DNA of 64,000 nt. It comes from Rhytidiadelphus loreus. Lineage: Eukaryota > Streptophyta > Bryopsida > Hypnales > Hylocomiaceae. Each line of letters opens with the position of its first letter. Positions within the stretch are counted from its first letter, which is position 1. The translations under genes were made by a program, and so were the position numbers. The DNA is taken from positions 44,373,348 through 44,437,347 of the forward strand of contig OX344764.1 in assembly GCA_947034895.1 (NCBI GenBank), in the 5' to 3' direction. The notes beneath the pieces were generated by a model, which was not told the origin of the DNA, ran no database searches, and saw only the letters and a list, made by a program, of their open reading frames with translations. Below are positions 1 through 64,000 of the stretch, one piece after another.

Positions 1-395
1 TGGCAAGCAAACTCAACCATGTCTAACAGTTGTTTTTGAAAAATTGTAAAAATTGTAAAAAGAAGATCCTTAGATTACCCAAAAAACAAGATTGTCCATA
101 ACTTCCTCATCACAAAGCTTAGTCTAAATAGAACGGCTTCAGATGAAGACAAAAATATAATCTTTTAGAGAAAAATTTAAATTTAAAAAAATTCAACTTT
201 TTGCGACTTTTTTTGGGTTGCCCTTGGGCTGTTCTGCACCCAGGCACCGATTGAACTAATAAACTTTTGCAACCGGCCACCGACTGAACCAATAAACTTT
301 TGCACACAGGCACCAAATGAAATAGAAAACTTTTGCACTCAGGCACCGAATGAAATAAAAAATTTATTCCCATAAAGCTAATACGATATCCTGTC
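1..395 (-). repeat. Fragment of the TTAA/CCCTAAAGG repeat family, with internal 33-bp repeats
   Basis: This stretch matches, in reverse orientation, the internal part of the dispersed repeat family described at 14647-15527. Shared landmarks are an 'aagattgtccataac' block and a 'cttttgc...aggcaccgattgaa' block. At about 243-352 the second block is amplified into roughly four copies spaced 32-34 bp, which gives an 11-residue repeat if translated. The left end is cut by the window. No protein function is inferred. Confidence 0.6.
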
Positions 396-2675
396 TTCCC
401 AAAAAGTTTCACAAAATGAGGTCAAAAATAGAGATCAGAGAAGCGTTTTGGGACTTTAGGGTTTTTTGCAACATTCAATTGCAAAGCCGTCAGGTATTGG
501 AGACTTTCCTTGATTTTTGTAACCAAAAGAGGCAGTTTGGACAAAACATGAGCGTGGAAGCCAGATTTCAAATAAAAAAGAATACTATATCAAGTTTCAA
601 GTCATCACTTTCTCACCTTTGCCCCTGCTTTTACATCCGGCAATGAACGATTTTTCTAAAGAAGTACTGCCTAACAAAATTTTGCTTTCTAAAGTATTCT
701 TCGAACCCATAAAGACAACATCGAGGTAGGGCAATTGTGGACATAACTCCATGACATTTCCGAACACAGTCTTCACGATTGAGGCTACAATTCATGTTTC
801 ACAATCCACAATCCATCCGCCATTGACAGCGGATTTGAAACACAAGTCTCAACAATACAATTAGGCTCCATCTTCCACAGTTCACGAGGTGTACGTAAAT
901 ATATCATCGCATGCCTTCGCAGCATATTGGCTTATGGTGGCGTTGACAAGTAAAACTTTTAAAACATATTGATTTGTATGTTTTTGGTTCACTTATTTCC
1001 AAGTCCTTTTTTCATAGGAGGGTGCAAAAGAGATTCTCTGCAAGAAAGGCCAACACACGGATAGAATAGTGATGTTAGGATCAGTTCTGTTGAGCAGAAG
1101 GTTGCATTGATGTTCAATTGGAATGAGTTCATTCATTTTAAATTCCGTTTTGCAGCAGAAGTTGTTTTCGGATGTGGAACACAATGAAGGAGTGCAGGCA
1201 ATATTGATGAACAAAAGAATTTCCGGGGCTTGGTAAGATCCACCATTTCGAGAATTCAGTCCCGATTCAATCCAAACACTTCAATATCCTTCCACTCTTG
1301 CTCTCAGCTGTTACTGTCCACAAGGCCACAGGGCTTTCAGAATAGCGTATATTGGGTCGAAACCCGAACATCATAGAGCTCGACACATTAGTAAGTGTAC
1401 ATAATTCTATTGAGAACCGATTCAACAATTTACAGTCAGAAAAAGAGAATGCTAGTTTCAATCATTTATTTCCCGTGGGTTTCCCGGCTTCAAAGAGACC
1501 AACAAGTACCCAAAGATCCAGTATAACCACGGTTTCTAATTTCGCGCAACCGCCATTAAACCATAAAGTATTGAGTTAACTCTTGGTATTGGTAAAGGGG
1601 CGCATGACATGTCAAAAACGTCAAAAAACACGAAACCCTCAGAAACCCGTGTCAAATCATTCGCCAACGCCAGAACCACCTATTCAATACCAAACCTTCG
1701 AGACAATAGCCCCGATACAGAGGTAAGAAAGAGTTAATCTGGCACTGACTTTAGATGTCATACGGCACTTCCTATCTTGGGAGATTATCATCAGCGGGCA
1801 GTTGAAATAATATCATACAACAGAGTAAATGTTATCACCCTAAATGGCACCATGATGCAACAATGCAGATGGCTTCCTATCGAGAAGTGAAAAGCAATCT
1901 CTGCCTAACCCTGGTCGAATGTGAGGTCACAGCAGAAGCTACCTCCTTCGTGGCAGGTTGGCAGACAATAGACTTAAACAAATTTAAAAGCCTCAGTCAG
2001 CCAGTTCTCAGCTTGTGGCTTATAAGCCTTCTCAGCCGGTAATTCCAAAAAAATCTTCACTGGCCATAAAAAGAAAACCCTAAAAACTCAGGCATCAGTT
2101 CTCCAAGGTGTTTCGCATCACAGAAATCAGGCGCAAATTACCCATTCGAAAGTGTTTCATCACTTGCCCTACCGTATTAAAAACAGCGCTCAGAATGAGT
2201 AGGAGGTTTGGATGTTTCACAGAGCGAGCTCTCCACCAAACAAAGAAGTTATCATCATAGCACTTCTCAAAGAACAACAGACTAACGCATCGAAACTAAT
2301 GTAAGTCTCCTCTGGGGTGTCGAATCCCAGGGCCCGAGTATGCCGCATAAGCGAAGTAAAGGTAGAGACAAGTTTCATGTCGGCAACAGGGAAGGAGGAG
2401 GACACCATATCCGTGACACAAAAGTGACCCGGTGCGGTGCACTCAGCAATGCTGCCAAAGAATTACAAGCACAGAACCCAATAAATCAACACAAAACCCT
2501 GACTAGAGACATAATCGTCGACACAGAGAGCAAAACTAAAGGAAGAAGATGACATGAACAAGTGTCGCGGTGAGCATTATAGAAGCGAAGGCGCCGCCAA
2601 GGCGATAGTGACGAGGGCTTCAGAATTAGGGTTTAGGGAATAGCCGTTCAGGTCGAATAACCGCTATTTTCCTTA
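396..2675. other. Unassigned sequence without a supported gene
   Basis: Only short open frames of under 85 codons occur on either strand, and none resembles a known domain. Base composition is closer to balanced than in the flanks between about 600 and 2600, so an old gene or transposon remnant is possible. I could not identify one. Confidence 0.4.
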
Positions 2676-3735
2676 ACCCTAAATTGTTTGGAAGCGTTGA
2701 GCAACCTTTGGAATATGAATTCAGAAGGAGCAAATTAATGCTTTACACACATAGAAAGTATATACATAAAACTTGGGTGACAATATTTGTAAGTATTTTT
2801 AAAAGATATTTATCACTTCATAAATATATTTAAATGAAAAAACAAATAAACCTTTTTTTGAACCTAATATAAATAAAACATAAATATAAATATAAATCAA
2901 GGTATATAAGGGCATTTGAACTTTACTAATAACTAGAGTTTGAAATTTAAAATAGAAAAAAAATTGGAAAAAATAGAAGTCATTTTCATTGAACACTAAA
3001 AATATCTAGAACTAGAAGTTAAATCTTTTGGTTACATTGCATTTGTTTGAGTACTCATGATTCTTTTAGAATATCTTAAAATTAGAAAACAAGCATTTTT
3101 TTTTTCTAAATAAAAGATATGGCCAATATATAGGTCTTTAAAAAGATAATTCTTTGGTGAACAAAAAAGTATAAATTTCCAAAATTAAGGTAATAATTTT
3201 GAAAAAATAGAAAAATAATTTTTAATTTTTAATTTTTATTTAAAAATCCTTTGACGTTGCCACAATAGAATACAATGAAAGTGAAAGTAATTTTCTAATT
3301 TTATTAGTTTTGTTCAAAAAATAAAATAAAAGTAAGTGTAATTTTATAATTTTATTTTAAAATGACTAGTGTGCCCTTTGATATTGCCACATTAAAATTG
3401 AAATTAAAATTAATATAATTATCTAATATTTTTAATCCAAAAATACTTTAAAATTCAATTACTTTCACACCATAGGTCTAAATGCCATGAAACAAAGTTT
3501 GTGCATCCCTCTTTATAGAAAACTTTGCGATAGTACCAAAAGCGCTATCAAGAGATACATGATTCCAAAGATCTCATTGTAACAAACAAAACAAACAAAT
3601 AATCTAATTTTATGTATGAATCATTTGTACCAACCCTATGAAGAACAATCTAAATAAATAAATAAATAAATCCAAAATGTTCACTTCACGAACTTTTATA
3701 CAATAGAAAATTAAATATTTAAAAAAAAATCATAT
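2676..3735 (+). repeat. Dispersed repeat, copy A (pairs with 25455-26170)
   Basis: From 'ccctaaattgtttg' onward this segment follows the same order of landmarks as 25455-26170: 'aacctttggaatat', 'ctttacacacata.aaagt', 'taaataaaagatatggccaatat', and finally 'aaaatgttcact' followed by 'atacaatag'. The copies are diverged and differ by indels; copy A is about 300 bp longer. Neither copy has a long open frame. The class is unknown. Confidence 0.55.
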
Positions 3736-4175
3736 TCACTGAATTAGACATTTTTGCACTTAGCCAAGTGCACTCATTATACGCTAAATTGTTTACTAAA
3801 AATGAATTTTTTGAAAACTTTGGTATCCCAAAATATTTTGAAAATCACATACTCTCCATTCCATTATGTAGTATTACTTTTGCACACTTCACTTATTTCA
3901 TGGGGGTTCTTATTTTTTCTTATCTTAACAAAATTTGATTTACTATTGCTTTCTTCATCAACTAAAGTTTTATTCCTATTATTCCTTTTGTTTTCATGTT
4001 TATAGTATGATAATATGATCATTGCACAATTTTTTTGCCAATTTCACTTATACATCAACATTAAGTGCAATCACTTACATAATCATTCATCAAAATAATA
4101 TAAAATTGGAGACAAGTTATTACCTCTCCATTTTTTATTCAATTATTATCCAACACATAAAATATGCATTTTAGC

Positions 4176-4214
4176 ACATACACTCATATATACACACACA
4201 TACACACACACCAT
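4176..4214. repeat. Simple repeat of the (CA/TACACA)n type
   Basis: A short microsatellite of alternating cacaca and tacaca units lies just downstream of the 3' end of the decayed minus-strand gene. Confidence 0.7.
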
Positions 4215-4692
4215 AGTGCCAACACTACCACACTTAGTCTTCTACGCACACATGTGTCTGTACTCTTTTACGACACTTCTTCCTCTAGTGTCTCTACCAC
4301 TCGTACAAATGACTGTGTCTGCTCTTTTGCTTCTATTTCAATGGTTGGGTCCATATCTTCATCCAAGTTTGGAACAACAATTGGAGATCGCAATGGTGGA
4401 GAGGCATAATCTACTACCTTATCTACTGAGGCGCTTGCTATTGGCATCGACATTCTCTCAAATACTATCGAAGATAAAGCAATTGTTTCTAAAATTGACG
4501 TCATTGGTTTATACGTGCACCGCCCTTCTTCACTAGTCCATTCATATTGTATGCACGCCCTATTATAGAATAACCATCTTCACCCTCTGTCAAATTCATA
4601 GACTGCAACATAGTAATCATTGACAACACTGACAAAGGCTCCAGTGATGCTGATGCACTTTCAATTTCTCCATCGACTACATCCGTGTCTAC

Positions 4693-5352
4693 TTATATTC
4701 TTGGAAAAATAGTTGGAATCAATGAAGGTGTAGAAGTAGAATCTAGAGTCCTATCCTCCACGGTATTTGTGATCAGTGTTTTCATTTCTTCTAATGTTGT
4801 TGTAGATAAAGAAGTTGGCTGTAATATTCCTGTGATTGGATAGTACTTGTATCGTCTTTCCTCACCAGTCCGTTGATATTGTACATGCTCCTTATCATAG
4901 AAAAATCCATCTTCGTTTTTTGTCAAAGTCCTGGAATCTAGAATGGTAAACAATGACATGGAGTCCACTAATGTCATTGTGTCTTCGATCACTCCAATGT
5001 CGACTTCAACCCCCTCTAGTTCTGTGTTTTTCACATCATCAATGACTATGGAAGGAACAAAATTGGGATCTGTTTCCATTTCGCCCAACTCTTCTTGTGC
5101 TCTACGAGAGCTACCTACAGAATTAGTATTAGAGGAACTTAAACTTCGACCACCACTATGTATTTGGTCAGAGTCTTGTTGTTCAAGGCTATTGTCATCA
5201 TTGCTCAATAGGGATGCTCTCAAGTTAATTGTTGTCTCCTTCTTCTTCCCCTTCTGCTTCTCATGTTGTGTTACTTGGAATCTCCCTACATCCTCCGAAG
5301 ACTCACTTGATGATTGACAATAGCTTTCAAATCTTTCACGTGGTACACCCAT
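4693..5352 (-). CDS. Intact 219-codon terminal block of the decayed gene
   Basis: This is the longest uninterrupted frame of the minus-strand locus. It starts MGVPRERFESYC, followed by a Ser/Gln/Glu-rich stretch and an acidic middle. No known domain is visible. A plausible acceptor (tttcttaaacag) precedes its ATG, so it may be a last exon rather than a separate gene. Part of its 3' half (about 4845-5020) is repeated in diverged form immediately downstream (about 4505-4690), with matching landmarks for 'cgtctttcctcaccagtccg' and 'gtcaaagtcctggaatctag'. Confidence 0.4.
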   Translation of the reverse strand: MGVPRERFESYCQSSSESSEDVGRFQVTQHEKQKGKKKETTINLRASLLSNDDNSLEQQDSDQIHSGGRSLSSSNTNSVGSSRRAQEELGEMETDPNFVPSIVIDDVKNTELEGVEVDIGVIEDTMTLVDSMSLFTILDSRTLTKNEDGFFYDKEHVQYQRTGEERRYKYYPITGILQPTSLSTTTLEEMKTLITNTVEDRTLDSTSTPSLIPTIFPRI

Positions 5353-8300
5353 ATCTGTTTAAGAAAGACCAACATTAGACAAATTATATCCTATATTCAA
5401 ATCCTATAAAATTCGACGTTTTGTAGACCTATCCACACTATTCACCACCACCATCTTGTCCCCATATATCATCCGTAATGTGTTGTACATAAATTGCATT
5501 CTAACTGATGCAATTTCTATGATGATGTCACTACTTACAAACCCGTTTTCTAAAATTGTAGGCACTGCCATCGTTATATCCAATGTTACCAATCCTCAAT
5601 TATGTGGCAAATACATGTCCACCATCTTTTTTGACTCCATTGGTGTCCTCTCAAACTTGTCTTCCACTCGTAGCAAAACTTTTGTGCTCCAAAAGTCCTT
5701 GAACACCACTTGTAAATTCTCTTGGATCCCTGAAAAGTTATCAATGGGTCTACAATCACTAGGACTCTGCATGATGATTGCTACATCTCCCACTAGTTGC
5801 ACCTTTAGTTCCCTTTGCTCACTCTAACAAAGATTATGCATATATATAGAAACTGTTTGTTGCTCAAACACCCACGTACCACGCAAAACACTGCAATCTT
5901 GTGGTAATGCCATCCTCATTCTCATAGATTCTTCAAAGTATATGCCTGGTGGAAAGAAAAAGACAACATTCCATCATAGAATTAAATCCCACCTTTGCAA
6001 TTGCTAAAATACTTTGTTATAGTCTTCATCTAACCACTGTTTGTCTTCTCCTTGTGAACCTCCATGCCCGCAATCAAAGATCCACAAACATGACTTTCCT
6101 AACTCAACATACTCTTTTCTTAAGAAACCTCTTCTACATATCACATGATGAACATTCTACTTGCCTTGTTGATAAACTGAGGATAGTGCCACTTGCCAAT
6201 TCCATTGAACATTTGCTACATCTTGAATATCCCGATTGTACCCTGTATAACCTTTGCAACCTGCTCAAATATCCTCAAAATCTTGCTTTACAAATGCAGG
6301 AATTAGAGTCTTAAAATTGTCTAGCGTTGCGATTATCTTCACAGTCGGTGTACTCCACAATGTTTTTGATACATTCTTCAATGTATGCCCCATCATGGTG
6401 AATTGTCTTCCTTGTGCATCTTCGTACCTACTAGAATCTATAGTAAAGAATTCATCCATAGATGACGGGTTCTCATCTCGCGCTTACACCATCACAAATT
6501 GAATTTGGTTTCTGATGGCATCCTTCTGTTGTAAGCAATCCACTGCATATGCCACTATATCCTTTGAAGGATTCACAGAAGTGGCACTATTGAAGTAATG
6601 CCTCTATGATTCTCGTCACCCATTCATTACATCCTTGATTGCCATTTGCTTTGATAGTCAAAGATAACTCTCTTTTGACACTCTACCCAAAGGCCGCAGC
6701 CAAGTATGAACCATATGTTTCCTATTGTGACTTCCATCCATGGTTACATCTAAATTATCCACCCTTTCCGTCTTCTTCCACTTGTCCACTACTTCCTTAT
6801 TGAAGAACGATTTTCCTTCCTCATAGTCTTTGTACACACCTGTAAGACTACTTCATAGGACTTTTCATCCTCATTCCATGCATGTTGGGTATACTCTATC
6901 ATTTTCTTGGACCATTTTCTTGGACCATTTTCCAAGTGTCATTTGTTTTGGTAAGTCTATGCTCCAATACAACGCACTTGCAGCCATTGTCAATGTCTTT
7001 GCTTTGTTTACATCATCAAGCTGAGCAACAACACTAGGTCTTCTATATGCTTTCCAAATGTTGCAAAGATTCATAAGATTCTCATAATACGTGGTGATGA
7101 AGGTCCGCTCAAACTCCCTTGCATTTATTTTGACCAAAGCTTCAATGTAGAACAATGGATTGTTATACACCACAAACTTTGCTTTCCGTTTTGCAAAGCG
7201 GTCATTGTACTTTACATCCGACATTTTCTTCTCCAAATTTTCTTCTTGAGCTCATTTGCAAGCAGAAAAAATGTGTTAGCCATCTACAAGCTCCCAAATG
7301 ATATTCTTCTGCAGCCACGAGATCCTTGCCATACTAGTTTCTTCTACCACATTTGATGGCCGATGTTGTAGAAAGGCAATCTCTAGTTCACGTGCAACAC
7401 CTTCACTACTAAAAGGTATCTCCACCACTTGCACTTCTTCATTTGCATTTGTATCTTCATGAAGATATGCTAGAGGATGAAGAGTAATTGCACTAACTAC
7501 ATTTGCCTTTGATCCCCTCAAACGCTCATATATCTCAATTACTTGCTCTTGCATTAAAATCCTATGGTTTGTGTCCGCATTCATCACATTTTGGATGCTC
7601 TCAATTTTGGCCTAGAACACCAAATCCTAGCCCCAAACATAACCTGCTTTATATTTTGCCTCACTAAGGAAACTACAGGTGGTTTACTAGCATTTCTAGC
7701 CAATGCGCTAGTATGTCTATGCTTTGTCTCCTCCTCAGGGGACTCCTCATTGTCATCTTCTCCATCATTGCCTTGTGAAGGAGGTCCATATATGGCTATT
7801 GTTTGTCGTTTCGTTGCTCTTCTATTAATGCTTCCATTGTGGAATCTCTTTGATGCAATTCTTGGGTTCTCTCCAACACCACTTTTGAACGAAGTTGTAC
7901 TATCAAAGACTCAAAGTGCCACTTCCTATACCAACACTACGTCCTTTCGTAAGTGCCCCGTCCCACACCAATACCACGCATTGCAACAACTTTGCATTCT
8001 GTTGCATCAACTTGTCTTGCACTATCACTACTTTCTACTACAACACATTGATTAGCAAGAATTTCATGTCTTGATAATTATATATGATATGTAGATTGTC
8101 CTCTACCTCCACCCCTAGACCCAATAGTTGGAAGTTGTGACCCACTTTCCACTTTAGTGACAATCGTTGGAACTCTTCTTTCATCTTCATGACCATTTGT
8201 TGTGCCTATAGCTTGTTCCTCTTCAAATTCTACATGTGATGGTGTTTTGTTAGTGCAGTTTGATTCCAACAAGTCCTCGATCTCCAAATACCAACTCCAT

Positions 8301-10240
8301 ATTTTGGTGCATAATGAGAACATTGCCTAGAATTAACTCTTTTTCTTGTCTCACAACTTCATTCTTTGCAAAATTCCTTCACTTAGATTCATTTAACTTC
8401 ATTCTTCTCCTACAACTTTAGCTGTTGAAGAAGAACCAGGTTCTAGAAGCGTCCTTTGACTTCGTAGAACATCCCCTTCTTCTGAATGATCTATACTGCT
8501 CACTTCCATACCAACACACTTTCGAGTTCGTTCCTGAATCAAAACCTAGTTTATATTCAAAGGCTCAGCAAAGATCCAATACACTTCCTTTACATCTTTA
8601 GGGTCCTTTGGGAGAGGTCGATCTTGGATAACAGTTGGATTATTCCTTGCCATTTCCTCATGTGCTCGATGTTGTATGTACGTCTTTCTGTCTTTTGTGC
8701 TTGAAAAGATTGTTCTGTGGTTAACTCCTTGAATTCTGTAACCATTGTCTCTCTTGCAATCTTCAATTCATTAAGCATGCTCTTCCAAAAATCATACAAC
8801 AGTTTCAAACCATGCATTTGAGGAACAACTGCAAAAAAACTCTTGAGGAATCGGTGCAAGCATAAATTGTTTCTTCAACTTGCACTTCATAAGTTCTTCA
8901 CCTGTAGTAATCACAGTGACATTGATCCTTGCATCAGCAGTCCCTGCAAGGGACATAAAGATCCCATTTGAGGATCCCGAAGGTGACCAACGACGACCCT
9001 CCTCAATTGCAAATTCCATGATCTACAAATTAGAATTTCTCGTATCATAGAGTGTAATCTACCATCCATGCTCCAACCAATTTGAGTGTGTGAGTGTTTC
9101 TAACTCCACCCTTAAGTCAGAAAGTTGCACACAGGTTCTAGCGGCATAAGTTAATGGTTTAATTGGGTGAATAGTAAACTCAGTGTTCTTTGGCCTTCCA
9201 AGCAATGGACACTTTGTTATGTTGATTTTTACCTAATTTAAGTACTTCAAAACACTCTAATAGTTAAGAAATAAAGGTTGTTGAGGGTTAGTTAATTGTG
9301 ATTTAAACTTCTAATTAAACTAAATTTCTATCTAAGCTAAATCGAAGAATACAAATTGCCCTTTCCAAAATGGTAAAGCAAGTTGGATTCTGATATTCCT
9401 AATGAAAGTTATGTGTGGATGAAATTCGTACCTAATTCTATCTTAAAAACTTCATCCGTCAACTAAAAATAGCAAAATAATGTAAAATAAATCTAAATTT
9501 TAGGGTTGAAAGGTTAATTAAGTTATCTAAGGGAATTTTTAGAGAAAACCTAATTTTGACCTATTTCAAGATTTTTCATCCAAAATTAGGTCAAATCTTC
9601 ATCCACTCTTTTATCCTTCCCAATTAAATTAATTTAAAAAGTAAAAGGTGGTTTTAGAATCTTCAAAAGATTCTATAAAAGATTATGGTTTCAAAAGATT
9701 CCCTTGTTGTGCTTTGAGAATATTCCTAATTGTTCTTTAATTAATCCTAATTCTAAGTTATTATTCTAAATTTAGTGATTTTTTAGGGTTTTATGGTTTT
9801 TATGAGTAAAGTGATTAATTAACTTCTTGTTAAGATAAAAAGTAAGAATTTAGAACTTTTAGGTGAAAACTTTTAAATGGATGAAAATTCCCCTTGGTTG
9901 GATGGAATTCGTTCCTTTAATAATTTTCAAGAGAATAAGTAGATAAATTAGGTTTTGACTTCCCCTAATTATTCTAATATTTCCTAAGTTCCGAAATTAA
10001 ATTAGATTCTTTTTGAGATTCCTTTGGATGAGATTACTATTTCGTTTTCCAAATTAATTCAAAGTTAATCTAATTATTACCTTTACGATTTTAGTTAAGT
10101 TTTTAAAGGTTTTCTAACAATTTAAATTCTACTAGCTATTGGATTCTTAATGGTTAATTTTGTTAGTTTTAATTTTCTAATCTAAATTTTTAAAGAATGA
10201 AAGCAAAAGAAAAGACAAAAGATAAATTTTGAAATCATAC

Positions 10241-10312
10241 CTCGGTGTCAAGAATGTCGATCGTCCCGTCATCGCAAAACACCATCATAATTGTCTCCTC
10301 GAAATTCTCCAT
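10241..10312 (-). CDS. Probable first coding exon of the decayed 4-10 kb gene
   Basis: On the minus strand an ATG near 10312 opens 24 codons (MENFEETIMMVFCDDGTIDI, then LDTE) and ends at a good donor, GAG|GTATGA. The next block begins at about 9022 after the acceptor tttgtag|ATC ATG GAA. Joining donor to acceptor keeps the frame (…DTE-IMEFAIEEG…). This makes a 1.2 kb AT-rich intron plausible. It is the best evidence that this locus was a spliced gene rather than an intronless element. Exon limits may be off by one base. Confidence 0.45.
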
Positions 10313-11020
10313 TGTCTTTCATGAATTTTGAAAGAAATCTTAGTATTAATGTTTCTAAACCTATCTAAAAAGTCCAAGTTTGTTAGTTTTGGCAATTTAA
10401 AACTAATCCTTTGATTTTAGGAATTTAAATTAAATGATAAATTTAATTCATTTCTCCCAAGTTTTCAATGAATAGTAGTTTTATTCGATTGCCAATTTTT
10501 AATAGTTATTTTGTTAAATATTCCAAGATATTAGTTGTTGTTTGTTTTTATTGTTTTGGCTTATTAGGCCTAATAAAACAAATTCCCCTAACTACAAACA
10601 AACAACTAATTTGGCTTTAGAATCCTAATTAATAACTAAAACCAAATGAATGAATAATTCTAATAAAATAATCAAAATCAATCAAAAACAAATCTATCAA
10701 TGAATAGTAGAAAGAATAAATTGAATAAACAAACCAAAACAATTAGCCAAATGAATAGTTAGATTCTCACCTTAATTGTTGTTTAATCTTTCAATTCCTC
10801 CACGTGTTAAATTCTTTCCTTCTTATTCTCTCTTAATCCCCCTTTCCCCTTAATGCATTCTTATTTGTTGTATCAAGATAGAATGGATATGGAGCGGAAT
10901 AGCTTTGCTTTGAAAATCTCAAGATTACTTGCAATGTTTCCCCCTTTTTCTTAATGATAATCAAAGATTTCTTTGTAATCAAAGATGAGTTTTACTTACC
11001 AAATTTTAGAATTTGTTTTT
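10313..11020. other. AT-rich leader or intergenic sequence
   Basis: No open frame of note. It lies between the putative first exon of the minus-strand gene and the GC-rich repeats, so on the minus strand it may be 5' leader or an intron. Confidence 0.35.
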
Positions 11021-11029
11021 TTCGTTATG

Positions 11030-11295
11030 TTGCCTGGAGCAAGCCTTGAGCTGCCGGAGTGAGCCTTGAACTGCCTGGAGCAAGCCTTGAGCTGTCGAAG
11101 GCAAGCCCTGAGCTGCCTGGAGCAAGCCTAAGCTGCTTGGGCGAGCCCTGTCGTCCCCGTTGGTCAGCTCCCTGCAGCCCCGACGTTCCCACGTTCCCCG
11201 CGGCCAGTTCACACGGACTTCGTCCTTGCCTTCGGGTTGTCCTTGCTTCGGCTGTCCTTGCTTCGGGCTGTCCTTGCCTTTCGTTTATCCTTGCC
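11030..11295. repeat. GC-rich tandem repeats (GCCTGGAGCAAGCCTTGAGCT type, then CTTCGGGCTGTCCTTG type)
   Basis: Two short repeat series lie side by side. The first has a unit of about 21-28 bp containing agcaagccttgagctgcc. The second has units of about 18 bp containing tccttgcttcgggctg. They form a GC island in AT-rich DNA. The small frames they generate on both strands look like repeat artefacts. Confidence 0.7.
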
Positions 11296-11694
11296 TTAGG
11301 TCTGAAATTCTGAAGATGAATCCTAACTTTTGATAAACTGAAATTTTGGACAATGGTTATAATCCTTGACTTCTAACAGAAATCAACCATATTTAAAATA
11401 ATAATTATAAGAAACTAATTATGAATTGGATATAAACCACAACAATTAAACAACCCCTTCCAACGAAATCAAGAACCAAAATAAAACAATTTAAATAAAA
11501 CCAAAAGAAAACCAATGGCAAGGTTGGCAATCAAATACCTCCACCACGTGTTTGACACGGAAAGGAGAAACAACCAACAAAGCTTGGCACTTAAATAAGC
11601 TTCCCAGGAATCTTATTTGTTATTAAGTTAAAGCTTTGCCATATAGGGCCAAACAGTAATTAGTATTTTTCACAAAGATAAACTTTAATTCTAA

Positions 11695-11975
11695 AGGTCA
11701 AAGCTCCGCCGTGCGGTAGCAACCCCAGGAATTAACGGTTAAATCAAAGTTTCAAGTACCCGTTTCCAGGTTTCAAAGTCAAAGCTCCGCCGTGCGGGAG
11801 CAACCCCAGGAATTAACGGTTAAATCAAAGTTTCAAGTACCCGTTTCCAGGTTTCAAAGTCAAAGCTCCGCCGTGCGGGAGCAACCTCAGGAATTAACTG
11901 TTAAATCAAAGTTTCAAGTACCCGTTTCCAGGTTTCAAAGTCAAAGCTCCGCCGTGTGGGAGCAACCCCAAGAAT
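11695..11975. repeat. 81-bp tandem repeat, about 3.5 copies
   Basis: The string GCTCCGCCGTG occurs at 11703, 11784, 11865 and 11946, exactly 81 bp apart each time. Each unit continues through 'gaattaacggttaaatcaaag' and 'cccgtttccaggtttc'. Copies are almost identical, so the array is young. Because 81 is divisible by three it yields a spurious 61-codon frame. Confidence 0.92.
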
Positions 11976-12019
11976 AACCAGTATCCAAGGACCCAAACTA
12001 GTATTTTGAAAACTTAATT

Positions 12020-12490
12020 CTTAAAGGAGGTACACATGACAGTGTTTAACCGAACATTAAAAACTAATTTTCCAAAATTCCAAACAAAGTTCTAGTTTAA
12101 TCACTAAAGGAGGTACACATGACAGTGTTTAACCGAACATTAGCAATTATTCAAACCAAACACCCGTTATACAACGAGTTTTGGCACGTGGTGATGCTCA
12201 AAACCTTTTGGCAAGGTCTAGCTTTGCCGCTTTAAAGTTTTAAGTTCACAGACTAGTATCAATTCGCACAAATAGTTGGTTAGTATCAAAAGAACAACAA
12301 AATCAAAGTAGAGTTTGGGAACTACTCCCACAACTCCCAAAATGTCAAAGTTTTGGGGCTTGAAGCCTCCAAATTCAAGAAATAAGTTAGTTAACACAAA
12401 CAACACTAGAGTTAGGGGATTTCCTCCACCTAAACTCTTGAAAAGCAAAGTTTTGGGGCTTGAAGCCTCCAAATTCAAACAAGAAAAGAA
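12020..12490. repeat. Two short local duplications
   Basis: The block beginning AAAGGAGGTACACATGACAG recurs at about 12024 and 12106. The block beginning CAAAGTTTTGGGGCTTGAAG recurs at about 12345 and 12448. They follow the 81-bp array and suggest repeated local slippage or template switching in this interval. Confidence 0.75.
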
Positions 12491-12663
12491 AAGAAAGCTT
12501 TGAAGGGGTTCTCCGGACCTTCAAAGTACAAGAGAATAGAAGAAAATAGAAGAAAATAGCCAAATCTTGGCTTAAAAAGTGCTCCGACAAGTGTCGGTAG
12601 CACGACAAGAGCAACAACAAGAATGAAACAAAGAATGAGGGCCACGAACAACCTCGAGGAAGG

Positions 12664-12675
12664 GCCTTATATACT
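12664..12675 (-). promoter_or_regulatory. Candidate TATA box for minus-strand transcription
   Basis: Read on the minus strand the sequence is GAGTATATAAGGCCC, close to the ideal plant TATA element. On that strand it follows a short C/G homopolymer tract (about 12686-12697). It points toward the decayed minus-strand gene that starts about 2.3 kb away. If used, the tandem repeats at 11.0-12.5 kb would lie in a leader or intron. Confidence 0.4.
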
Positions 12676-12699
12676 CGCTCCCGGCCCCCCCCCCCGGTA

Positions 12700-14646
12700 A
12701 GTTATTCGTAAAATTATCTTTACTTTCAATCTAGATATTTTGCTAAACTACCTAAACGTATTTTCTAAATAATCTTTGTTTAATGGGAAGGAAGGTTCTC
12801 AAGCGAGTTCCTTCTAGGCCCTAAATGGCCTTAGAATCTTTTCCCAAATCAAATATTTGATTTTCCCAAAGATCTTTTGAAAACCTACCTAATTAACCAA
12901 GATATTTTGTGTTTTAATCTAGGGTTAGTTCTAAATTGTCTTTCTTTAGTCCAAAAGATGGATTCTTACGCAAGACAAGTATCTTGGGCAAATCCAAACT
13001 TCGATTTTACAAGAGATATTTGCAAAATCAACCCAGATTAATCCAAAATTACCTTTTAAAAGTCAAACTAAGGGCTGACCCTCTCTATCTTTTGAGGGAC
13101 AACTCGAAACTGAAAACAAACTGCGCCATCGCGTTCAAAAGACCCCAATTAGCCCAAGAGACCCCTTACCCCTACCTCTCCAACCGTTTTAAAGCGCAAA
13201 TTTGAGTCACGGTAACTCAGAACAAAAGTTAAAAAGCTAACTTTGGGAGTTTGCATCTTTTGATGAAACTGTCGGTCCTGGGTGGTTTAGAATATTCGTG
13301 GGAGTAAGAATTGACCCTTGAATTGCTCCGTTCGGACACCGCTAGCTCCTGGTTCACCGGTCAATCCGCCGCCAAGTTGTAAATTCTTGTAAAATTCGCT
13401 GTTGGTCTTAATTCTGGTACTTGGGAATGTCGGAATGTCTTCAAACTTGATAGGGCTCTTTATTGGCACACAAAACACTATCCTAATTTTTAGTGAGATT
13501 TTACCGCAACATTGGTAATTTCTAGGAATTTACGAATGCAGTTTTAAGCGGTTGACTTCCCATGGAGTCATCGTGGAGTTTTGTAAAATCCCGAAACTTT
13601 TGGGCAATCTTCTACAAGATGTCCATCAACTAAGGGCAAAACCAAATCTCCAATAAGAATGCTATTTTTAGCAATTCTTTAATAATTTCCACCCGGGGGG
13701 GAAATTATTCTTAATATTGGGGGAATCTTGGATGATCGGACTTCTATTTGACCTCCTGGCATGCTTTGACCTAGAAAAGCACCTCTCTGTATGTTCCAAT
13801 CATCATTTCCTCCATCTTGGTCTGTGAATGGCTGTATTTCTCAAAATTACCTACAAACAATAAATCTAACTCTTTGGAGTTTGATTTGGACTGACTCGGA
13901 CTAGACTCTAATTTTTAACCAGTTTGTTACTTATAGCTGTTGTATTACATGAACAAGACACTAGGACTGGTTAACTCTCAAATTCTCACATCGCTCAGAA
14001 TTACTGACTTAACTACTTATTTCTACTAATAAGACCTAAAATTAGTGAAAATGTAACGTCTTACGTGTTTCACGCATTTAAGGCCATGACACATCCCTTT
14101 GGTAGGGACTTCTACCAAAACCCACAATAATTGTATTTTTATATGTTTTTTCCTATTTTTCACTTAAAAATTAACTAAAAATTGCGAAAAATAAGTTCAG
14201 AGTTCCAAGTGCCAACTTGAGGGCTCACAGAGTGCACTTTCAATGTCATTCTATACAGCAAAATAGTACGTACCTATAGTTTATTATTTGAGAACTTGTT
14301 TGCTTATTGTGAGCACTATGACCCAATATTTCGATATTCTACGTATATCAAATGTGAAGACAATTATTTCACATAAGACTAACACAATGTAACATGACTA
14401 ATAAACACCTTAAACAAATTGAATGCCTATTTTCTAACTAAGTTCTAGCATAGTGCTTTTTTATTTGATAGATATGGAATTTTTGTATTCTTCAATTAGA
14501 AAACGGAATTTCTATATGACAAATTTGACTATGCAAAGAACATGCTCTTTATATAAAATTCATAAATGGAATAATAGGAAACATCCGTGTATTTATAATT
14601 TATAAATGAAAATGAAACTAAAAAATATATAACAACGACAGCTACC
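12700..14646. other. Non-coding stretch
   Basis: No supported gene. Short open frames (for example 12936-13205) carry no recognisable domain. A G run occurs near 13693. This may be remnant LTR-retrotransposon or promoter-proximal sequence, but I see no paired LTRs, primer-binding site or pol motifs. Confidence 0.35.
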
Positions 14647-15527
14647 TTAATCCCTAAAGGACTATTGGGGCCAAATGGGATTTTGGGCAAGTACCTACAA
14701 ATTGAAATTTTTCCTTCATTTTTTGAAACTTTTTTTGAAGATAGAAAAATTGATAAGCTTTGTGGGAATATAATTATTTTTTCAATCGGTGCTTGGGAAC
14801 AAAAGTAATGTCTAAAAAAAATTCAGAATTTTATTTTATTTTTTTTGAATTTTTTTTCCTTATAGATTAGATTTGCGTCTATACAGAAAGCTTTTATCAT
14901 TCCATTTGGATTTGTTATGAGAAAATTATGGACAATTTTGTTTTTCGGGCAATTAGAGCATCCTCTTGAAAAAAATAACTTGTAGGATTCATATCTTAAT
15001 GCAATTTTTGCAATTTTTCAACAAAAAAGTTCCACATGGTTTAGTTTTCTTGCTAGAATAATCTTACCATTGAAATTAGTGCATTTTAATTCCATCTAAA
15101 AGATATTAATATTTTAGATTTTCCTTCTATCTTTTACCTATTTCTACTTAACAATTTTTTCTTAAATGAAAATTAATTTTTTTTTAATTTATTTATTTTT
15201 CCTAGACTCTCAACTCAATTCTTCACTAAAAATATTTAAAGCTCAAAACTCTGTAGTGAAAAAATTTTAAGTTAAAAATTTCTAAAGTCAACAAATCTAG
15301 TCCCACAATGTGCTGAAAAACTTGTTTTTTTCACTTTAATCGCAGATATCTTGCAACCCATGTAGCCAAAAATTCTGAAATTTTTTCCACACATTCTCAT
15401 ACTAATTAGGAGTAAGATCCTATGGTTAGATGGGGAGGGTAATTCAATTTCTTTTACTTTTTGCTATAGAAATGGCAGTTTTGAGTGTTTTTTGGTTGAA
15501 AAAAGGCCTTGGTCTTTCAAGGGTTAA
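14647..15527 (+). mobile_element. Repeat family copy a, TTAA-flanked, CCCTAAAGG termini
   Basis: The element begins TTAATCCCTAAAGGAC and ends with the near-inverse GGTCTTTCAAGGGTTAA. It has no coding capacity. Internal landmarks recur in the other copies: 'gattttgggcaagtacct' near the start, 'gtggaatataat...tcaat.ggtgc', 'ttatggacaat.ttgttttt', and 'ggcagttttgagtgttttttgg' near the end. Length, inverted ends and TTAA at both edges suggest a MITE. TTAA plus a CCC-type terminus is reminiscent of piggyBac, but this AT-rich context makes TTAA common. The superfamily is therefore unproven. Confidence 0.6.
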
Positions 15528-16923
15528 ATAGTACTTTCAAAAAAAGAAAGGAAAACGAAAGTAAAATGAATGATACTACAAAGTAAAATTGCTTTTGAAA
15601 GTATTATGTACAAACACCAAGCAAAACTAAAGATACAACTCAATACAATATAAAGTAAACTTCATAGAAATATAATACCAATAATATTACAACGAGGACA
15701 TTACTATAACAATACTAAAATTAAACAAGTGATTTAAAATATCAACAAGCTTGCTAAGAGTTGTTATGAATAATTTTTTTGCAATGAGAATTTCTATACA
15801 CTAAAAAAAAAGTATGTACCATTGTTACATTACTTCCTATTGTTATTTCTATTTTAAAGTGTGCACCATTGTCTAATGAAGGCCCTACAACTCCAAAAAC
15901 TATATTCCTCCATACAAATTGTAGGATTTCAAAATGTGCACTCAATGTCATAATGTCTTTTTCCTTGTGCAATTCCATAATTAAATGTAATGTCACTTTA
16001 ACATACACACTAAGGTAGTTTGGTGTATTTTGAGCCTCTTTGTCAATAGAATCCTGACATTCTCTTATCTAATGTATATCATATGTATGCATGAGAGTTT
16101 AATGCTTCAATGTAGACTTGTATGAAACAAATTATTCAACTTCTTTTTAATTCGACTTTATTCAAAAAATGAGTACAAGAAATAAATAAATACTATGTTC
16201 TTCTAGAGTTGCATTCTTCCAAAAATGAAACAATTTCATTACAAGAATAATGCTCAATTCATTATTTGTTGGTGATGCATTGAAAAGCAAAGTACAAAAA
16301 CAATACATCCTTCATTTCCAAATAAAGCATTATATAAGTTTTAGCTGCATAACAAGGCTATGAATACCCCTACATTCCCAAACTTTGAGAACTTTGCCAT
16401 GCAATCTACTGACGTGGTTGAGAGACTGCCACATCAACAAATATTACAAAATATTATATATTAAATATATTTTTTAATATATTTCAATTTTTTTTTCAAT
16501 ATTTTAATTTTTTTTTCATTGTTATTTTTTCATACAACATTGGATGGTTCCTAGCAACAGAAACCAGCCTGCAATGGCTGTCTCAAAGGATTGAATCTCA
16601 TCTATTGTGAATAGAAAGGGTCCACATAAAAATAATGTATACTCCTAAAAGTAAAGAAAATATTAATATTCTCCATTTCCTATGAATTTCTAAAAAACAA
16701 AACAAATGGTGTACAAGCTATATTTTCAACTAGCCTTCAAATATACTCCAAACTTTTCGTTCAAGGGTCTATTGATTTGAATATATATGCAATACCTTCT
16801 TTATTTCTAAAGACATTGTACATCAATGGCTAAAGGTCATTTTGAAAATGTTTAAAGAATCCCCTACTTTAAGATATTGGAGCAACCATCAAAAATAGAT
16901 ACTTCAATGTAACTTAGGTGTAG
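15528..16923. other. AT-rich non-coding stretch
   Basis: No supported gene. The largest frame (15754-16008, minus, 84 codons) has no recognisable domain. No clear repeats other than A/T-rich simple sequence around 16440-16520. Confidence 0.4.
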
Positions 16924-17782
16924 TTAATTCCTAAAGTCCCATTGTCCCCTCAGATAGAAAAGTTGATAAGCTTTGTGGGAATACAATTTTTATTTCAATT
17001 AGAACCTGGAAGCAAAAGTTATACCACAAAAGTCTAAATTTTAATTCGACAGGCAGAAAAATAAATCCACAAAAAACTTGAAATTTTTTTTTTCAATTTT
17101 TTTCCACGTAGATCATATTTTTTTTCTTTATGTGAAGCTTCAATTCATTCCATTTTGATTGGTGATGTGAAAGTTATGAACAATCCTATTTTTTGGGAAT
17201 TCTAAGCATCTTCTTGAAAAAATAACTTATAGGATTCATTCCAAAATGCAATTTTCAAATTTTTTCAAATTTTTATTTTTGAAAAGGTTAAGTTTTTTTG
17301 CTAGAACAATCTCATCGTTGGAATTATTGTATTTCAATCCCATCTAAGAGCTATTAACAATTTAGTTTTTCTATCAATTTTGGACTTACTTTCTACTTGA
17401 CAATTTTTTGAAGTATGAAAATCAAGTTTTTATTTTTGAAATTTTTTTCTTACACTCCCAACTCAATTCTTCAACACAATAAATTTTTAATTCAAATTCC
17501 ACACTGCAAATTTTTTCCACAAATAGCAGTTGACATTATCTAAAATTTGCAATTCAGTGTTCAAAAAAACTTGTTTTTTCAACTTTGAATGCTCATATCT
17601 CTCAATCTGTATGGTCAAACTTCATGAAATTTTTACCGCATGATTTCAAACAAGTAAAGTTTAAAATCCTACGATTAATTTTTTTTAAAGTATTTTTTTC
17701 TGTTTTCTTGGAAAAACGTAGTAGGAATGGTAGTTTTGAGTGTTTTTTGGCAGAAAAATGGCCTTGGGCCTTTAGGGGTTAA
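16924..17782 (+). mobile_element. Repeat family copy b
   Basis: It begins TTAATTCCTAAAGTCCC and ends GGGCCTTTAGGGGTTAA. The internal order matches copy a, including 'aagctttgtgggaatacaat' and 'ggtagttttgagtgttttttgg'. It is 859 bp long, with no coding capacity. Confidence 0.6.
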
Positions 17783-19975
17783 TAGAAAAAATTCCTCACT
17801 TTCTTCACGTTCTTTGAAAGTGACAATGACATTCTGTGATCATTTCCAACTTCCAACTTCTAGCTATAGACTCTTCATAAACAATGGATTTTTAGCAACA
17901 ACTCATGTGAAGGGCGAAGCTCTTCTTTACATCATACAACACTATTAATTGTCATTTCTAGTACCCAAAACAGAAAAAACTAAATAATTGTTCTTTTCCA
18001 ATAATGTAAATATTGGATCTAGAATTTTTGAACTATAATATTCTATGAATATGTGGAACCAAGTGAAGAAACTTTGTCCACCACTTAAAAGAACTAAAAA
18101 ACTATAGTAATATTCTAATATTGGAAGTTCCTAATACATATAGCCAGCATACATATTTTTTTCTTTCTCAATAATTCGCTTTACAAAAAAGACTATAAAT
18201 AACATACTTTTTTGGTGTTTGAAGCAATATATTTGTCAAAGAAGTCCTAACTGTTTTGGTAATCTATTAACTTTGCCAAAACTTCAAACATCAATGTCTT
18301 TATAAATACACATTTTATATTCAATTCATTTTTCAAAAACTCACTAACAAAAGAGAAATGAAAGGCTACTACATGGCTTATGGTCCATAAGTGAAATTTC
18401 AAATAGCAGATTAATAAAAATACATATAAAGCACCAAAAAGGCATTCACTAATCACTATCAAATAAACGATTTAAAACTATGTTGTATCATTTCTTCAAC
18501 ATTGGTACAATACACACTTACAAGTTCTTCCTCTTTGTAATTTCCTATAATTCGAATCTTACTAATAGATTTAGCCTATATGAAAACTTTTATCTTAGTA
18601 ATTTATAATGAATTTCTAAAAGTGACTCCAAAAAAAATAAACCTCTTCAAGCTTTTAAACTTTTAATGATACTTTTGCCAAATATGTTTTCACTATTTCA
18701 TAAATCTTCAAAATCCCACCAAAACACTATAATTAGAACTTTACATTTCAATTGGAATAATTTTTAAAGAGAATCACTAATATTTAATCTATAATCAATT
18801 TGAGAATGAATTTCCAAACCCCAGCTTCAAACCTTATTCAAAAATATGATTTATGTATAATCTAACTCAATTGTATTGATATGATATTTGCATCAAGCTT
18901 ACAACTATTGTTTGAAAGTTATTATTACATTGTGCTTAAAAGTTATAATTACATTCTATCTTCATAAACACATAGGTACTCGCTATAGAATCAAGTCCTT
19001 CATAGATTACATAACATATAAAATAAAAAATTCCAAAACTTTTAAAAAATAAATATGGGAATAATTTAATAATTCAATGCAATGAGCAACTATAAAATAA
19101 AATAAGAAATTACATAAATTGAACATTACTCACTAAAAATGAGCTTCTATATACCCATGCCTTTGAAACTATAAAATTATATGTAAAAAGAAGTTTGAAA
19201 AATCTTTTCTCTCATGAGTTGAATGGCATGAAACAAAGTCTCTGCACTCCAACTATGTTGCGATGTGGAAGGTTGCATTTCAATACAAATAAAAAGCTTC
19301 ATGCACAAAGAAGTGGAAGGACTTTGATTTATGGCATTTAGACATGCTAGGCAACAATCATAGCTTATACAAAATAAAAAATTATTTACTTCAATTTTTT
19401 ATTTTAAAAATACTTTATAAATTAATAACTCTTCAATTTGTAAGTCCAAATGCTATAAACGAAATTCCATGCAACCCTCCTTATAGAGCGCCTTCCTATG
19501 ATACTAAGAATGTGATCAAGAACCTTTAAAATATTAAAATCTCATCATACAAAAGTACGAAACAAACAAAGAACCAAAAATTTCTCTAAAACAACCAAAT
19601 TTTAGATTCAAAATGTACTTCTTTTTTAATTGATTTTGATTCTTTCATTTGAATTAAAATGTAAATTTTTTTAATAATTCTTTTTTCATTTGATTTATAT
19701 AATTATAAATAATTGTAAATAATTATCGATCTATAATATAAATTATAATTAAAAACATTAAAATTTCATGGTTTCCTTAAAGGAGTTGAAATGGGGCTTC
19801 CAAATTTCATCCCTCACCATGGCAGATTTTCTTGCTACTAGGCTAGGCCCAAAAAGATTTTGTAGTTGCTATGGCTAAAGCGGCCACATATTTAATTTTT
19901 AGATTTTTTAATTCACTTCTTATATTTTGAATTTAGAAATAAAATAAAATTTGGGAAGTTCTTTCGGTTTCTGTG
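17783..19975. other. AT-rich non-coding stretch
   Basis: Nothing recognised. Only short open frames and A/T-rich low-complexity sequence are present. Confidence 0.4.
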
Positions 19976-19984
19976 ATGATGTCA

Positions 19985-20260
19985 CACCCTCTGCAGCGGA
20001 GGGTCACGGAGCCGCGGAGGGTCTTAAAATTATATATTTCATTTTCAATTTTTTCAATTAAATGAAATTATTTTTTGAGGTGGATAAAGTTTTATTTGTT
20101 TTTTCTGTTGACGACAGACCCTCTGCGGAGGGTCTGGAGGCAATGAATTCTAGTTTTTATTTTCAAATTTTTTTAGTTATAAATATATATTTTTCTTTTC
20201 TTTTCATGGAAGTGTGTTGTAGATTCTTTGAGATCATAGAAGGGCTCCAAGTTGAAGAGG
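19985..20260. repeat. Cluster of GGAGGGTC motifs with two hairpins
   Basis: In an AT-rich background, (G)CGGAGGGTC or a close variant occurs at least four times. Two occurrences form inverted repeats: ACCCTCTGCAGCGGAGGGT at 19985-20003 and GACCCTCTGCGGAGGGTC at 20117-20134. The pattern resembles the short GC motif arrays seen in the two hAT elements, but I found no flanking terminal inverted repeats. Confidence 0.55.
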
Positions 20261-20519
20261 GTCTCACTGTGCAAGAGAGACTATTTTTTCTACTATTTTT
20301 TTATTTTTAAATTCACCAAAGGCAAGTCTAACTCCCTCCACTTACCTTCTTTTCCTTTTGAAAAAAATAAAAAGACACCTAAAAACACAGATGTTACTGT
20401 AGAACTAATTTTTAATTTTTGTAGTTCCATTTCTTTTATCTTAGTGTAAATAGAGTCTTGGGGATGGATTAGAAGTCAATGAATGTGAATTTAATGAACA
20501 TATCATGTTAGTGATAATT

Positions 20520-22065
20520 GACTATAGACAGTTTACAAAGACTATAGTCATCTTTGGAGACACTTGACTATGAACTGTTACAATGGCTATAGTCTTTTTG
20601 CATCTTAAGTTGAGATTTGGAAGGTTGATTAGGAGACTATTTGACTTGCTTCTTGCGCTTGTGTTCATGCCATTAGTTGTGATAGTTTTGTGCCCTTAAC
20701 CATAGTCTTTGGTCTTGTATTTTGTGTACTTGTAATTGTTTTGAAGTTGTTTGCAATTGTGTCCAGTGATTGGGGATTGTATGTTGTGAATGTAATTGTT
20801 TTAGTACTTTGGATTTTGATTATGTGAATTGTTTGAGTGTATGGAATTATTTGAATGAGTAGAAATTAATGACTATAGTCCATATGAAAATTTGTGAAGA
20901 TTTGTGTTTGATTAATAATTGAATAATGAATAGAATTGATTGTATGGCAAGACTATAGTCATGATGTTGTGTATGTTCACGTTTACTGGACAATGGTCTG
21001 AATAAGAAGTTATAAAAACTCCAACTGTATTCAATTGATGAACTTGATATTTGGACTATGGTCTTCGAGAATTAAGTCTGAAAAATGAAGACTATAGTTT
21101 AAATAGAAGATATAAATTTTAAATGACTTGATTGTGAAATGTGTATTATTGATTAAGTTGGACTATAAACATGATCAATAGAGACTAGATACTAGAGAAT
21201 AATGAGACAATGATTAAGTAAAGACCATAGACAAATAAATAAATGCAGTTGAATAGTGTGAAGTTAAATAAATGAATGACTCTACTTGAACATTGAGAAT
21301 TATAATAATAATGAAGACTGCTAAGTTATTAAAAGACTATGGTCATTACAGATTGACTGGATGAATATGAGAGGAGTGAATTAAAGGATAATGTGATGAT
21401 AGAAAAGTGTGATGAATAATTATTATAATATGAAATTAGAAATGAGTAATTGAATCTAAATATTAATGTATATAAAACAATAGTCCGTTCTAAAATGGTG
21501 GCGGAGCTTGAAGACTATGAATAGAAAATATATTGATAAGTAGTACAATGCTTCTCTTATGGATTAGAGAAAACATACTCAAAAGGTAAAGAAGATAAAT
21601 AAAATTAAAATGTGTTTATATGTAGTTTACTCACTTTACTGAAAACAATATTTGAATTACATTATAATATAACATGAAGATAAAATGAATCAAAAGACCA
21701 TGGACCTTGTGTTATGAGAGATGGAAATCAAAAGTGGACTATGGACTTCCTATGAATAAGTTAATTGGATTGTGGACTTCCCTCTTCCTTGAATAATATC
21801 CAAAATAATTTATGGATATGAATGGGACCAAAGTTGTGAGAAGACGATAGTCAAGTTGTGAAAGGAGGAAAAATATAATTGATTCTTAAACATTTTTAAT
21901 GATATTTTAGAGACTTTTCAACAAATATTTGTATCCCATTTCTATTTAACAAGTGACTTTAGCTACAATACAATAGACTATTTGATCATTCCCTTGATTA
22001 TAGAACCTCTTCTAACTATACTATAGCCTTGGATTGTTGCAAGTAGGCAAAATCTGGACTACAAT
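20520..22065. repeat. Field of dispersed GACTATAGTC palindromes
   Basis: The perfect palindrome GACTATAGTC occurs at 20540, 20871 and 20951. One- or two-base variants occur near 20520, 20566, 20585, 20698, 21054, 21090, 21161, 21222, 21335, 21512, 21696, 21737 and 21843. Spacing is irregular (20-300 bp), so this is not a tandem satellite. The sequence between motifs is unrelated and non-coding. A field of transposase-binding or other protein-binding sites is possible. Confidence 0.65.
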
Positions 22066-25040
22066 TATCCCTCAACTTTCAAAATTGCAAAACAATCAAA
22101 ACAACTAAAGAATTTGAAGGAAATTCAAACTAACATGAACTATCACATGCACAAACTCCTATATGTTCTATCGTTTGTTGATGCATTTTATGTATGCCCA
22201 AGTGAATCGCACTGAAACTTTATCAAATCTACCAACTGCTTTACTCTACATATTAAAAATATAAATTCAATAGATATCAATTTACTTGTACAACTTCATT
22301 ACACAAAAGTCATCGTGACCAAAATTGAACTACAGACAACTAACAAGTTGCACATGTTGTTCGACAAAAAAAAGAAACCAAATTAAGTTTTACAAAATAA
22401 AGCAAAAGAATCATAAAAATCAAAACATAACCTATACTATGTAAAAAAATAGATCTGAATTACAAGTTATATTTTCTATTTCAACTACTATTACTTGGAG
22501 CAATCTACAAAGATAAGCAGTGTATAGATGGAGCGGTTCAAACAGATAGTGGTCAAAGAGACAACTTAAAAAATATATAATCAAGTGAAAGGGAAAACAC
22601 GCTTGAAAGGTTCTAAGCAAATATATCTGGCATGGAAGGTCAAAGTGCAATGTTCTAAAGTCTAGCAACTAGCAACTGATGGTTGGGTTTAAGTCTTGAA
22701 AATCAACTAAAATTTTTCAACTAATTGGATCATAGACAAAGTTTTCATTGAAGCATCATTAAGGTTCATATTCTCCACTGTCAATTCAATATTAAGATAT
22801 AGTGACTTCAAGAGCTCACCTTGCAAGGCTATTTAATGGCTTTTGAATATACCTCCCTCTCTTTCTCTACAAACCTGTATAGTAAAGGTGAACCTCAAAT
22901 GCTACACTGCTAACATAATTTTTGCAAGAAAAGGTACAAAATTCCTACAGACCAACTCGTCATGACTACCTATGATGCACCAATCCTCAGTAAAAGAACG
23001 TTAAAAATTTAAATAGCTTATGCAGTAGGGTTTAAGCAACCAAATGGGCAAAACTAATTGACTTGAATTCAAAAGGAAGGAAAAGAAAATTATAATGTAC
23101 AAATCCAATGCAAAGAGAAATGAATCTTCATTGTTACAAACTTGGGTATCATGTATCTTCCATCGAAAGGTGAACCCTCTTTGAGGGCCTTGTTTTTGTG
23201 TATCTACACTTGTCACTGCCAAAGAGCATGTTAGTTGCCGGATTCATCAAGAATTTTTCAATCTTTCGGTCAATTGCGCACACTACCAAGTAGTCAGGAA
23301 ACCAAGAATGAGGGAAATGCATGAAAATTATTTGCGCCAAGCTTTTCCATATCAAGATCTAAAAAAATGGAAATACAAAATTTGTGATGATTACGAATTC
23401 TACTGTGGATATAAATATAAATTAGTAAATTTGAAATTTTTGAACCATAATTTGGGCTCTCAATTTTTTTGAAATTCATTAAATTTTCACTAAATTTTTT
23501 AAAAAAGAATTCTCATTCTACTTATTAAAAAATCTAGAAAAAAAACTTATTTGTATTAAAAGTGCTTTCTACTAATAAATTTGATTAAATTATCAAAAAA
23601 TAAAAAAGTGTTTAAAAAAATTTGGAAAGTCATTTTTCACAAGTGTATTACTTGTACTTCAATATGTCCTAAATTTGTTGAAAAGATGTAATTTCTTAAT
23701 TAGTTGTGACAAATTTTGAAGTATATGAATACTATTAAGAGCCAATATTTACACTAGTCTAGTGAAAGATCCTATGGTTAGAGATGCAAATAAAACAAAT
23801 TTTAAATTTTTTGGCATTTTGCAATAGACATGGAAAAAAGGCCTTGAGATCTTCAAGATTAAGATGTGAAAAAAAAAGTGAAATGGACCTAACAACAACC
23901 TCAAAGTAGTTTGAGGTGGCATTGAAGTTCACACACATGTCTATTGCAAAATTTTCATGTTAGAACAAGTCCTTCATCCCTAGAAATAAATGCAACATAC
24001 ATTTTGCACACATTTTGGAGATTACTGAGAACAATCTAAATTCAAAAGTGCATATTCCACAAACGCATTTGTAGAGACATTTTTTTTTACATATGCATAT
24101 TTTTTATGGTATTTACGTGCATTCAAACTGTTAGAACTACACAAGTAATGATTTTTGGCAATCATCATTTTTAGATTGTTTCCAAGTTGTCTTCCAAATT
24201 GGAGTGAGATCATTGAATACTTTGTTGTTACTTGTACTTCTAGAAGTTCCAAATTTGTTGAAGAAATATTATCTCTAAATTATTTATGGTACTTCTTTTT
24301 ATAGTGTATGAATATTCAAGGGAGGCATTGTATAATGAAATTTAAGAGGTATGTTTTTCTAAGTAACTATTGAAGTACTCAATAATTTGTGAACTTCACT
24401 TAGGTTGATAGAGCTTGGACTTGTTGTACAATTTTTGTTTCTTTGTTTAATTTTAGTTATTGTATTTGAAATTGTTTTGAACAAGTCAATTTACATTGAT
24501 TTCAATATTCACTAATTTTTGTATTTTTGAGAGTTTCATTTTAGAGTTGGTGCTATCAAATTCATTTATATGTGACCAATGGTTATTAGTAATTTTTAAT
24601 TTTAGGTGTGTATAATGTATTTTTCTTTAATTGATAAGTCAATTGTAAGTTGTTGTTTTTTCTTGGAAGGAATTGTTTATAAAATTTAATTTGTTGTTGG
24701 ATACCATATGTTAATGTTGAAGTTCAAAATCATTATTTTTTCATTATTTTAGTTACACGGATCGAGTAACCAATGAAGTTATATCATGTTAAGAAACATT
24801 AGTGGTTTAGAATTGTGAACTAGATTTTGCACTTCCACAAAATCCAAGAAACAAAGTATAGGGTTTTTTCGTTTTAGGGAAAGGTTAAATCAATCTAACG
24901 TTTTATGACTAAAAGTCACTTACAAATAGATTTATCTTTACAAGTTTAATATAATATTATATCACTCTTATTTCCGTGTGTAAAATTTATTGGCCAGTCC
25001 GTTACCAATGTATGTATAAAGTCTCGGTCCTATATAGTGT
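22066..25040. other. AT-rich non-coding stretch with a repeat-family fragment
   Basis: No supported gene. About 23755-23875 matches the 3' part of the TTAA/CCCTAAAGG family ('gatcctatggttagagatgc' then 'aaaaaaggcctt'), indicating a degraded copy. The rest shows nothing recognisable. Confidence 0.4.
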
Positions 25041-25049
25041 TCTAAGGGA

Positions 25050-25375
25050 GGTCAAATCATTCTTTGTCAAATAAATCAGGTTTTGTCAAATGAATCTTAT
25101 ATGATGTATGCTCTAGGACTTAATCATAACAAGGTAATATTTGTAAAATAATATACATAATTCATTAATTATTCATTTTTATGTTTAAGTCAATTTGTAG
25201 CTAACATGTTCATGCAAGAATGTCTAGCAATTCCGTATTCTATGTCAAATAATTCCCAGTAATGCAAAGTATGCTGAGTTTTGAATTTTACCAATGGTCA
25301 AATTTTTCTCTTTTCGTTTTCTTCCACTTTTGTTTTTGTCAAATGATTTCAGGTCAAATGATCCAAATGACCACA
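25050..25375. repeat. Cluster of GTCAAAT(G/A)ATT motifs
   Basis: Seven occurrences of (G/T)GTCAAAT followed mostly by (G/A/C)A(A/T)T lie between about 25054 and 25365, two of them close together at the right end ('tttgtcaaatgatttcaggtcaaatgatcc'). There is no open frame. This is a weaker analogue of the GACTATAGTC field. Confidence 0.4.
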
Positions 25376-25454
25376 AAGTTAGTACCACCTCTCCATTGAT
25401 GGTTTCAATTGCAAGATTATGATTTCACGATCACAAATTTGAAGTGATTTAAAG

Positions 25455-26170
25455 GATAGCCCTAAATTGTTTGTAGGTGTTAAACTTTCCGAAGCAACCT
25501 TTAGAATATAAAAGCTATACTCATACACAATAAGGAACAAGTTAATAATGTGGAGTCTTTACACACATATAAAGTTTATATATAAAACTTCAGTGATGAT
25601 TCTTGTAGGTATTATTTATAGGTACATGAATATACATAAATGAAAAACTAAACTAAAAAAAACACTCTTCTTGAACCTAACCTAAATAAAAAATATATGT
25701 TTAATAGACCTAAGTAAGGATATAATGTTATTTTAACTTTACTAATAACTGAAGTTTGAAATTTAAAATAAATAAAAAATTGGCAAAAGTAAAAGTCATT
25801 TTTATTGGACACTAAAATAATCTAGAAGTAGAAGCTAAATCTTTTGATTTTGTTGCATTTGGTTTAGTACTAATGAATTTCATAGAATATTTTTAAACTA
25901 GAAAACAAACATTTTTCTAAATAAAAGATATGGCCAATATGTAGACTAGGTCTTTAAGAAGATTATTATCTAGAGAACTAAAAAGTGCAAATCTCCAAAA
26001 TTATGGTAATATTTTTGTAATAGAAAAAAAATTTAACTAATTCTGAAAATGAAAATCCTATGAAGATGGTCAGTTTCTAAAGGAACCATCAAAACAAATT
26101 CAACAAATTTAAAATGTTCACTTTGCAGACTTCTATACAATAGAGAATTACCTATTTAAGAAAATCTTGC
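25455..26170 (+). repeat. Dispersed repeat, copy B
   Basis: The landmarks are in the same order as in 2676-3735, starting at 'ccctaaattgtttg' and ending after 'aaaatgttcactttgcagac'. No coding capacity; class unknown. Confidence 0.55.
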
Positions 26171-27042
26171 ATATTATAGATACTAATCTATTAGAACACC
26201 ATCAAGCATATCCTCTAACATCTTTACAAAAAAATTTGATCAAAAAATTATATAACTCAACAAAACAATTTGTAAACTTCCCCAAAGCACCCCAAACATT
26301 ACTATCCAAGTAGAAAGGGACAAATTTGGGCTTAGATTTTTTCTTTATAAAACATCCTACATCAATTATATCTAAAAACAATCCACAAACACAGAAATGA
26401 TCCAAACCACCTCAGGAAGATATATAGAGATACATACTGTATTTGAGCCAAAAACCTAGGATCATAAAATTTACCATTACTAATTGAAGCATCATGCCAA
26501 CATTTTTAAGATTTTTTTTCTTTATACCTCTTCAACAAAAATCTCCAAGGACTAAGGTAGGAATACCATAAATGATGCCCCCCCTTCTAATGGCACAGTA
26601 GGGTGTTCTAAAACTGACAATAGCTGACTCTATTGTTGATTGGAAAAAAATTTGATTTACTCAAACTTGATTGGCTTACACTTGATTAGGAACAAGTTCC
26701 AAAGGTAACCATTTTAGGTGAAGCTATGAGAATGGGTTCCAGATGAAGAATCCATATTATTATTGAATAAAATATTAATTCTCAAAGAAAAAAAATTCTT
26801 TCTTTTTGCATTCCTCCTTGTCCTTATTTTTGCACACATTGAGTTCAATTTCTCAATGAATTTCCTTTACCCAACATGCTAAAATGTTTATTTTAACTGT
26901 TTATGGTATTCCTATTTTAGATCTTCACTCCTCACTATTAAAAACTCCCCTAGCACAAATAGTGATAGTTTTTAAATACACTCAACTTACAATTCTTCCA
27001 AATCAATACTTATATACAAAAAAATTTATAATGTAATCATTT
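26171..27042. other. AT-rich non-coding stretch
   Basis: Nothing recognised. The only frame over 60 codons (26202-26405, minus) has no domain. Confidence 0.4.
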
Positions 27043-27704
27043 GGCCCCTAAAGTCCCATTTGCCTCCTCTATAAACAAAATAAATTTCAAGTAGATTCTA
27101 ATGAGCTCAATTTCTCATGAGATAGAAAAATTTATTAGCTTTTTGATAATATAATTTTTATTTCAATTGGTGCTAAGGAGAAAAAATTATACGACAATTA
27201 GCAAAAAATTGAATTTGACGGATGAAAAAAATTGAAATATATTTAAATTTATGTATGTTAATTCCATGTTAGAGCTATTAATGATTTAATTTTCCCCTCT
27301 ATTACATGCCTTCTTCTACTCAACAATCTATTAAAGAATGAAAATCACATTGTTTTCTGAAATTTTATTTTTTCTATATCCTCAACTCAATTCTTCATGT
27401 TAAAAAAAAATTTAATGCAAAGTCTATAGTGCAAAACTTTTAAATTAAGAAGATTCAAAGTCTTGTAAACTAGTTTGCCACAGTGCCAAAAAACATGATT
27501 TCTTTACTTTGAACGCATTTCTCTTGCAATCTATGAGGTCAAAGTGTTTAAAAAAATTTCCACACATTTTCATATGTGTCTACTGCAAGATCCTATGTTT
27601 AGATATGCAAAAATATAATTTCAAATTATTTTTTTCATTAAACTAAAAACAAAAAGTTTGAGTGCTTTTTGAGGGAAAAAAGGCCTTGGGACTTTAGGAG
27701 GTTA
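27043..27704 (+). mobile_element. Repeat family copy c (shortened)
   Basis: It begins GGCCCCTAAAGTCCC and ends GGCCTTGGGACTTTAGGAGG. Internal order matches copies a and b but the middle is shorter. The outer TTAA is not preserved at the left edge. Confidence 0.5.
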
Positions 27705-29703
27705 CATTGTATCCAATTCTACAACTTCCATACTTTTGGGTCACTTTCAATATTTGAGTGTCAAAATTAATTACTTTTGAAATTCATATTATACAAAATT
27801 TTATCCCTTCATTTTGGAAATTTTGGAAAAATGACTAATTGTAGAATTCTAAAATTAATAAATACATTTCAAAATTTTAAAAGTACTTATAGATTTTCTT
27901 CATATGAATTTTGAAGATTTAATTTCAAACATACATCAAGAAAACAATTTCTATCTATAACATTTGAACTTTTGAATGATTGATTAAAATTGTAGTTTCA
28001 ATTGATTTGTGAAAAGACATGAAAAGGATGGTGACAATTAAAAAACAAAAATTGACAATGAAAACATCAACACTTTTTCCAAATTTTATACTTTAAAACA
28101 ATAAGCAAATACCAAATACTTTCGAAATCTATAGTTCATTCATATTGGAATAAATCTCTTTGCTGTGCAATGACATTAAAAAGGTTTTATCAATTTTCAA
28201 GAATGCAATAAAAACCTATGGAAAAGTCTTTAGGGTTTTGTACAAATAGATGGATGAAAAACAATACAAATGAAAACATGACACTTTGTACTTAATAGAA
28301 TACGAGTATTTGAAAAATGCATTCTAAGAGGATCCAAAACCTTTTTAATGCAACAAGATCCAACAGAGGACTTTACAATTCAATATTACAAGCCATGCTT
28401 ATAGAAAACTAATTTGGATGATTTTAGATATTGTTAAATTTGAACATCTTCACTCCAATATTGTAAACAATGTGACACCTTGTAAAATGGAAAAAAAATT
28501 AATTAAAAATAGTCTATTTTATGTTGAGCTCCAAGTCCGCACTTCACATTTTGGGGGGTGCTAAGCCCCTCAAGTTAGCTTCTAAGATTAAGTTTTGATG
28601 AATTTTAGCACTTGATTACAACTTGTGATGGTATGTTGTTTTGCATTCTAAATTAGATCATTTGTGAGGTTCATTAACTATTTTTTGAATAAGAAGAAGA
28701 AATAACTTCAACTACTCTATGTAGTTCGTTATTAGGCTCCAAAAAGTCATTCCAAGCAACTCCTAGATTACACATATTTTTAAGAAGGGAGATTCTATAC
28801 TAGCTATGTAATTTTTGAAAGAAGGGAAGGGAGAATAGAATTTTACTAGGAGTAGTCTAAGGCAAATGATTAGGTAGGGAGGATGGTTAGAGATCATGAG
28901 CTTGATTGTTGAGTAGGTGTTTTAAGGTTAGTCATGTATATTAGGGAGTGTTTGATTGTTTTTTTAGTTTTAGTTTATAGAATAGGATGTATGTGGTATA
29001 TATAATAGGTATGTTTTTAATGGTATAAAAGGTGTGTTTTATAGCAACAATGAAAATTTGAAGTTGTTGGTAATAAGGGAGTTATATATTTATTTGTTGT
29101 GCCACAAACTTTGGAGAGATTCTACCATTGCCATATATGAATTCAATGAATTGAATGTTGTGTTGTTGTGAAGGGGTTGTTAGTAGGTCACATTGGAAGG
29201 GTGTTGTTTGTGTGCACATCATGTCAAGTGTAAAGTGTGCATTACAATTACATTGTGTTGGATTGGGGCATTGACAAGGGTTTAACCATGGGAGGATTGT
29301 GTGTTCTAGGGGTTTGTCTTTGAAGATTCTTGCATTCATAAATACAAAATATTGTAGTGTAGTGTGTTTACGTATTTTGTGAATGCTTTGTTATGTCTTT
29401 GGATGCAAATTGCTTTGATGTTTAGATAAGTGCAACACATTAGTAAGTGTATATGTGTGACTATGTCAATTTCTTGTAGGTTATATAGTGTGTAAAATCG
29501 AGATAAGTGTTGAGTTGACCAAAATAGACATTTTTGGACTTGTCCTATGTATTGCTTGAATCAAAATTTGAGGAAGTATGTGATTTGGGCATTTGAGATG
29601 GGAGGGTTGGTCCAAGTTTATTTGATAAGGAATTATTGATGTTTGGATTATCTTTTCATATTTCCATTTTGTAGATTGTTGGACCAATATTTTCCAAACA
29701 CAT
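27705..29703. other. AT-rich non-coding stretch
   Basis: No supported gene. Short minus-strand frames at 29082-29339 and 29481-29687 lack recognisable domains. Confidence 0.4.
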
Positions 29704-30609
29704 TTAATCCCTAAATGCTATAGGCCTTTTTTTTGTCAAAAAACACTCAAAATTGTCATTTTTAGAGCAAAGAGCACAAAATTTTAAAAATTATCTTTCT
29801 TACATATCTAAATGTAGGATCTTGCATATCTAAATGTGTAAAAGAAATTTAAAAAACTTTGATTGAATAGATTGCAAGATATATGATTGAGTTTAAAATG
29901 ATGAAAACATGCTTTGTAGCAACTAGTTTATAAGGCTTTGAATCCTCTTAATTTGAATTTTTTTCATTTTAGATGTAGGCTTAAAAAAAATTTATTACAA
30001 AAAATTGAGTTGAGATTTTAGGAAAATAATAACAAAGAGAATAATGTAATTTTCATTTTTTGAATAATTATGTATGAGATAAAATAAATCTTTAATAGCT
30101 CTAAGAAAGAATTGAAACACACTAAGGTAGTGTGCTTTTAAAGCAACCCTTTTAACCTATCTAACACATACATGACAATAATAGATATTTTAAAGAACGT
30201 ATTTTTCATGCCTAGATAGAAGATACATTTAGAACATGATTGGTTTATAGACCTCCTACCTTAATCCCAATGGTCAGATTGTTCTAGCAATCAAACTAAA
30301 CCTTGTGCAACTTTTATTTTTGAAAATTTTGAATATTGAGTTCAAAGATGAATCCAATTCTATGTGTATAAAATAAGATGCTCTACAACTTTTACATCAC
30401 TTATTCAAATGGAATGAACTAAATCTTTCTATATAGAAAAATATTAACTATTAAAATCAATTTTTTTTTTAAATATTTCAAATTTTTGAAGTCAGTTCTT
30501 TTGTTGCCCCTCTCAACTATTTTGAGCTTTGTGTGGCATAACTTTTGCTCCCAAGCATTGATTGAAATAAAAAATATATTTCCAAAAGCTTATATGTTTT
30601 TCCATCAAT

Positions 30610-31241
30610 GCTAGCATGTGAGCCTAGAAATGCGAGCCTACAAGCCTTGAGCCTAGGTGTAAGTAGGTAATCTACAACTATTGATGGTGTTTATTACATA
30701 CATACTTATAATATAAGACTTTATAACCATGGAAGGTGCTTATAACATATATACCTACAAAATGGACATCTATAATATAAATATCCCATAACCATGGAAA
30801 ATGTTTGTAACCATTAGAAGAAATCTGAGTCCTCCAAAAGGATGCCAATTTTTTATTTCCGGCAGCCTCGCAATGCAGGTATACAAAAAATAAAAAATTA
30901 TTTTTAAAATTTTTTAAATTTTTTATAATTTTTTTTATAATTTTAAATTTTAAAATTTTAAAAACTTTAAAAAATCACCAGTTTGACGTGGTACTCACAT
31001 GGCACCAATAGTGCCACATCAAATCCGAAAAAAAAATCCTTAATTACACCAAAATTGCATATAAAGGTGCAAATTAGCAGCCTTTTGGAGGCCTTAGATT
31101 TCTTCTAATGATAGGTACCTATAATATATAGACACCTATAATATAAATATCCTATAATATATGGAAGATGCCTATAATATAGGTATCTATAACATAGGAA
31201 CCTAGGCTCATGGGCTCAAGATATTAGGCTCACATACTAGC
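30610..31241. mobile_element. Non-autonomous element with GCTAG(C/T)ATGTGAGCCTA inverted ends
   Basis: The left end GCTAGCATGTGAGCCTA and the right end TAGGCTCACATACTAGC are inverse copies with two mismatches. Inside them lie mirrored 'gagcctagg' and repeated 'cctataatat' blocks. It interrupts repeat copy d and is itself interrupted by the element at 30812-31110. No coding capacity; a clear target-site duplication was not found. Confidence 0.6.
30812..31110. mobile_element. 299-bp MITE with about 29-bp inverted ends
   Basis: The left end CATTAGAAGAAATCTGAG continues into CCTCCAAAAGG. The right end is CCTTTTGGAGGCCTTAGA followed by TTTCTTCTAATG, its inverse with about two mismatches. The centre is A/T-only low complexity. 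It sits inside the 30610-31241 element, the third nesting level here. Confidence 0.65.
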
Positions 31242-31494
31242 AACCATGTCTATTTTTCTATCTTGGAAAAAAAATTCAAAAAATCATGCCAAAAATTGAG
31301 ATTAAAAGAACTTGCTCAAATTGTCAAGTATTTGTCATAGGGACACTTAGGGGTTAAGAAAATTCTACACCTAGTTGTAACTATTTTCTAAAATCTAATC
31401 CTATAAATTCTTGCCTATCTATAAAGTATTCCCTCTAAACCCCCCATCCAACATCAAAACACTACAGTGGATGTTTTCATATATAATAAATGAA

Positions 31495-33535
31495 AGACGG
31501 AGCTGTGGAGGCGCGATGAGGCGAGCTTGAGCCTGAGCTGGGGTGTTGGTGACGCCTGCGGCACTCTGTGAGGAGTTTGTTGGGCGTCACTTGAGGGGGA
31601 GGAGCGCGGCTGGAGAAAAAACAACAACGTGGAGATCCACCTGCGTCGACAACAAATTTTTCAGAAGAAAATGCTAGATCCTAGAAAGTAGGATCTCCTG
31701 TGCTCCGATGGGATTGCGGCAAATGTTGGGACTGTTCTCCATACTGAACGGCTGGGTGAGGGAGCTTTTTTGCTGCATGAAATTGTGCACTGGAAGTTCC
31801 AATGATCTCTCCAGATCTGGCATCGCAACTGAAGTTTGTTATCGATAATTCCCCTCGGACTGCCGCTACGACGTCACCTCCCATCCCTGCTTTCGACCTC
31901 CCCCCCCCGAACCGGCAAACATGCACACTCCAGTTGCGGTGGAACAACCACCACCAGGTGATCTCACCCTTGCTTTTTTCGAATTTCATTCACCTTGCTA
32001 TTTATGTTCTAGTTATCTTCTAGTGCTTATGCACACTGCGCTCACAAATCCGAAGCAATCTATAAAACTAGCATGCAGACATCACACATTTCCTGCACTC
32101 CATTGACTTGTACTCCACCACGCCCGCGCTGTGCTCCATTGCCCTGCGCCCTGTGACACGCTTGCAAATCGAAGCTCCTGCACATCCACGCTCCTGCACA
32201 TTGACATTCTCGCTGCAGCTGCACCCCGACGCTCCTACTGCGACACTTTTGGACATCGACGCTCTTGCTGCGACACCCCTGCACATCGACACCCCAACGC
32301 GCCTGCTGCCCCCAGAACCACCACGTCTACTGCTCGAGCTGCACACGCGCCTGCTGCTCCAACTGCCAATGTACCTGCCGCTCCAGCTACCAACACACCC
32401 GCCACTCCCGCTCCTGCTGCCGTGGCCGCGCACTCAACCCTCCGTATGAAGAAACCTGCTCCTATCAAACCGACAGAGCATCCAAAGAAGAAGCAGCGAA
32501 GCTCTTCTCGAACGTCACCAAACCCAGCTTCACTTGCACCTCGGCGTCTACACCACCGACATTCTGTCACAGGTTCATCCCCACCACCTGCACCTCGGCG
32601 CCTACACCACCGGCCTTCTGTTACAAATTCATTCCCACCGCAACTCAAAGGTGCTTCTGTAGCAAACTCACCTCCACCGCGACTTACAGGCGCAGGCAGC
32701 TCTGCAAACAGAGGTACGCTTCTCACTCAATCCTTCATTGATTCTGCTTTTTTGTTCAAATTTCTATACTCACAGCATAGGCCAATCAACCCCAACCACT
32801 GGAATCTATGCAATATGAAACTCTTTAATTTTTTGTGTAAAATTAACTATGCTACCTTGCCTTCTCATCCCTTTTTCTACAGTTTTGTTTCAAAAAATTC
32901 TCGCATATTTCTATATTATAAATCCAATCATGCCTGGCATCTGAATGTTACCAGGGGGGTTTGTAATAAACAACCAAAAACTTACAAATACACCTCCGAG
33001 ACTTTGCTTACAACGCTCATATATTTCACCATAGCTCAGCAGACTAAACTCCACAACTTTAGTATTTCTTCTTAATGGCAACAAGTATGTACGCCCATCC
33101 ATGCCTAGGAGCTCCCTGCCCCTGGGAGGGCTTTTTTGTGCCGGATACAAGTAAAACATCCAAACCATTCCACTGTCAATACCCTAGTAACATCCAAGAC
33201 ATTAATTATTATTACACTAGCTACATCTCCAAACTCCACTCATGTTTTCTTATTGACAATTCTTTGCATTTCCACTCATGCCCGAAAGTTTTCTGCCCCT
33301 GGGAGGAATCTTGTATTGTACTCCAAACAGTTGATAGTTTACACATACCTCACCATAGTCAAACACATGACATTTGACGACTTAACCAAATGCCTACCCC
33401 AAATACAACTACTTACGGACTTCTTAGACATTCACGTTGCCCCCAAACAAAAACATTTTCAAAGTAACATAATATTAACAAACATCAATATTATGTCTTT
33501 GCTCTCATAAACAATTTTGTTTCAATGCAGGAACA
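31495..33535 (+). other. Putative 5' leader of the LINE
   Basis: The composition switches from AT-rich to GC-rich near 31495, then to C-rich from about 31800. At about 32540-32700 there are imperfect copies of roughly 60 bp containing 'cacctcggcg.ctacaccacc'. These produce a 314-codon frame (32131-33075) that looks like low complexity rather than a gene. A sequence resembling an intron acceptor (tttcaatgcag|gaacaATG) stands just before the ORF1 start and a possible donor (gag|gtacgc) lies near 32713. A spliced leader is unexpected in a retrotransposed copy, so this remains weak. Confidence 0.35.
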
Positions 33536-34509
33536 ATGTCAGATCCTACACACAACAACAAATCACAACAGAATATGGTTTATCCAGATGAGATTGAGAT
33601 GGAAGACGCCACTATTCCCCACAAGCGCGCTACTCCAGAAGCTGGCAAATCTACTCAGAAGAAATCCAAAAGCGCCATCACCACCATGACTCTACTCAAA
33701 GCCCCAATCCAACAAGAATTTTGGTATGGCTTTCCTACTATGGAAACCTTAGCTTATGAAGCTAGCATGCCACCGATCATCAACAAAGCATCCATAGCTC
33801 AACTTATCACTCAAGGTTACTCTCCACAAGAAGCTGAAGAATTTACAAAAGCTCATATGTCCTTTCCTCGCGTCCAACAAAAGTTGTGGCCAACATCCCG
33901 ATTGGACGGCATCGAAGGCCAACACTTCAACTTGATACAAATCCCCTTTGATGTTGAGGTAAACATGAATACTCAACTCGCTCTTGATTACCACATACTG
34001 TTGCACTTTGAGAAACCTACAATGCCAATAAACCAAAAGCAAGCTATGTCCAAAATCTTGCTTCGGTTTCAGGAAATGAACATACCAATAGGAGATAGCA
34101 TTGCTGAGCCGGTAGCAATTCTATGCTATGGCCCCAAATCTGCCAAAGTCTGGTCGGGTATGGCCAGGATTCATTTGCAAAACCCCAAAGTTGACGGCAA
34201 GGCACTGCTTCAAGGTACAAGAGTCTTTGCAATCCTACTTGACAATGAAACCCTCACAATTGCCAAGATCTCCAAGTCTTTTGATCCCATAGCATCCAGG
34301 AACCTGCTTTCCGTCAAGATCAACAGCGAAACAATTCGTAATGTTGAATCTCACCATCTCTTCAAGCATGTACTGGAAGAGAGTTTCAGTCGGAGTTATG
34401 ATTTTGAACTAGTCCAGGTTCAAAAATCCATTGGAGATTCCTACGGTTGGTTGACAACAACATCGCCTGAGCAACTCACAAAGATCAAACAACACTGTAT
34501 TGCAGTATT
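33536..34509 (+). pseudogene. LINE ORF1, 5' portion (interrupted by hAT insertion)
   Basis: The frame starts at ATG 33536 (MSDPTHNNKSQQNM) and is open to the insertion point. It encodes an N-terminal basic, Lys-rich tail and then a folded region of unknown type. In LINEs, ORF1 proteins bind RNA and act as chaperones. After 34509 the frame reads into hAT sequence and stops at 34627. Removing 34510-41715 (the element plus one TSD copy) joins this part in frame to 41716-42421. That gives 1,680 nt, exactly 559 codons plus stop, so the ORF was intact when hit. Confidence 0.8.
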
Positions 34510-34679
34510 CAGGGTTGTCTACCCGGACAACTCGACAACTCGACAAACTCGACGTCGAAGACATCTAGTAGAGGGTCCCGTCCGTCTAATAGAGTCAACT
34601 TTACCCTTTGACTTTTTCAGAATTTAACCCCATTTACCTAGGCTTACTTGGCTGCCATGTGGCAGCCACGTCACAAATT

Positions 34680-34815
34680 TAGGGCGACTTCGGGTGGGGG
34701 CGACTACGGGTAGAGGGCGACCGTGGGTAGGGGCGACTGCGGGTAGGGGCGACCGCGGGTAGGGGCGACTGCGGGTAGGGGCGACCGCGGGAAGGGGCGA
34801 GTGCGGGTAGGGGCA
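34680..34815. repeat. Left subterminal array of GGGGCGAC(T/C)GCGGGTA, 16-bp period
   Basis: About eight units of 16 bp, alternating GGGGCGACTGCGGGTA and GGGGCGACCGCGGGTA, start about 170 bp from the left end of the hAT. The right end carries the same motif in inverse orientation (41290-41525). Symmetric subterminal motif clusters are typical transposase-binding regions in hAT elements. Confidence 0.9.
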
Positions 34816-34819
34816 AATT

Positions 34820-35156
34820 CTGTACTACAGTTCAAAACTGCCACTTTTGCTGCATTCATCCAAAAAAATAGATTTTTTTTTTTTTTTAAATCTAACCGTA
34901 AGATCTTGTACTTGACTTGTCTAAGATCACGTGGTAAAAATTTCATGAAGTTTGACCGTATAGATTGGAAGATATTAACAATCAAAGTTGGAAAAAAAAA
35001 ATTCTGAACTGTGACCTGCAATTTCAGTTGACTTTGACTGTCATTTGTGGAAATTTTTTGCACTACATACTTTGAATTAAAAGACACATACGTTGAATAA
35101 ATAAGTTGAAAGTCTAGGGAAAAATATTCACTAATAAAAGCACTTGATTTGCATTC
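34820..35156 (-). repeat. Reversed fragment of the TTAA/CCCTAAAGG repeat family
   Basis: It contains the inverse of the family's 3' part, including 'atttcatgaagtttgaccgt' and 'gattggaagatatt'. It is truncated at both ends and abuts copy e. Confidence 0.5.
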
Positions 35157-35689
35157 TTTAATCCCTAAAGGACCATCGTCCCTTTGGTTGACAAATTGGA
35201 TTTTGGGCATGTACCTACAGTCTCATTTTTTGTCATAATTTTTTGAAACTTTTTTTAAAGATAGAAAAACTAATTATCTTTGTGGAAATATAATGTTTTC
35301 TCAAGTGGTGCCTAGGAACAAAAGTTGTGCCCAAATAAGTTCAAAACAAAGGCAACAAAAAAATATTCAAAAATTTTAATTTTTTTCCCTCATATATTAT
35401 ATTTTTTTCTCAACGGAAAGCTTTGATTCATTTCATTTGGATAAGTGGTGTGAAAATTATAGACAATCTTGTTTTTCTAGCAATCTAAGAATCTTCTTCA
35501 AAAAATAACTTGCAAGATTCATTTCTGAAATTTATTCCACACATTTTTATACTAATTATGTATAGATCCTATAGTTAGACGATTAGATGTGCCAAAGAAA
35601 CAATTTCCAAATTTTTTACTCTTTGCAATAGAAATGGCAATTTTGAATGTTTTTTGGCAAGAAAAAGGCCTTGGTCCTTTAGGGGTTAA
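35157..35689 (+). mobile_element. Repeat family copy e, 533 bp
   Basis: It begins TTAATCCCTAAAGGACC and ends GGTCCTTTAGGGGTTAA: near-perfect inverse ends with TTAA on both sides. Its middle is shorter than in copies a and b. It lies inside the 7.2 kb hAT. Confidence 0.65.
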
Positions 35690-36200
35690 AATTTTTTAAA
35701 GTAGAAGTAGGTCCAAGATTGAAAAAAAAATTAAATTGTTAAGAGTTCTAAGATGGAATTGAAATGCAATTATTCCAATGATGAGATTGTTCTAGTGAGC
35801 AAATTTAACCTTGTCAAATAAATTTTTAGAAAAATTGTGAAAATTGCATTAAAAAATGAACCCTCTAAGTTTTGTTTTCAAGAAAATGCTAAGTTTGTCC
35901 AAAAAACAAGATTGTCCATAACTTTTGCATTACTAGTCCAATTACAATGAATCAAAGCTTCACATGTAGACAAAAATATAATATTTGAGGTGTCCACTGA
36001 CCTCCATTTTTGGCTTTAGGGTGGCATAACTTTTTCTTTCAAACACTAATTGAAAAAATGCTGTATTCCTACAAAGATGATATATTCTTCTATCTTCAAA
36101 GAAAGTTTCAAAAAAATCACGATGAGAATTGAGACTCTAAGCTTTATGTGAACTGAGATGAGAATTCCTTAAGAACTCTTGGTCTTCTATGGGTTAAAAT
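35690..36200 (-). repeat. Repeat family copy f, reversed and truncated
   Basis: Landmarks run in inverse order ('aacaagattgtccataactt', 'catgtagacaaaaatataat', 'tataacttt' region) and end near 'cttctatgggttaaaa'. It directly adjoins copy e head to tail. Confidence 0.5.
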
Positions 36201-37480
36201 TCAACTTCATTTTTGTAAAATTTCTCACACAATAGTTTAGAAGCAAATAAACTATAATTAATTGTTTGACAAAAATTACAAAATATTTGCACAAGAGAAT
36301 TGAAATTTGAAATTCTATACAATAACTTTTGCACTTTGCATTTAGAATATTCAATTCATTTTTTTAAATGTCACATCGTATAAAAGTCGTTAATATATTT
36401 ACATTGCTCTTCAAAAGTTAAATGCATGCAATGTGACCTACGTTTCTATTTATACTAATCTGGTAATATCATGTCCTATTACAAAAATATTAGTGTGGAA
36501 AACAACTTTAAGGGGCATCATCAACCATGGTTTATCAATGAGCAAGTTTGCCACCTATCCACCTATTAATTGCTTCTTTAGATTAGGCTCAATAAGGTCA
36601 CCTAACTTCCTTACAAAGCATCTCACTATCAATGTATTTTCAAATACTTCATTGTCGTATTTTTCCATATCATTCATATTCATTAAGTGGCCAATTTTTC
36701 TAATAGAATACAAGATGGATTTCATCGTATATTTATGATTTTCTTGCATGATCTCTATGGTCCTCTCTGAATGTTGCAACCCATATACATGCGTTAGAGC
36801 CACCCGCCAACAATTCTTTATATCCTCCAACTTCTTTTCCTTAATAGGTTAATATCTGTAATGAATCTTAGGAGACTAAAAAATAATAGCAAGGCACTTA
36901 ATAGTAATCCATATAGTTAGCCAATATGTCCTTTTAGTGATAATCACTCATTCTTGAATGACATCAAACGTTTCAATTGAACAACCAAATTGATTATTTG
37001 CAATGCACAATTACAAGAAAGAACTTGCAAATCATAATAACAATTTTTGCATTAAAATTAGGGAAAATTAAAAAAACCAAGGAAAATTTAAAAATACCCC
37101 ACCTTATAAAGACCCTAGGAATCAAGAAGAAATTCTATAAACATTCCCAATGGAGTTCCTAAAAATTAGGTCATATATGTATTAACAAATCCAATGTAAT
37201 GAAAGAAATCGAGGGGAAATAAACAATAAATGATTTTTACTAATTTAAAAAATATATATTTTGAAATTGATATGAAATATCAAGGGTCTAAGAAAAAAAA
37301 ATATTATTAAGAAACTTTCAAAATCAAAAAGAAAAAGAAAAAGAAAAAAGATGTTTAAAATCTCTTATTTATGCAGGAAATTGTAAGAAAAGGACATCCT
37401 CAAAGCAATGGCTCCCACCTCCATCCACAGTTGCACAATAAAAGAGATCCCTTTCACCCATATTCTTCTCTAATTAAGAA
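36201..37480. other. Interior of the 7.2-kb hAT with a possible gene fragment
   Basis: Mostly AT-rich. A minus-strand frame at 36555-36830 (91 codons, MEDIKNCWRVALTHVYGLQ…) has protein-like composition and continues as a readable block toward about 36440 after a break. It may be a remnant of a captured gene. I do not recognise it. Confidence 0.3.
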
Positions 37481-38200
37481 GTCGCCCAAGACCCGAAGTC
37501 GCCTCTAGAAGCCTCCCAAAGGCCTAAATTTGCCAATTTCGGGCCTTTGGGAGGCCAATTCTTCCCATCTCCACCCGAAGTCGCCCCCTACCCGAGGTCG
37601 CCCTCACCCGCGTTCTCCTCCCAAAGAGGTCGCCCTCACCCGAAGTCGCCCCTAGAAGCCTCCCAAAGGCCCAAATTTGCCAATTTTGGGCCTTTGGGAG
37701 GCCAATTCTTCCCATCTCCACCCGAAGTCGCCCCCTACCCGAGGTCGCCCTACCCGAGGTCGCCCTCACCCGAAGTTGCCCCTAGAAGCCTCCCAATGGC
37801 CCAAATTTGCCAATTTGGGGCCTTCGGGAGGCCAATTCTTCCCATCTCCACCCGAAGTCGCCCCCTACCCGAGGTCGCCCTCACCCGAAGTTGCCCCTAG
37901 AAGCCTCCCAAAGGCCCAAATTTGCCAATTTTGGGCCTTTGGGAGGCCAATTCTTCCCATCTCCACCCGAAGTCGCCCCCTACCCGAGGTCGCCCTACCC
38001 GAGGTCACCCTCACCCGCGTTCTCCTCCCAAAGAGGTCGCCCTCACCTGAAGTTGCCCCTAGAAGCCTCCCAAAGGCCCAAAATTTCCAATTTTGGGCCT
38101 TTGGGAGGCCAATTCTTCCCATCTCCACCCGAAGTCGCCCCCCACCCGAGGTCGCCCTGACCCGCGTTCTCCTCGATGAGAGGTCGCCAAAGACTCAAAG
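37480..38200. repeat. GC-rich array with five repeated hairpins
   Basis: Units of about 120-160 bp alternate two parts. One is a GTCGCCCCCTACCCGAGGTC block; the other is a 45-46-bp inverted repeat with arms GCCTCCCAAAGGCCCAAA and TTTGGGCCTTTGGGAGGC. The inverted repeat occurs at about 37511, 37658, 37788, 37903 and 38064. The GTCGCCC motif is the same as in the hAT's terminal arrays. Long frames across it on both strands are artefacts of the GC-rich repetition. Confidence 0.9.
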
Positions 38201-38759
38201 TCACTTGAAGAACGTGTTCGATTGCTTTTTGTGGGTGTTGAAGGTAGAAATTGAGAGCTTCATTAGAGTAAATTATTTTTGTTTTAGTTTGCTAGGTGTA
38301 TTAGTGGACCTTCTTTGTTAGGTGAGCTAAATAAATGGACCTTGATGAGATCAGATTTTGTAGCTTAAACACCTAATCTCATTTATTAGAAATGAAAGTT
38401 CTTCTAAAAAATCTAGTTGCTTTGGATTCTCTATAGTACAACTTGAATTTGACAATATTTTGTTTGATCTATTAATTCGCTCTAGTATATTAATTTTATG
38501 ACAAGATGTCATCTTCCATTGAACACTCAATTTTTGCAAACATGCAATTTTTTTAAATATATATCAATGGTTCATTATCATTTATTCGATTGTGATTACA
38601 TGATATGAAATAAAATAAAATAAGAAAGATCATACATATCTATCCATCTATTTTTTTGTATTTTGAAATTCATTTGATAAATTATACACTTGTAGAATGA
38701 CTATTTGAGATTTGCTTAAATCCATAGGGAAAGTTTTTATTTAAATCTCTTTCCTCTAG

Positions 38760-40110
38760 TTTTAGGTTAGAGGTGAAGATAGTAAGTAATTCATAAATAC
38801 AAAGATGCTTGGTGAATCAAGAAAATTAAATGGGGAAGGTATTGCAAATATCTTCATGCATTATTTTGTATTTTGAAATACACTGAATAAATTATAGACC
38901 CATAGGGTAAATCTTTGAGATTTGCATAAATTAAATCAAAAGGAGAAGTTTTCATTTAAATCCTTTCTTCACTAATTTTTTAAGTTAGAGATGAAGGTGG
39001 TAAATAATTCATGAGTACAAAGATGCTTAGAGAATCAAGAAAAATACATTTGATAAATTATAGACCCATAGGGTAAATCTTTGAGATTTGCATAAATTAA
39101 ATCAAAAGGGGAAGTTTTCATTTAAATCCCTTCCTCACTAACTTTTTAAGTTAGAGATGAAGGTGGTAAATAATTCATGAGTACAAAGATGCTTAGAGAA
39201 TCAAGAAAAATACACTTGATAAATTATAGACCCATAGGGTAAATCTTTGAGATTTGCATAAATTAAATCAAAAGGAGAAGTTTTCATTTAAATCCCTTCT
39301 CTACTATTTTTTTAAGTTAGAGATGAAGGTGGTAAATAATTCATGAGTACAAAGATGCTTGGAGAATCAAGAAAAATACATTTGATAAATTATAGACCCA
39401 TAGGGTAAATCTTTGAGATTTGCATAAATTAAATCAAAAGGAGAAGTTTTCATTTAAATCCCTTCTCTACTATTTTTTTAAGTTAGAGATGAAGGTGGTA
39501 AATAATTCATGAGTACAAAGATGCTTAGAGAATCAAGAAAAATACATTTGATAAATTATAGACCCATAGGGTAAATCTTTGAGATTTGCATAAATTAAAT
39601 CAAAAGGGGAAGTTTTCATTTAAATCCCTTCCCTACTATTTTTTTAAGTTAGAGATGAAGGTGGTAATAATTCATAAGTACAAAGATGCTTAGAGAATCA
39701 AGAAAAATACACTTGATAAATTATAGACCCATAGGGTAAATCTTTGAGATTTGCATAAATTAAATCAAAAGGAGAAGTTTTCATTTTAATCCTTTCCCTA
39801 CTATTTTTTTAAGTTAGAGATGAAGGTGGTAATAATTCATGAGTACAAAGATGCTTGGAGAATCAAAAAATATAAATGGGGAAGGTATTGTAAATATCTT
39901 CATGCATTATTTTGTATTTTGAAATACACTTCATAAATTATAGGTCCTTTAGTAGGATAATTCGTTGAAATATGCATAAATTAAATCAAAAAGGGAAATT
40001 TTTCTTTAAATCCCTTCCATCTAATTTTTAAGTTAGGGATGATGGATTGATGGTGGTAAATAATTCATGAGTACAAGAATACTTGGAAAAAAGAAGAATT
40101 CAAATGGGAA
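38760..40110. repeat. 166-bp minisatellite, about six units
   Basis: The string ACAAAGATGCTT occurs at 39017, 39183, 39349, 39515, 39680 and 39845, spaced 166, 166, 166, 165 and 165 bp. The outermost units (beginning 38799 and ending near 40073) are longer by about 50-60 bp because they keep a segment with 'tatcttcatgcattattttg'. No coding capacity. Confidence 0.93.
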
Positions 40111-40388
40111 AGTTTTTTATACAAATCTTCGTGCATTATTTTGTATTTTAAAATCCACCTCATGAATAATCACTAGAAGAGAAAGGAATGTTTTAGGTAT
40201 GGTCTTAGCAACATAGTTCTATAATTTATGACCTTTTAGCAAATTATAGTAAATATTTATTAGAAATACATTTGTTTTCAATAAAAATTTACTAAAAATC
40301 TCCCTAAAGATCATAAGATTGTAGGACTATACTACTAGGTTGTACTTAAAACAACCTTTTCTCTTGTAGAGATTACATTGTTAGGATG

Positions 40389-41285
40389 TTAAGCTCTAAA
40401 GTCTCAATTGTCTTTGTAGCTTGGAAAATGGATTTTGGGCAACTTCATATAAGGTCAATTTTTTATGAAGCTTTTGATATTTTTTCATGATATAGATAAA
40501 CTTGTTAGTTTTATGGGATTGTAATTTGTATTTTAATTGGTGCCAAAGAGCAAGAGTTATACCACAATAAGCCTAAATATAAATTAGGTGAACAAAAAAA
40601 ATCACGAAAATTTGAATTAAAAATTAAAGTTTTTTTATTCTCATAGATTGGAATTTTTTTGTACTTCAAAAGCTTTGGTTCATTTTTTGGGGATTGATGG
40701 TATGAAAGTTATAGAGCATCTTCTTTTGTGAGCAATCATAGTATCATATTAAAAAAAATTAAGCATAGGATTCTTTTGGGCCACTCAAGTTTCAAACTTT
40801 TTCAAAACAATTAAACAAATAAGTTGAAAAAATTAACTTTGATTCATAGAACAATCTCACCATTGGGATTAGTGTGTTTTAATTCCATTTTAATGCTATT
40901 AATGATAAAGTTTTTTCTCTCTATAATGTACTTTCTTCTACTTAATAATTTTTTAAAGAATGAAACCACATTATTTTTAAATTTTAAATTTTTTATATTT
41001 TCAAATCAATTTTGAATGATGAAATTTTTTTAATTCAAGACTATAATGTAAACTTTTTTAAGTTAAGAAGATTCAAAGTAGCTTGTCAATATGTCACAAA
41101 TGTGATTTCTTCACTTTGAACGCATTTACCTTACAATCTATGTGGTGAAAGTGTTTGAAATTTTTTCCACACATTGTCATACTATTCTACTTTAAGATCC
41201 TATGATTACATATTCAAAAATATCATTAATTTTCTTTTTTCTTTTTGTACTAGAAATAGTAGTTTTGAAATTTTTTTTGGACAAT
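40389..41285 (+). mobile_element. Repeat family copy g
   Basis: It begins TTAAGCTCTAAAGTCTC and keeps the family's internal order ('gattttgggcaacttc', 'ccacacattgtcatac', 'atagtagttttgaaa'). The right end is lost where the GTCGCCC array begins. Confidence 0.55.
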
Positions 41286-41289
41286 TGCA

Positions 41290-41525
41290 ACAAAGAGGTC
41301 GCCCCTAGACCCTCAGTCGCCCTTAAAGGGACCAGAGGTCGCCCCTAGACCCGCGGTCGCCCTTAAAGGGACCAGAGGTCGCCCCTAGACCCGTAGTCGC
41401 CCTAGATTTTGGACCCGTAGTCGCCCCCTACCCGTGGTCGCCTCTAGACCCGCAGTCGCCCTAGATTTTGGACCCGTAGTCTCCCCCTACCCGTGGTCGC
41501 CCCTACCCGCGGTCGCCCCTCATGA
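41290..41525. repeat. Right subterminal array of GTCGCCC motifs
   Basis: Repeated GAGGTCGCCCCTAGACCC and CGCGGTCGCCC(T/C)TA units occur in inverse orientation to the left array. They end about 180 bp from the right terminus, mirroring the left side. Confidence 0.9.
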
Positions 41526-41715
41526 AGCACGCCACGTCACAGCCACGTAGGACAATCCGTTTTACCTAGGGGTAAAAAAATTTGAAATCCGAAATCCGTA
41601 CAAGACAACAAAAACCACCCATACTCGACAACTCGACAATTCGACATGCGACATGCGACGTCTATTAGACACAAAAACCCGAAATTCTGTCAGACAAGAC
41701 AACCCTAGCAGTATT

Positions 41716-42421
41716 GGGAGAACTTCTTCAACCTGTCAACCCCAACTTGAACCAGCTCACCTGTGAGGAGGTAAACAAAAGAAACTGCCTTGTTCTCATT
41801 GTCAAGAACATAAACCTAACCGAATCTATTGCTCAAGTGACCCAGGAGTTACACAATCACCTCGGCTCCAAAAACGTCAAATCCATCTTCTTCCCACGCC
41901 ACAAAGGAGATTCTCACAGTGGTGTCGCCAATGTTGAATGTCTCAATGCCGCTGTCTACAAACAACACGTGAAGAGATTGGCACGCCTATACCATAAGTG
42001 GCTGGAGTTTCAACCTCATCCCAACTCTCTTGATGGATCTGCACGTCCCAATGATGACACACTCCACAAATGGGGATTCTTGGACATCAACACTGCTTTG
42101 GCTGGTACAGTTGAAGCACTCACAAACAATGCATCAACTTCTGCAAACAAACAATCCCTCAACAGAGAAGAACTATCAACACTTGTTGGAGAGGTAGTTG
42201 CCAAAGAAAATTCAAAATTACGTATTGAATTTCAAGCTGATATGAGTCAGCTAAAAGATGAACTCCAAGATGAAGCAAAAACTTATGCAAACAAGATAGA
42301 TCAAGAACTTAGAGGTGCTCTCTCAAACCTAGAAAACATTCTATGCCAAAGCATGCAAGTCGTCAAAAACTTAGCTCGCCCAGCCATCAACGCTCCGGAA
42401 TCTTCTACACCGCCAAACTAG
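41716..42421 (+). pseudogene. LINE ORF1, 3' portion
   Basis: This is the continuation of the ORF1 frame after the 7.2 kb hAT and its 8-bp duplication, ending at TAG 42419-42421. It contains a segment with the alternating strand/helix look of an RNA-recognition fold (…CLVLIVKNINLTESI… to …GVANVECLNAAVY…). A heptad-rich coiled coil follows near the C-terminus (…KLRIEFQADMSQLKDEL…). RRM plus coiled coil is a known ORF1 arrangement; the RRM assignment is by eye only. Confidence 0.7.
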
Positions 42422-42630
42422 TTAGGTCATACAACGCCATCACCCAAAAAAAGAGTGCCATAGTCATATACCTTAGTATTACATCACCCCCCCTTAGTAT
42501 TTACATCATAGTGTTGTATACCACCATCACTTGGCAATATCATTTATATACTTTGCTTTGTTTCACATTCTCATCTTTTCTTCACACAAATCTCTTTTCA
42601 CAAATTCAATCACATCAATCCAAAACCTAC

Positions 42631-45600
42631 ATGACATATCTATACACACATAAACACACTGTTCATAATAATAAAAACAATATTCACTACATACAACAAC
42701 ACTACCATATCCCAATAAACTTCCTAATAAACACACCAATATCAAAACAAACGAAACAAGCTCGACCTCCCAGCATCGCATTAATACAACTCACCCATAA
42801 TCAAACACATAGCTCCAACAAAAACAAAACACACAACATTATATACGTATTCCTACAACAAAACAACAAAGCCCATATATATATTCTTATACCTTCAAAA
42901 AATAAAAACAATTTCAAAAAACAAAAACAAAAAAACAAAAAATTCCTTACACCACCATCAACAAAAATTCAAGCCTATTACAACCACTACAACTATAATG
43001 GACTACTCCCAAAACATTTATTACTCCTCCTTTGTGGCGACATAAAAACAAATCCAGGACCCATGCCCGATATACTTAAACTGCATCCACCTCCACATAA
43101 ACATAGAAGTAAAATGTATTTTATAGCATGTACAATTAAACTACAACCTGAATACCAACACTTAGCAAAAAAATTCGCACCGGTAATAAACAGCACGCAC
43201 TCTATGCACAATGATACAACCAGAAACTACCCCCACCTATCACAATACGTTTATCAAAATCAACACCATCCACCACCTCGACTGCTATTTGCGCTCATTG
43301 TCACACTTAGTCCACAATTAGAAGCCTGTGACCAACTACTAATACAAACAAGAACCCCAGACTGGACCACGATACTACTAGGCAATATGGCTGTACTACA
43401 AAATCCTCCAGAAAGACACATCACAACACCACACCCATATGTACTATTTAAAAATAGAAACCAAAAAATAATTGAACCTCCCGAATCCATCCACAAAGAA
43501 ATATATAACTTCATCAATCAAACAAATGAGCCCCTAACCCTACAAACTATGCTCAATAAATTCCCATATTTACCCGAAAGCCTACTCATAGAATCACTAA
43601 AATGTCATGACACTCTAGAAGAATATTCTCACCCACCACCCCTCTCCAATACACTCCCAACCTATCCAACAAACATACAAATTAGCAACCCTAATACGTG
43701 CATTATCACATGGAATGCTGCATCAATCAACACAGCTCTATCAAACCTTCAACAATTAATTTCACATACTTCAGCAACTCCTGCAATAATAATAATCCAA
43801 GAAACCAAAATAACCGCAACAAAATCCACAAAATACATACAAAATCTATTTCCACAATATAAACTCATATTTAAGAATACACAGGCATTAACTCGATGTA
43901 TACAACAACGAAGACCATATAAACCAGGACGTGGCGGACTTCTAACCCTTATACACAAAAAATATGCATATCCTGCAAACATCACCAAAATCCCAACTCC
44001 TGCGGAATTCTCACAATATCTGCAAATAATAAAAATCAGTAACCACCCACTACAACCTTGGTTACTAATCCACATGTACATGCCTTCACACATAGATGAT
44101 TTACAATTAATACCAAAAATTCAACAAACTATAACCCACCAAATCTCTCTACATCCACAATATATCCACTTGTTGTGTGGCAACTTCAATAGAAACATTG
44201 CCCTCATTGGAAGACAAAACGAACTCAACATAATCCCGCCACAAACAGAAGACATAGAATGGCATACATACACAAACAATTTGCAACTCACTTATATACC
44301 TACCAATAGTCCATTTACAAGACAAGGCGGTCAAAACTACACCCAAACTAGCCTAATAGACGGTTTTTACATAAACACACCTAATACCACTCTATACACA
44401 GCAACCACAAATCATAATCACAATCTAAACTCAGACCACTCCCCTGTAACACTACACATACCACAAAACACACTAATAACTCAACCTATAACAACAACAC
44501 AAAATAATACACCAAGAATTCTAAACCCCATCCCACAAAAAAATATAGAAATATTTAAAACAAATTTTTTTGAAGAACACGCGCTTCAGATAAACGAACT
44601 CACCACCACTCTTACAAATACACACTTGACACAGCAGCATTGGCAAATAGCATGTAATTCTTTGGATCACCTTATACAAAGCATATCCAATAAAATACTA
44701 GAACATTGTAGTGCACCACCAATCCCTCAATTAACAAACCGTACCTCCCAACAAGGCGGGTTTTTACCAAGAAAACTCCAAAAAAAATGGAAAGCCCACC
44801 TCTCTACTTACCATCTAATTAGAAAAACAATCTACATAATAAAAAATACAACAAATTGGGCAACACATCCAATACTAGAAGCAATAAAAAAACCACACCC
44901 ACGTTCACATCCCACCACCTACAATACATGCAACCTCCCAACACGAATGGATCAAAACATTAGCAGAAATAGCCAAAACTGCAAACACACAAGCTCGCAA
45001 AATTACCACAAAATACACTCAAGATTGTATCAAAAAAGCAATCTCAAAATATCGTCAATTATACGAAAAAAGTCCTAAATAAATAAATAAAAAGGTATTT
45101 AAAAATCTAAGTACACCCCGACTCGATTGCATAAAAGACATACATAACAACCTACTAACCAACCCAGATGACATCGCTACTGAAATATACAACCAAAAAT
45201 CAATTAGTAACTGTCCAACAGTCCCAACATGTTTTTATTTACCAGAACACCTAATACATTGTACGTGTGGAGTGCGACAATATCCATGGCATGACTTAAA
45301 TGGTCTCATTCTAGATAAACGCGGAACCCCTGAAACCCCTCTCCACCATTATTTCAACAAAGAGACATATGACATATGTTTAAATCACTTATCCAATAAC
45401 AAAACCCCTGGGCCAGACTTAATTCCAAATGTAATTTTAAAAAACATGCCAGATTGTTTTCATAACTTACTTTTCCTATTTTTTACACAATGCTACAAAC
45501 AAAAACAAATCCTAGCCTCTTGGAAAACCAGTCTAACTATACTACTTTATAAAAAAGGAGACCCTTCTCAACTATCAAACCATAGACCTATTGCTCTTGC

Positions 45601-46600
45601 AAACACCATATATAAATTCTTTACTAGTACTTTAACCCTAATCCTCTCCGCCTATGGCGGAAACCACCAAATCCTACACGATAGCCAAGAGGGATTCAGA
45701 GCAGAACGTAGTACATCACGACAACTACAACTCCTCATCGCTGCTCTAGAAGATGCAAGATTTACAAACCAAGACATCTAAATATTATATATAGACTTTA
45801 AAAACGCATTTGGATCCATAGATCATGCACGCCTCATGGCTATAATGTTAGATCTTGGATATCCTAAGACGCAGTAGCACTAATTGGAAATATTTACTCA
45901 TATTCATCTACAATATTCATTGGCGAGCATTTTGGTAGAACTAAACCAATACCTATCCAAAGAGGTACCATCCAAGGCGACACACTAAGCCCTTATCTCT
46001 TTCTTATTTTTCTAGAACCACTACTTAGATGGCTCCAAAGAGGTAATCATGGCTATAAATTTGGTACGTTCAAAATAACTATTAGCTCTGCAGCATATGC
46101 AGATGATTTAGCAGCAGCATCTTCTAAACTCCACTCACTTCAAATCCAACTTAATAAAATTGATAAATATTGTGAATGGTCTGGAATGGACTTGGGAGTA
46201 CCAAATGTGCAATTACAGGATGCCCAAATAAATCTAAAACAAATCCTGACACTTTCAAAACTCAAATACAGGCCATGAACATTAACTATAGAAACCAACC
46301 AATACCAATCCTTCACCAAAATGAACCATATACATACTTAGGTATACAATTAGTACCTTCACTAAAATGGAAATTACAAACACACATCACCACTAAAAAA
46401 TTAACAGATCAATGTATACAACTCACACACTGTCCAGCCACAATAAAACAAAAAATCAATATGGTCGACACTGTAATACGTGCCGGCATAGCTTACAGCT
46501 TTTATGCAGTCCCATATTCCCTACCAACAATTAAAAAATTAGACAAAAAATCATTGGAATTCAAAAAACCATATGTGGACTACCTAAATGTACTGCAAAC
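42631..46600 (+). pseudogene. LINE ORF2, endonuclease and reverse transcriptase part (broken)
   Basis: The start is uncertain; the frame is open from 42343 and the first ATG clear of ORF1 is 42631. A 2A-like tract lies at 43036-43062. An APE endonuclease follows at about 43690-44460: WNAAS, QETK (Glu at 43801), YMPSH, GNFN at 44179-44190 (usually GDFN) and SDH at 44431. RT follows from about 45390 with NKTPGPD, GFRAERS, an FKNAFGSIDH block and YADD at 46096-46107. Lesions are a frameshift near 44890-44935, TAA near 45080, TAA at 45779-45781, frameshifts near 45870 and 46190, and one in the A run near 46562. The copy is therefore dead. It would have provided target-primed reverse transcription. 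Confidence 0.85.
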
Positions 46601-46610
46601 CAGGGTTGAC
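46601..46610 (+). repeat. Left terminal inverted repeat of the 15.8-kb hAT
   Basis: CAGGGTTGAC, preceded by TSD CTGCAAAC. The next bases contain the palindrome-rich CGTCCGGACGTCC, also found in inverse form about 50 bp inside the right end. Confidence 0.95.
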
Positions 46611-47025
46611 AGGGCGTCCGGACGTCCAGAGTCCGCGGACGCTGACCCCAGGACGTCTTTTGACATGCCTGGCGGTAGATGGTGTCCGACCGCTGGACGG
46701 GCGGACGGCCGATTCTTCCGACGGAACAAGAGCAGACGGCCCGACGGAACAGGAGCGGACGGGCCGACGGTACAGGAGCGGACGCCCCGTCGGATCAGAA
46801 GCGGACGGCCCGACGGGGTAGGAGCGGACGGCCCGACGGAGTAGGAGCGGACGGCCCGACGGAATAGGGGCGGACTGGCGACCGGATGTCCGTCCGCCCG
46901 TCAGGGGCCCGTTTGCTTTGGACGGTGACCGTGCGATGTGACGGACGCCGATTTTCCACCGTTCGATCTTGCCGTCCGCCTGTGTGCCGTCCGATGCTCC
47001 CGTACGTGGATTCATGCCGTCCGAC
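46611..47025. repeat. Array A1: GCGGACGGC motifs, 23-bp period, left end and gene 1 promoter
   Basis: GCGGAC starts at 46755, 46778, 46801, 46824, 46847 and 46870, exactly 23 bp apart, in units like AGGAGCGGACGGCCCGACGG. Less regular GTCCG/CGGAC motifs flank the core on both sides, to about 47023. It serves as the left subterminal array of the transposon and lies directly upstream of the gene 1 TATA-like box. Confidence 0.95.
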
Positions 47026-47027
47026 TG

Positions 47028-47036
47028 CATAAATAG
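47028..47036 (+). promoter_or_regulatory. TATA-like box of gene 1
   Basis: GCATAAATAGCGG stands immediately after the last array motif (GCCGTCCGACTG) and about 170 bp before the gene 1 ATG. Confidence 0.5.
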
Positions 47037-47202
47037 CGGAGAGCACGGCTTATTTTGCCACAATCGTTTCCCTTGCGGAGTGGGTGATCTAGTGCCTAAG
47101 GCTCTGTGCGCCTCTTCTGTTTTGGTGTGCAAATGATTGTGATCGAACCCTAAATTGTTTCAAGTGTAAGTGCGAATCATTAATCATTTAAGCAAGCTTA
47201 CC

Positions 47203-48303
47203 ATGCCTCGCGATAACAAATCGAAGTCCAGTAAGAAGGGCAAATCCCAAGACATAAATTGGGATGATTGGGACAACCAAATGTGTGTAGCTGAACCGGG
47301 ATGGGAAGAAGAACCCAAAAAAACTTGGGACTGCACAACGTGCAAGAAGTACATCAAAATGACGCACTTCTCCAAAATATGGTCCAGAGAATGCGCAGAG
47401 GTGCAAGTTCGTCATTGGGAAGGACAAATTTCCACATGCCAAAGCAAACACTTTGTTCATCGATACGAGGAAGTAACACGTTCAGCTCAAATACGGGACT
47501 CCAAACCAAATTTAATGAACTATTCCAACATGAGCATGGTTTGGGCGGAGATTGTACTCCACAAAGATGTAGATTGGCGCACAATTTACGGAAAAGATGT
47601 TACCCACTTGAATCGCAGTGATGCGGTACTTTATACCAGTTGGACTGGGCCGAGCGATTGCATGCCAAAGTGGTCTAATCGAGGCCAGTTTGGATTTCCA
47701 CCGGTTGTATTGCCGGATGCAGAAGATGAATGGTCAGGTGATGATGATGAGAAAGACACTCCAACACCCGCGAGGATGGAAGAGAGGCACGAGCGTACAG
47801 AAGATCGGGAGGACATTCAATACCAACAAGAAATGCGAGAGGCAATGCAAAGAAGCCTAGAGGACCGTGGTCGACAATATGGCCATCATGGGGTGTACAG
47901 ACCCGATCGTGGTGCATATGGCTCGCAAGATACGCGAAGTATTTCACACTACGATAATGACCCTCAAGGGGGGTATCACAGCTCAAGGACAAGCCACGGA
48001 ACCACGCATCATTTTGAAGGTAACCAGGGAGGCTCCCAATACAACTTTACGTCTACTGGAGGTGGTTCTCATGAACCTCAAGGAGGCCCTTCTTATGGCA
48101 GTTCAACTCAAGGAGCATCTACTCACAATGATTCAATTCCTCCTCCAACTTTTGGAGGTCCATACCAAGCACATTATGGACAAGCAAGTGGGCAAAACAG
48201 ATATGGAGACGACTACTATGGAGGAGGACCATTTCTCAATGTTTATAGATCTAGTGGTACAGGCCCAAGCCAAAAAGATGACACCGAATCAGAATCTGAG
48301 TGA
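47203..48303 (+). CDS. Gene 1 of the hAT: 366-aa protein with novel domain and UIM-like motif
   Basis: ATG 47203 (MPRDNKSKSSKKGKSQ) was chosen over upstream non-ATG codons. Residues about 42-135 form a domain shared with gene 3: TCKKYxKMxHxxKxWxRE, a later CxxxHFxHR and NYSxxSMVxAE…VDW. Residues 211-221 (MREAMQRSLED) match the ubiquitin-interacting-motif core (hydrophobic-x-x-Ala-x-x-x-Ser-x-x-acidic). The C-terminal 130 residues are a Gly/Gln/Ser/Tyr-rich low-complexity tail ending in DDTESESE. No stops or frameshifts. An AATAAA lies at 48476. It converges on the kinase-like gene. The role is unknown; the UIM suggests it binds ubiquitin or ubiquitinated proteins. The shared domain has no family I recognise. 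Confidence 0.8.
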   Translation: MPRDNKSKSSKKGKSQDINWDDWDNQMCVAEPGWEEEPKKTWDCTTCKKYIKMTHFSKIWSRECAEVQVRHWEGQISTCQSKHFVHRYEEVTRSAQIRDSKPNLMNYSNMSMVWAEIVLHKDVDWRTIYGKDVTHLNRSDAVLYTSWTGPSDCMPKWSNRGQFGFPPVVLPDAEDEWSGDDDEKDTPTPARMEERHERTEDREDIQYQQEMREAMQRSLEDRGRQYGHHGVYRPDRGAYGSQDTRSISHYDNDPQGGYHSSRTSHGTTHHFEGNQGGSQYNFTSTGGGSHEPQGGPSYGSSTQGASTHNDSIPPPTFGGPYQAHYGQASGQNRYGDDYYGGGPFLNVYRSSGTGPSQKDDTESESE

Positions 48304-49335
48304 AGTAGATTGGACTATTGAACTATTGAACATTTGTAAGATTGTAGTTGTTGTCTCACAATACAATCAAGTGATTGTAAATTTGTAATCTCTTGCCACA
48401 TAATATAGAAAGTGACAAGCACGATACAAAGATGTTGGCTCTTAACAAATAGTATTTTCCTATTTGTAAATTATGAATAAAATATATTGTAATTAAGCCC
48501 TAAAGCCCTATGGATGTTTTTAGAAAAATGGATTTGTTCGGACCACTTCTACTTTATATACCGTAGAAAAACATCAACATCAATTTCTGGGGGGAATTTA
48601 AATAAAGTATGTTGTACATAACTTATTTGAGAGCATGGCGCCAAAATTTCAAAAATTTTGACTGCATGGATTGAAAGATATGGCATTCTAAGCATTGCAT
48701 TTGAAATTGAGAACGCCTTTGATCTCAGACAAAATTTGAGTAAAGAATTTTTTACAAATTAAAATCTGCAATTTCGGTTTAATTTACAAGACCACAACCC
48801 AATTATGCTTTGGAATTTTAATTTCATTTAGGATTCTAGAATAATGAACGGAAAATTGATTCAAGGAGTTTGGCACTTAAGCTTTTCCTAAACAAAATCA
48901 ACTTCGCAAAACAACATATTGTATAATTGTATTATTTCAATACAAATGGTGTTGTTACTTTGTTGCCCCCCAATGAAAATTTGGGGGATTCTCTTGCATG
49001 TGCCATGTACATTTACATGATAGATCATACAATTTAGCACACCACCTTGCCAACCTAGGTGGCTAGGTACCCAACAATCCAACATCAATGATACATCAAG
49101 AAGAAGAACTCCAAGTCTACATTTCTCATCCACCCAAAAAAAATGTTTTGTATTTAAATAGTTTGTGTTCCGAAAAATACAAAATGTTCAAAACGGAAAG
49201 CCAATTTCACATATATTGGCATACATTGATGGTGTATATATAGTCTATAGTTAGCACACATAGTAACGTACATCCTCACTGATACATTTATCGATTACTT
49301 CTATAATCTATAGTACTATGTAGCACACTCATATA
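48304..49335. other. Convergent intergenic region between genes 1 and 2
   Basis: It contains the gene 1 polyadenylation signal (AATAAA at 48476-48481). A stretch at about 48640-48700 ('gactgcatggattgaaagat') resembles the 3' part of the TTAA/CCCTAAAGG repeat family. No gene is supported; the 48888-49133 minus frame has no domain. Confidence 0.4.
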
Positions 49336-50820
49336 TTAATATGAGTGACGGAAGTGGTCATCTGGAATAGGCCAATTGTAAGAATTAGTAAATCGTTGGA
49401 TGATTTCGGAAAAACTTCCGCGCTCCGCAATCACTGAATTGCAAAAGTGATCCAAGTAGAGGTGAAATACCCTTGCCAAATCGTGGTGGCTAAACCTCGT
49501 ATGTCCTTCATTTTCACGATGAAGCGATGTGTAGGCCTCTGACATGCATAGTTTGTTGATCCGTTGAGCTATTCAACCAACGGCATATTCCTCCGATTTA
49601 CGTGACAAAGTTGGAATCATTTCCACATCCGCATCTTTGCGGTGCACGTATGCAATTGAAGGGTCCACCCACCACCTTCGGTTCAAAGCTGCATCCCGAT
49701 CTGCCGCGGATGTGAACGTATACAAAGACTTCATTGGTTCAGTACGAACCGTAGACATGCCCCAATCGCAAACTCCAATGTAAACACGTGATTCATCCTC
49801 AGGAAAGTGAAACATGATATTGTCAGGAGAAATATCATTGTGTAGATGACCAGCATTGTGGACCGCATTCATGATATGCACCAATGCCCATGCCAACTTG
49901 GTGCGCTTCTTTCTCCATCGACCAAGACGGAAAGCTTGAATCACCTCTTCGGGCGTTGGTCGTGAATAAGACAATCGAATGGCAATGTTATCTGGATAAT
50001 CATTATCGAGAATCAACATTTGCCGCAATGTACCACCATTCCACCAATATGCATACCCTTCATTGTTTGTTGCATGGACAGCGGCAAACCGAATAACTCC
50101 GTCATGTGGAATCCTCACTGCCATTGATTCGTTTTGGTGCTCCAACTTCGCAAGTTGAGGACGAATCCGTTGTTGATGAAATATCTTTGCAGCAAATTCC
50201 CAAAATGACAGAATCTCATGACATCCTTCAATTCGAACCCTGCGAATTGTTGCGTATCCGCCCTTCAAGATTTTGTCATCTTATAGAATCACCCTTGCTG
50301 TGTCTGGTAGTGCTATGAGATGCCGTTGTCCACGTTGCAATTCTACATCTCCTTCATCCGAAGTCCACCAACCCAATGACCCTCGCCGATTGCGTCTCTT
50401 TGCAAACGGAGCGCAACGACGAACAAACAAGTCAGCTTTGAGAATGACTTGTTCAAAGCTTTCATCACTTGTATGGTGTTCCCTCCCGTATTTTTCTAGG
50501 ATCACCTTCGCATTCCACAATGCGTCTTGCACCCTGTTCTTTAGAAATTGTTGGAAGCCCTTCTTCTCCATTTCATGAATTCATTTTGGAACGTTTAGAG
50601 CATCCGTGAACTTCTGTGTCATATCCATCTTGAATTTGTCTACACATTCCTCTTAGTATCTCACATATTTAGTGTCAAGAGACACAGTAGTTTCTGCCTC
50701 ATAAAACTTCACAATGTATTCAATCAAGAATGCTTTGCAAGCATTGGAAGGAAGTTCACGTGCTGAGTCAATATCGGGCACCACATTCTTCCCCTTCGCC
50801 GCTCTCTTCGGTCTCGGCAT
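49336..50820 (-). pseudogene. Gene 2 of the hAT: protein-kinase-like protein with four in-frame stops
   Basis: From ATG 50820 (MPRPKRAAKGKNVV) to TAA 49336 one frame spans 495 codons with no frameshift. It is cut by TAA 50653-50655, TGA 50581-50583, TAA 50281-50283 and TGA 49573-49575. The kinase fold begins near residue 186. Visible elements are the glycine-rich loop KGGYATIRRV, FAAKIF with the ATP-site Lys about 212, a hinge-like NGGTL, the catalytic loop HNDISPDNIM (Asp about 329, Asn about 334) and CDWGMS in place of DFG (Asp about 352). All key catalytic residues remain. The N-terminal 180 residues are unassigned. It is probably a decayed gene; both TGA stops could come from CGA by CpG deamination. 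Substrate unknown. Confidence 0.75.
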
Positions 50821-50838
50821 CGTAGAAAGTATTAATTT

Positions 50839-51806
50839 CACTAGAAGAAAAATACGTCCGGCACAACCAACTACTATGCAACTAGTGCCCTATGCAACTA
50901 GTGCCCTATGCAACTGTCATGCAACTAGTTTCCTCTCTATTTGCACCAAATCTAATGTAGTTGTTTTGTGTCATTGTTTTACAACATTCACTCATTGTTT
51001 TAGTTGCAAAGTAGTCATTCTGTAGTTGCAAAAAAAGACTAGGAAACAACTAGTGTCCTATGCAACTATTATGCAACTGTAAAATGACCATAGTTGTTTC
51101 CTAGTTGTACACTAGTTGTTTCTTAGTTGCACTCTAGTTGTTTCCTAGTTGCTTTCAAAGTTCATTCTCATTCGTGTTATATCAATTGACCCATATCAAT
51201 TGTAAAGAGTACCATTAGATTGAACATATAAGACTTGTAAGTTGTTATAGTCTTATGTAATGAATTCTTTTGATATAATTCTAAGATTTCTATAATTTGT
51301 GGGTTTCTACAATTTGTAGATTTTGTATATAAGAATTTAAAAAATAATTAAAATTCAAGAAATTTTATAATCTAGGAAATTGAATTTTGAAATCTAGGAA
51401 GAAGGTAGATCTGAAATTTTGAAATCTAGGAAGAGGGTAGATTTGAAATTTTGAAATCTAGAAAAAGGTAGATTTGAAATTCAAAAATCTAAGAAAAAGG
51501 TAGTTCTGAAATTCTAAAATCTAGAAAGGAGGTAGATCTGAAAATTTTAAATCTACAAATCATTGAGATTTATATTTTAAAATTTACAAATCTACAAGTT
51601 GCAAGCAAGTTGCAAACAAGTTGCACACAAGGATGAAGTTCTTTGTATGGTGTCGGATGACAAAAAACCTTGCAACTAGACTACAACTAATGCGACTTGT
51701 CCACTGCAACTACGGGCTCTACATTGTCACCTAGTTGCAAACGTCCTATGCAACTACAAAATGAGTTGCATATTGTAGTTGCAAAACCCCTCATTTTCTT
51801 CTAGTG
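50839..51806. mobile_element. 968-bp non-autonomous CACTA-like element in the kinase gene leader
   Basis: The ends CACTAGAAGAAAA (50839) and TTTTCTTCTAGTG (to 51806) are perfect 13-bp inverted repeats beginning CACTA. They are flanked by a 3-bp TTT duplication, as expected for CACTA elements, although TTT is weak evidence. Subterminal motifs TATGCAACTAGTG and CTAGTTGC recur near both ends. It lies 19 bp upstream of the kinase-like ATG and separates that gene from its array promoter. Confidence 0.8.
51370..51560. repeat. Tandem repeat of about 34 bp inside the CACTA-like element
   Basis: Five to six diverged units contain GAAATTTTGAAATCTAGGAA and AGGTAGATCT. They sit centrally between the subterminal motif clusters of the element. 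Confidence 0.8.
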
Positions 51807-51989
51807 TTTTTAGTCCCAATTTAATTCATAAAAAATTACAGTGCACCAAGTACACATAAACTGAAAAAAACGGGCAAAATATAGGCCCCCAAAACCCAAC
51901 TCCTACCTTCCCTACGAAAGGAGCCAATGGAGGATAAACCACCAAGCTCTTCGCTCTCTCTTGCAAAGCACAAGGGGGAAGGCAAAAGT

Positions 51990-52335
51990 GAGAGCGGACG
52001 GGCCGTCCGCACCGCCTTATATGAGGCGGACGGCCTCGAGGTCCGCACGAGCGGACGGACCCCAAAGCGGACGGCCAACGATCCACCTCGCTTCGGCCGT
52101 CCGATCAAACGGACGGATCGGCAGTCCGCTTCATCGGACGGCCAGAACAGACCGCCCAGCCGGACGTCGACTCCGTGACGCGGACGGCAGCGCCGAAATC
52201 GCGGATGGCGATCAGCAGGCGGACGACGGCCTGCAGCACGCGGACGGGGGCTCCGACGGGCGGACGGGGGCTCCAGCAAGCGGACGGCAGCGTGGGAACG
52301 GAGGACGGCGGGGTCCGCCTAAGCGGACGGGGGTG
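51990..52335. repeat. Array A2: GCGGACGGC motifs, gene 2 promoter
   Basis: It is irregular at its left, then roughly 18-21-bp spaced from about 52179 (GCGGACGGCAGCGCCGAAATC and similar). It shares GCCTGCAGCACGCGGACGG (52229-52247) with array A3 (53914-53932). It lies upstream of the minus-strand kinase-like gene. Confidence 0.9.
52013..52024 (-). promoter_or_regulatory. TATA-like box of gene 2
   Basis: On the minus strand: CCTCATATAAGGCGG, embedded in array A2 and pointing toward the kinase-like gene. The CACTA-like insertion now adds 968 bp between this box and the coding region. Confidence 0.5.
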
Positions 52336-53735
52336 GGATTTTGAAGTGCATCCCGCCCAAATTGATCATTACGGCCTTAGGGGTCTTTGAATCCTTGATG
52401 TCACCAGTTGGCTGGCCCTCCGGTTCAATTTCATTTTTAATGTGGTTCCTTTGTGCCAATGGCGTTGGGATTTCATTTGATCTAAAAATTAAAAAATAAA
52501 TAGAAAAAAGGATGTGTGAACTTAGGAATTATCTAAAAGATTCACATATTTTTGTATGTTGTTTTTACGTGCATGCATTGAGTTTATAATTTTTTCTTAT
52601 TTTCTAGGGATGGAATTGAATTTCCTATGATATAAATTTTTAAATAAAATAAAAAATTGAACACACGGTAATTTAATTCTACTTATTTGAACTTCGAGAA
52701 AAAACTTAAAGCTTCTCATTGTCCAAATGAAGCTACGAGGTTTGTTTCTTGTATGTCAACACCTCATAAAATGGTCATTTCAAAACCAAAGACAAAAATT
52801 CTTTTAAATGGTATTTTGGGTTTAGGGGATATTAGGGGCTTGCAAAGGTTTTGATACTCTAGCATGAAAATGTGTGGAAGTAGATTTCTAGAAGTCTCCC
52901 CCCCCCCCCTCCCTTTGAGTTGAATGAATTTATTGATTTCCAATGTATTGATTTCCATTCTTTAAAGAATCATAAGGTGCCAAAATATTAGCGCCAAAAA
53001 TATCAAGTTAAATTAATTCTAGTATGAAATTATAACTTGCTCAATCACTAGGGTGGGACAACGTGCTATGAAAATAGTGCATACACTTGTCTTCTTATAA
53101 CCTCACAAGTTCATGTGCACCCTACTAGGCATTCAAGCAAATTTTTTTAAGTCTAAACATCTACATGGTTAGGGAATGCAAGGACGAATGTTTCTTTCGT
53201 TGTGGATACTAAAAGGCCATGTTTTTTTTTCATATGTACAACACACTTTGAATGGCTTGGGCACTCAAACCCCTAAAAGATTTGATCCATTGGAAAATGA
53301 ATCAACTTTGAATATTACATGAATTGGACCTTGGGAATTGTTTGCAATTCAATAACTCCTTTCCATTTTGTTATTAGTTCTATTTGGAATTTTGGGGGGC
53401 ATATTTGTTTATCCAAAATCAAAGACAAAGGATTGTGATTGTCACCCCCATTTTGACAACGAAAGGCCTAAACCCTATACCCTAAACCCTAACAAGGGTT
53501 TGGAGGCATTGAATTAGTCAAAATACTACCTTTGAGTCGGTGGATTGCCTTGACATTTATGAAAACCAAGTCAATGCTTCGAACATTGAAACATTCCTTC
53601 ATCAATGAGCACCCGGTACTAGTACAACGTCTCTACATTCCCAAATGAAAGAATCCTATGCTTCTGAAAATCAGGAGAGGACTAGAGGACTCAAGAGGGT
53701 GAAAACAAGGCCCAAACTCCCCAAAGTGTGCTTGG
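52336..53735. other. Divergent intergenic region between genes 2 and 3
   Basis: AT-rich, with a C tract near 52900 and a short telomere-like stretch (ccctataccctaaaccctaac, about 53472). No gene is supported. It is bounded by arrays A2 and A3, so it separates two array-headed promoters that fire outward. Confidence 0.5.
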
Positions 53736-54120
53736 GCGGACCTCGGGGAGGGAAGGGCGGACGGCAGCGTCGGAAATGCGGACAGACCCGTCGGAATGGC
53801 GAACGGCAGCGTCGGAAATGCGGACGGATCCATCGGAATGGCGGACGGTAGCGTCAGAAATGCGGACGGACCCATCGGAATGGCGGACGGCAGCGTCGGA
53901 AATGCGGATGACAGCCTGCAGCACGCGGACGGCGGCTTCGACAGGCGGACGGCCCGTCGGAAATGCGGACGGAAGCGTCGGAATCGCGGACGGGGGGCAG
54001 CAGGCGGACGGCAACGTTGGATTTGGAGACGGATGGGCCGTCCGATTGAGCGGACGTTCGGGTCCGCTTCACATTGGTTGGGGGAGGTTCGGTGGCGGAC
54101 GATCTTAGGTTTGGTTTCGG
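53736..54120. repeat. Array A3: GCGGACGGC motifs, exact 21-bp period, gene 3 promoter
   Basis: GCGGAC or one-base variants start at 53757, 53778, 53799, 53820, 53841, 53862, 53883 and 53904, each exactly 21 bp apart. Alternating unit types (cagcgtcggaaat and acccatcggaatg) make a 42-bp higher-order repeat. It then becomes irregular up to the TATA-like box. Confidence 0.95.
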
Positions 54121-54124
54121 ACGG

Positions 54125-54133
54125 CTATAAGGG
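54125..54133 (+). promoter_or_regulatory. TATA-like box of gene 3
   Basis: CGGACGGCTATAAGGGC: the box directly abuts an array motif, about 240 bp before the gene 3 ATG. Confidence 0.5.
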
Positions 54134-54367
54134 CAGACGGCCTTCTTGTTTTTTCTCACTTCCCTCTCCTTCCTAGGACTCACAACCATGTTGGATGTGC
54201 TACTGTTGCTTCATTGTGCCAGTTGCTCCTACATGGTGGAGAGGTGGGGTCATTCATCTTTCATTATTGGTTCACATACAAACATTCATTGAAACTTGGG
54301 TGGATTGAAGACACATACTTTTGGTGACTATTTAAATTCAATTGGGGACAAGTTCAAGTTGACAACC

Positions 54368-57300
54368 ATGAGTGGTCAAGGCGTTGAAGGTAGTGGTGGG
54401 TTGACCGGCGGAGGTGACAATAGTAGGAGGCCTAAACCAAAGGGAACCGCCCATGAGCTCCACTATGAGATTTTAGATGATCCCAACATCAAAGCAGAGG
54501 GTGGTTGGGAAGCGGAGGAAGCGGAATATTGGTCCTCCAAAACGTGCAAGAAGTATGTGAAGATGTACCACATCGACAAGTTGTGGCCTAGGGAGGCCTA
54601 CATCATCCATACTCGTGGTTTTTGTTGCAAACCAGGGAATTGCAACAATGCGCACTTCATTCACCGAGCGCATGAAGTTTGGCGGGCCCTCTTTGGGGAT
54701 AAAGCAATGTCCAAGGGGTATATAAACTACAGCTTGGCTTCTATGGTGTATGCATAATTGATATTGGCACGCAAGGTGGATTGGAGCACGTTTTCAACGA
54801 CAGCGAACGCTCCACGTGTGCTTGAATGTAATCGGAAAGATATTCCCGATTTGTACAATCCACAAGCAGGGCCAAGTGAGGCATTTAAATCCAAAAGAAA
54901 GGTCAAACCAATGACAATGACTATGACCAAGGACGTGGAGGTCACAAGTTCGGCAATGCAATTGGCTTCAACACAAAACCGTACGGCAATACAAGATTTC
55001 AAAGGCGAGCATGTGGAGGGAGACATATTTTTAACTCCTCCAATGGATTTGATATACACACCAAATGGAACAACAATTGTGGAGCATGTGGCCCCATCCG
55101 CACCACATGAACGTCATGATGATGTCATTGAGGGAGAAGTTGCTAATGCGGGAATTGCCATTCAGAATCTTATAGACAACAATGCTTTAAATCATTTGGC
55201 AAGTACTTCGAAGCAAAGTTTGCCGAAGACACCGAGCTCGACATTGAACCTAGGAGTTGAGGTGCATCCTTCACCTCATCATGGAGAACAATCGGATGGC
55301 GTGCTGCCAAATGAGACCATTCTTGGCGGATTTATTGATTCCAAGTATCCACATTTGTCATCATTGAGGACATCAAAATGGCAAATTGTTCGTCGGATGC
55401 CCTCGGTTGCATTATTAGAATCTTTGTGTAAAGGTTCACATTTGTGGCGGTCACACGAAGAACATTTAAAGAACATGGAGCACACCAACGAGGATGGCAC
55501 GAGTAACGGAGGCGCGGAAACCCAAGATGAGCCTTCCGAGAGTCAATGGGCTGATTTTGTTTTGACCGCATCAAAATTGGCAGTTACGGCTCAATTTGTA
55601 GCAGAAGTCGCTCCAAGGCTGCAAGAAGTTGCAACGGATTTTTCCAAATTAGCGCCTGAATTGTTGAGTGGTGCCTTGGACTTCGTGAAGTTCAGCCAAT
55701 CTATGACACCATTTTTCGACAAGCGTGTTACAGATTTGAAGGGTTTGAGTGAATACCAAGAGGAGATCAAGAAGTATAAGGGTATAGATGTTGAGAATCT
55801 CAAGTTGGCGGCGGATGCTTCGAAATTGAAAGAGAAGCTAGAGACATTGGAGGCTCAATCAGATCGTCGCCATAATACATTGCTTTTCCAAAGGAAGTTT
55901 ATTGAAGACTTGGAGTACGAAATTGTAGCGTTGAAGAAGAAAATCCGAGAAGGTGAGGTGGTTGTTGAGAAGGGAAAGGAGAAAGTGGAGGACAGACTAG
56001 ATGGCATTGAGGAAAACAACAATCCGGATTTGTTGTATTTGACCCCCATCAGTAATACTAATTTTACATTCCATGATGCTTCCATGCAAACGGAAAGCAA
56101 TGAGGTCAAAGAATTGAAGCAAAAATTGAACGAGGTCACCGAAGAAAACACGCGTTTGGAGGCCGAGTTGAAACGATTGCAACGGATAGTGCAATTGGAT
56201 GAATGTATGTCGAAGGGCACTTTGGACTCTCGATGGTTGGCATGGGTGCAAAAACTCGAAGACAAACCGTCTGTAGTATCACAAGCAATGAAAGGGCTAC
56301 TCAAATTGGCAATGAAGTCGGATGAAGAATGCGATAGCGTGGAGTCCTCTCTTTGGCGTTTGAAGAAGATGTTTGCCTTTGTGCCAACGGGGTCCACCGA
56401 AATCACATGTTGGGGAGACATGGATGCAATATTCGAGCGTTTGAACCACACAAAGAAGGAAGAGGTGGCCTCCATTAATTGGGCCTTGGAACTAGAAGAA
56501 GGTTGGGTCCCTTATCCCACGCTTTCGGCACACATCAAGAAAAATGACAAGACAATGGTGCATGCTTGTGATCCTTCGGCCTTAATATTGAAGGGTCATT
56601 GTAGCCTTTGTCGAGTTCATTTTGGGCCCGAGGGAGCCCTCACCATGGGCCAATGTCCCCACACTTTCCACGTCACATGCATCGTGAGAGCATCCCTTAT
56701 TCGTTCGGTGTGCCCCGAGTGTCGTTCTCCCTTGCCTCCTAGGTTCTACGAAATGCTCGGGATCTTGGAAGCTATGCCCCCCGGCCATGAATACAATCGA
56801 TGGACCCTTCCGTTAGACCAAGCGCCATTCAAATTTCAAAATTATGCGCATTGGGGAAAAAGTCTAACGTGGGATTCGGTAAATTCTACACATGGGCTAT
56901 ACGAATCATCGGAGGTGCCGATAGATTCCTTGGTGTGGATGACCCACGATCGAGAGGTGGAGTTGCGAGCTAGAGGTATTGCCAACGAGGAGGATCGAGA
57001 AGTGTTTTGTCGTAGTATGGGGGGCCATTGGAGCATGCAACACCACAAATTCTTTCGATTTCCCGAAAAGGAAGTGAAGAAAGGACTAGATGGCAATTGG
57101 ATAGAGGTGGAGTCTACACAAGAGTTTAATAAGCAATACGGGGATTACAATCACACTTTGCTAGGGAGGGCCCTCTTTTTATCAAAATTGGAGGAAGCTG
57201 CACAAGTTCGTGCCTTTGTGGAACTAGATGGGCAATCAAGCACAGAAAATTCAATGGTGGAGGTGGCGGGGGCATTTGATAAGAGGATGGGCGAAATCAT

Positions 57301-57655
57301 AATGCATTGGAGGGCATTTTTAGTGGGGGGAGAAGAACCAAAGTGGTTTTCCATGAAAAATGATGATGACGTGGTCAATTTTTTGGTAGATAAAGTGGAT
57401 GCTGCTTTGAGAGCTTTGAAGGCAGAAGACATGGATTTGACTCCAAAACGGAAGAATAAACGGAAGATTGAAGACGAGGATGACTACTCTCCGGATACGA
57501 AACGACACTTTTCCGTAGTAGACATGGAAGCTGCGTCCAGGGGGCCTATGAGTGAGGGCAGTCTTGGTCCTCAAACACGCCGTGCAAATGCAAGACTGAA
57601 GAATAAAGAGGGTTCGTTGTGTCTTTCTGAGGGAGGTAGCAATGATAATATATAG
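54368..57655 (+). CDS. Gene 3 of the hAT: about 1,095-aa coiled-coil RING-H2 protein (one in-frame stop)
   Basis: ATG 54368 (MSGQGVEGSGGLTGGG) opens a frame that is continuous to TAG 57655 apart from one TAA at 54755-54757. Residues about 55-140 repeat the novel domain of gene 1 (TCKKYVKMYHIDKLW, then CNNAHFIHR). The TAA falls where gene 1 has Glu in SMVWAE, so it is a point lesion (GAA to TAA) or the site of a shorter product. Residues about 460-610 are coiled coil. Residues 745-784 form a RING-H2 finger: C-x2-C-x14-C-x-H-x2-H-x2-C-x11-C-x2-C (CSLC … CPHTFHVTC … CPEC), typical of E3 ubiquitin ligases. The C-terminus has basic KRKNKRK-type signals. Likely role: a ubiquitin ligase, substrate unknown. 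Confidence 0.8.
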
Positions 57656-57998
57656 GATAGTTACACCTTGTTTGTATTTCGATATGACATTATGGTCTTA
57701 TGGAATGTTGTTAATTTTGAATCTCGAGAAGATTCAATACTATTAATTCACAACACTCATAGTATGCTATGAGTTGCTTTTCATTAATATAAAAATATGT
57801 GGGTTACTCAAATGTTTTTGAATTTACTCTCCTAAGTTTTTGATATTTTATGCGATACTTTTTTGTCAAGTATGATTTTGGACATGCCTATCTCTCAACA
57901 TAATTTTATCTCATTAATTTCTGTATTCCTAAAATATCACGCATCTCTAAACTAAGTCCCTAAATTAAAACTTGTAGAATTAGTGAATTAGTCAAAAT
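57656..57998. other. 3' flank of gene 3
   Basis: AT-rich spacer with a possible polyadenylation region near 57780 (attaatataaaaat). It ends where array A4 begins. Confidence 0.4.
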
Positions 57999-58255
57999 CC
58001 ACCAGCCGTCCGCTAGTCCGCCACCCGCCTACAATTTCGACGCTGCCGTCCGCCTGTCGGAGCTCGCCATCCGTGATTCCATCGCTGCCGTCCGCTTGTC
58101 GCAGCTCGCCGTCCGCGATTCCGTCGCTGCCGTCCGCCTGTCGCAGCTCGCCGTCCGCAATTCCGTCGTTGCCGTCCGCTGTCCGCGATTCTGTCGTTGC
58201 CGTCCGCCTGTCGCAGGTCGCCGTCCGCGATTCCGTCGCTGCCGTCCGCATTTTT
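57999..58255. repeat. Array A4: GCCGTCCGC motifs, 21-bp period, transposase promoter
   Basis: GCCGTCCGC or close variants start at 58045, 58066, 58087, 58108, 58129, 58150 and 58171, exactly 21 bp apart, then continue after a small deletion. Alternating units (CTGTCGCAGCTC and GATTCCGTCGCT) again make a 42-bp higher-order repeat. The motif orientation is inverse to that in A3. Confidence 0.95.
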
Positions 58256-58333
58256 GTTCTCGGAACCGTTGGGGCTTTAGAAATGTTTTAGTTTTTGCTG
58301 CTCAACGGTCATGAAGAATGGGCCTGATCTGAA

Positions 58334-58343
58334 ATCTATAAGT
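58334..58343 (+). promoter_or_regulatory. Possible TATA-like box of the transposase gene
   Basis: TCTATAAGTTC lies about 80 bp after array A4 and about 235 bp before the transposase ATG. It is weaker than the boxes of genes 1-3. Confidence 0.35.
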
Positions 58344-58576
58344 TCTTAGAATTTCAGACTAACAAGCACTCCTGAGAAACTGAACGCTAAGATTTCCAAG
58401 GGCTAGGAGCTGCAATTTATTTTGTGTCCCTTGCTTGGTAATGCATAGTTCAGTGGACAGGGGGGCTTTGGTTTCCAAGGCTTCATTCACACATTGTTTC
58501 TAATATTTTTTACAAATCTTATCCAACGGTTACATTTTTAATTTGAATCCAATTTACGGAATTGGAGGTGATCACT

Positions 58577-61500
58577 ATGAGCAAGGATTGGTCTTCTTGG
58601 TATGGCTTCCCGGAGGTTGGTAAAGTGCAATGCCGGTATTGCAACTTGGTGTTTGCCAAGAAAGTAAGCCGGTTGTTTAGCCACTTAGGATACCAAGGCA
58701 CATCGGGGGCTCGTGACAAAAGAATTAGCCTTTGCGCAAAAATGACATCTGAAGTTCGATCCAAATTTTTGGGTTGCCAAGGGGCGATCCCACGAAGATC
58801 GTCTCTAAACAATGTGGATGGCAGTGGCACACCTATGGCTATGCGGGAATGCGATAATTCAAATGGAAGAAACATGGCGCGGTCTACACATTCCGACTCA
58901 TGCACTGCACCGGAGAATTTGGATCCATTGTCTTCTGAAGTGAACCTCAGTACACAAAGATCAAGTGAGCGTGGTACTCCGCAGGGATCAAGTAGTAGGC
59001 CTCTGATTAGTCAGAAGCAAAGTAGTCTGGTGAATGGATTTGAAGAAGCAAATAAACACAAGTTGAATGCGGTGTGGGCCAATTTCTTTTATGCTGCAAA
59101 CATACCATTTGCTGTTGCGAGGAACCCAGCATTCAAAGAAGCGGTGAAGCGAACTGCCGAGTTTCAACGGCCTTATATCCCACCGTCTTATCACGACTTA
59201 CGCCATAAATTGCTTGACCAAGCAAAGGCAGACATTGAGGTCAATCTCCGAAAGCGGACCGAACACAGCATTAGGAAGTTTGGAGCAACATTGTCTATTG
59301 ATGGATGGACGGCGGTTATGAATCGGCCGTTGATAAATACCATGCTCGTGTCTTCTGCAGGTGAGCAATTCTTGGGAGCGGTGGATACGACAGGGCACGA
59401 AAAAAATGCAACATACTTGGCTGGCATACTTGAGAGCTTCATAGAACAAGTAGGCCCCAACAATGTGGTGCAGGTGAGTACAGATAATGTGTCAGTGAAC
59501 CCTGCAGTATGGAATTTGATATCTAGTAAATATCCCCACATTTTTTTTCAAGGTTGTGTGGTGCACGCCCTCAATTTGTTGCTGAAAAATTGGAGGAATG
59601 AACAATGGATTGAAGAGGTCGTGGAAAATGCCCGTATCGTGGTGAAATTCTTCAAGAAGCGACACATGCCACTTACAATATTTCGGAAGTACTCACCGGA
59701 ATATAATTTGTTGATGGCGGTGGAAACAAGGTTTGCCTCTAATTACAACATGATTGGGCGCATGTTGAAGGTCAATGGGAAGTTGCAACAAACAGTGACG
59801 GACCCGCAATGGGATGAATACGTAAGGAAGTTTGGGTGGAATTCCAAATCCCGCAATGAATGTCGGATGGTGAAGAAGATAATTTTGAGCGAGCATTTTT
59901 GGCGCCGTTGTCAGAATTTCAAGGACTTGTCGGCTCCCGTTGTAAATGGTCTACGTGACTTGGATGCAAAGAGACCATGCATAGGCAAGGTGCTACACAT
60001 AATGAGGAAATTAAAGAAACATGTCCTCTCTTTAGATAAACCGCCTTTTCGTTTATCCTCAGACCTTGCCATTCCACTAGTGCAACCGTATTATGCCCGA
60101 CGGGAATTGGTGGAGACCGATCTACATTATGCAGGAGCTTTGTTGAACCCCTACCTTTTTGAAGACCAAGAGCTAGCCGATGACCAAGATGCAATGGATG
60201 CATGCAAGCGTGTTCTAATGAAAATTTGCAAACAAGGGGAGTACGCCTCAGTCGTGAAAGAATTTGTAGCCTTCCGCCACAGGGAACCTCCATTTCACAA
60301 CATGTTGAACCCGGACGAGCAACAATTGTCGGCGCACGCTTGGTGGGATTTTGAAGGTGCGTGTGGGAAGTTCATTGCTCCAATTGCTAAGAGGATTTTG
60401 GCCCAACCGGTATCTTCGTCTTCATGTGAACAAAATTGGAGTAGCTATTCATTTGTTCACAACAAATTTCGAAACAAGTTGAAGCCACAGAGAGCCCAAG
60501 ATTTGGTGTATGTGTACACCAATTCCAAAGTCCTTTGTGCATCAAAGGAAAATGATGAGAAGAAGTGGTACACCAAGAATGTGGAGTCGGAAGATTCTAT
60601 GTCGGAGGACGAGCGTGATGAAGATGGTGAAGATGGTGAAGATGGTGATCCTCTATTCGATGACGAAGATGCTATGAACGATGACATCACCAATTTGGAT
60701 GATGAGCCGCTCCGGAGCACAAATCGGAACAATGAAGACGAGGATAGAAATGCGGAAGACATTTACAATTTTCCATTGGATGAGGACAATTGTGAATATG
60801 ATGAAGGTGGCCCTTCTATAGCTAAATTTGTAGATGGAACCGGGTTGTTGACTAGCGAAAAGATTCTAGCCAATACGGAAGACACTCATGCGCAAATAGT
60901 GGAGGAAAATGAGGCACTGTTTGTCAATGATTGCATCCCCCAAACAGATGAAGTGATTCCAATTCTCGAGAGTCTACCCATGGCAATGGCACTTGTAGAA
61001 GAAAATCCCGAAGTCAATGATATGGGAGAGTGTGGGGTGAAGTCTGACATGAATGTGGATAATACAAGTGTTGAATGTGTGGAAGTACCATCGAATGTAG
61101 ATGCACGTGTGACGGAGTTTGATCGTCCAATGCTAGTTCACAACGTCGAAGACCAGAAGCAAATTGTGCAAGATCTCCAATTACGACCACGTAGCGATCG
61201 TCCATCAGCACTACATACAAGAGGTAGTACAACTTTGAATGGTCCCGAAGGCTCAAGATTTGGGAAACAAGTTGAACAACATTTGACCAGTCCGACCGGA
61301 ATGCACCTTCGTGTCAATCCAGATCCATTCAATTCATCATGGAGCGATGATGAGAAGGACGAGACATTGGCATCAATGTTTGGTCAACGTTTTGGCCAAA
61401 CAAAACGTGATTCATTCAAATTGTCTGATGGAACATTGCAGCAGATGATTGGAGCAAAGATACCCAATCAAGGAGGATCGCAAGTAAGACCACCAATGGT

Positions 61501-61873
61501 GAAAGAATCCCACAAAGCTCGAAATAAAAGATTAATGGAGGCTTTTGCAATTTTCCCATCAAAGAGACAAAGTCTTGGTAAAACCCCTCTTGATGTATGT
61601 CAACCAATTTCTGCAAGGAAATTAAAACCGATTCATGGCCTTAAAGAAGGCATAGGAAAGTCTATACTAAGAGCCAAACAAGAGCAGAGGAAGGGCCGAC
61701 CAACGAGGTCAGTTGCATCCAAGCAAGTACAAGGAGGGGCAATTATACAATCTTTATCAGAGGATATGGAAAAGTCAGACAACGATGAAGATGAAGATTC
61801 GGGATGGGATACTAGAGGTCATAGTAGCGGGGCAGAGGTGAAAGGAGATAGTAATTATCAGCCTTCGAGATGA
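58577..61873 (+). CDS. Gene 4 of the hAT: transposase, 1,098 aa
   Basis: ATG 58577 (MSKDWSSWYGFPEVGK) to TGA 61873, uninterrupted. An N-terminal BED-type zinc finger uses C19-x2-C22, H36 and C53 and would bind the element's DNA. The DUF659/RNase-H-like core follows with SIDGWT (D242), VSTDN (D303), CVVHALNLLLKN and ETRFAS. The hAT C-terminal dimerisation region has SSSSCEQNWSSYSF (E618) and RNKLKPQRAQDLVYVY. D242, D303 and E618 fit the DDE catalytic triad. Beyond it lie about 400 extra residues, first strongly acidic (EDERDEDGEDGEDGD) then basic near the end, which typical hAT transposases of about 650-750 residues lack. It would cut and paste elements with CAGGGTTGAC ends. Confidence 0.93.
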   Translation: MSKDWSSWYGFPEVGKVQCRYCNLVFAKKVSRLFSHLGYQGTSGARDKRISLCAKMTSEVRSKFLGCQGAIPRRSSLNNVDGSGTPMAMRECDNSNGRNMARSTHSDSCTAPENLDPLSSEVNLSTQRSSERGTPQGSSSRPLISQKQSSLVNGFEEANKHKLNAVWANFFYAANIPFAVARNPAFKEAVKRTAEFQRPYIPPSYHDLRHKLLDQAKADIEVNLRKRTEHSIRKFGATLSIDGWTAVMNRPLINTMLVSSAGEQFLGAVDTTGHEKNATYLAGILESFIEQVGPNNVVQVSTDNVSVNPAVWNLISSKYPHIFFQGCVVHALNLLLKNWRNEQWIEEVVENARIVVKFFKKRHMPLTIFRKYSPEYNLLMAVETRFASNYNMIGRMLKVNGKLQQTVTDPQWDEYVRKFGWNSKSRNECRMVKKIILSEHFWRRCQNFKDLSAPVVNGLRDLDAKRPCIGKVLHIMRKLKKHVLSLDKPPFRLSSDLAIPLVQPYYARRELVETDLHYAGALLNPYLFEDQELADDQDAMDACKRVLMKICKQGEYASVVKEFVAFRHREPPFHNMLNPDEQQLSAHAWWDFEGACGKFIAPIAKRILAQPVSSSSCEQNWSSYSFVHNKFRNKLKPQRAQDLVYVYTNSKVLCASKENDEKKWYTKNVESEDSMSEDERDEDGEDGEDGDPLFDDEDAMNDDITNLDDEPLRSTNRNNEDEDRNAEDIYNFPLDEDNCEYDEGGPSIAKFVDGTGLLTSEKILANTEDTHAQIVEENEALFVNDCIPQTDEVIPILESLPMAMALVEENPEVNDMGECGVKSDMNVDNTSVECVEVPSNVDARVTEFDRPMLVHNVEDQKQIVQDLQLRPRSDRPSALHTRGSTTLNGPEGSRFGKQVEQHLTSPTGMHLRVNPDPFNSSWSDDEKDETLASMFGQRFGQTKRDSFKLSDGTLQQMIGAKIPNQGGSQVRPPMVKESHKARNKRLMEAFAIFPSKRQSLGKTPLDVCQPISARKLKPIHGLKEGIGKSILRAKQEQRKGRPTRSVASKQVQGGAIIQSLSEDMEKSDNDEDEDSGWDTRGHSSGAEVKGDSNYQPSR

Positions 61874-62137
61874 AAGGGATGTATAATTCATTATTCAAGT
61901 GTTCATGATGAATTGTTACATGGAAGCATGTAACGGCAATTTATTTTTTGAACCTATCATTGTAATGCACATGAACTTAATGATGTTCAAAATATCATCA
62001 AGGTTTTTTGTTTTTTCAATAGTCAAGCACTATTGACTGAAATTACATTGTGTGCATCATTTTCTGGATCAAGTATTACCTACAAAAATGTAATAGTATA
62101 ATGCATCAAATTTGGCTTCATGTACTGTTGTTTTATG
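61874..62137. other. 3' flank of the transposase gene
   Basis: AT-rich non-coding sequence holding the transcript end. No clear AATAAA is present. It leads into the right terminal array. Confidence 0.4.
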
Positions 62138-62385
62138 GATGTCCGCCCGTCCCCGCTGTCCGCCGTCCGCGGCTTCCGTCCACCGTCTGCGCCTTTCGTC
62201 CGCCGTCCGCGCGGACATGTCCGTCGTCCGCCCGTCCGCCCGTCGATCCGTCTGCCGACTGCGCCGACCGCCCATCCGCGTCGTCCGAACGGCCGACGAA
62301 TGCCGTCCACATCGTCCGCGCGTCCCGAAAATGTGGACGTCCGGACATCCGGACGTCCGAAAAATGGACGTGATTTTGCCCCGGA
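62138..62385. repeat. Array A5: right subterminal GTCCGC/GCGGAC array
   Basis: Dense but irregular GTCCGCCCGTCC, CCGTCCGC and GTCCG motifs run to within about 20 bp of the right end, finishing with CCGGACATCCGGACGTCC. It mirrors the left terminal array A1. Confidence 0.92.
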
Positions 62386-62396
62386 CGTTGAAATTC

Positions 62397-62406
62397 GTCA
62401 ACCCTG
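62397..62406 (-). repeat. Right terminal inverted repeat of the 15.8-kb hAT
   Basis: GTCAACCCTG, the exact inverse of the left end, followed by TSD CTGCAAAC at 62407-62414. Confidence 0.95.
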
Positions 62407-64000
62407 CTGCAAACGTAATAGCGAAACTTCCACACGAACTCTTTGGGCTAGAAGCCTTCTCCCTTAAAAATGCTTATCTACGTTGTATTAGCGAACAACT
62501 TCGTAATGCACTCAATGATCCAGGAAGATTAGGTACAATATATAAAGGACTCATACACCACATTTTGGCCAAATATGGTGGTTCAGAAAACATTCCAAGA
62601 ATCACACAACATGACTGTGTCAGATCACCTACAATACAAACTCTATTTCTACTCAAGAAAGAGGCAGGAATCCACCTCAAGAACATAATAGAAAGCTTCC
62701 AACTACATGCCACAGAACTTGAACAAGAATGGATGACACAATCAAATATCACTCTACCACACCAAAATTACAAACTCTCCCTTAAACTTTTACACAAACT
62801 CCTACTACATAACATACACAAAATAAAACATATCACACTCCCGAATGGCATAAATTTAATGTCACTTGAAGACTTTACAAAATACTATCATACTCCAACG
62901 AACATTGAAAAACGAGCTTTGAATATAGCAGAACAACTTTTCTGCTACCCAAGGTGTACACTCGAATGTTCAACACCTTGCCTAAGACATCCAAAAATAC
63001 GAACTCTCAAAGCACAATACATATCAGATAACCATGATTTAACACCCATAGCTCCACACAACCCCTTGTACCCTTTACCAACTCAACCTTCACAACAACA
63101 AACTCCTCCCTTACATATTCCAAATAATCCACTTAAATTTCCCATATGGAAAATACTAGATCATAAAACTAGGGTAACAAAAGACAAATACAAAATTTCA
63201 AAAAAATATACTACATATTTATGTCAATGGGCACCCCATAATAACATAACATATACTAAATGGTTACCACAAAGAGACCTTTTTCCTTTTAACCATCATG
63301 CGGTAATTGAACACAACACCTCTCTACTAACACAATATTATACACTACAACAACACAAGCATTATACAAACATTATTAGGGCAAATTTTGACCACGAACA
63401 AACTAGAGATGTAAGATTCATTCCACCTCCAACAATCATTCCACACACATACATCTCCACTATCGAATGCAACCCTGAAAAAGACATACTAACAAATACA
63501 CACACTCTCTTAACACAAAACGAACTAACACACATATACTTAGATACTGGCAAACACCTGATTACGATTCCCACCACTAGGTTGCAATGGCTATGGAAAC
63601 AATATCACACATCCATCTATAATACACATGGATTGGTTCCACCTACACAATCATTCGAAACTGAAATTATATGGTTATACCAACAATATAAATACAAAAA
63701 ATCCAAAAAAAATCCACTACACACACAACAACACAGTCTTCCACAAAGTATACTAGACTCACTAATAACAACATTCAACATATCCCATTCATACTTTTCT
63801 TCACCCATTACATGCTCTACACAGGTCACACAATTCTACTCTCCATACGAAAGGGATAAAATATTTGGATCACTTGGCAAAGCCTTTGACTACAAATGGA
63901 AAGGCATAGGATTTGCACACCCACACAATGAAGAAACAGCCCAACAAGCACTACATTGGTCTAGACTAGCAGCCAAACATGATCAAAACACTATAACTAT
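62407..64000 (+). pseudogene. LINE ORF2, C-terminal part, open to the window edge
   Basis: After the 15.8 kb hAT and its TSD the LINE frame resumes (…ANVIAKLPHELFGLEAFSL…) and stays open for about 530 codons with no stop. It first completes the region after the RT. A cysteine cluster follows at about 62943-62990 (C-x3-C-x3-C-x3-C), which could bind zinc. A conserved-looking block then ends the window (…FYSPYERDKIFGSLGKAF… and …GIGFAHPHNEETAQ…). This last block faintly recalls the PCIF1-type RNA methyltransferase fold; that is a guess from motif shape. No RNase H signature is seen before the edge. Confidence 0.75.

Follow-up and report, generated by a model that had tools for sequence, protein, structure and literature searches.

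A multi-copy hAT transposon family with arrays of one short motif and with a kinase gene, a RING-H2 gene and one further gene beside its transposase

Structure of the element

In the window (the whole 64-kb stretch of DNA that was analysed), a hAT element spans positions 46601–62406, with perfect 10-bp terminal inverted repeats (TIRs) and a perfect 8-bp target-site duplication (TSD), and carries a transposase together with gene 1, a protein-kinase-like gene on the opposite strand and a gene for a RING-H2 coiled-coil protein (Table 1). The left and right TIRs each occur once in the window. By themselves the TIRs and TSD are only suggestive as proof of the boundaries; a perfect 10-bp inverted pair with a flanking perfect 8-bp repeat was found three times in the window, compared with three times in total in 20 simulated windows. 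The boundaries originally assigned from these features were nevertheless borne out, because other copies in the genome show them.

The original prediction also held that excision restores the reading frame of the host LINE. When the flanks were joined, a LINE-like frame of 550 codons was indeed open, but the LINE shifts frame already upstream of the insertion. A PDB sequence search with the right LINE frame gave no match. The predicted size of 15.8 kb describes the span in the window and was rejected as the intrinsic length, since 968 bp belong to a nested CACTA-type insert; the seven copies free of large inserts measured ~14.5–14.9 kb. An Rfam search returned one snoRNA, and ARAGORN found no tRNA.

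Table 1 Features of the element and its insertion site, in window positions.
Feature	Position	Strand or orientation	Remarks
Left TSD, CTGCAAAC	46593..46600		
Left TIR, CAGGGTTGAC	46601..46610	+	identical or differing by one base in other copies
Array 1, 7 GCGGACGG motifs	46701..46979		partly built of a 23-bp unit; subterminal on the left, 223 bp upstream of gene 1
Gene 1, 366 aa	47203..48303	+	open frame; N-terminal domain common to gene 3; UIM-like core
Gene 2, protein-kinase-like, 494 codons	50820-49336	-	four in-frame stops in window copy
Nested insert, 968 bp, CACTAGAAGAAAA ends	50839..51806		CACTA-type, non-autonomous; absent from 10/10 other copies
Array 2, 10 GCGGACGG motifs	51994..52330		5' of kinase
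Array 3, 10 GCGGACGG motifs	53757..54011		21-bp period; 356 bp upstream of gene 3
Gene 3, RING-H2 coiled-coil protein	54368..57655	+	N-terminal domain as in gene 1; window copy has a single in-frame stop (54755-54757)
Array 4, 10 GCGGACGG motifs	58006..58249	-	21-bp period; 327 bp 5' of transposase
Gene 4, hAT transposase, 1098 aa	58577..61873	+	DUF659 + Dimer_Tnp_hAT, weak BED; frame open
Array 5, 3 GCGGACGG motifs	62163..62239	-	right subterminal
Right TIR, GTCAACCCTG	62397..62406	-	reverse complement of left TIR
Right TSD, CTGCAAAC	62407..62414		matches left TSD

The transposase frame (58547–61870) is open over 1108 codons from stop to stop, with an ATG at 58577. It matched PF05699 (E 7e-9, 35.8 bits against a cut-off of 21.4) and DUF659 (E 2.1e-34) in Pfam, and residues D242, D303, C327, H330, E618 and W621 are all invariant when 18 rows are aligned. 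We take D242, D303 and E618 to be the catalytic D, D and E, C327/H330 to be the CxxH and W621 the W. The element thus combines an 8-bp TSD, short TIRs, a C-terminal dimerisation region and presumed catalytic residues, as expected of a hAT; TIRs of hAT elements range from 5 to 27 bp (PMC12506042). Neither a MULE domain nor the DUF3435 tyrosine recombinase of Starships was among the Pfam matches in the six reading frames scanned. An alternative genetic code as the source of the in-frame stops was ruled out, as the standard code leaves the 1108-codon transposase frame open and the kinase frame is open in other copies. The transposase frame is open in 4 of 11 copies (the window copy and ten others). 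The viral_contigs scan yielded no transposase relatives. The transposase tree, midpoint-rooted, was built from 42 of 76 matches, the window sequence being trimmed to 700 aa, and gave a long-branch warning for P0076.

Gene 1 and gene 3 share a domain (34% over 157 aa, E 3e-19), as originally proposed. The description of gene 1 as a UIM-like protein was overstated: the bare core pattern occurs at residue 211, the same pattern appeared in 0.4% of 2000 shuffles, and Pfam reported no UIM at E<=1. The gene is whole in nine of the ten other copies and cut in one.

The kinase-like assignment of gene 2 was confirmed: its family has the fold of a eukaryotic protein kinase and the catalytic K, HxD..N and DxG, for which 50 of the 62 matches (those >330 aa among P0090–P0148) were used as rows. 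NCBIfam was of no further help, since the kinase matched lanthionine synthetases and other families only weakly and scored well short of their cut-offs. The frame is open in seven of the ten other copies, and one of these seven has a changed start codon.

In gene 3, the predicted zinc ligands C754, C757, C772, H774, H777, C780, C791 and C794 are all invariant across 12 rows, and the Pfam zf-RING_2 match (E 9.9e-5) was below the cut-off. From its sequence the family is RING-H2, as originally proposed, and a predicted E3. The frame is stop-free in only 2 of 11 copies, each with an insert inside the gene, and has stops in the other nine. To speak of four working genes in the window copy would be an overstatement, as the kinase (four stops) and the RING gene (one stop) are broken there. 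The viral_contigs and genome_contigs scans revealed relatives of neither gene. A structure predicted for the gene 3 family was of low quality (mean pLDDT 44.2) and was set aside.

Copies in the host genome and distant relatives

The original prediction implied that the same gene order should recur in the source genome. Four gene searches of the host genome, each listing the best 40 of 281–420 candidates, touched at least 85 loci, of which at least 52 list two or more genes; among these matches, 52/52 multi-gene loci have one order, and 33 of the 85 loci have one gene each among the matches listed. The multi-gene loci speak against genes 1–3 lying at fixed non-mobile loci. We read ten other copies, those that matched the transposase best; variants lacking cargo or transposase may exist among the poorer matches. 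All ten contain the kinase, the RING gene and the transposase; with none of these best ten being transposase-only, the contrary expectation of such copies as the norm was rejected. TSDs are perfect and all mutually different in seven of the ten, plus the window copy, the exceptions being c9 (3 mismatches), c8 (right end damaged) and c7 (left end not found). TIRs have the window sequence, except that one base differs in the left TIR of c6 and one in the right TIR of c4. The ends, TSDs, gene content and gene order therefore recur in many copies of one genome.

Gene identity among host copies is 96.7–98.7%. C>T/G>A changes make up 76–82% of the changes among copies, a bias that distorts N/S; comparison of shared and private changes showed constraint on the kinase. 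In gene 1 and the transposase, the changes shared between copies were under no more constraint than the private ones (p 1.0 each), and gene 3 reached only p 0.09.

Relatives in other species were searched with the transposase, gene 3 (scoring the 7999 candidates with most words in common) and the kinase. Across deep branches, metagenome contigs of equal size tie the transposase to the RING gene (two pairs; 17649 and 8444 bases) or to the kinase (one pair; 27639 bases). The linked relatives are 55, 51 and 41% (transposases), 52 and 35% (RING proteins) and 54% (kinase) identical to the window proteins. Among the matches listed, there was no kinase relative on 17649 or 8444 and no gene 3 relative on 27639. 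Linkage of cargo and transposase in distant relatives is thus shown indirectly, through equal contig sizes, with ends and spacing unseen. Together, ten copies, one gene order, the indirectly shown linkage in metagenomes and the arrays described below support a cargo-bearing lineage rather than random capture. A lineage keeping kinase and RING-H2 genes down to 41% (transposase) and 35% (RING) identity would show that plant DNA transposons can maintain accessory regulators, as viruses do.

Motif arrays at the ends and before the genes

The element contains 40 copies of the 8-bp motif GCGGACGG and the other 48 kb of the 64-kb window none. The motifs form arrays at the two element termini and upstream of every gene, in most cases at a distance of 200–400 bp, and this arrangement was seen in the nine other copies tallied besides the window copy. 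The number per cluster varies between copies from 2 to 19. The distance from the start codon to the nearest motif is 203 bp for the kinase in 10/10 other copies and 223 bp for gene 1 in 8/9. In the window copy, the nearest array 2 motif is 1174 bp from the kinase ATG instead of the 203 bp of other copies, because the nested insert intervenes. The promoter architecture claimed to be common to cargo and transposase was therefore found, as arrays at conserved places across copies. As to a promoter of its own for each gene, a GCGGACGG array lies 5' of each, but TATAWA is absent from the 300 bp preceding each of the four ATGs in the window copy, and the relaxed TATAW occurs only at −242 (gene 3) and −240 (gene 4). 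Subterminal GCGGACGG repeats stand at both ends, where they may bind the transposase.

A probable standing four-gene complement and its possible control

hAT elements are textbook one-gene cut-and-paste transposons, normally carrying only a transposase, and Ac has a single transposase gene. Pack-type plant elements are DNA transposons with non-transposase genes, but these are mostly gene fragments without a transposase, whereas here full-length intronless genes accompany one. A TIR start of CAGGG is typical of Ac-like elements. The present element resembles Ac/Ds and other plant hATs in its 8-bp TSD, short TIRs starting CAGGG, hAT dimerisation domain and clustered short subterminal repeats; in Ac, AAACGG repeats are bound by the Ac transposase (PMC3260210). 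It differs from Ac, whose size is 4.6 kb, in its ~14.5–14.9 kb, its four genes and the arrays before every gene. VANDAL elements (VANA/VANB/VANC), which are MULEs, are likewise multi-gene plant DNA transposons with a short motif arrayed in non-coding parts. Their motif has one orientation, differs in copy number because tandem repeats form, and is bound by VANC, which removes methylation (PMC5735166). Here too a short motif in non-coding regions varies in tandem number, its rarity elsewhere being that in the 64-kb window; however, the transposase is a hAT rather than a VANDAL-type MULE, the motif is another one and array binding is putative. ToxhAT/ToxTA of wheat-pathogenic fungi, at first taken for a hAT, is a ~14-kb DNA transposon that also contains other genes, and the Starships of fungi are giant eukaryotic transposons with cargo genes. 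According to PMC12506042, the former has a 2-bp TA TSD and 74-bp TIRs and is placed as likely non-autonomous Tc1/mariner, and the latter use a DUF3435 tyrosine recombinase. ToxhAT/ToxTA is single copy, in contrast to the hAT ends, hAT transposase and many copies here. We found no description of a hAT with kinase and RING cargo in literature covered as titles and abstract openings, mostly outside subscription journals, and a 2026 review (PMC13317346) gave no hit for the word hAT.

We consider it probable that the element represents a cut-and-paste hAT family with a standing complement of gene 1, the kinase on the opposite strand, the RING-H2 protein and the transposase, together with the arrays, through which we propose that it is controlled. 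The transposase or another element-encoded protein would bind the GCGGACGG arrays; binding at the ends would serve transposition, and binding at the promoters would coordinate the switching of all four genes or protect them from silencing. By analogy, such element-wide control may resemble that of VANDAL/VANC on a hAT backbone, and the arrays make the idea of a regulator shared by ends and promoters testable. More speculatively, the kinase might favour spread, together with gene 1 and the RING gene as a ubiquitin-linked pair, by targeting either host silencing or the transposase; any cargo function is putative. The window copy is partly decayed and therefore would rely on other copies for the kinase and RING functions. 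We put forward only tentatively that the lineage evolved its own control system independently of VANDAL/VANC, in which an element protein on GCGGACGG at the ends and four promoters would co-switch transposition and expression of the kinase and ubiquitin pair and shield them from silencing, with the kinase and RING protein rewiring the host or tuning the transposase.

The similarity of the host copies in their genes and the stops in most copies of gene 3 would also fit a hAT that took three host genes once in the host species and then multiplied, with the genes as passengers without a role. This we regard as improbable, given that relatives of gene 3 and the kinase lie on contigs equal in size to those of three far more distant transposase relatives, that the kinase is under constraint, that the element's own arrays precede each gene, and that gene 3 and the kinase are full length compared with their relatives, with no introns. 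Somewhat less unlikely is a composite of nested elements, in which separate hAT elements each brought one gene and later fused, leaving their former subterminal ends as the internal arrays; the present four-gene unit could have originated in this way. The internal arrays are alike, their orientation runs +, + and then −, as ends would, and gene 3 is flanked by a + and a − array. However, no TIR with up to 2 mismatches lies beside the internal arrays in the window, the nearest (54361–54370 and 54396–54405) being at least 350 bp from array 3, and one fused structure is common to the copies, with arrays nearly fixed in distance from the start codons.

Tandem repeats slip easily, and the differing motif counts raise the question of whether the arrays are merely an unstable GC-rich minisatellite with no regulatory role. 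We think this rather unlikely because, in the nine other copies tallied, the arrays sit at likely functional places (the two ends and 5' of the four genes), the nearest motif keeps its spacing from the kinase start in ten of ten copies and from the gene 1 start in eight of nine, and GCGGACGG is missing from the rest of the window.

In the proteome of a moss, Ceratodon purpureus, the kinase family forms a cluster (P0124) with 126 members and a representative that bears the name hypothetical; kinase family genes that the annotation assigns to this host may therefore be cargo of transposons.

Copies of the element in the host genome

The perfect 10-bp TIRs and perfect 8-bp TSD of the original prediction are both present around the element, and the host site is a decayed LINE on a 75-Mb contig of the 407-Mb assembly. 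The TSD of the window copy matches nTnnnnAn, which we take to be the pattern of Ac-like hATs. The transposase matches Pfam DUF659 (2.1e-34) as well as the hAT dimerisation region (7e-9), and an 18-row alignment shows no variation in the columns presumed to hold the hAT catalytic residues.

When the host genome was searched with the transposase DNA (best 40 of 420 candidates scored), at least 43 matches were obtained, 34 of which span the whole query; apart from the window's own match, identity is 96–98%. The four gene searches together (for the others, best 40 of 414 candidates for gene 3, 283 for gene 1 and 281 for the kinase, with at least 40 matches for each) reached at least 85 loci among the matches listed; one of them, on the small contig C421, has matches equal to those at C2:61.5 Mb and may duplicate that locus. 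Two or more genes lie at 52 of the 85 loci, and the proposed check for elements with the same gene order came out in favour, as the order gene 1, gene 2, gene 3, transposase was found in 52/52 among the matches listed. A single gene lies at 33 loci, counting only genes among those matches.

The ten best other transposase matches (c1–c10) all contain the kinase, gene 3 and the transposase, and gene 1 is full-length in nine; in c7 only its final 272 of 1101 bases match, preceded by unrelated sequence. Perfect and mutually distinct TSDs flank seven of the ten copies, showing that the element moves by cut-and-paste; the TSD of c9 has three mismatches, the right end of c8 is damaged, and a search for the left end of c7 did not find it. 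The element measures about 14.5–14.9 kb in the seven copies that lack large inserts (c2–c5, c8–c10; ends of c4 and c8 approximate), and c1 and c6 exceed 18 kb. Because c6 and c7 (L019–L022, L032–L033) have the same internal insert and the same stop in the transposase but differ in sequence beyond the right end, their pattern suggests that a broken copy moved in trans with transposase supplied from elsewhere.

Features of the window and TSDs of the copies
Feature	Position	Strand	Sequence or remark
Overlapping open frames, repeated proline-rich units	37478–38318	+	e.g. SHLHPKSPPTRGRP
hAT element	46601–62406		TSD CTGCAAAC
Gene 1	47203–48303	+	366 aa
Gene 2, protein-kinase-like	49336–50820	−	494 codons
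Nested non-autonomous CACTA-type element	50839–51806		968 bp; 13-bp CACTAGAAGAAAA ends
Gene 3, coiled-coil RING-H2	54368–57655	+	1095 codons
Gene 4, transposase	58577–61873		
Host-LINE open frame, right flank	62097–63998		
Pfam PCIF1_WW	63636–63953	+	E 4e-12, above cut-off
TSD of c1			CCGATAGA, perfect
TSD of c2			TCCGCAGC, perfect
TSD of c3			CCTTGCTA, perfect
TSD of c4			ACGGTGGA, perfect
TSD of c5			ACTTGGAC, perfect
TSD of c6			GCGGAAAC, perfect
TSD of c10			TCAAATGG, perfect

In the flanks, a match to PCIF1_WW, a domain of the cap-methyltransferase PCIF1, sits in or beside the LINE, towards the end of its open frame and near the window end; a PDB sequence search with this frame gave no match. 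Proline-rich frames were also seen on the left.

Motif arrays at the ends and before each gene

Counted on both strands, the 8-mer GCGGACGG has 40 occurrences within the element and none in the remainder of the 64-kb window. Its five clusters comprise one at each end and one 5' of each of genes 2, 3 and 4, the one at the left end also preceding gene 1. In most of arrays 3 and 4 the motifs repeat every 20–21 bp or a multiple of this, and in part of the left-end array every 23 bp. The same five positions and strand orientations recur in the nine other copies tallied (all except c7), with 2–19 motifs per cluster and, owing to an insert, six clusters in c1. Measured to the nearest motif, the distance is 203 bp for the kinase ATG in 10/10 other copies, 223 bp for gene 1 in 8/9 (286 in one), 227–395 bp for gene 3 and 326–348 bp for the transposase. 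In the window copy the kinase distance is 1174 bp, shifted by the nested insert, which sits 18 bp before the kinase start codon and parts the gene from its array; its flanks fit a TTT duplication and it was found in 0/10 other copies. The promoter architecture that the cargo genes were said to share with the transposase is seen in the arrays before each gene; a TATA-like site common to the four upstream regions was not found.

The end arrays would be a natural place for transposase binding, just as AAACGG repeats are bound by Ac's own transposase (PMC3260210). With the same arrays in front of all four genes, the most economical reading is that the element's promoters, too, would be acted on by the end-binding protein or by a cargo protein. 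In VANDAL elements, a short motif stands in arrays in the non-coding regions, with tandem repeats whose number changes within introns and 5' of VANA; VANC binds the motif and removes methylation (PMC5735166). The likeness to our element is one of architecture only.

Cargo proteins, decay and selection

The cargo genes were claimed to be partly paralogous, and genes 1 and 3 indeed have an N-terminal domain in common (34% over 157 aa, E 3e-19), which was also detected in four gene 3 relatives tested (29–39%). For gene 1 as a UIM-like protein, the core pattern is present (met in 0.4% of shuffles) but Pfam gave no UIM match. The gene 2 product has the usual fold of a kinase together with its catalytic motifs, and the RING ligands of gene 3 are invariant (12 rows), so that the cargo would be likely to phosphorylate and ubiquitinate proteins of the host or of the element. 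Not all four predicted genes are intact in the window copy: gene 1 is open, but the kinase and RING frames hold four stops and one stop, respectively, because of which the copy could make the gene 1 protein and the transposase but no full kinase or RING protein.

With the window included, frames free of stops and frameshifts were found for gene 1 in 6/10 well-covered copies, for the kinase in 7/11, for gene 3 in 2/11 (c6 and c7, both with an insert inside the gene) and for the transposase in 4/11; c2, whose kinase frame is open, has a changed start codon in that gene, as has c5 in gene 3. Stops are mostly copy-specific, one kinase stop being common to the window and c10 and a few others to two copies each; since most differ among copies, all four genes were probably intact in the ancestor. 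C>T or G>A accounts for 76–82% of all changes among the 11 copies, which we infer to mark cytosine methylation and deamination of a methylated transposon. Since such a transition bias depresses every N/S value, the shared-versus-private contrast alone counts. In the kinase, shared changes alter the amino acid less often than private changes do (0.24 vs 1.36, p 0.0013); the contrast is doubtful in gene 3 (0.30 vs 0.58, p 0.09) and absent in gene 1 and the transposase (p 1.0 each), and pooling the three cargo genes, decided afterwards, gave p 0.004.

Relatives in other organisms

The 76 transposase relatives include 38 closest ones at 35–72%, from ena, lgn, jgi or ncbi records, and those from named plants lie at 25–32%. 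Transposase and cargo relatives occur on same-sized contigs of the same source in three cases: P0003 with gene 3 protein P0079 (17649 bases, ena), P0010 with gene 3 protein P0082 (8444, jgi) and P0009 with kinase P0125 (27639, ena). Among the relatives listed, neither the 17649 nor the 8444 contig has a kinase, and the 27639 contig has no gene 3 protein. If same-sized contigs are one contig, the cargo–transposase association predates a 22-row transposase clade, because the linked transposases and the window cover all three of its branches (support 100/99). The gene 3 tree likewise places the 8444 protein far from those of the window and 17649.

Gene 3 has 11 relatives (35–52%) and the kinase 62 (27–76%, whole-length ones at most 67%), one of which, filed under a Bacilli metagenome assembly, is probably contamination. 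The moss Ceratodon purpureus has two clusters of kinase relatives, at 50% and 42%, the latter with 126 members; its proteins P0124 and P0111, named hypothetical, are members of the transposon's kinase family.
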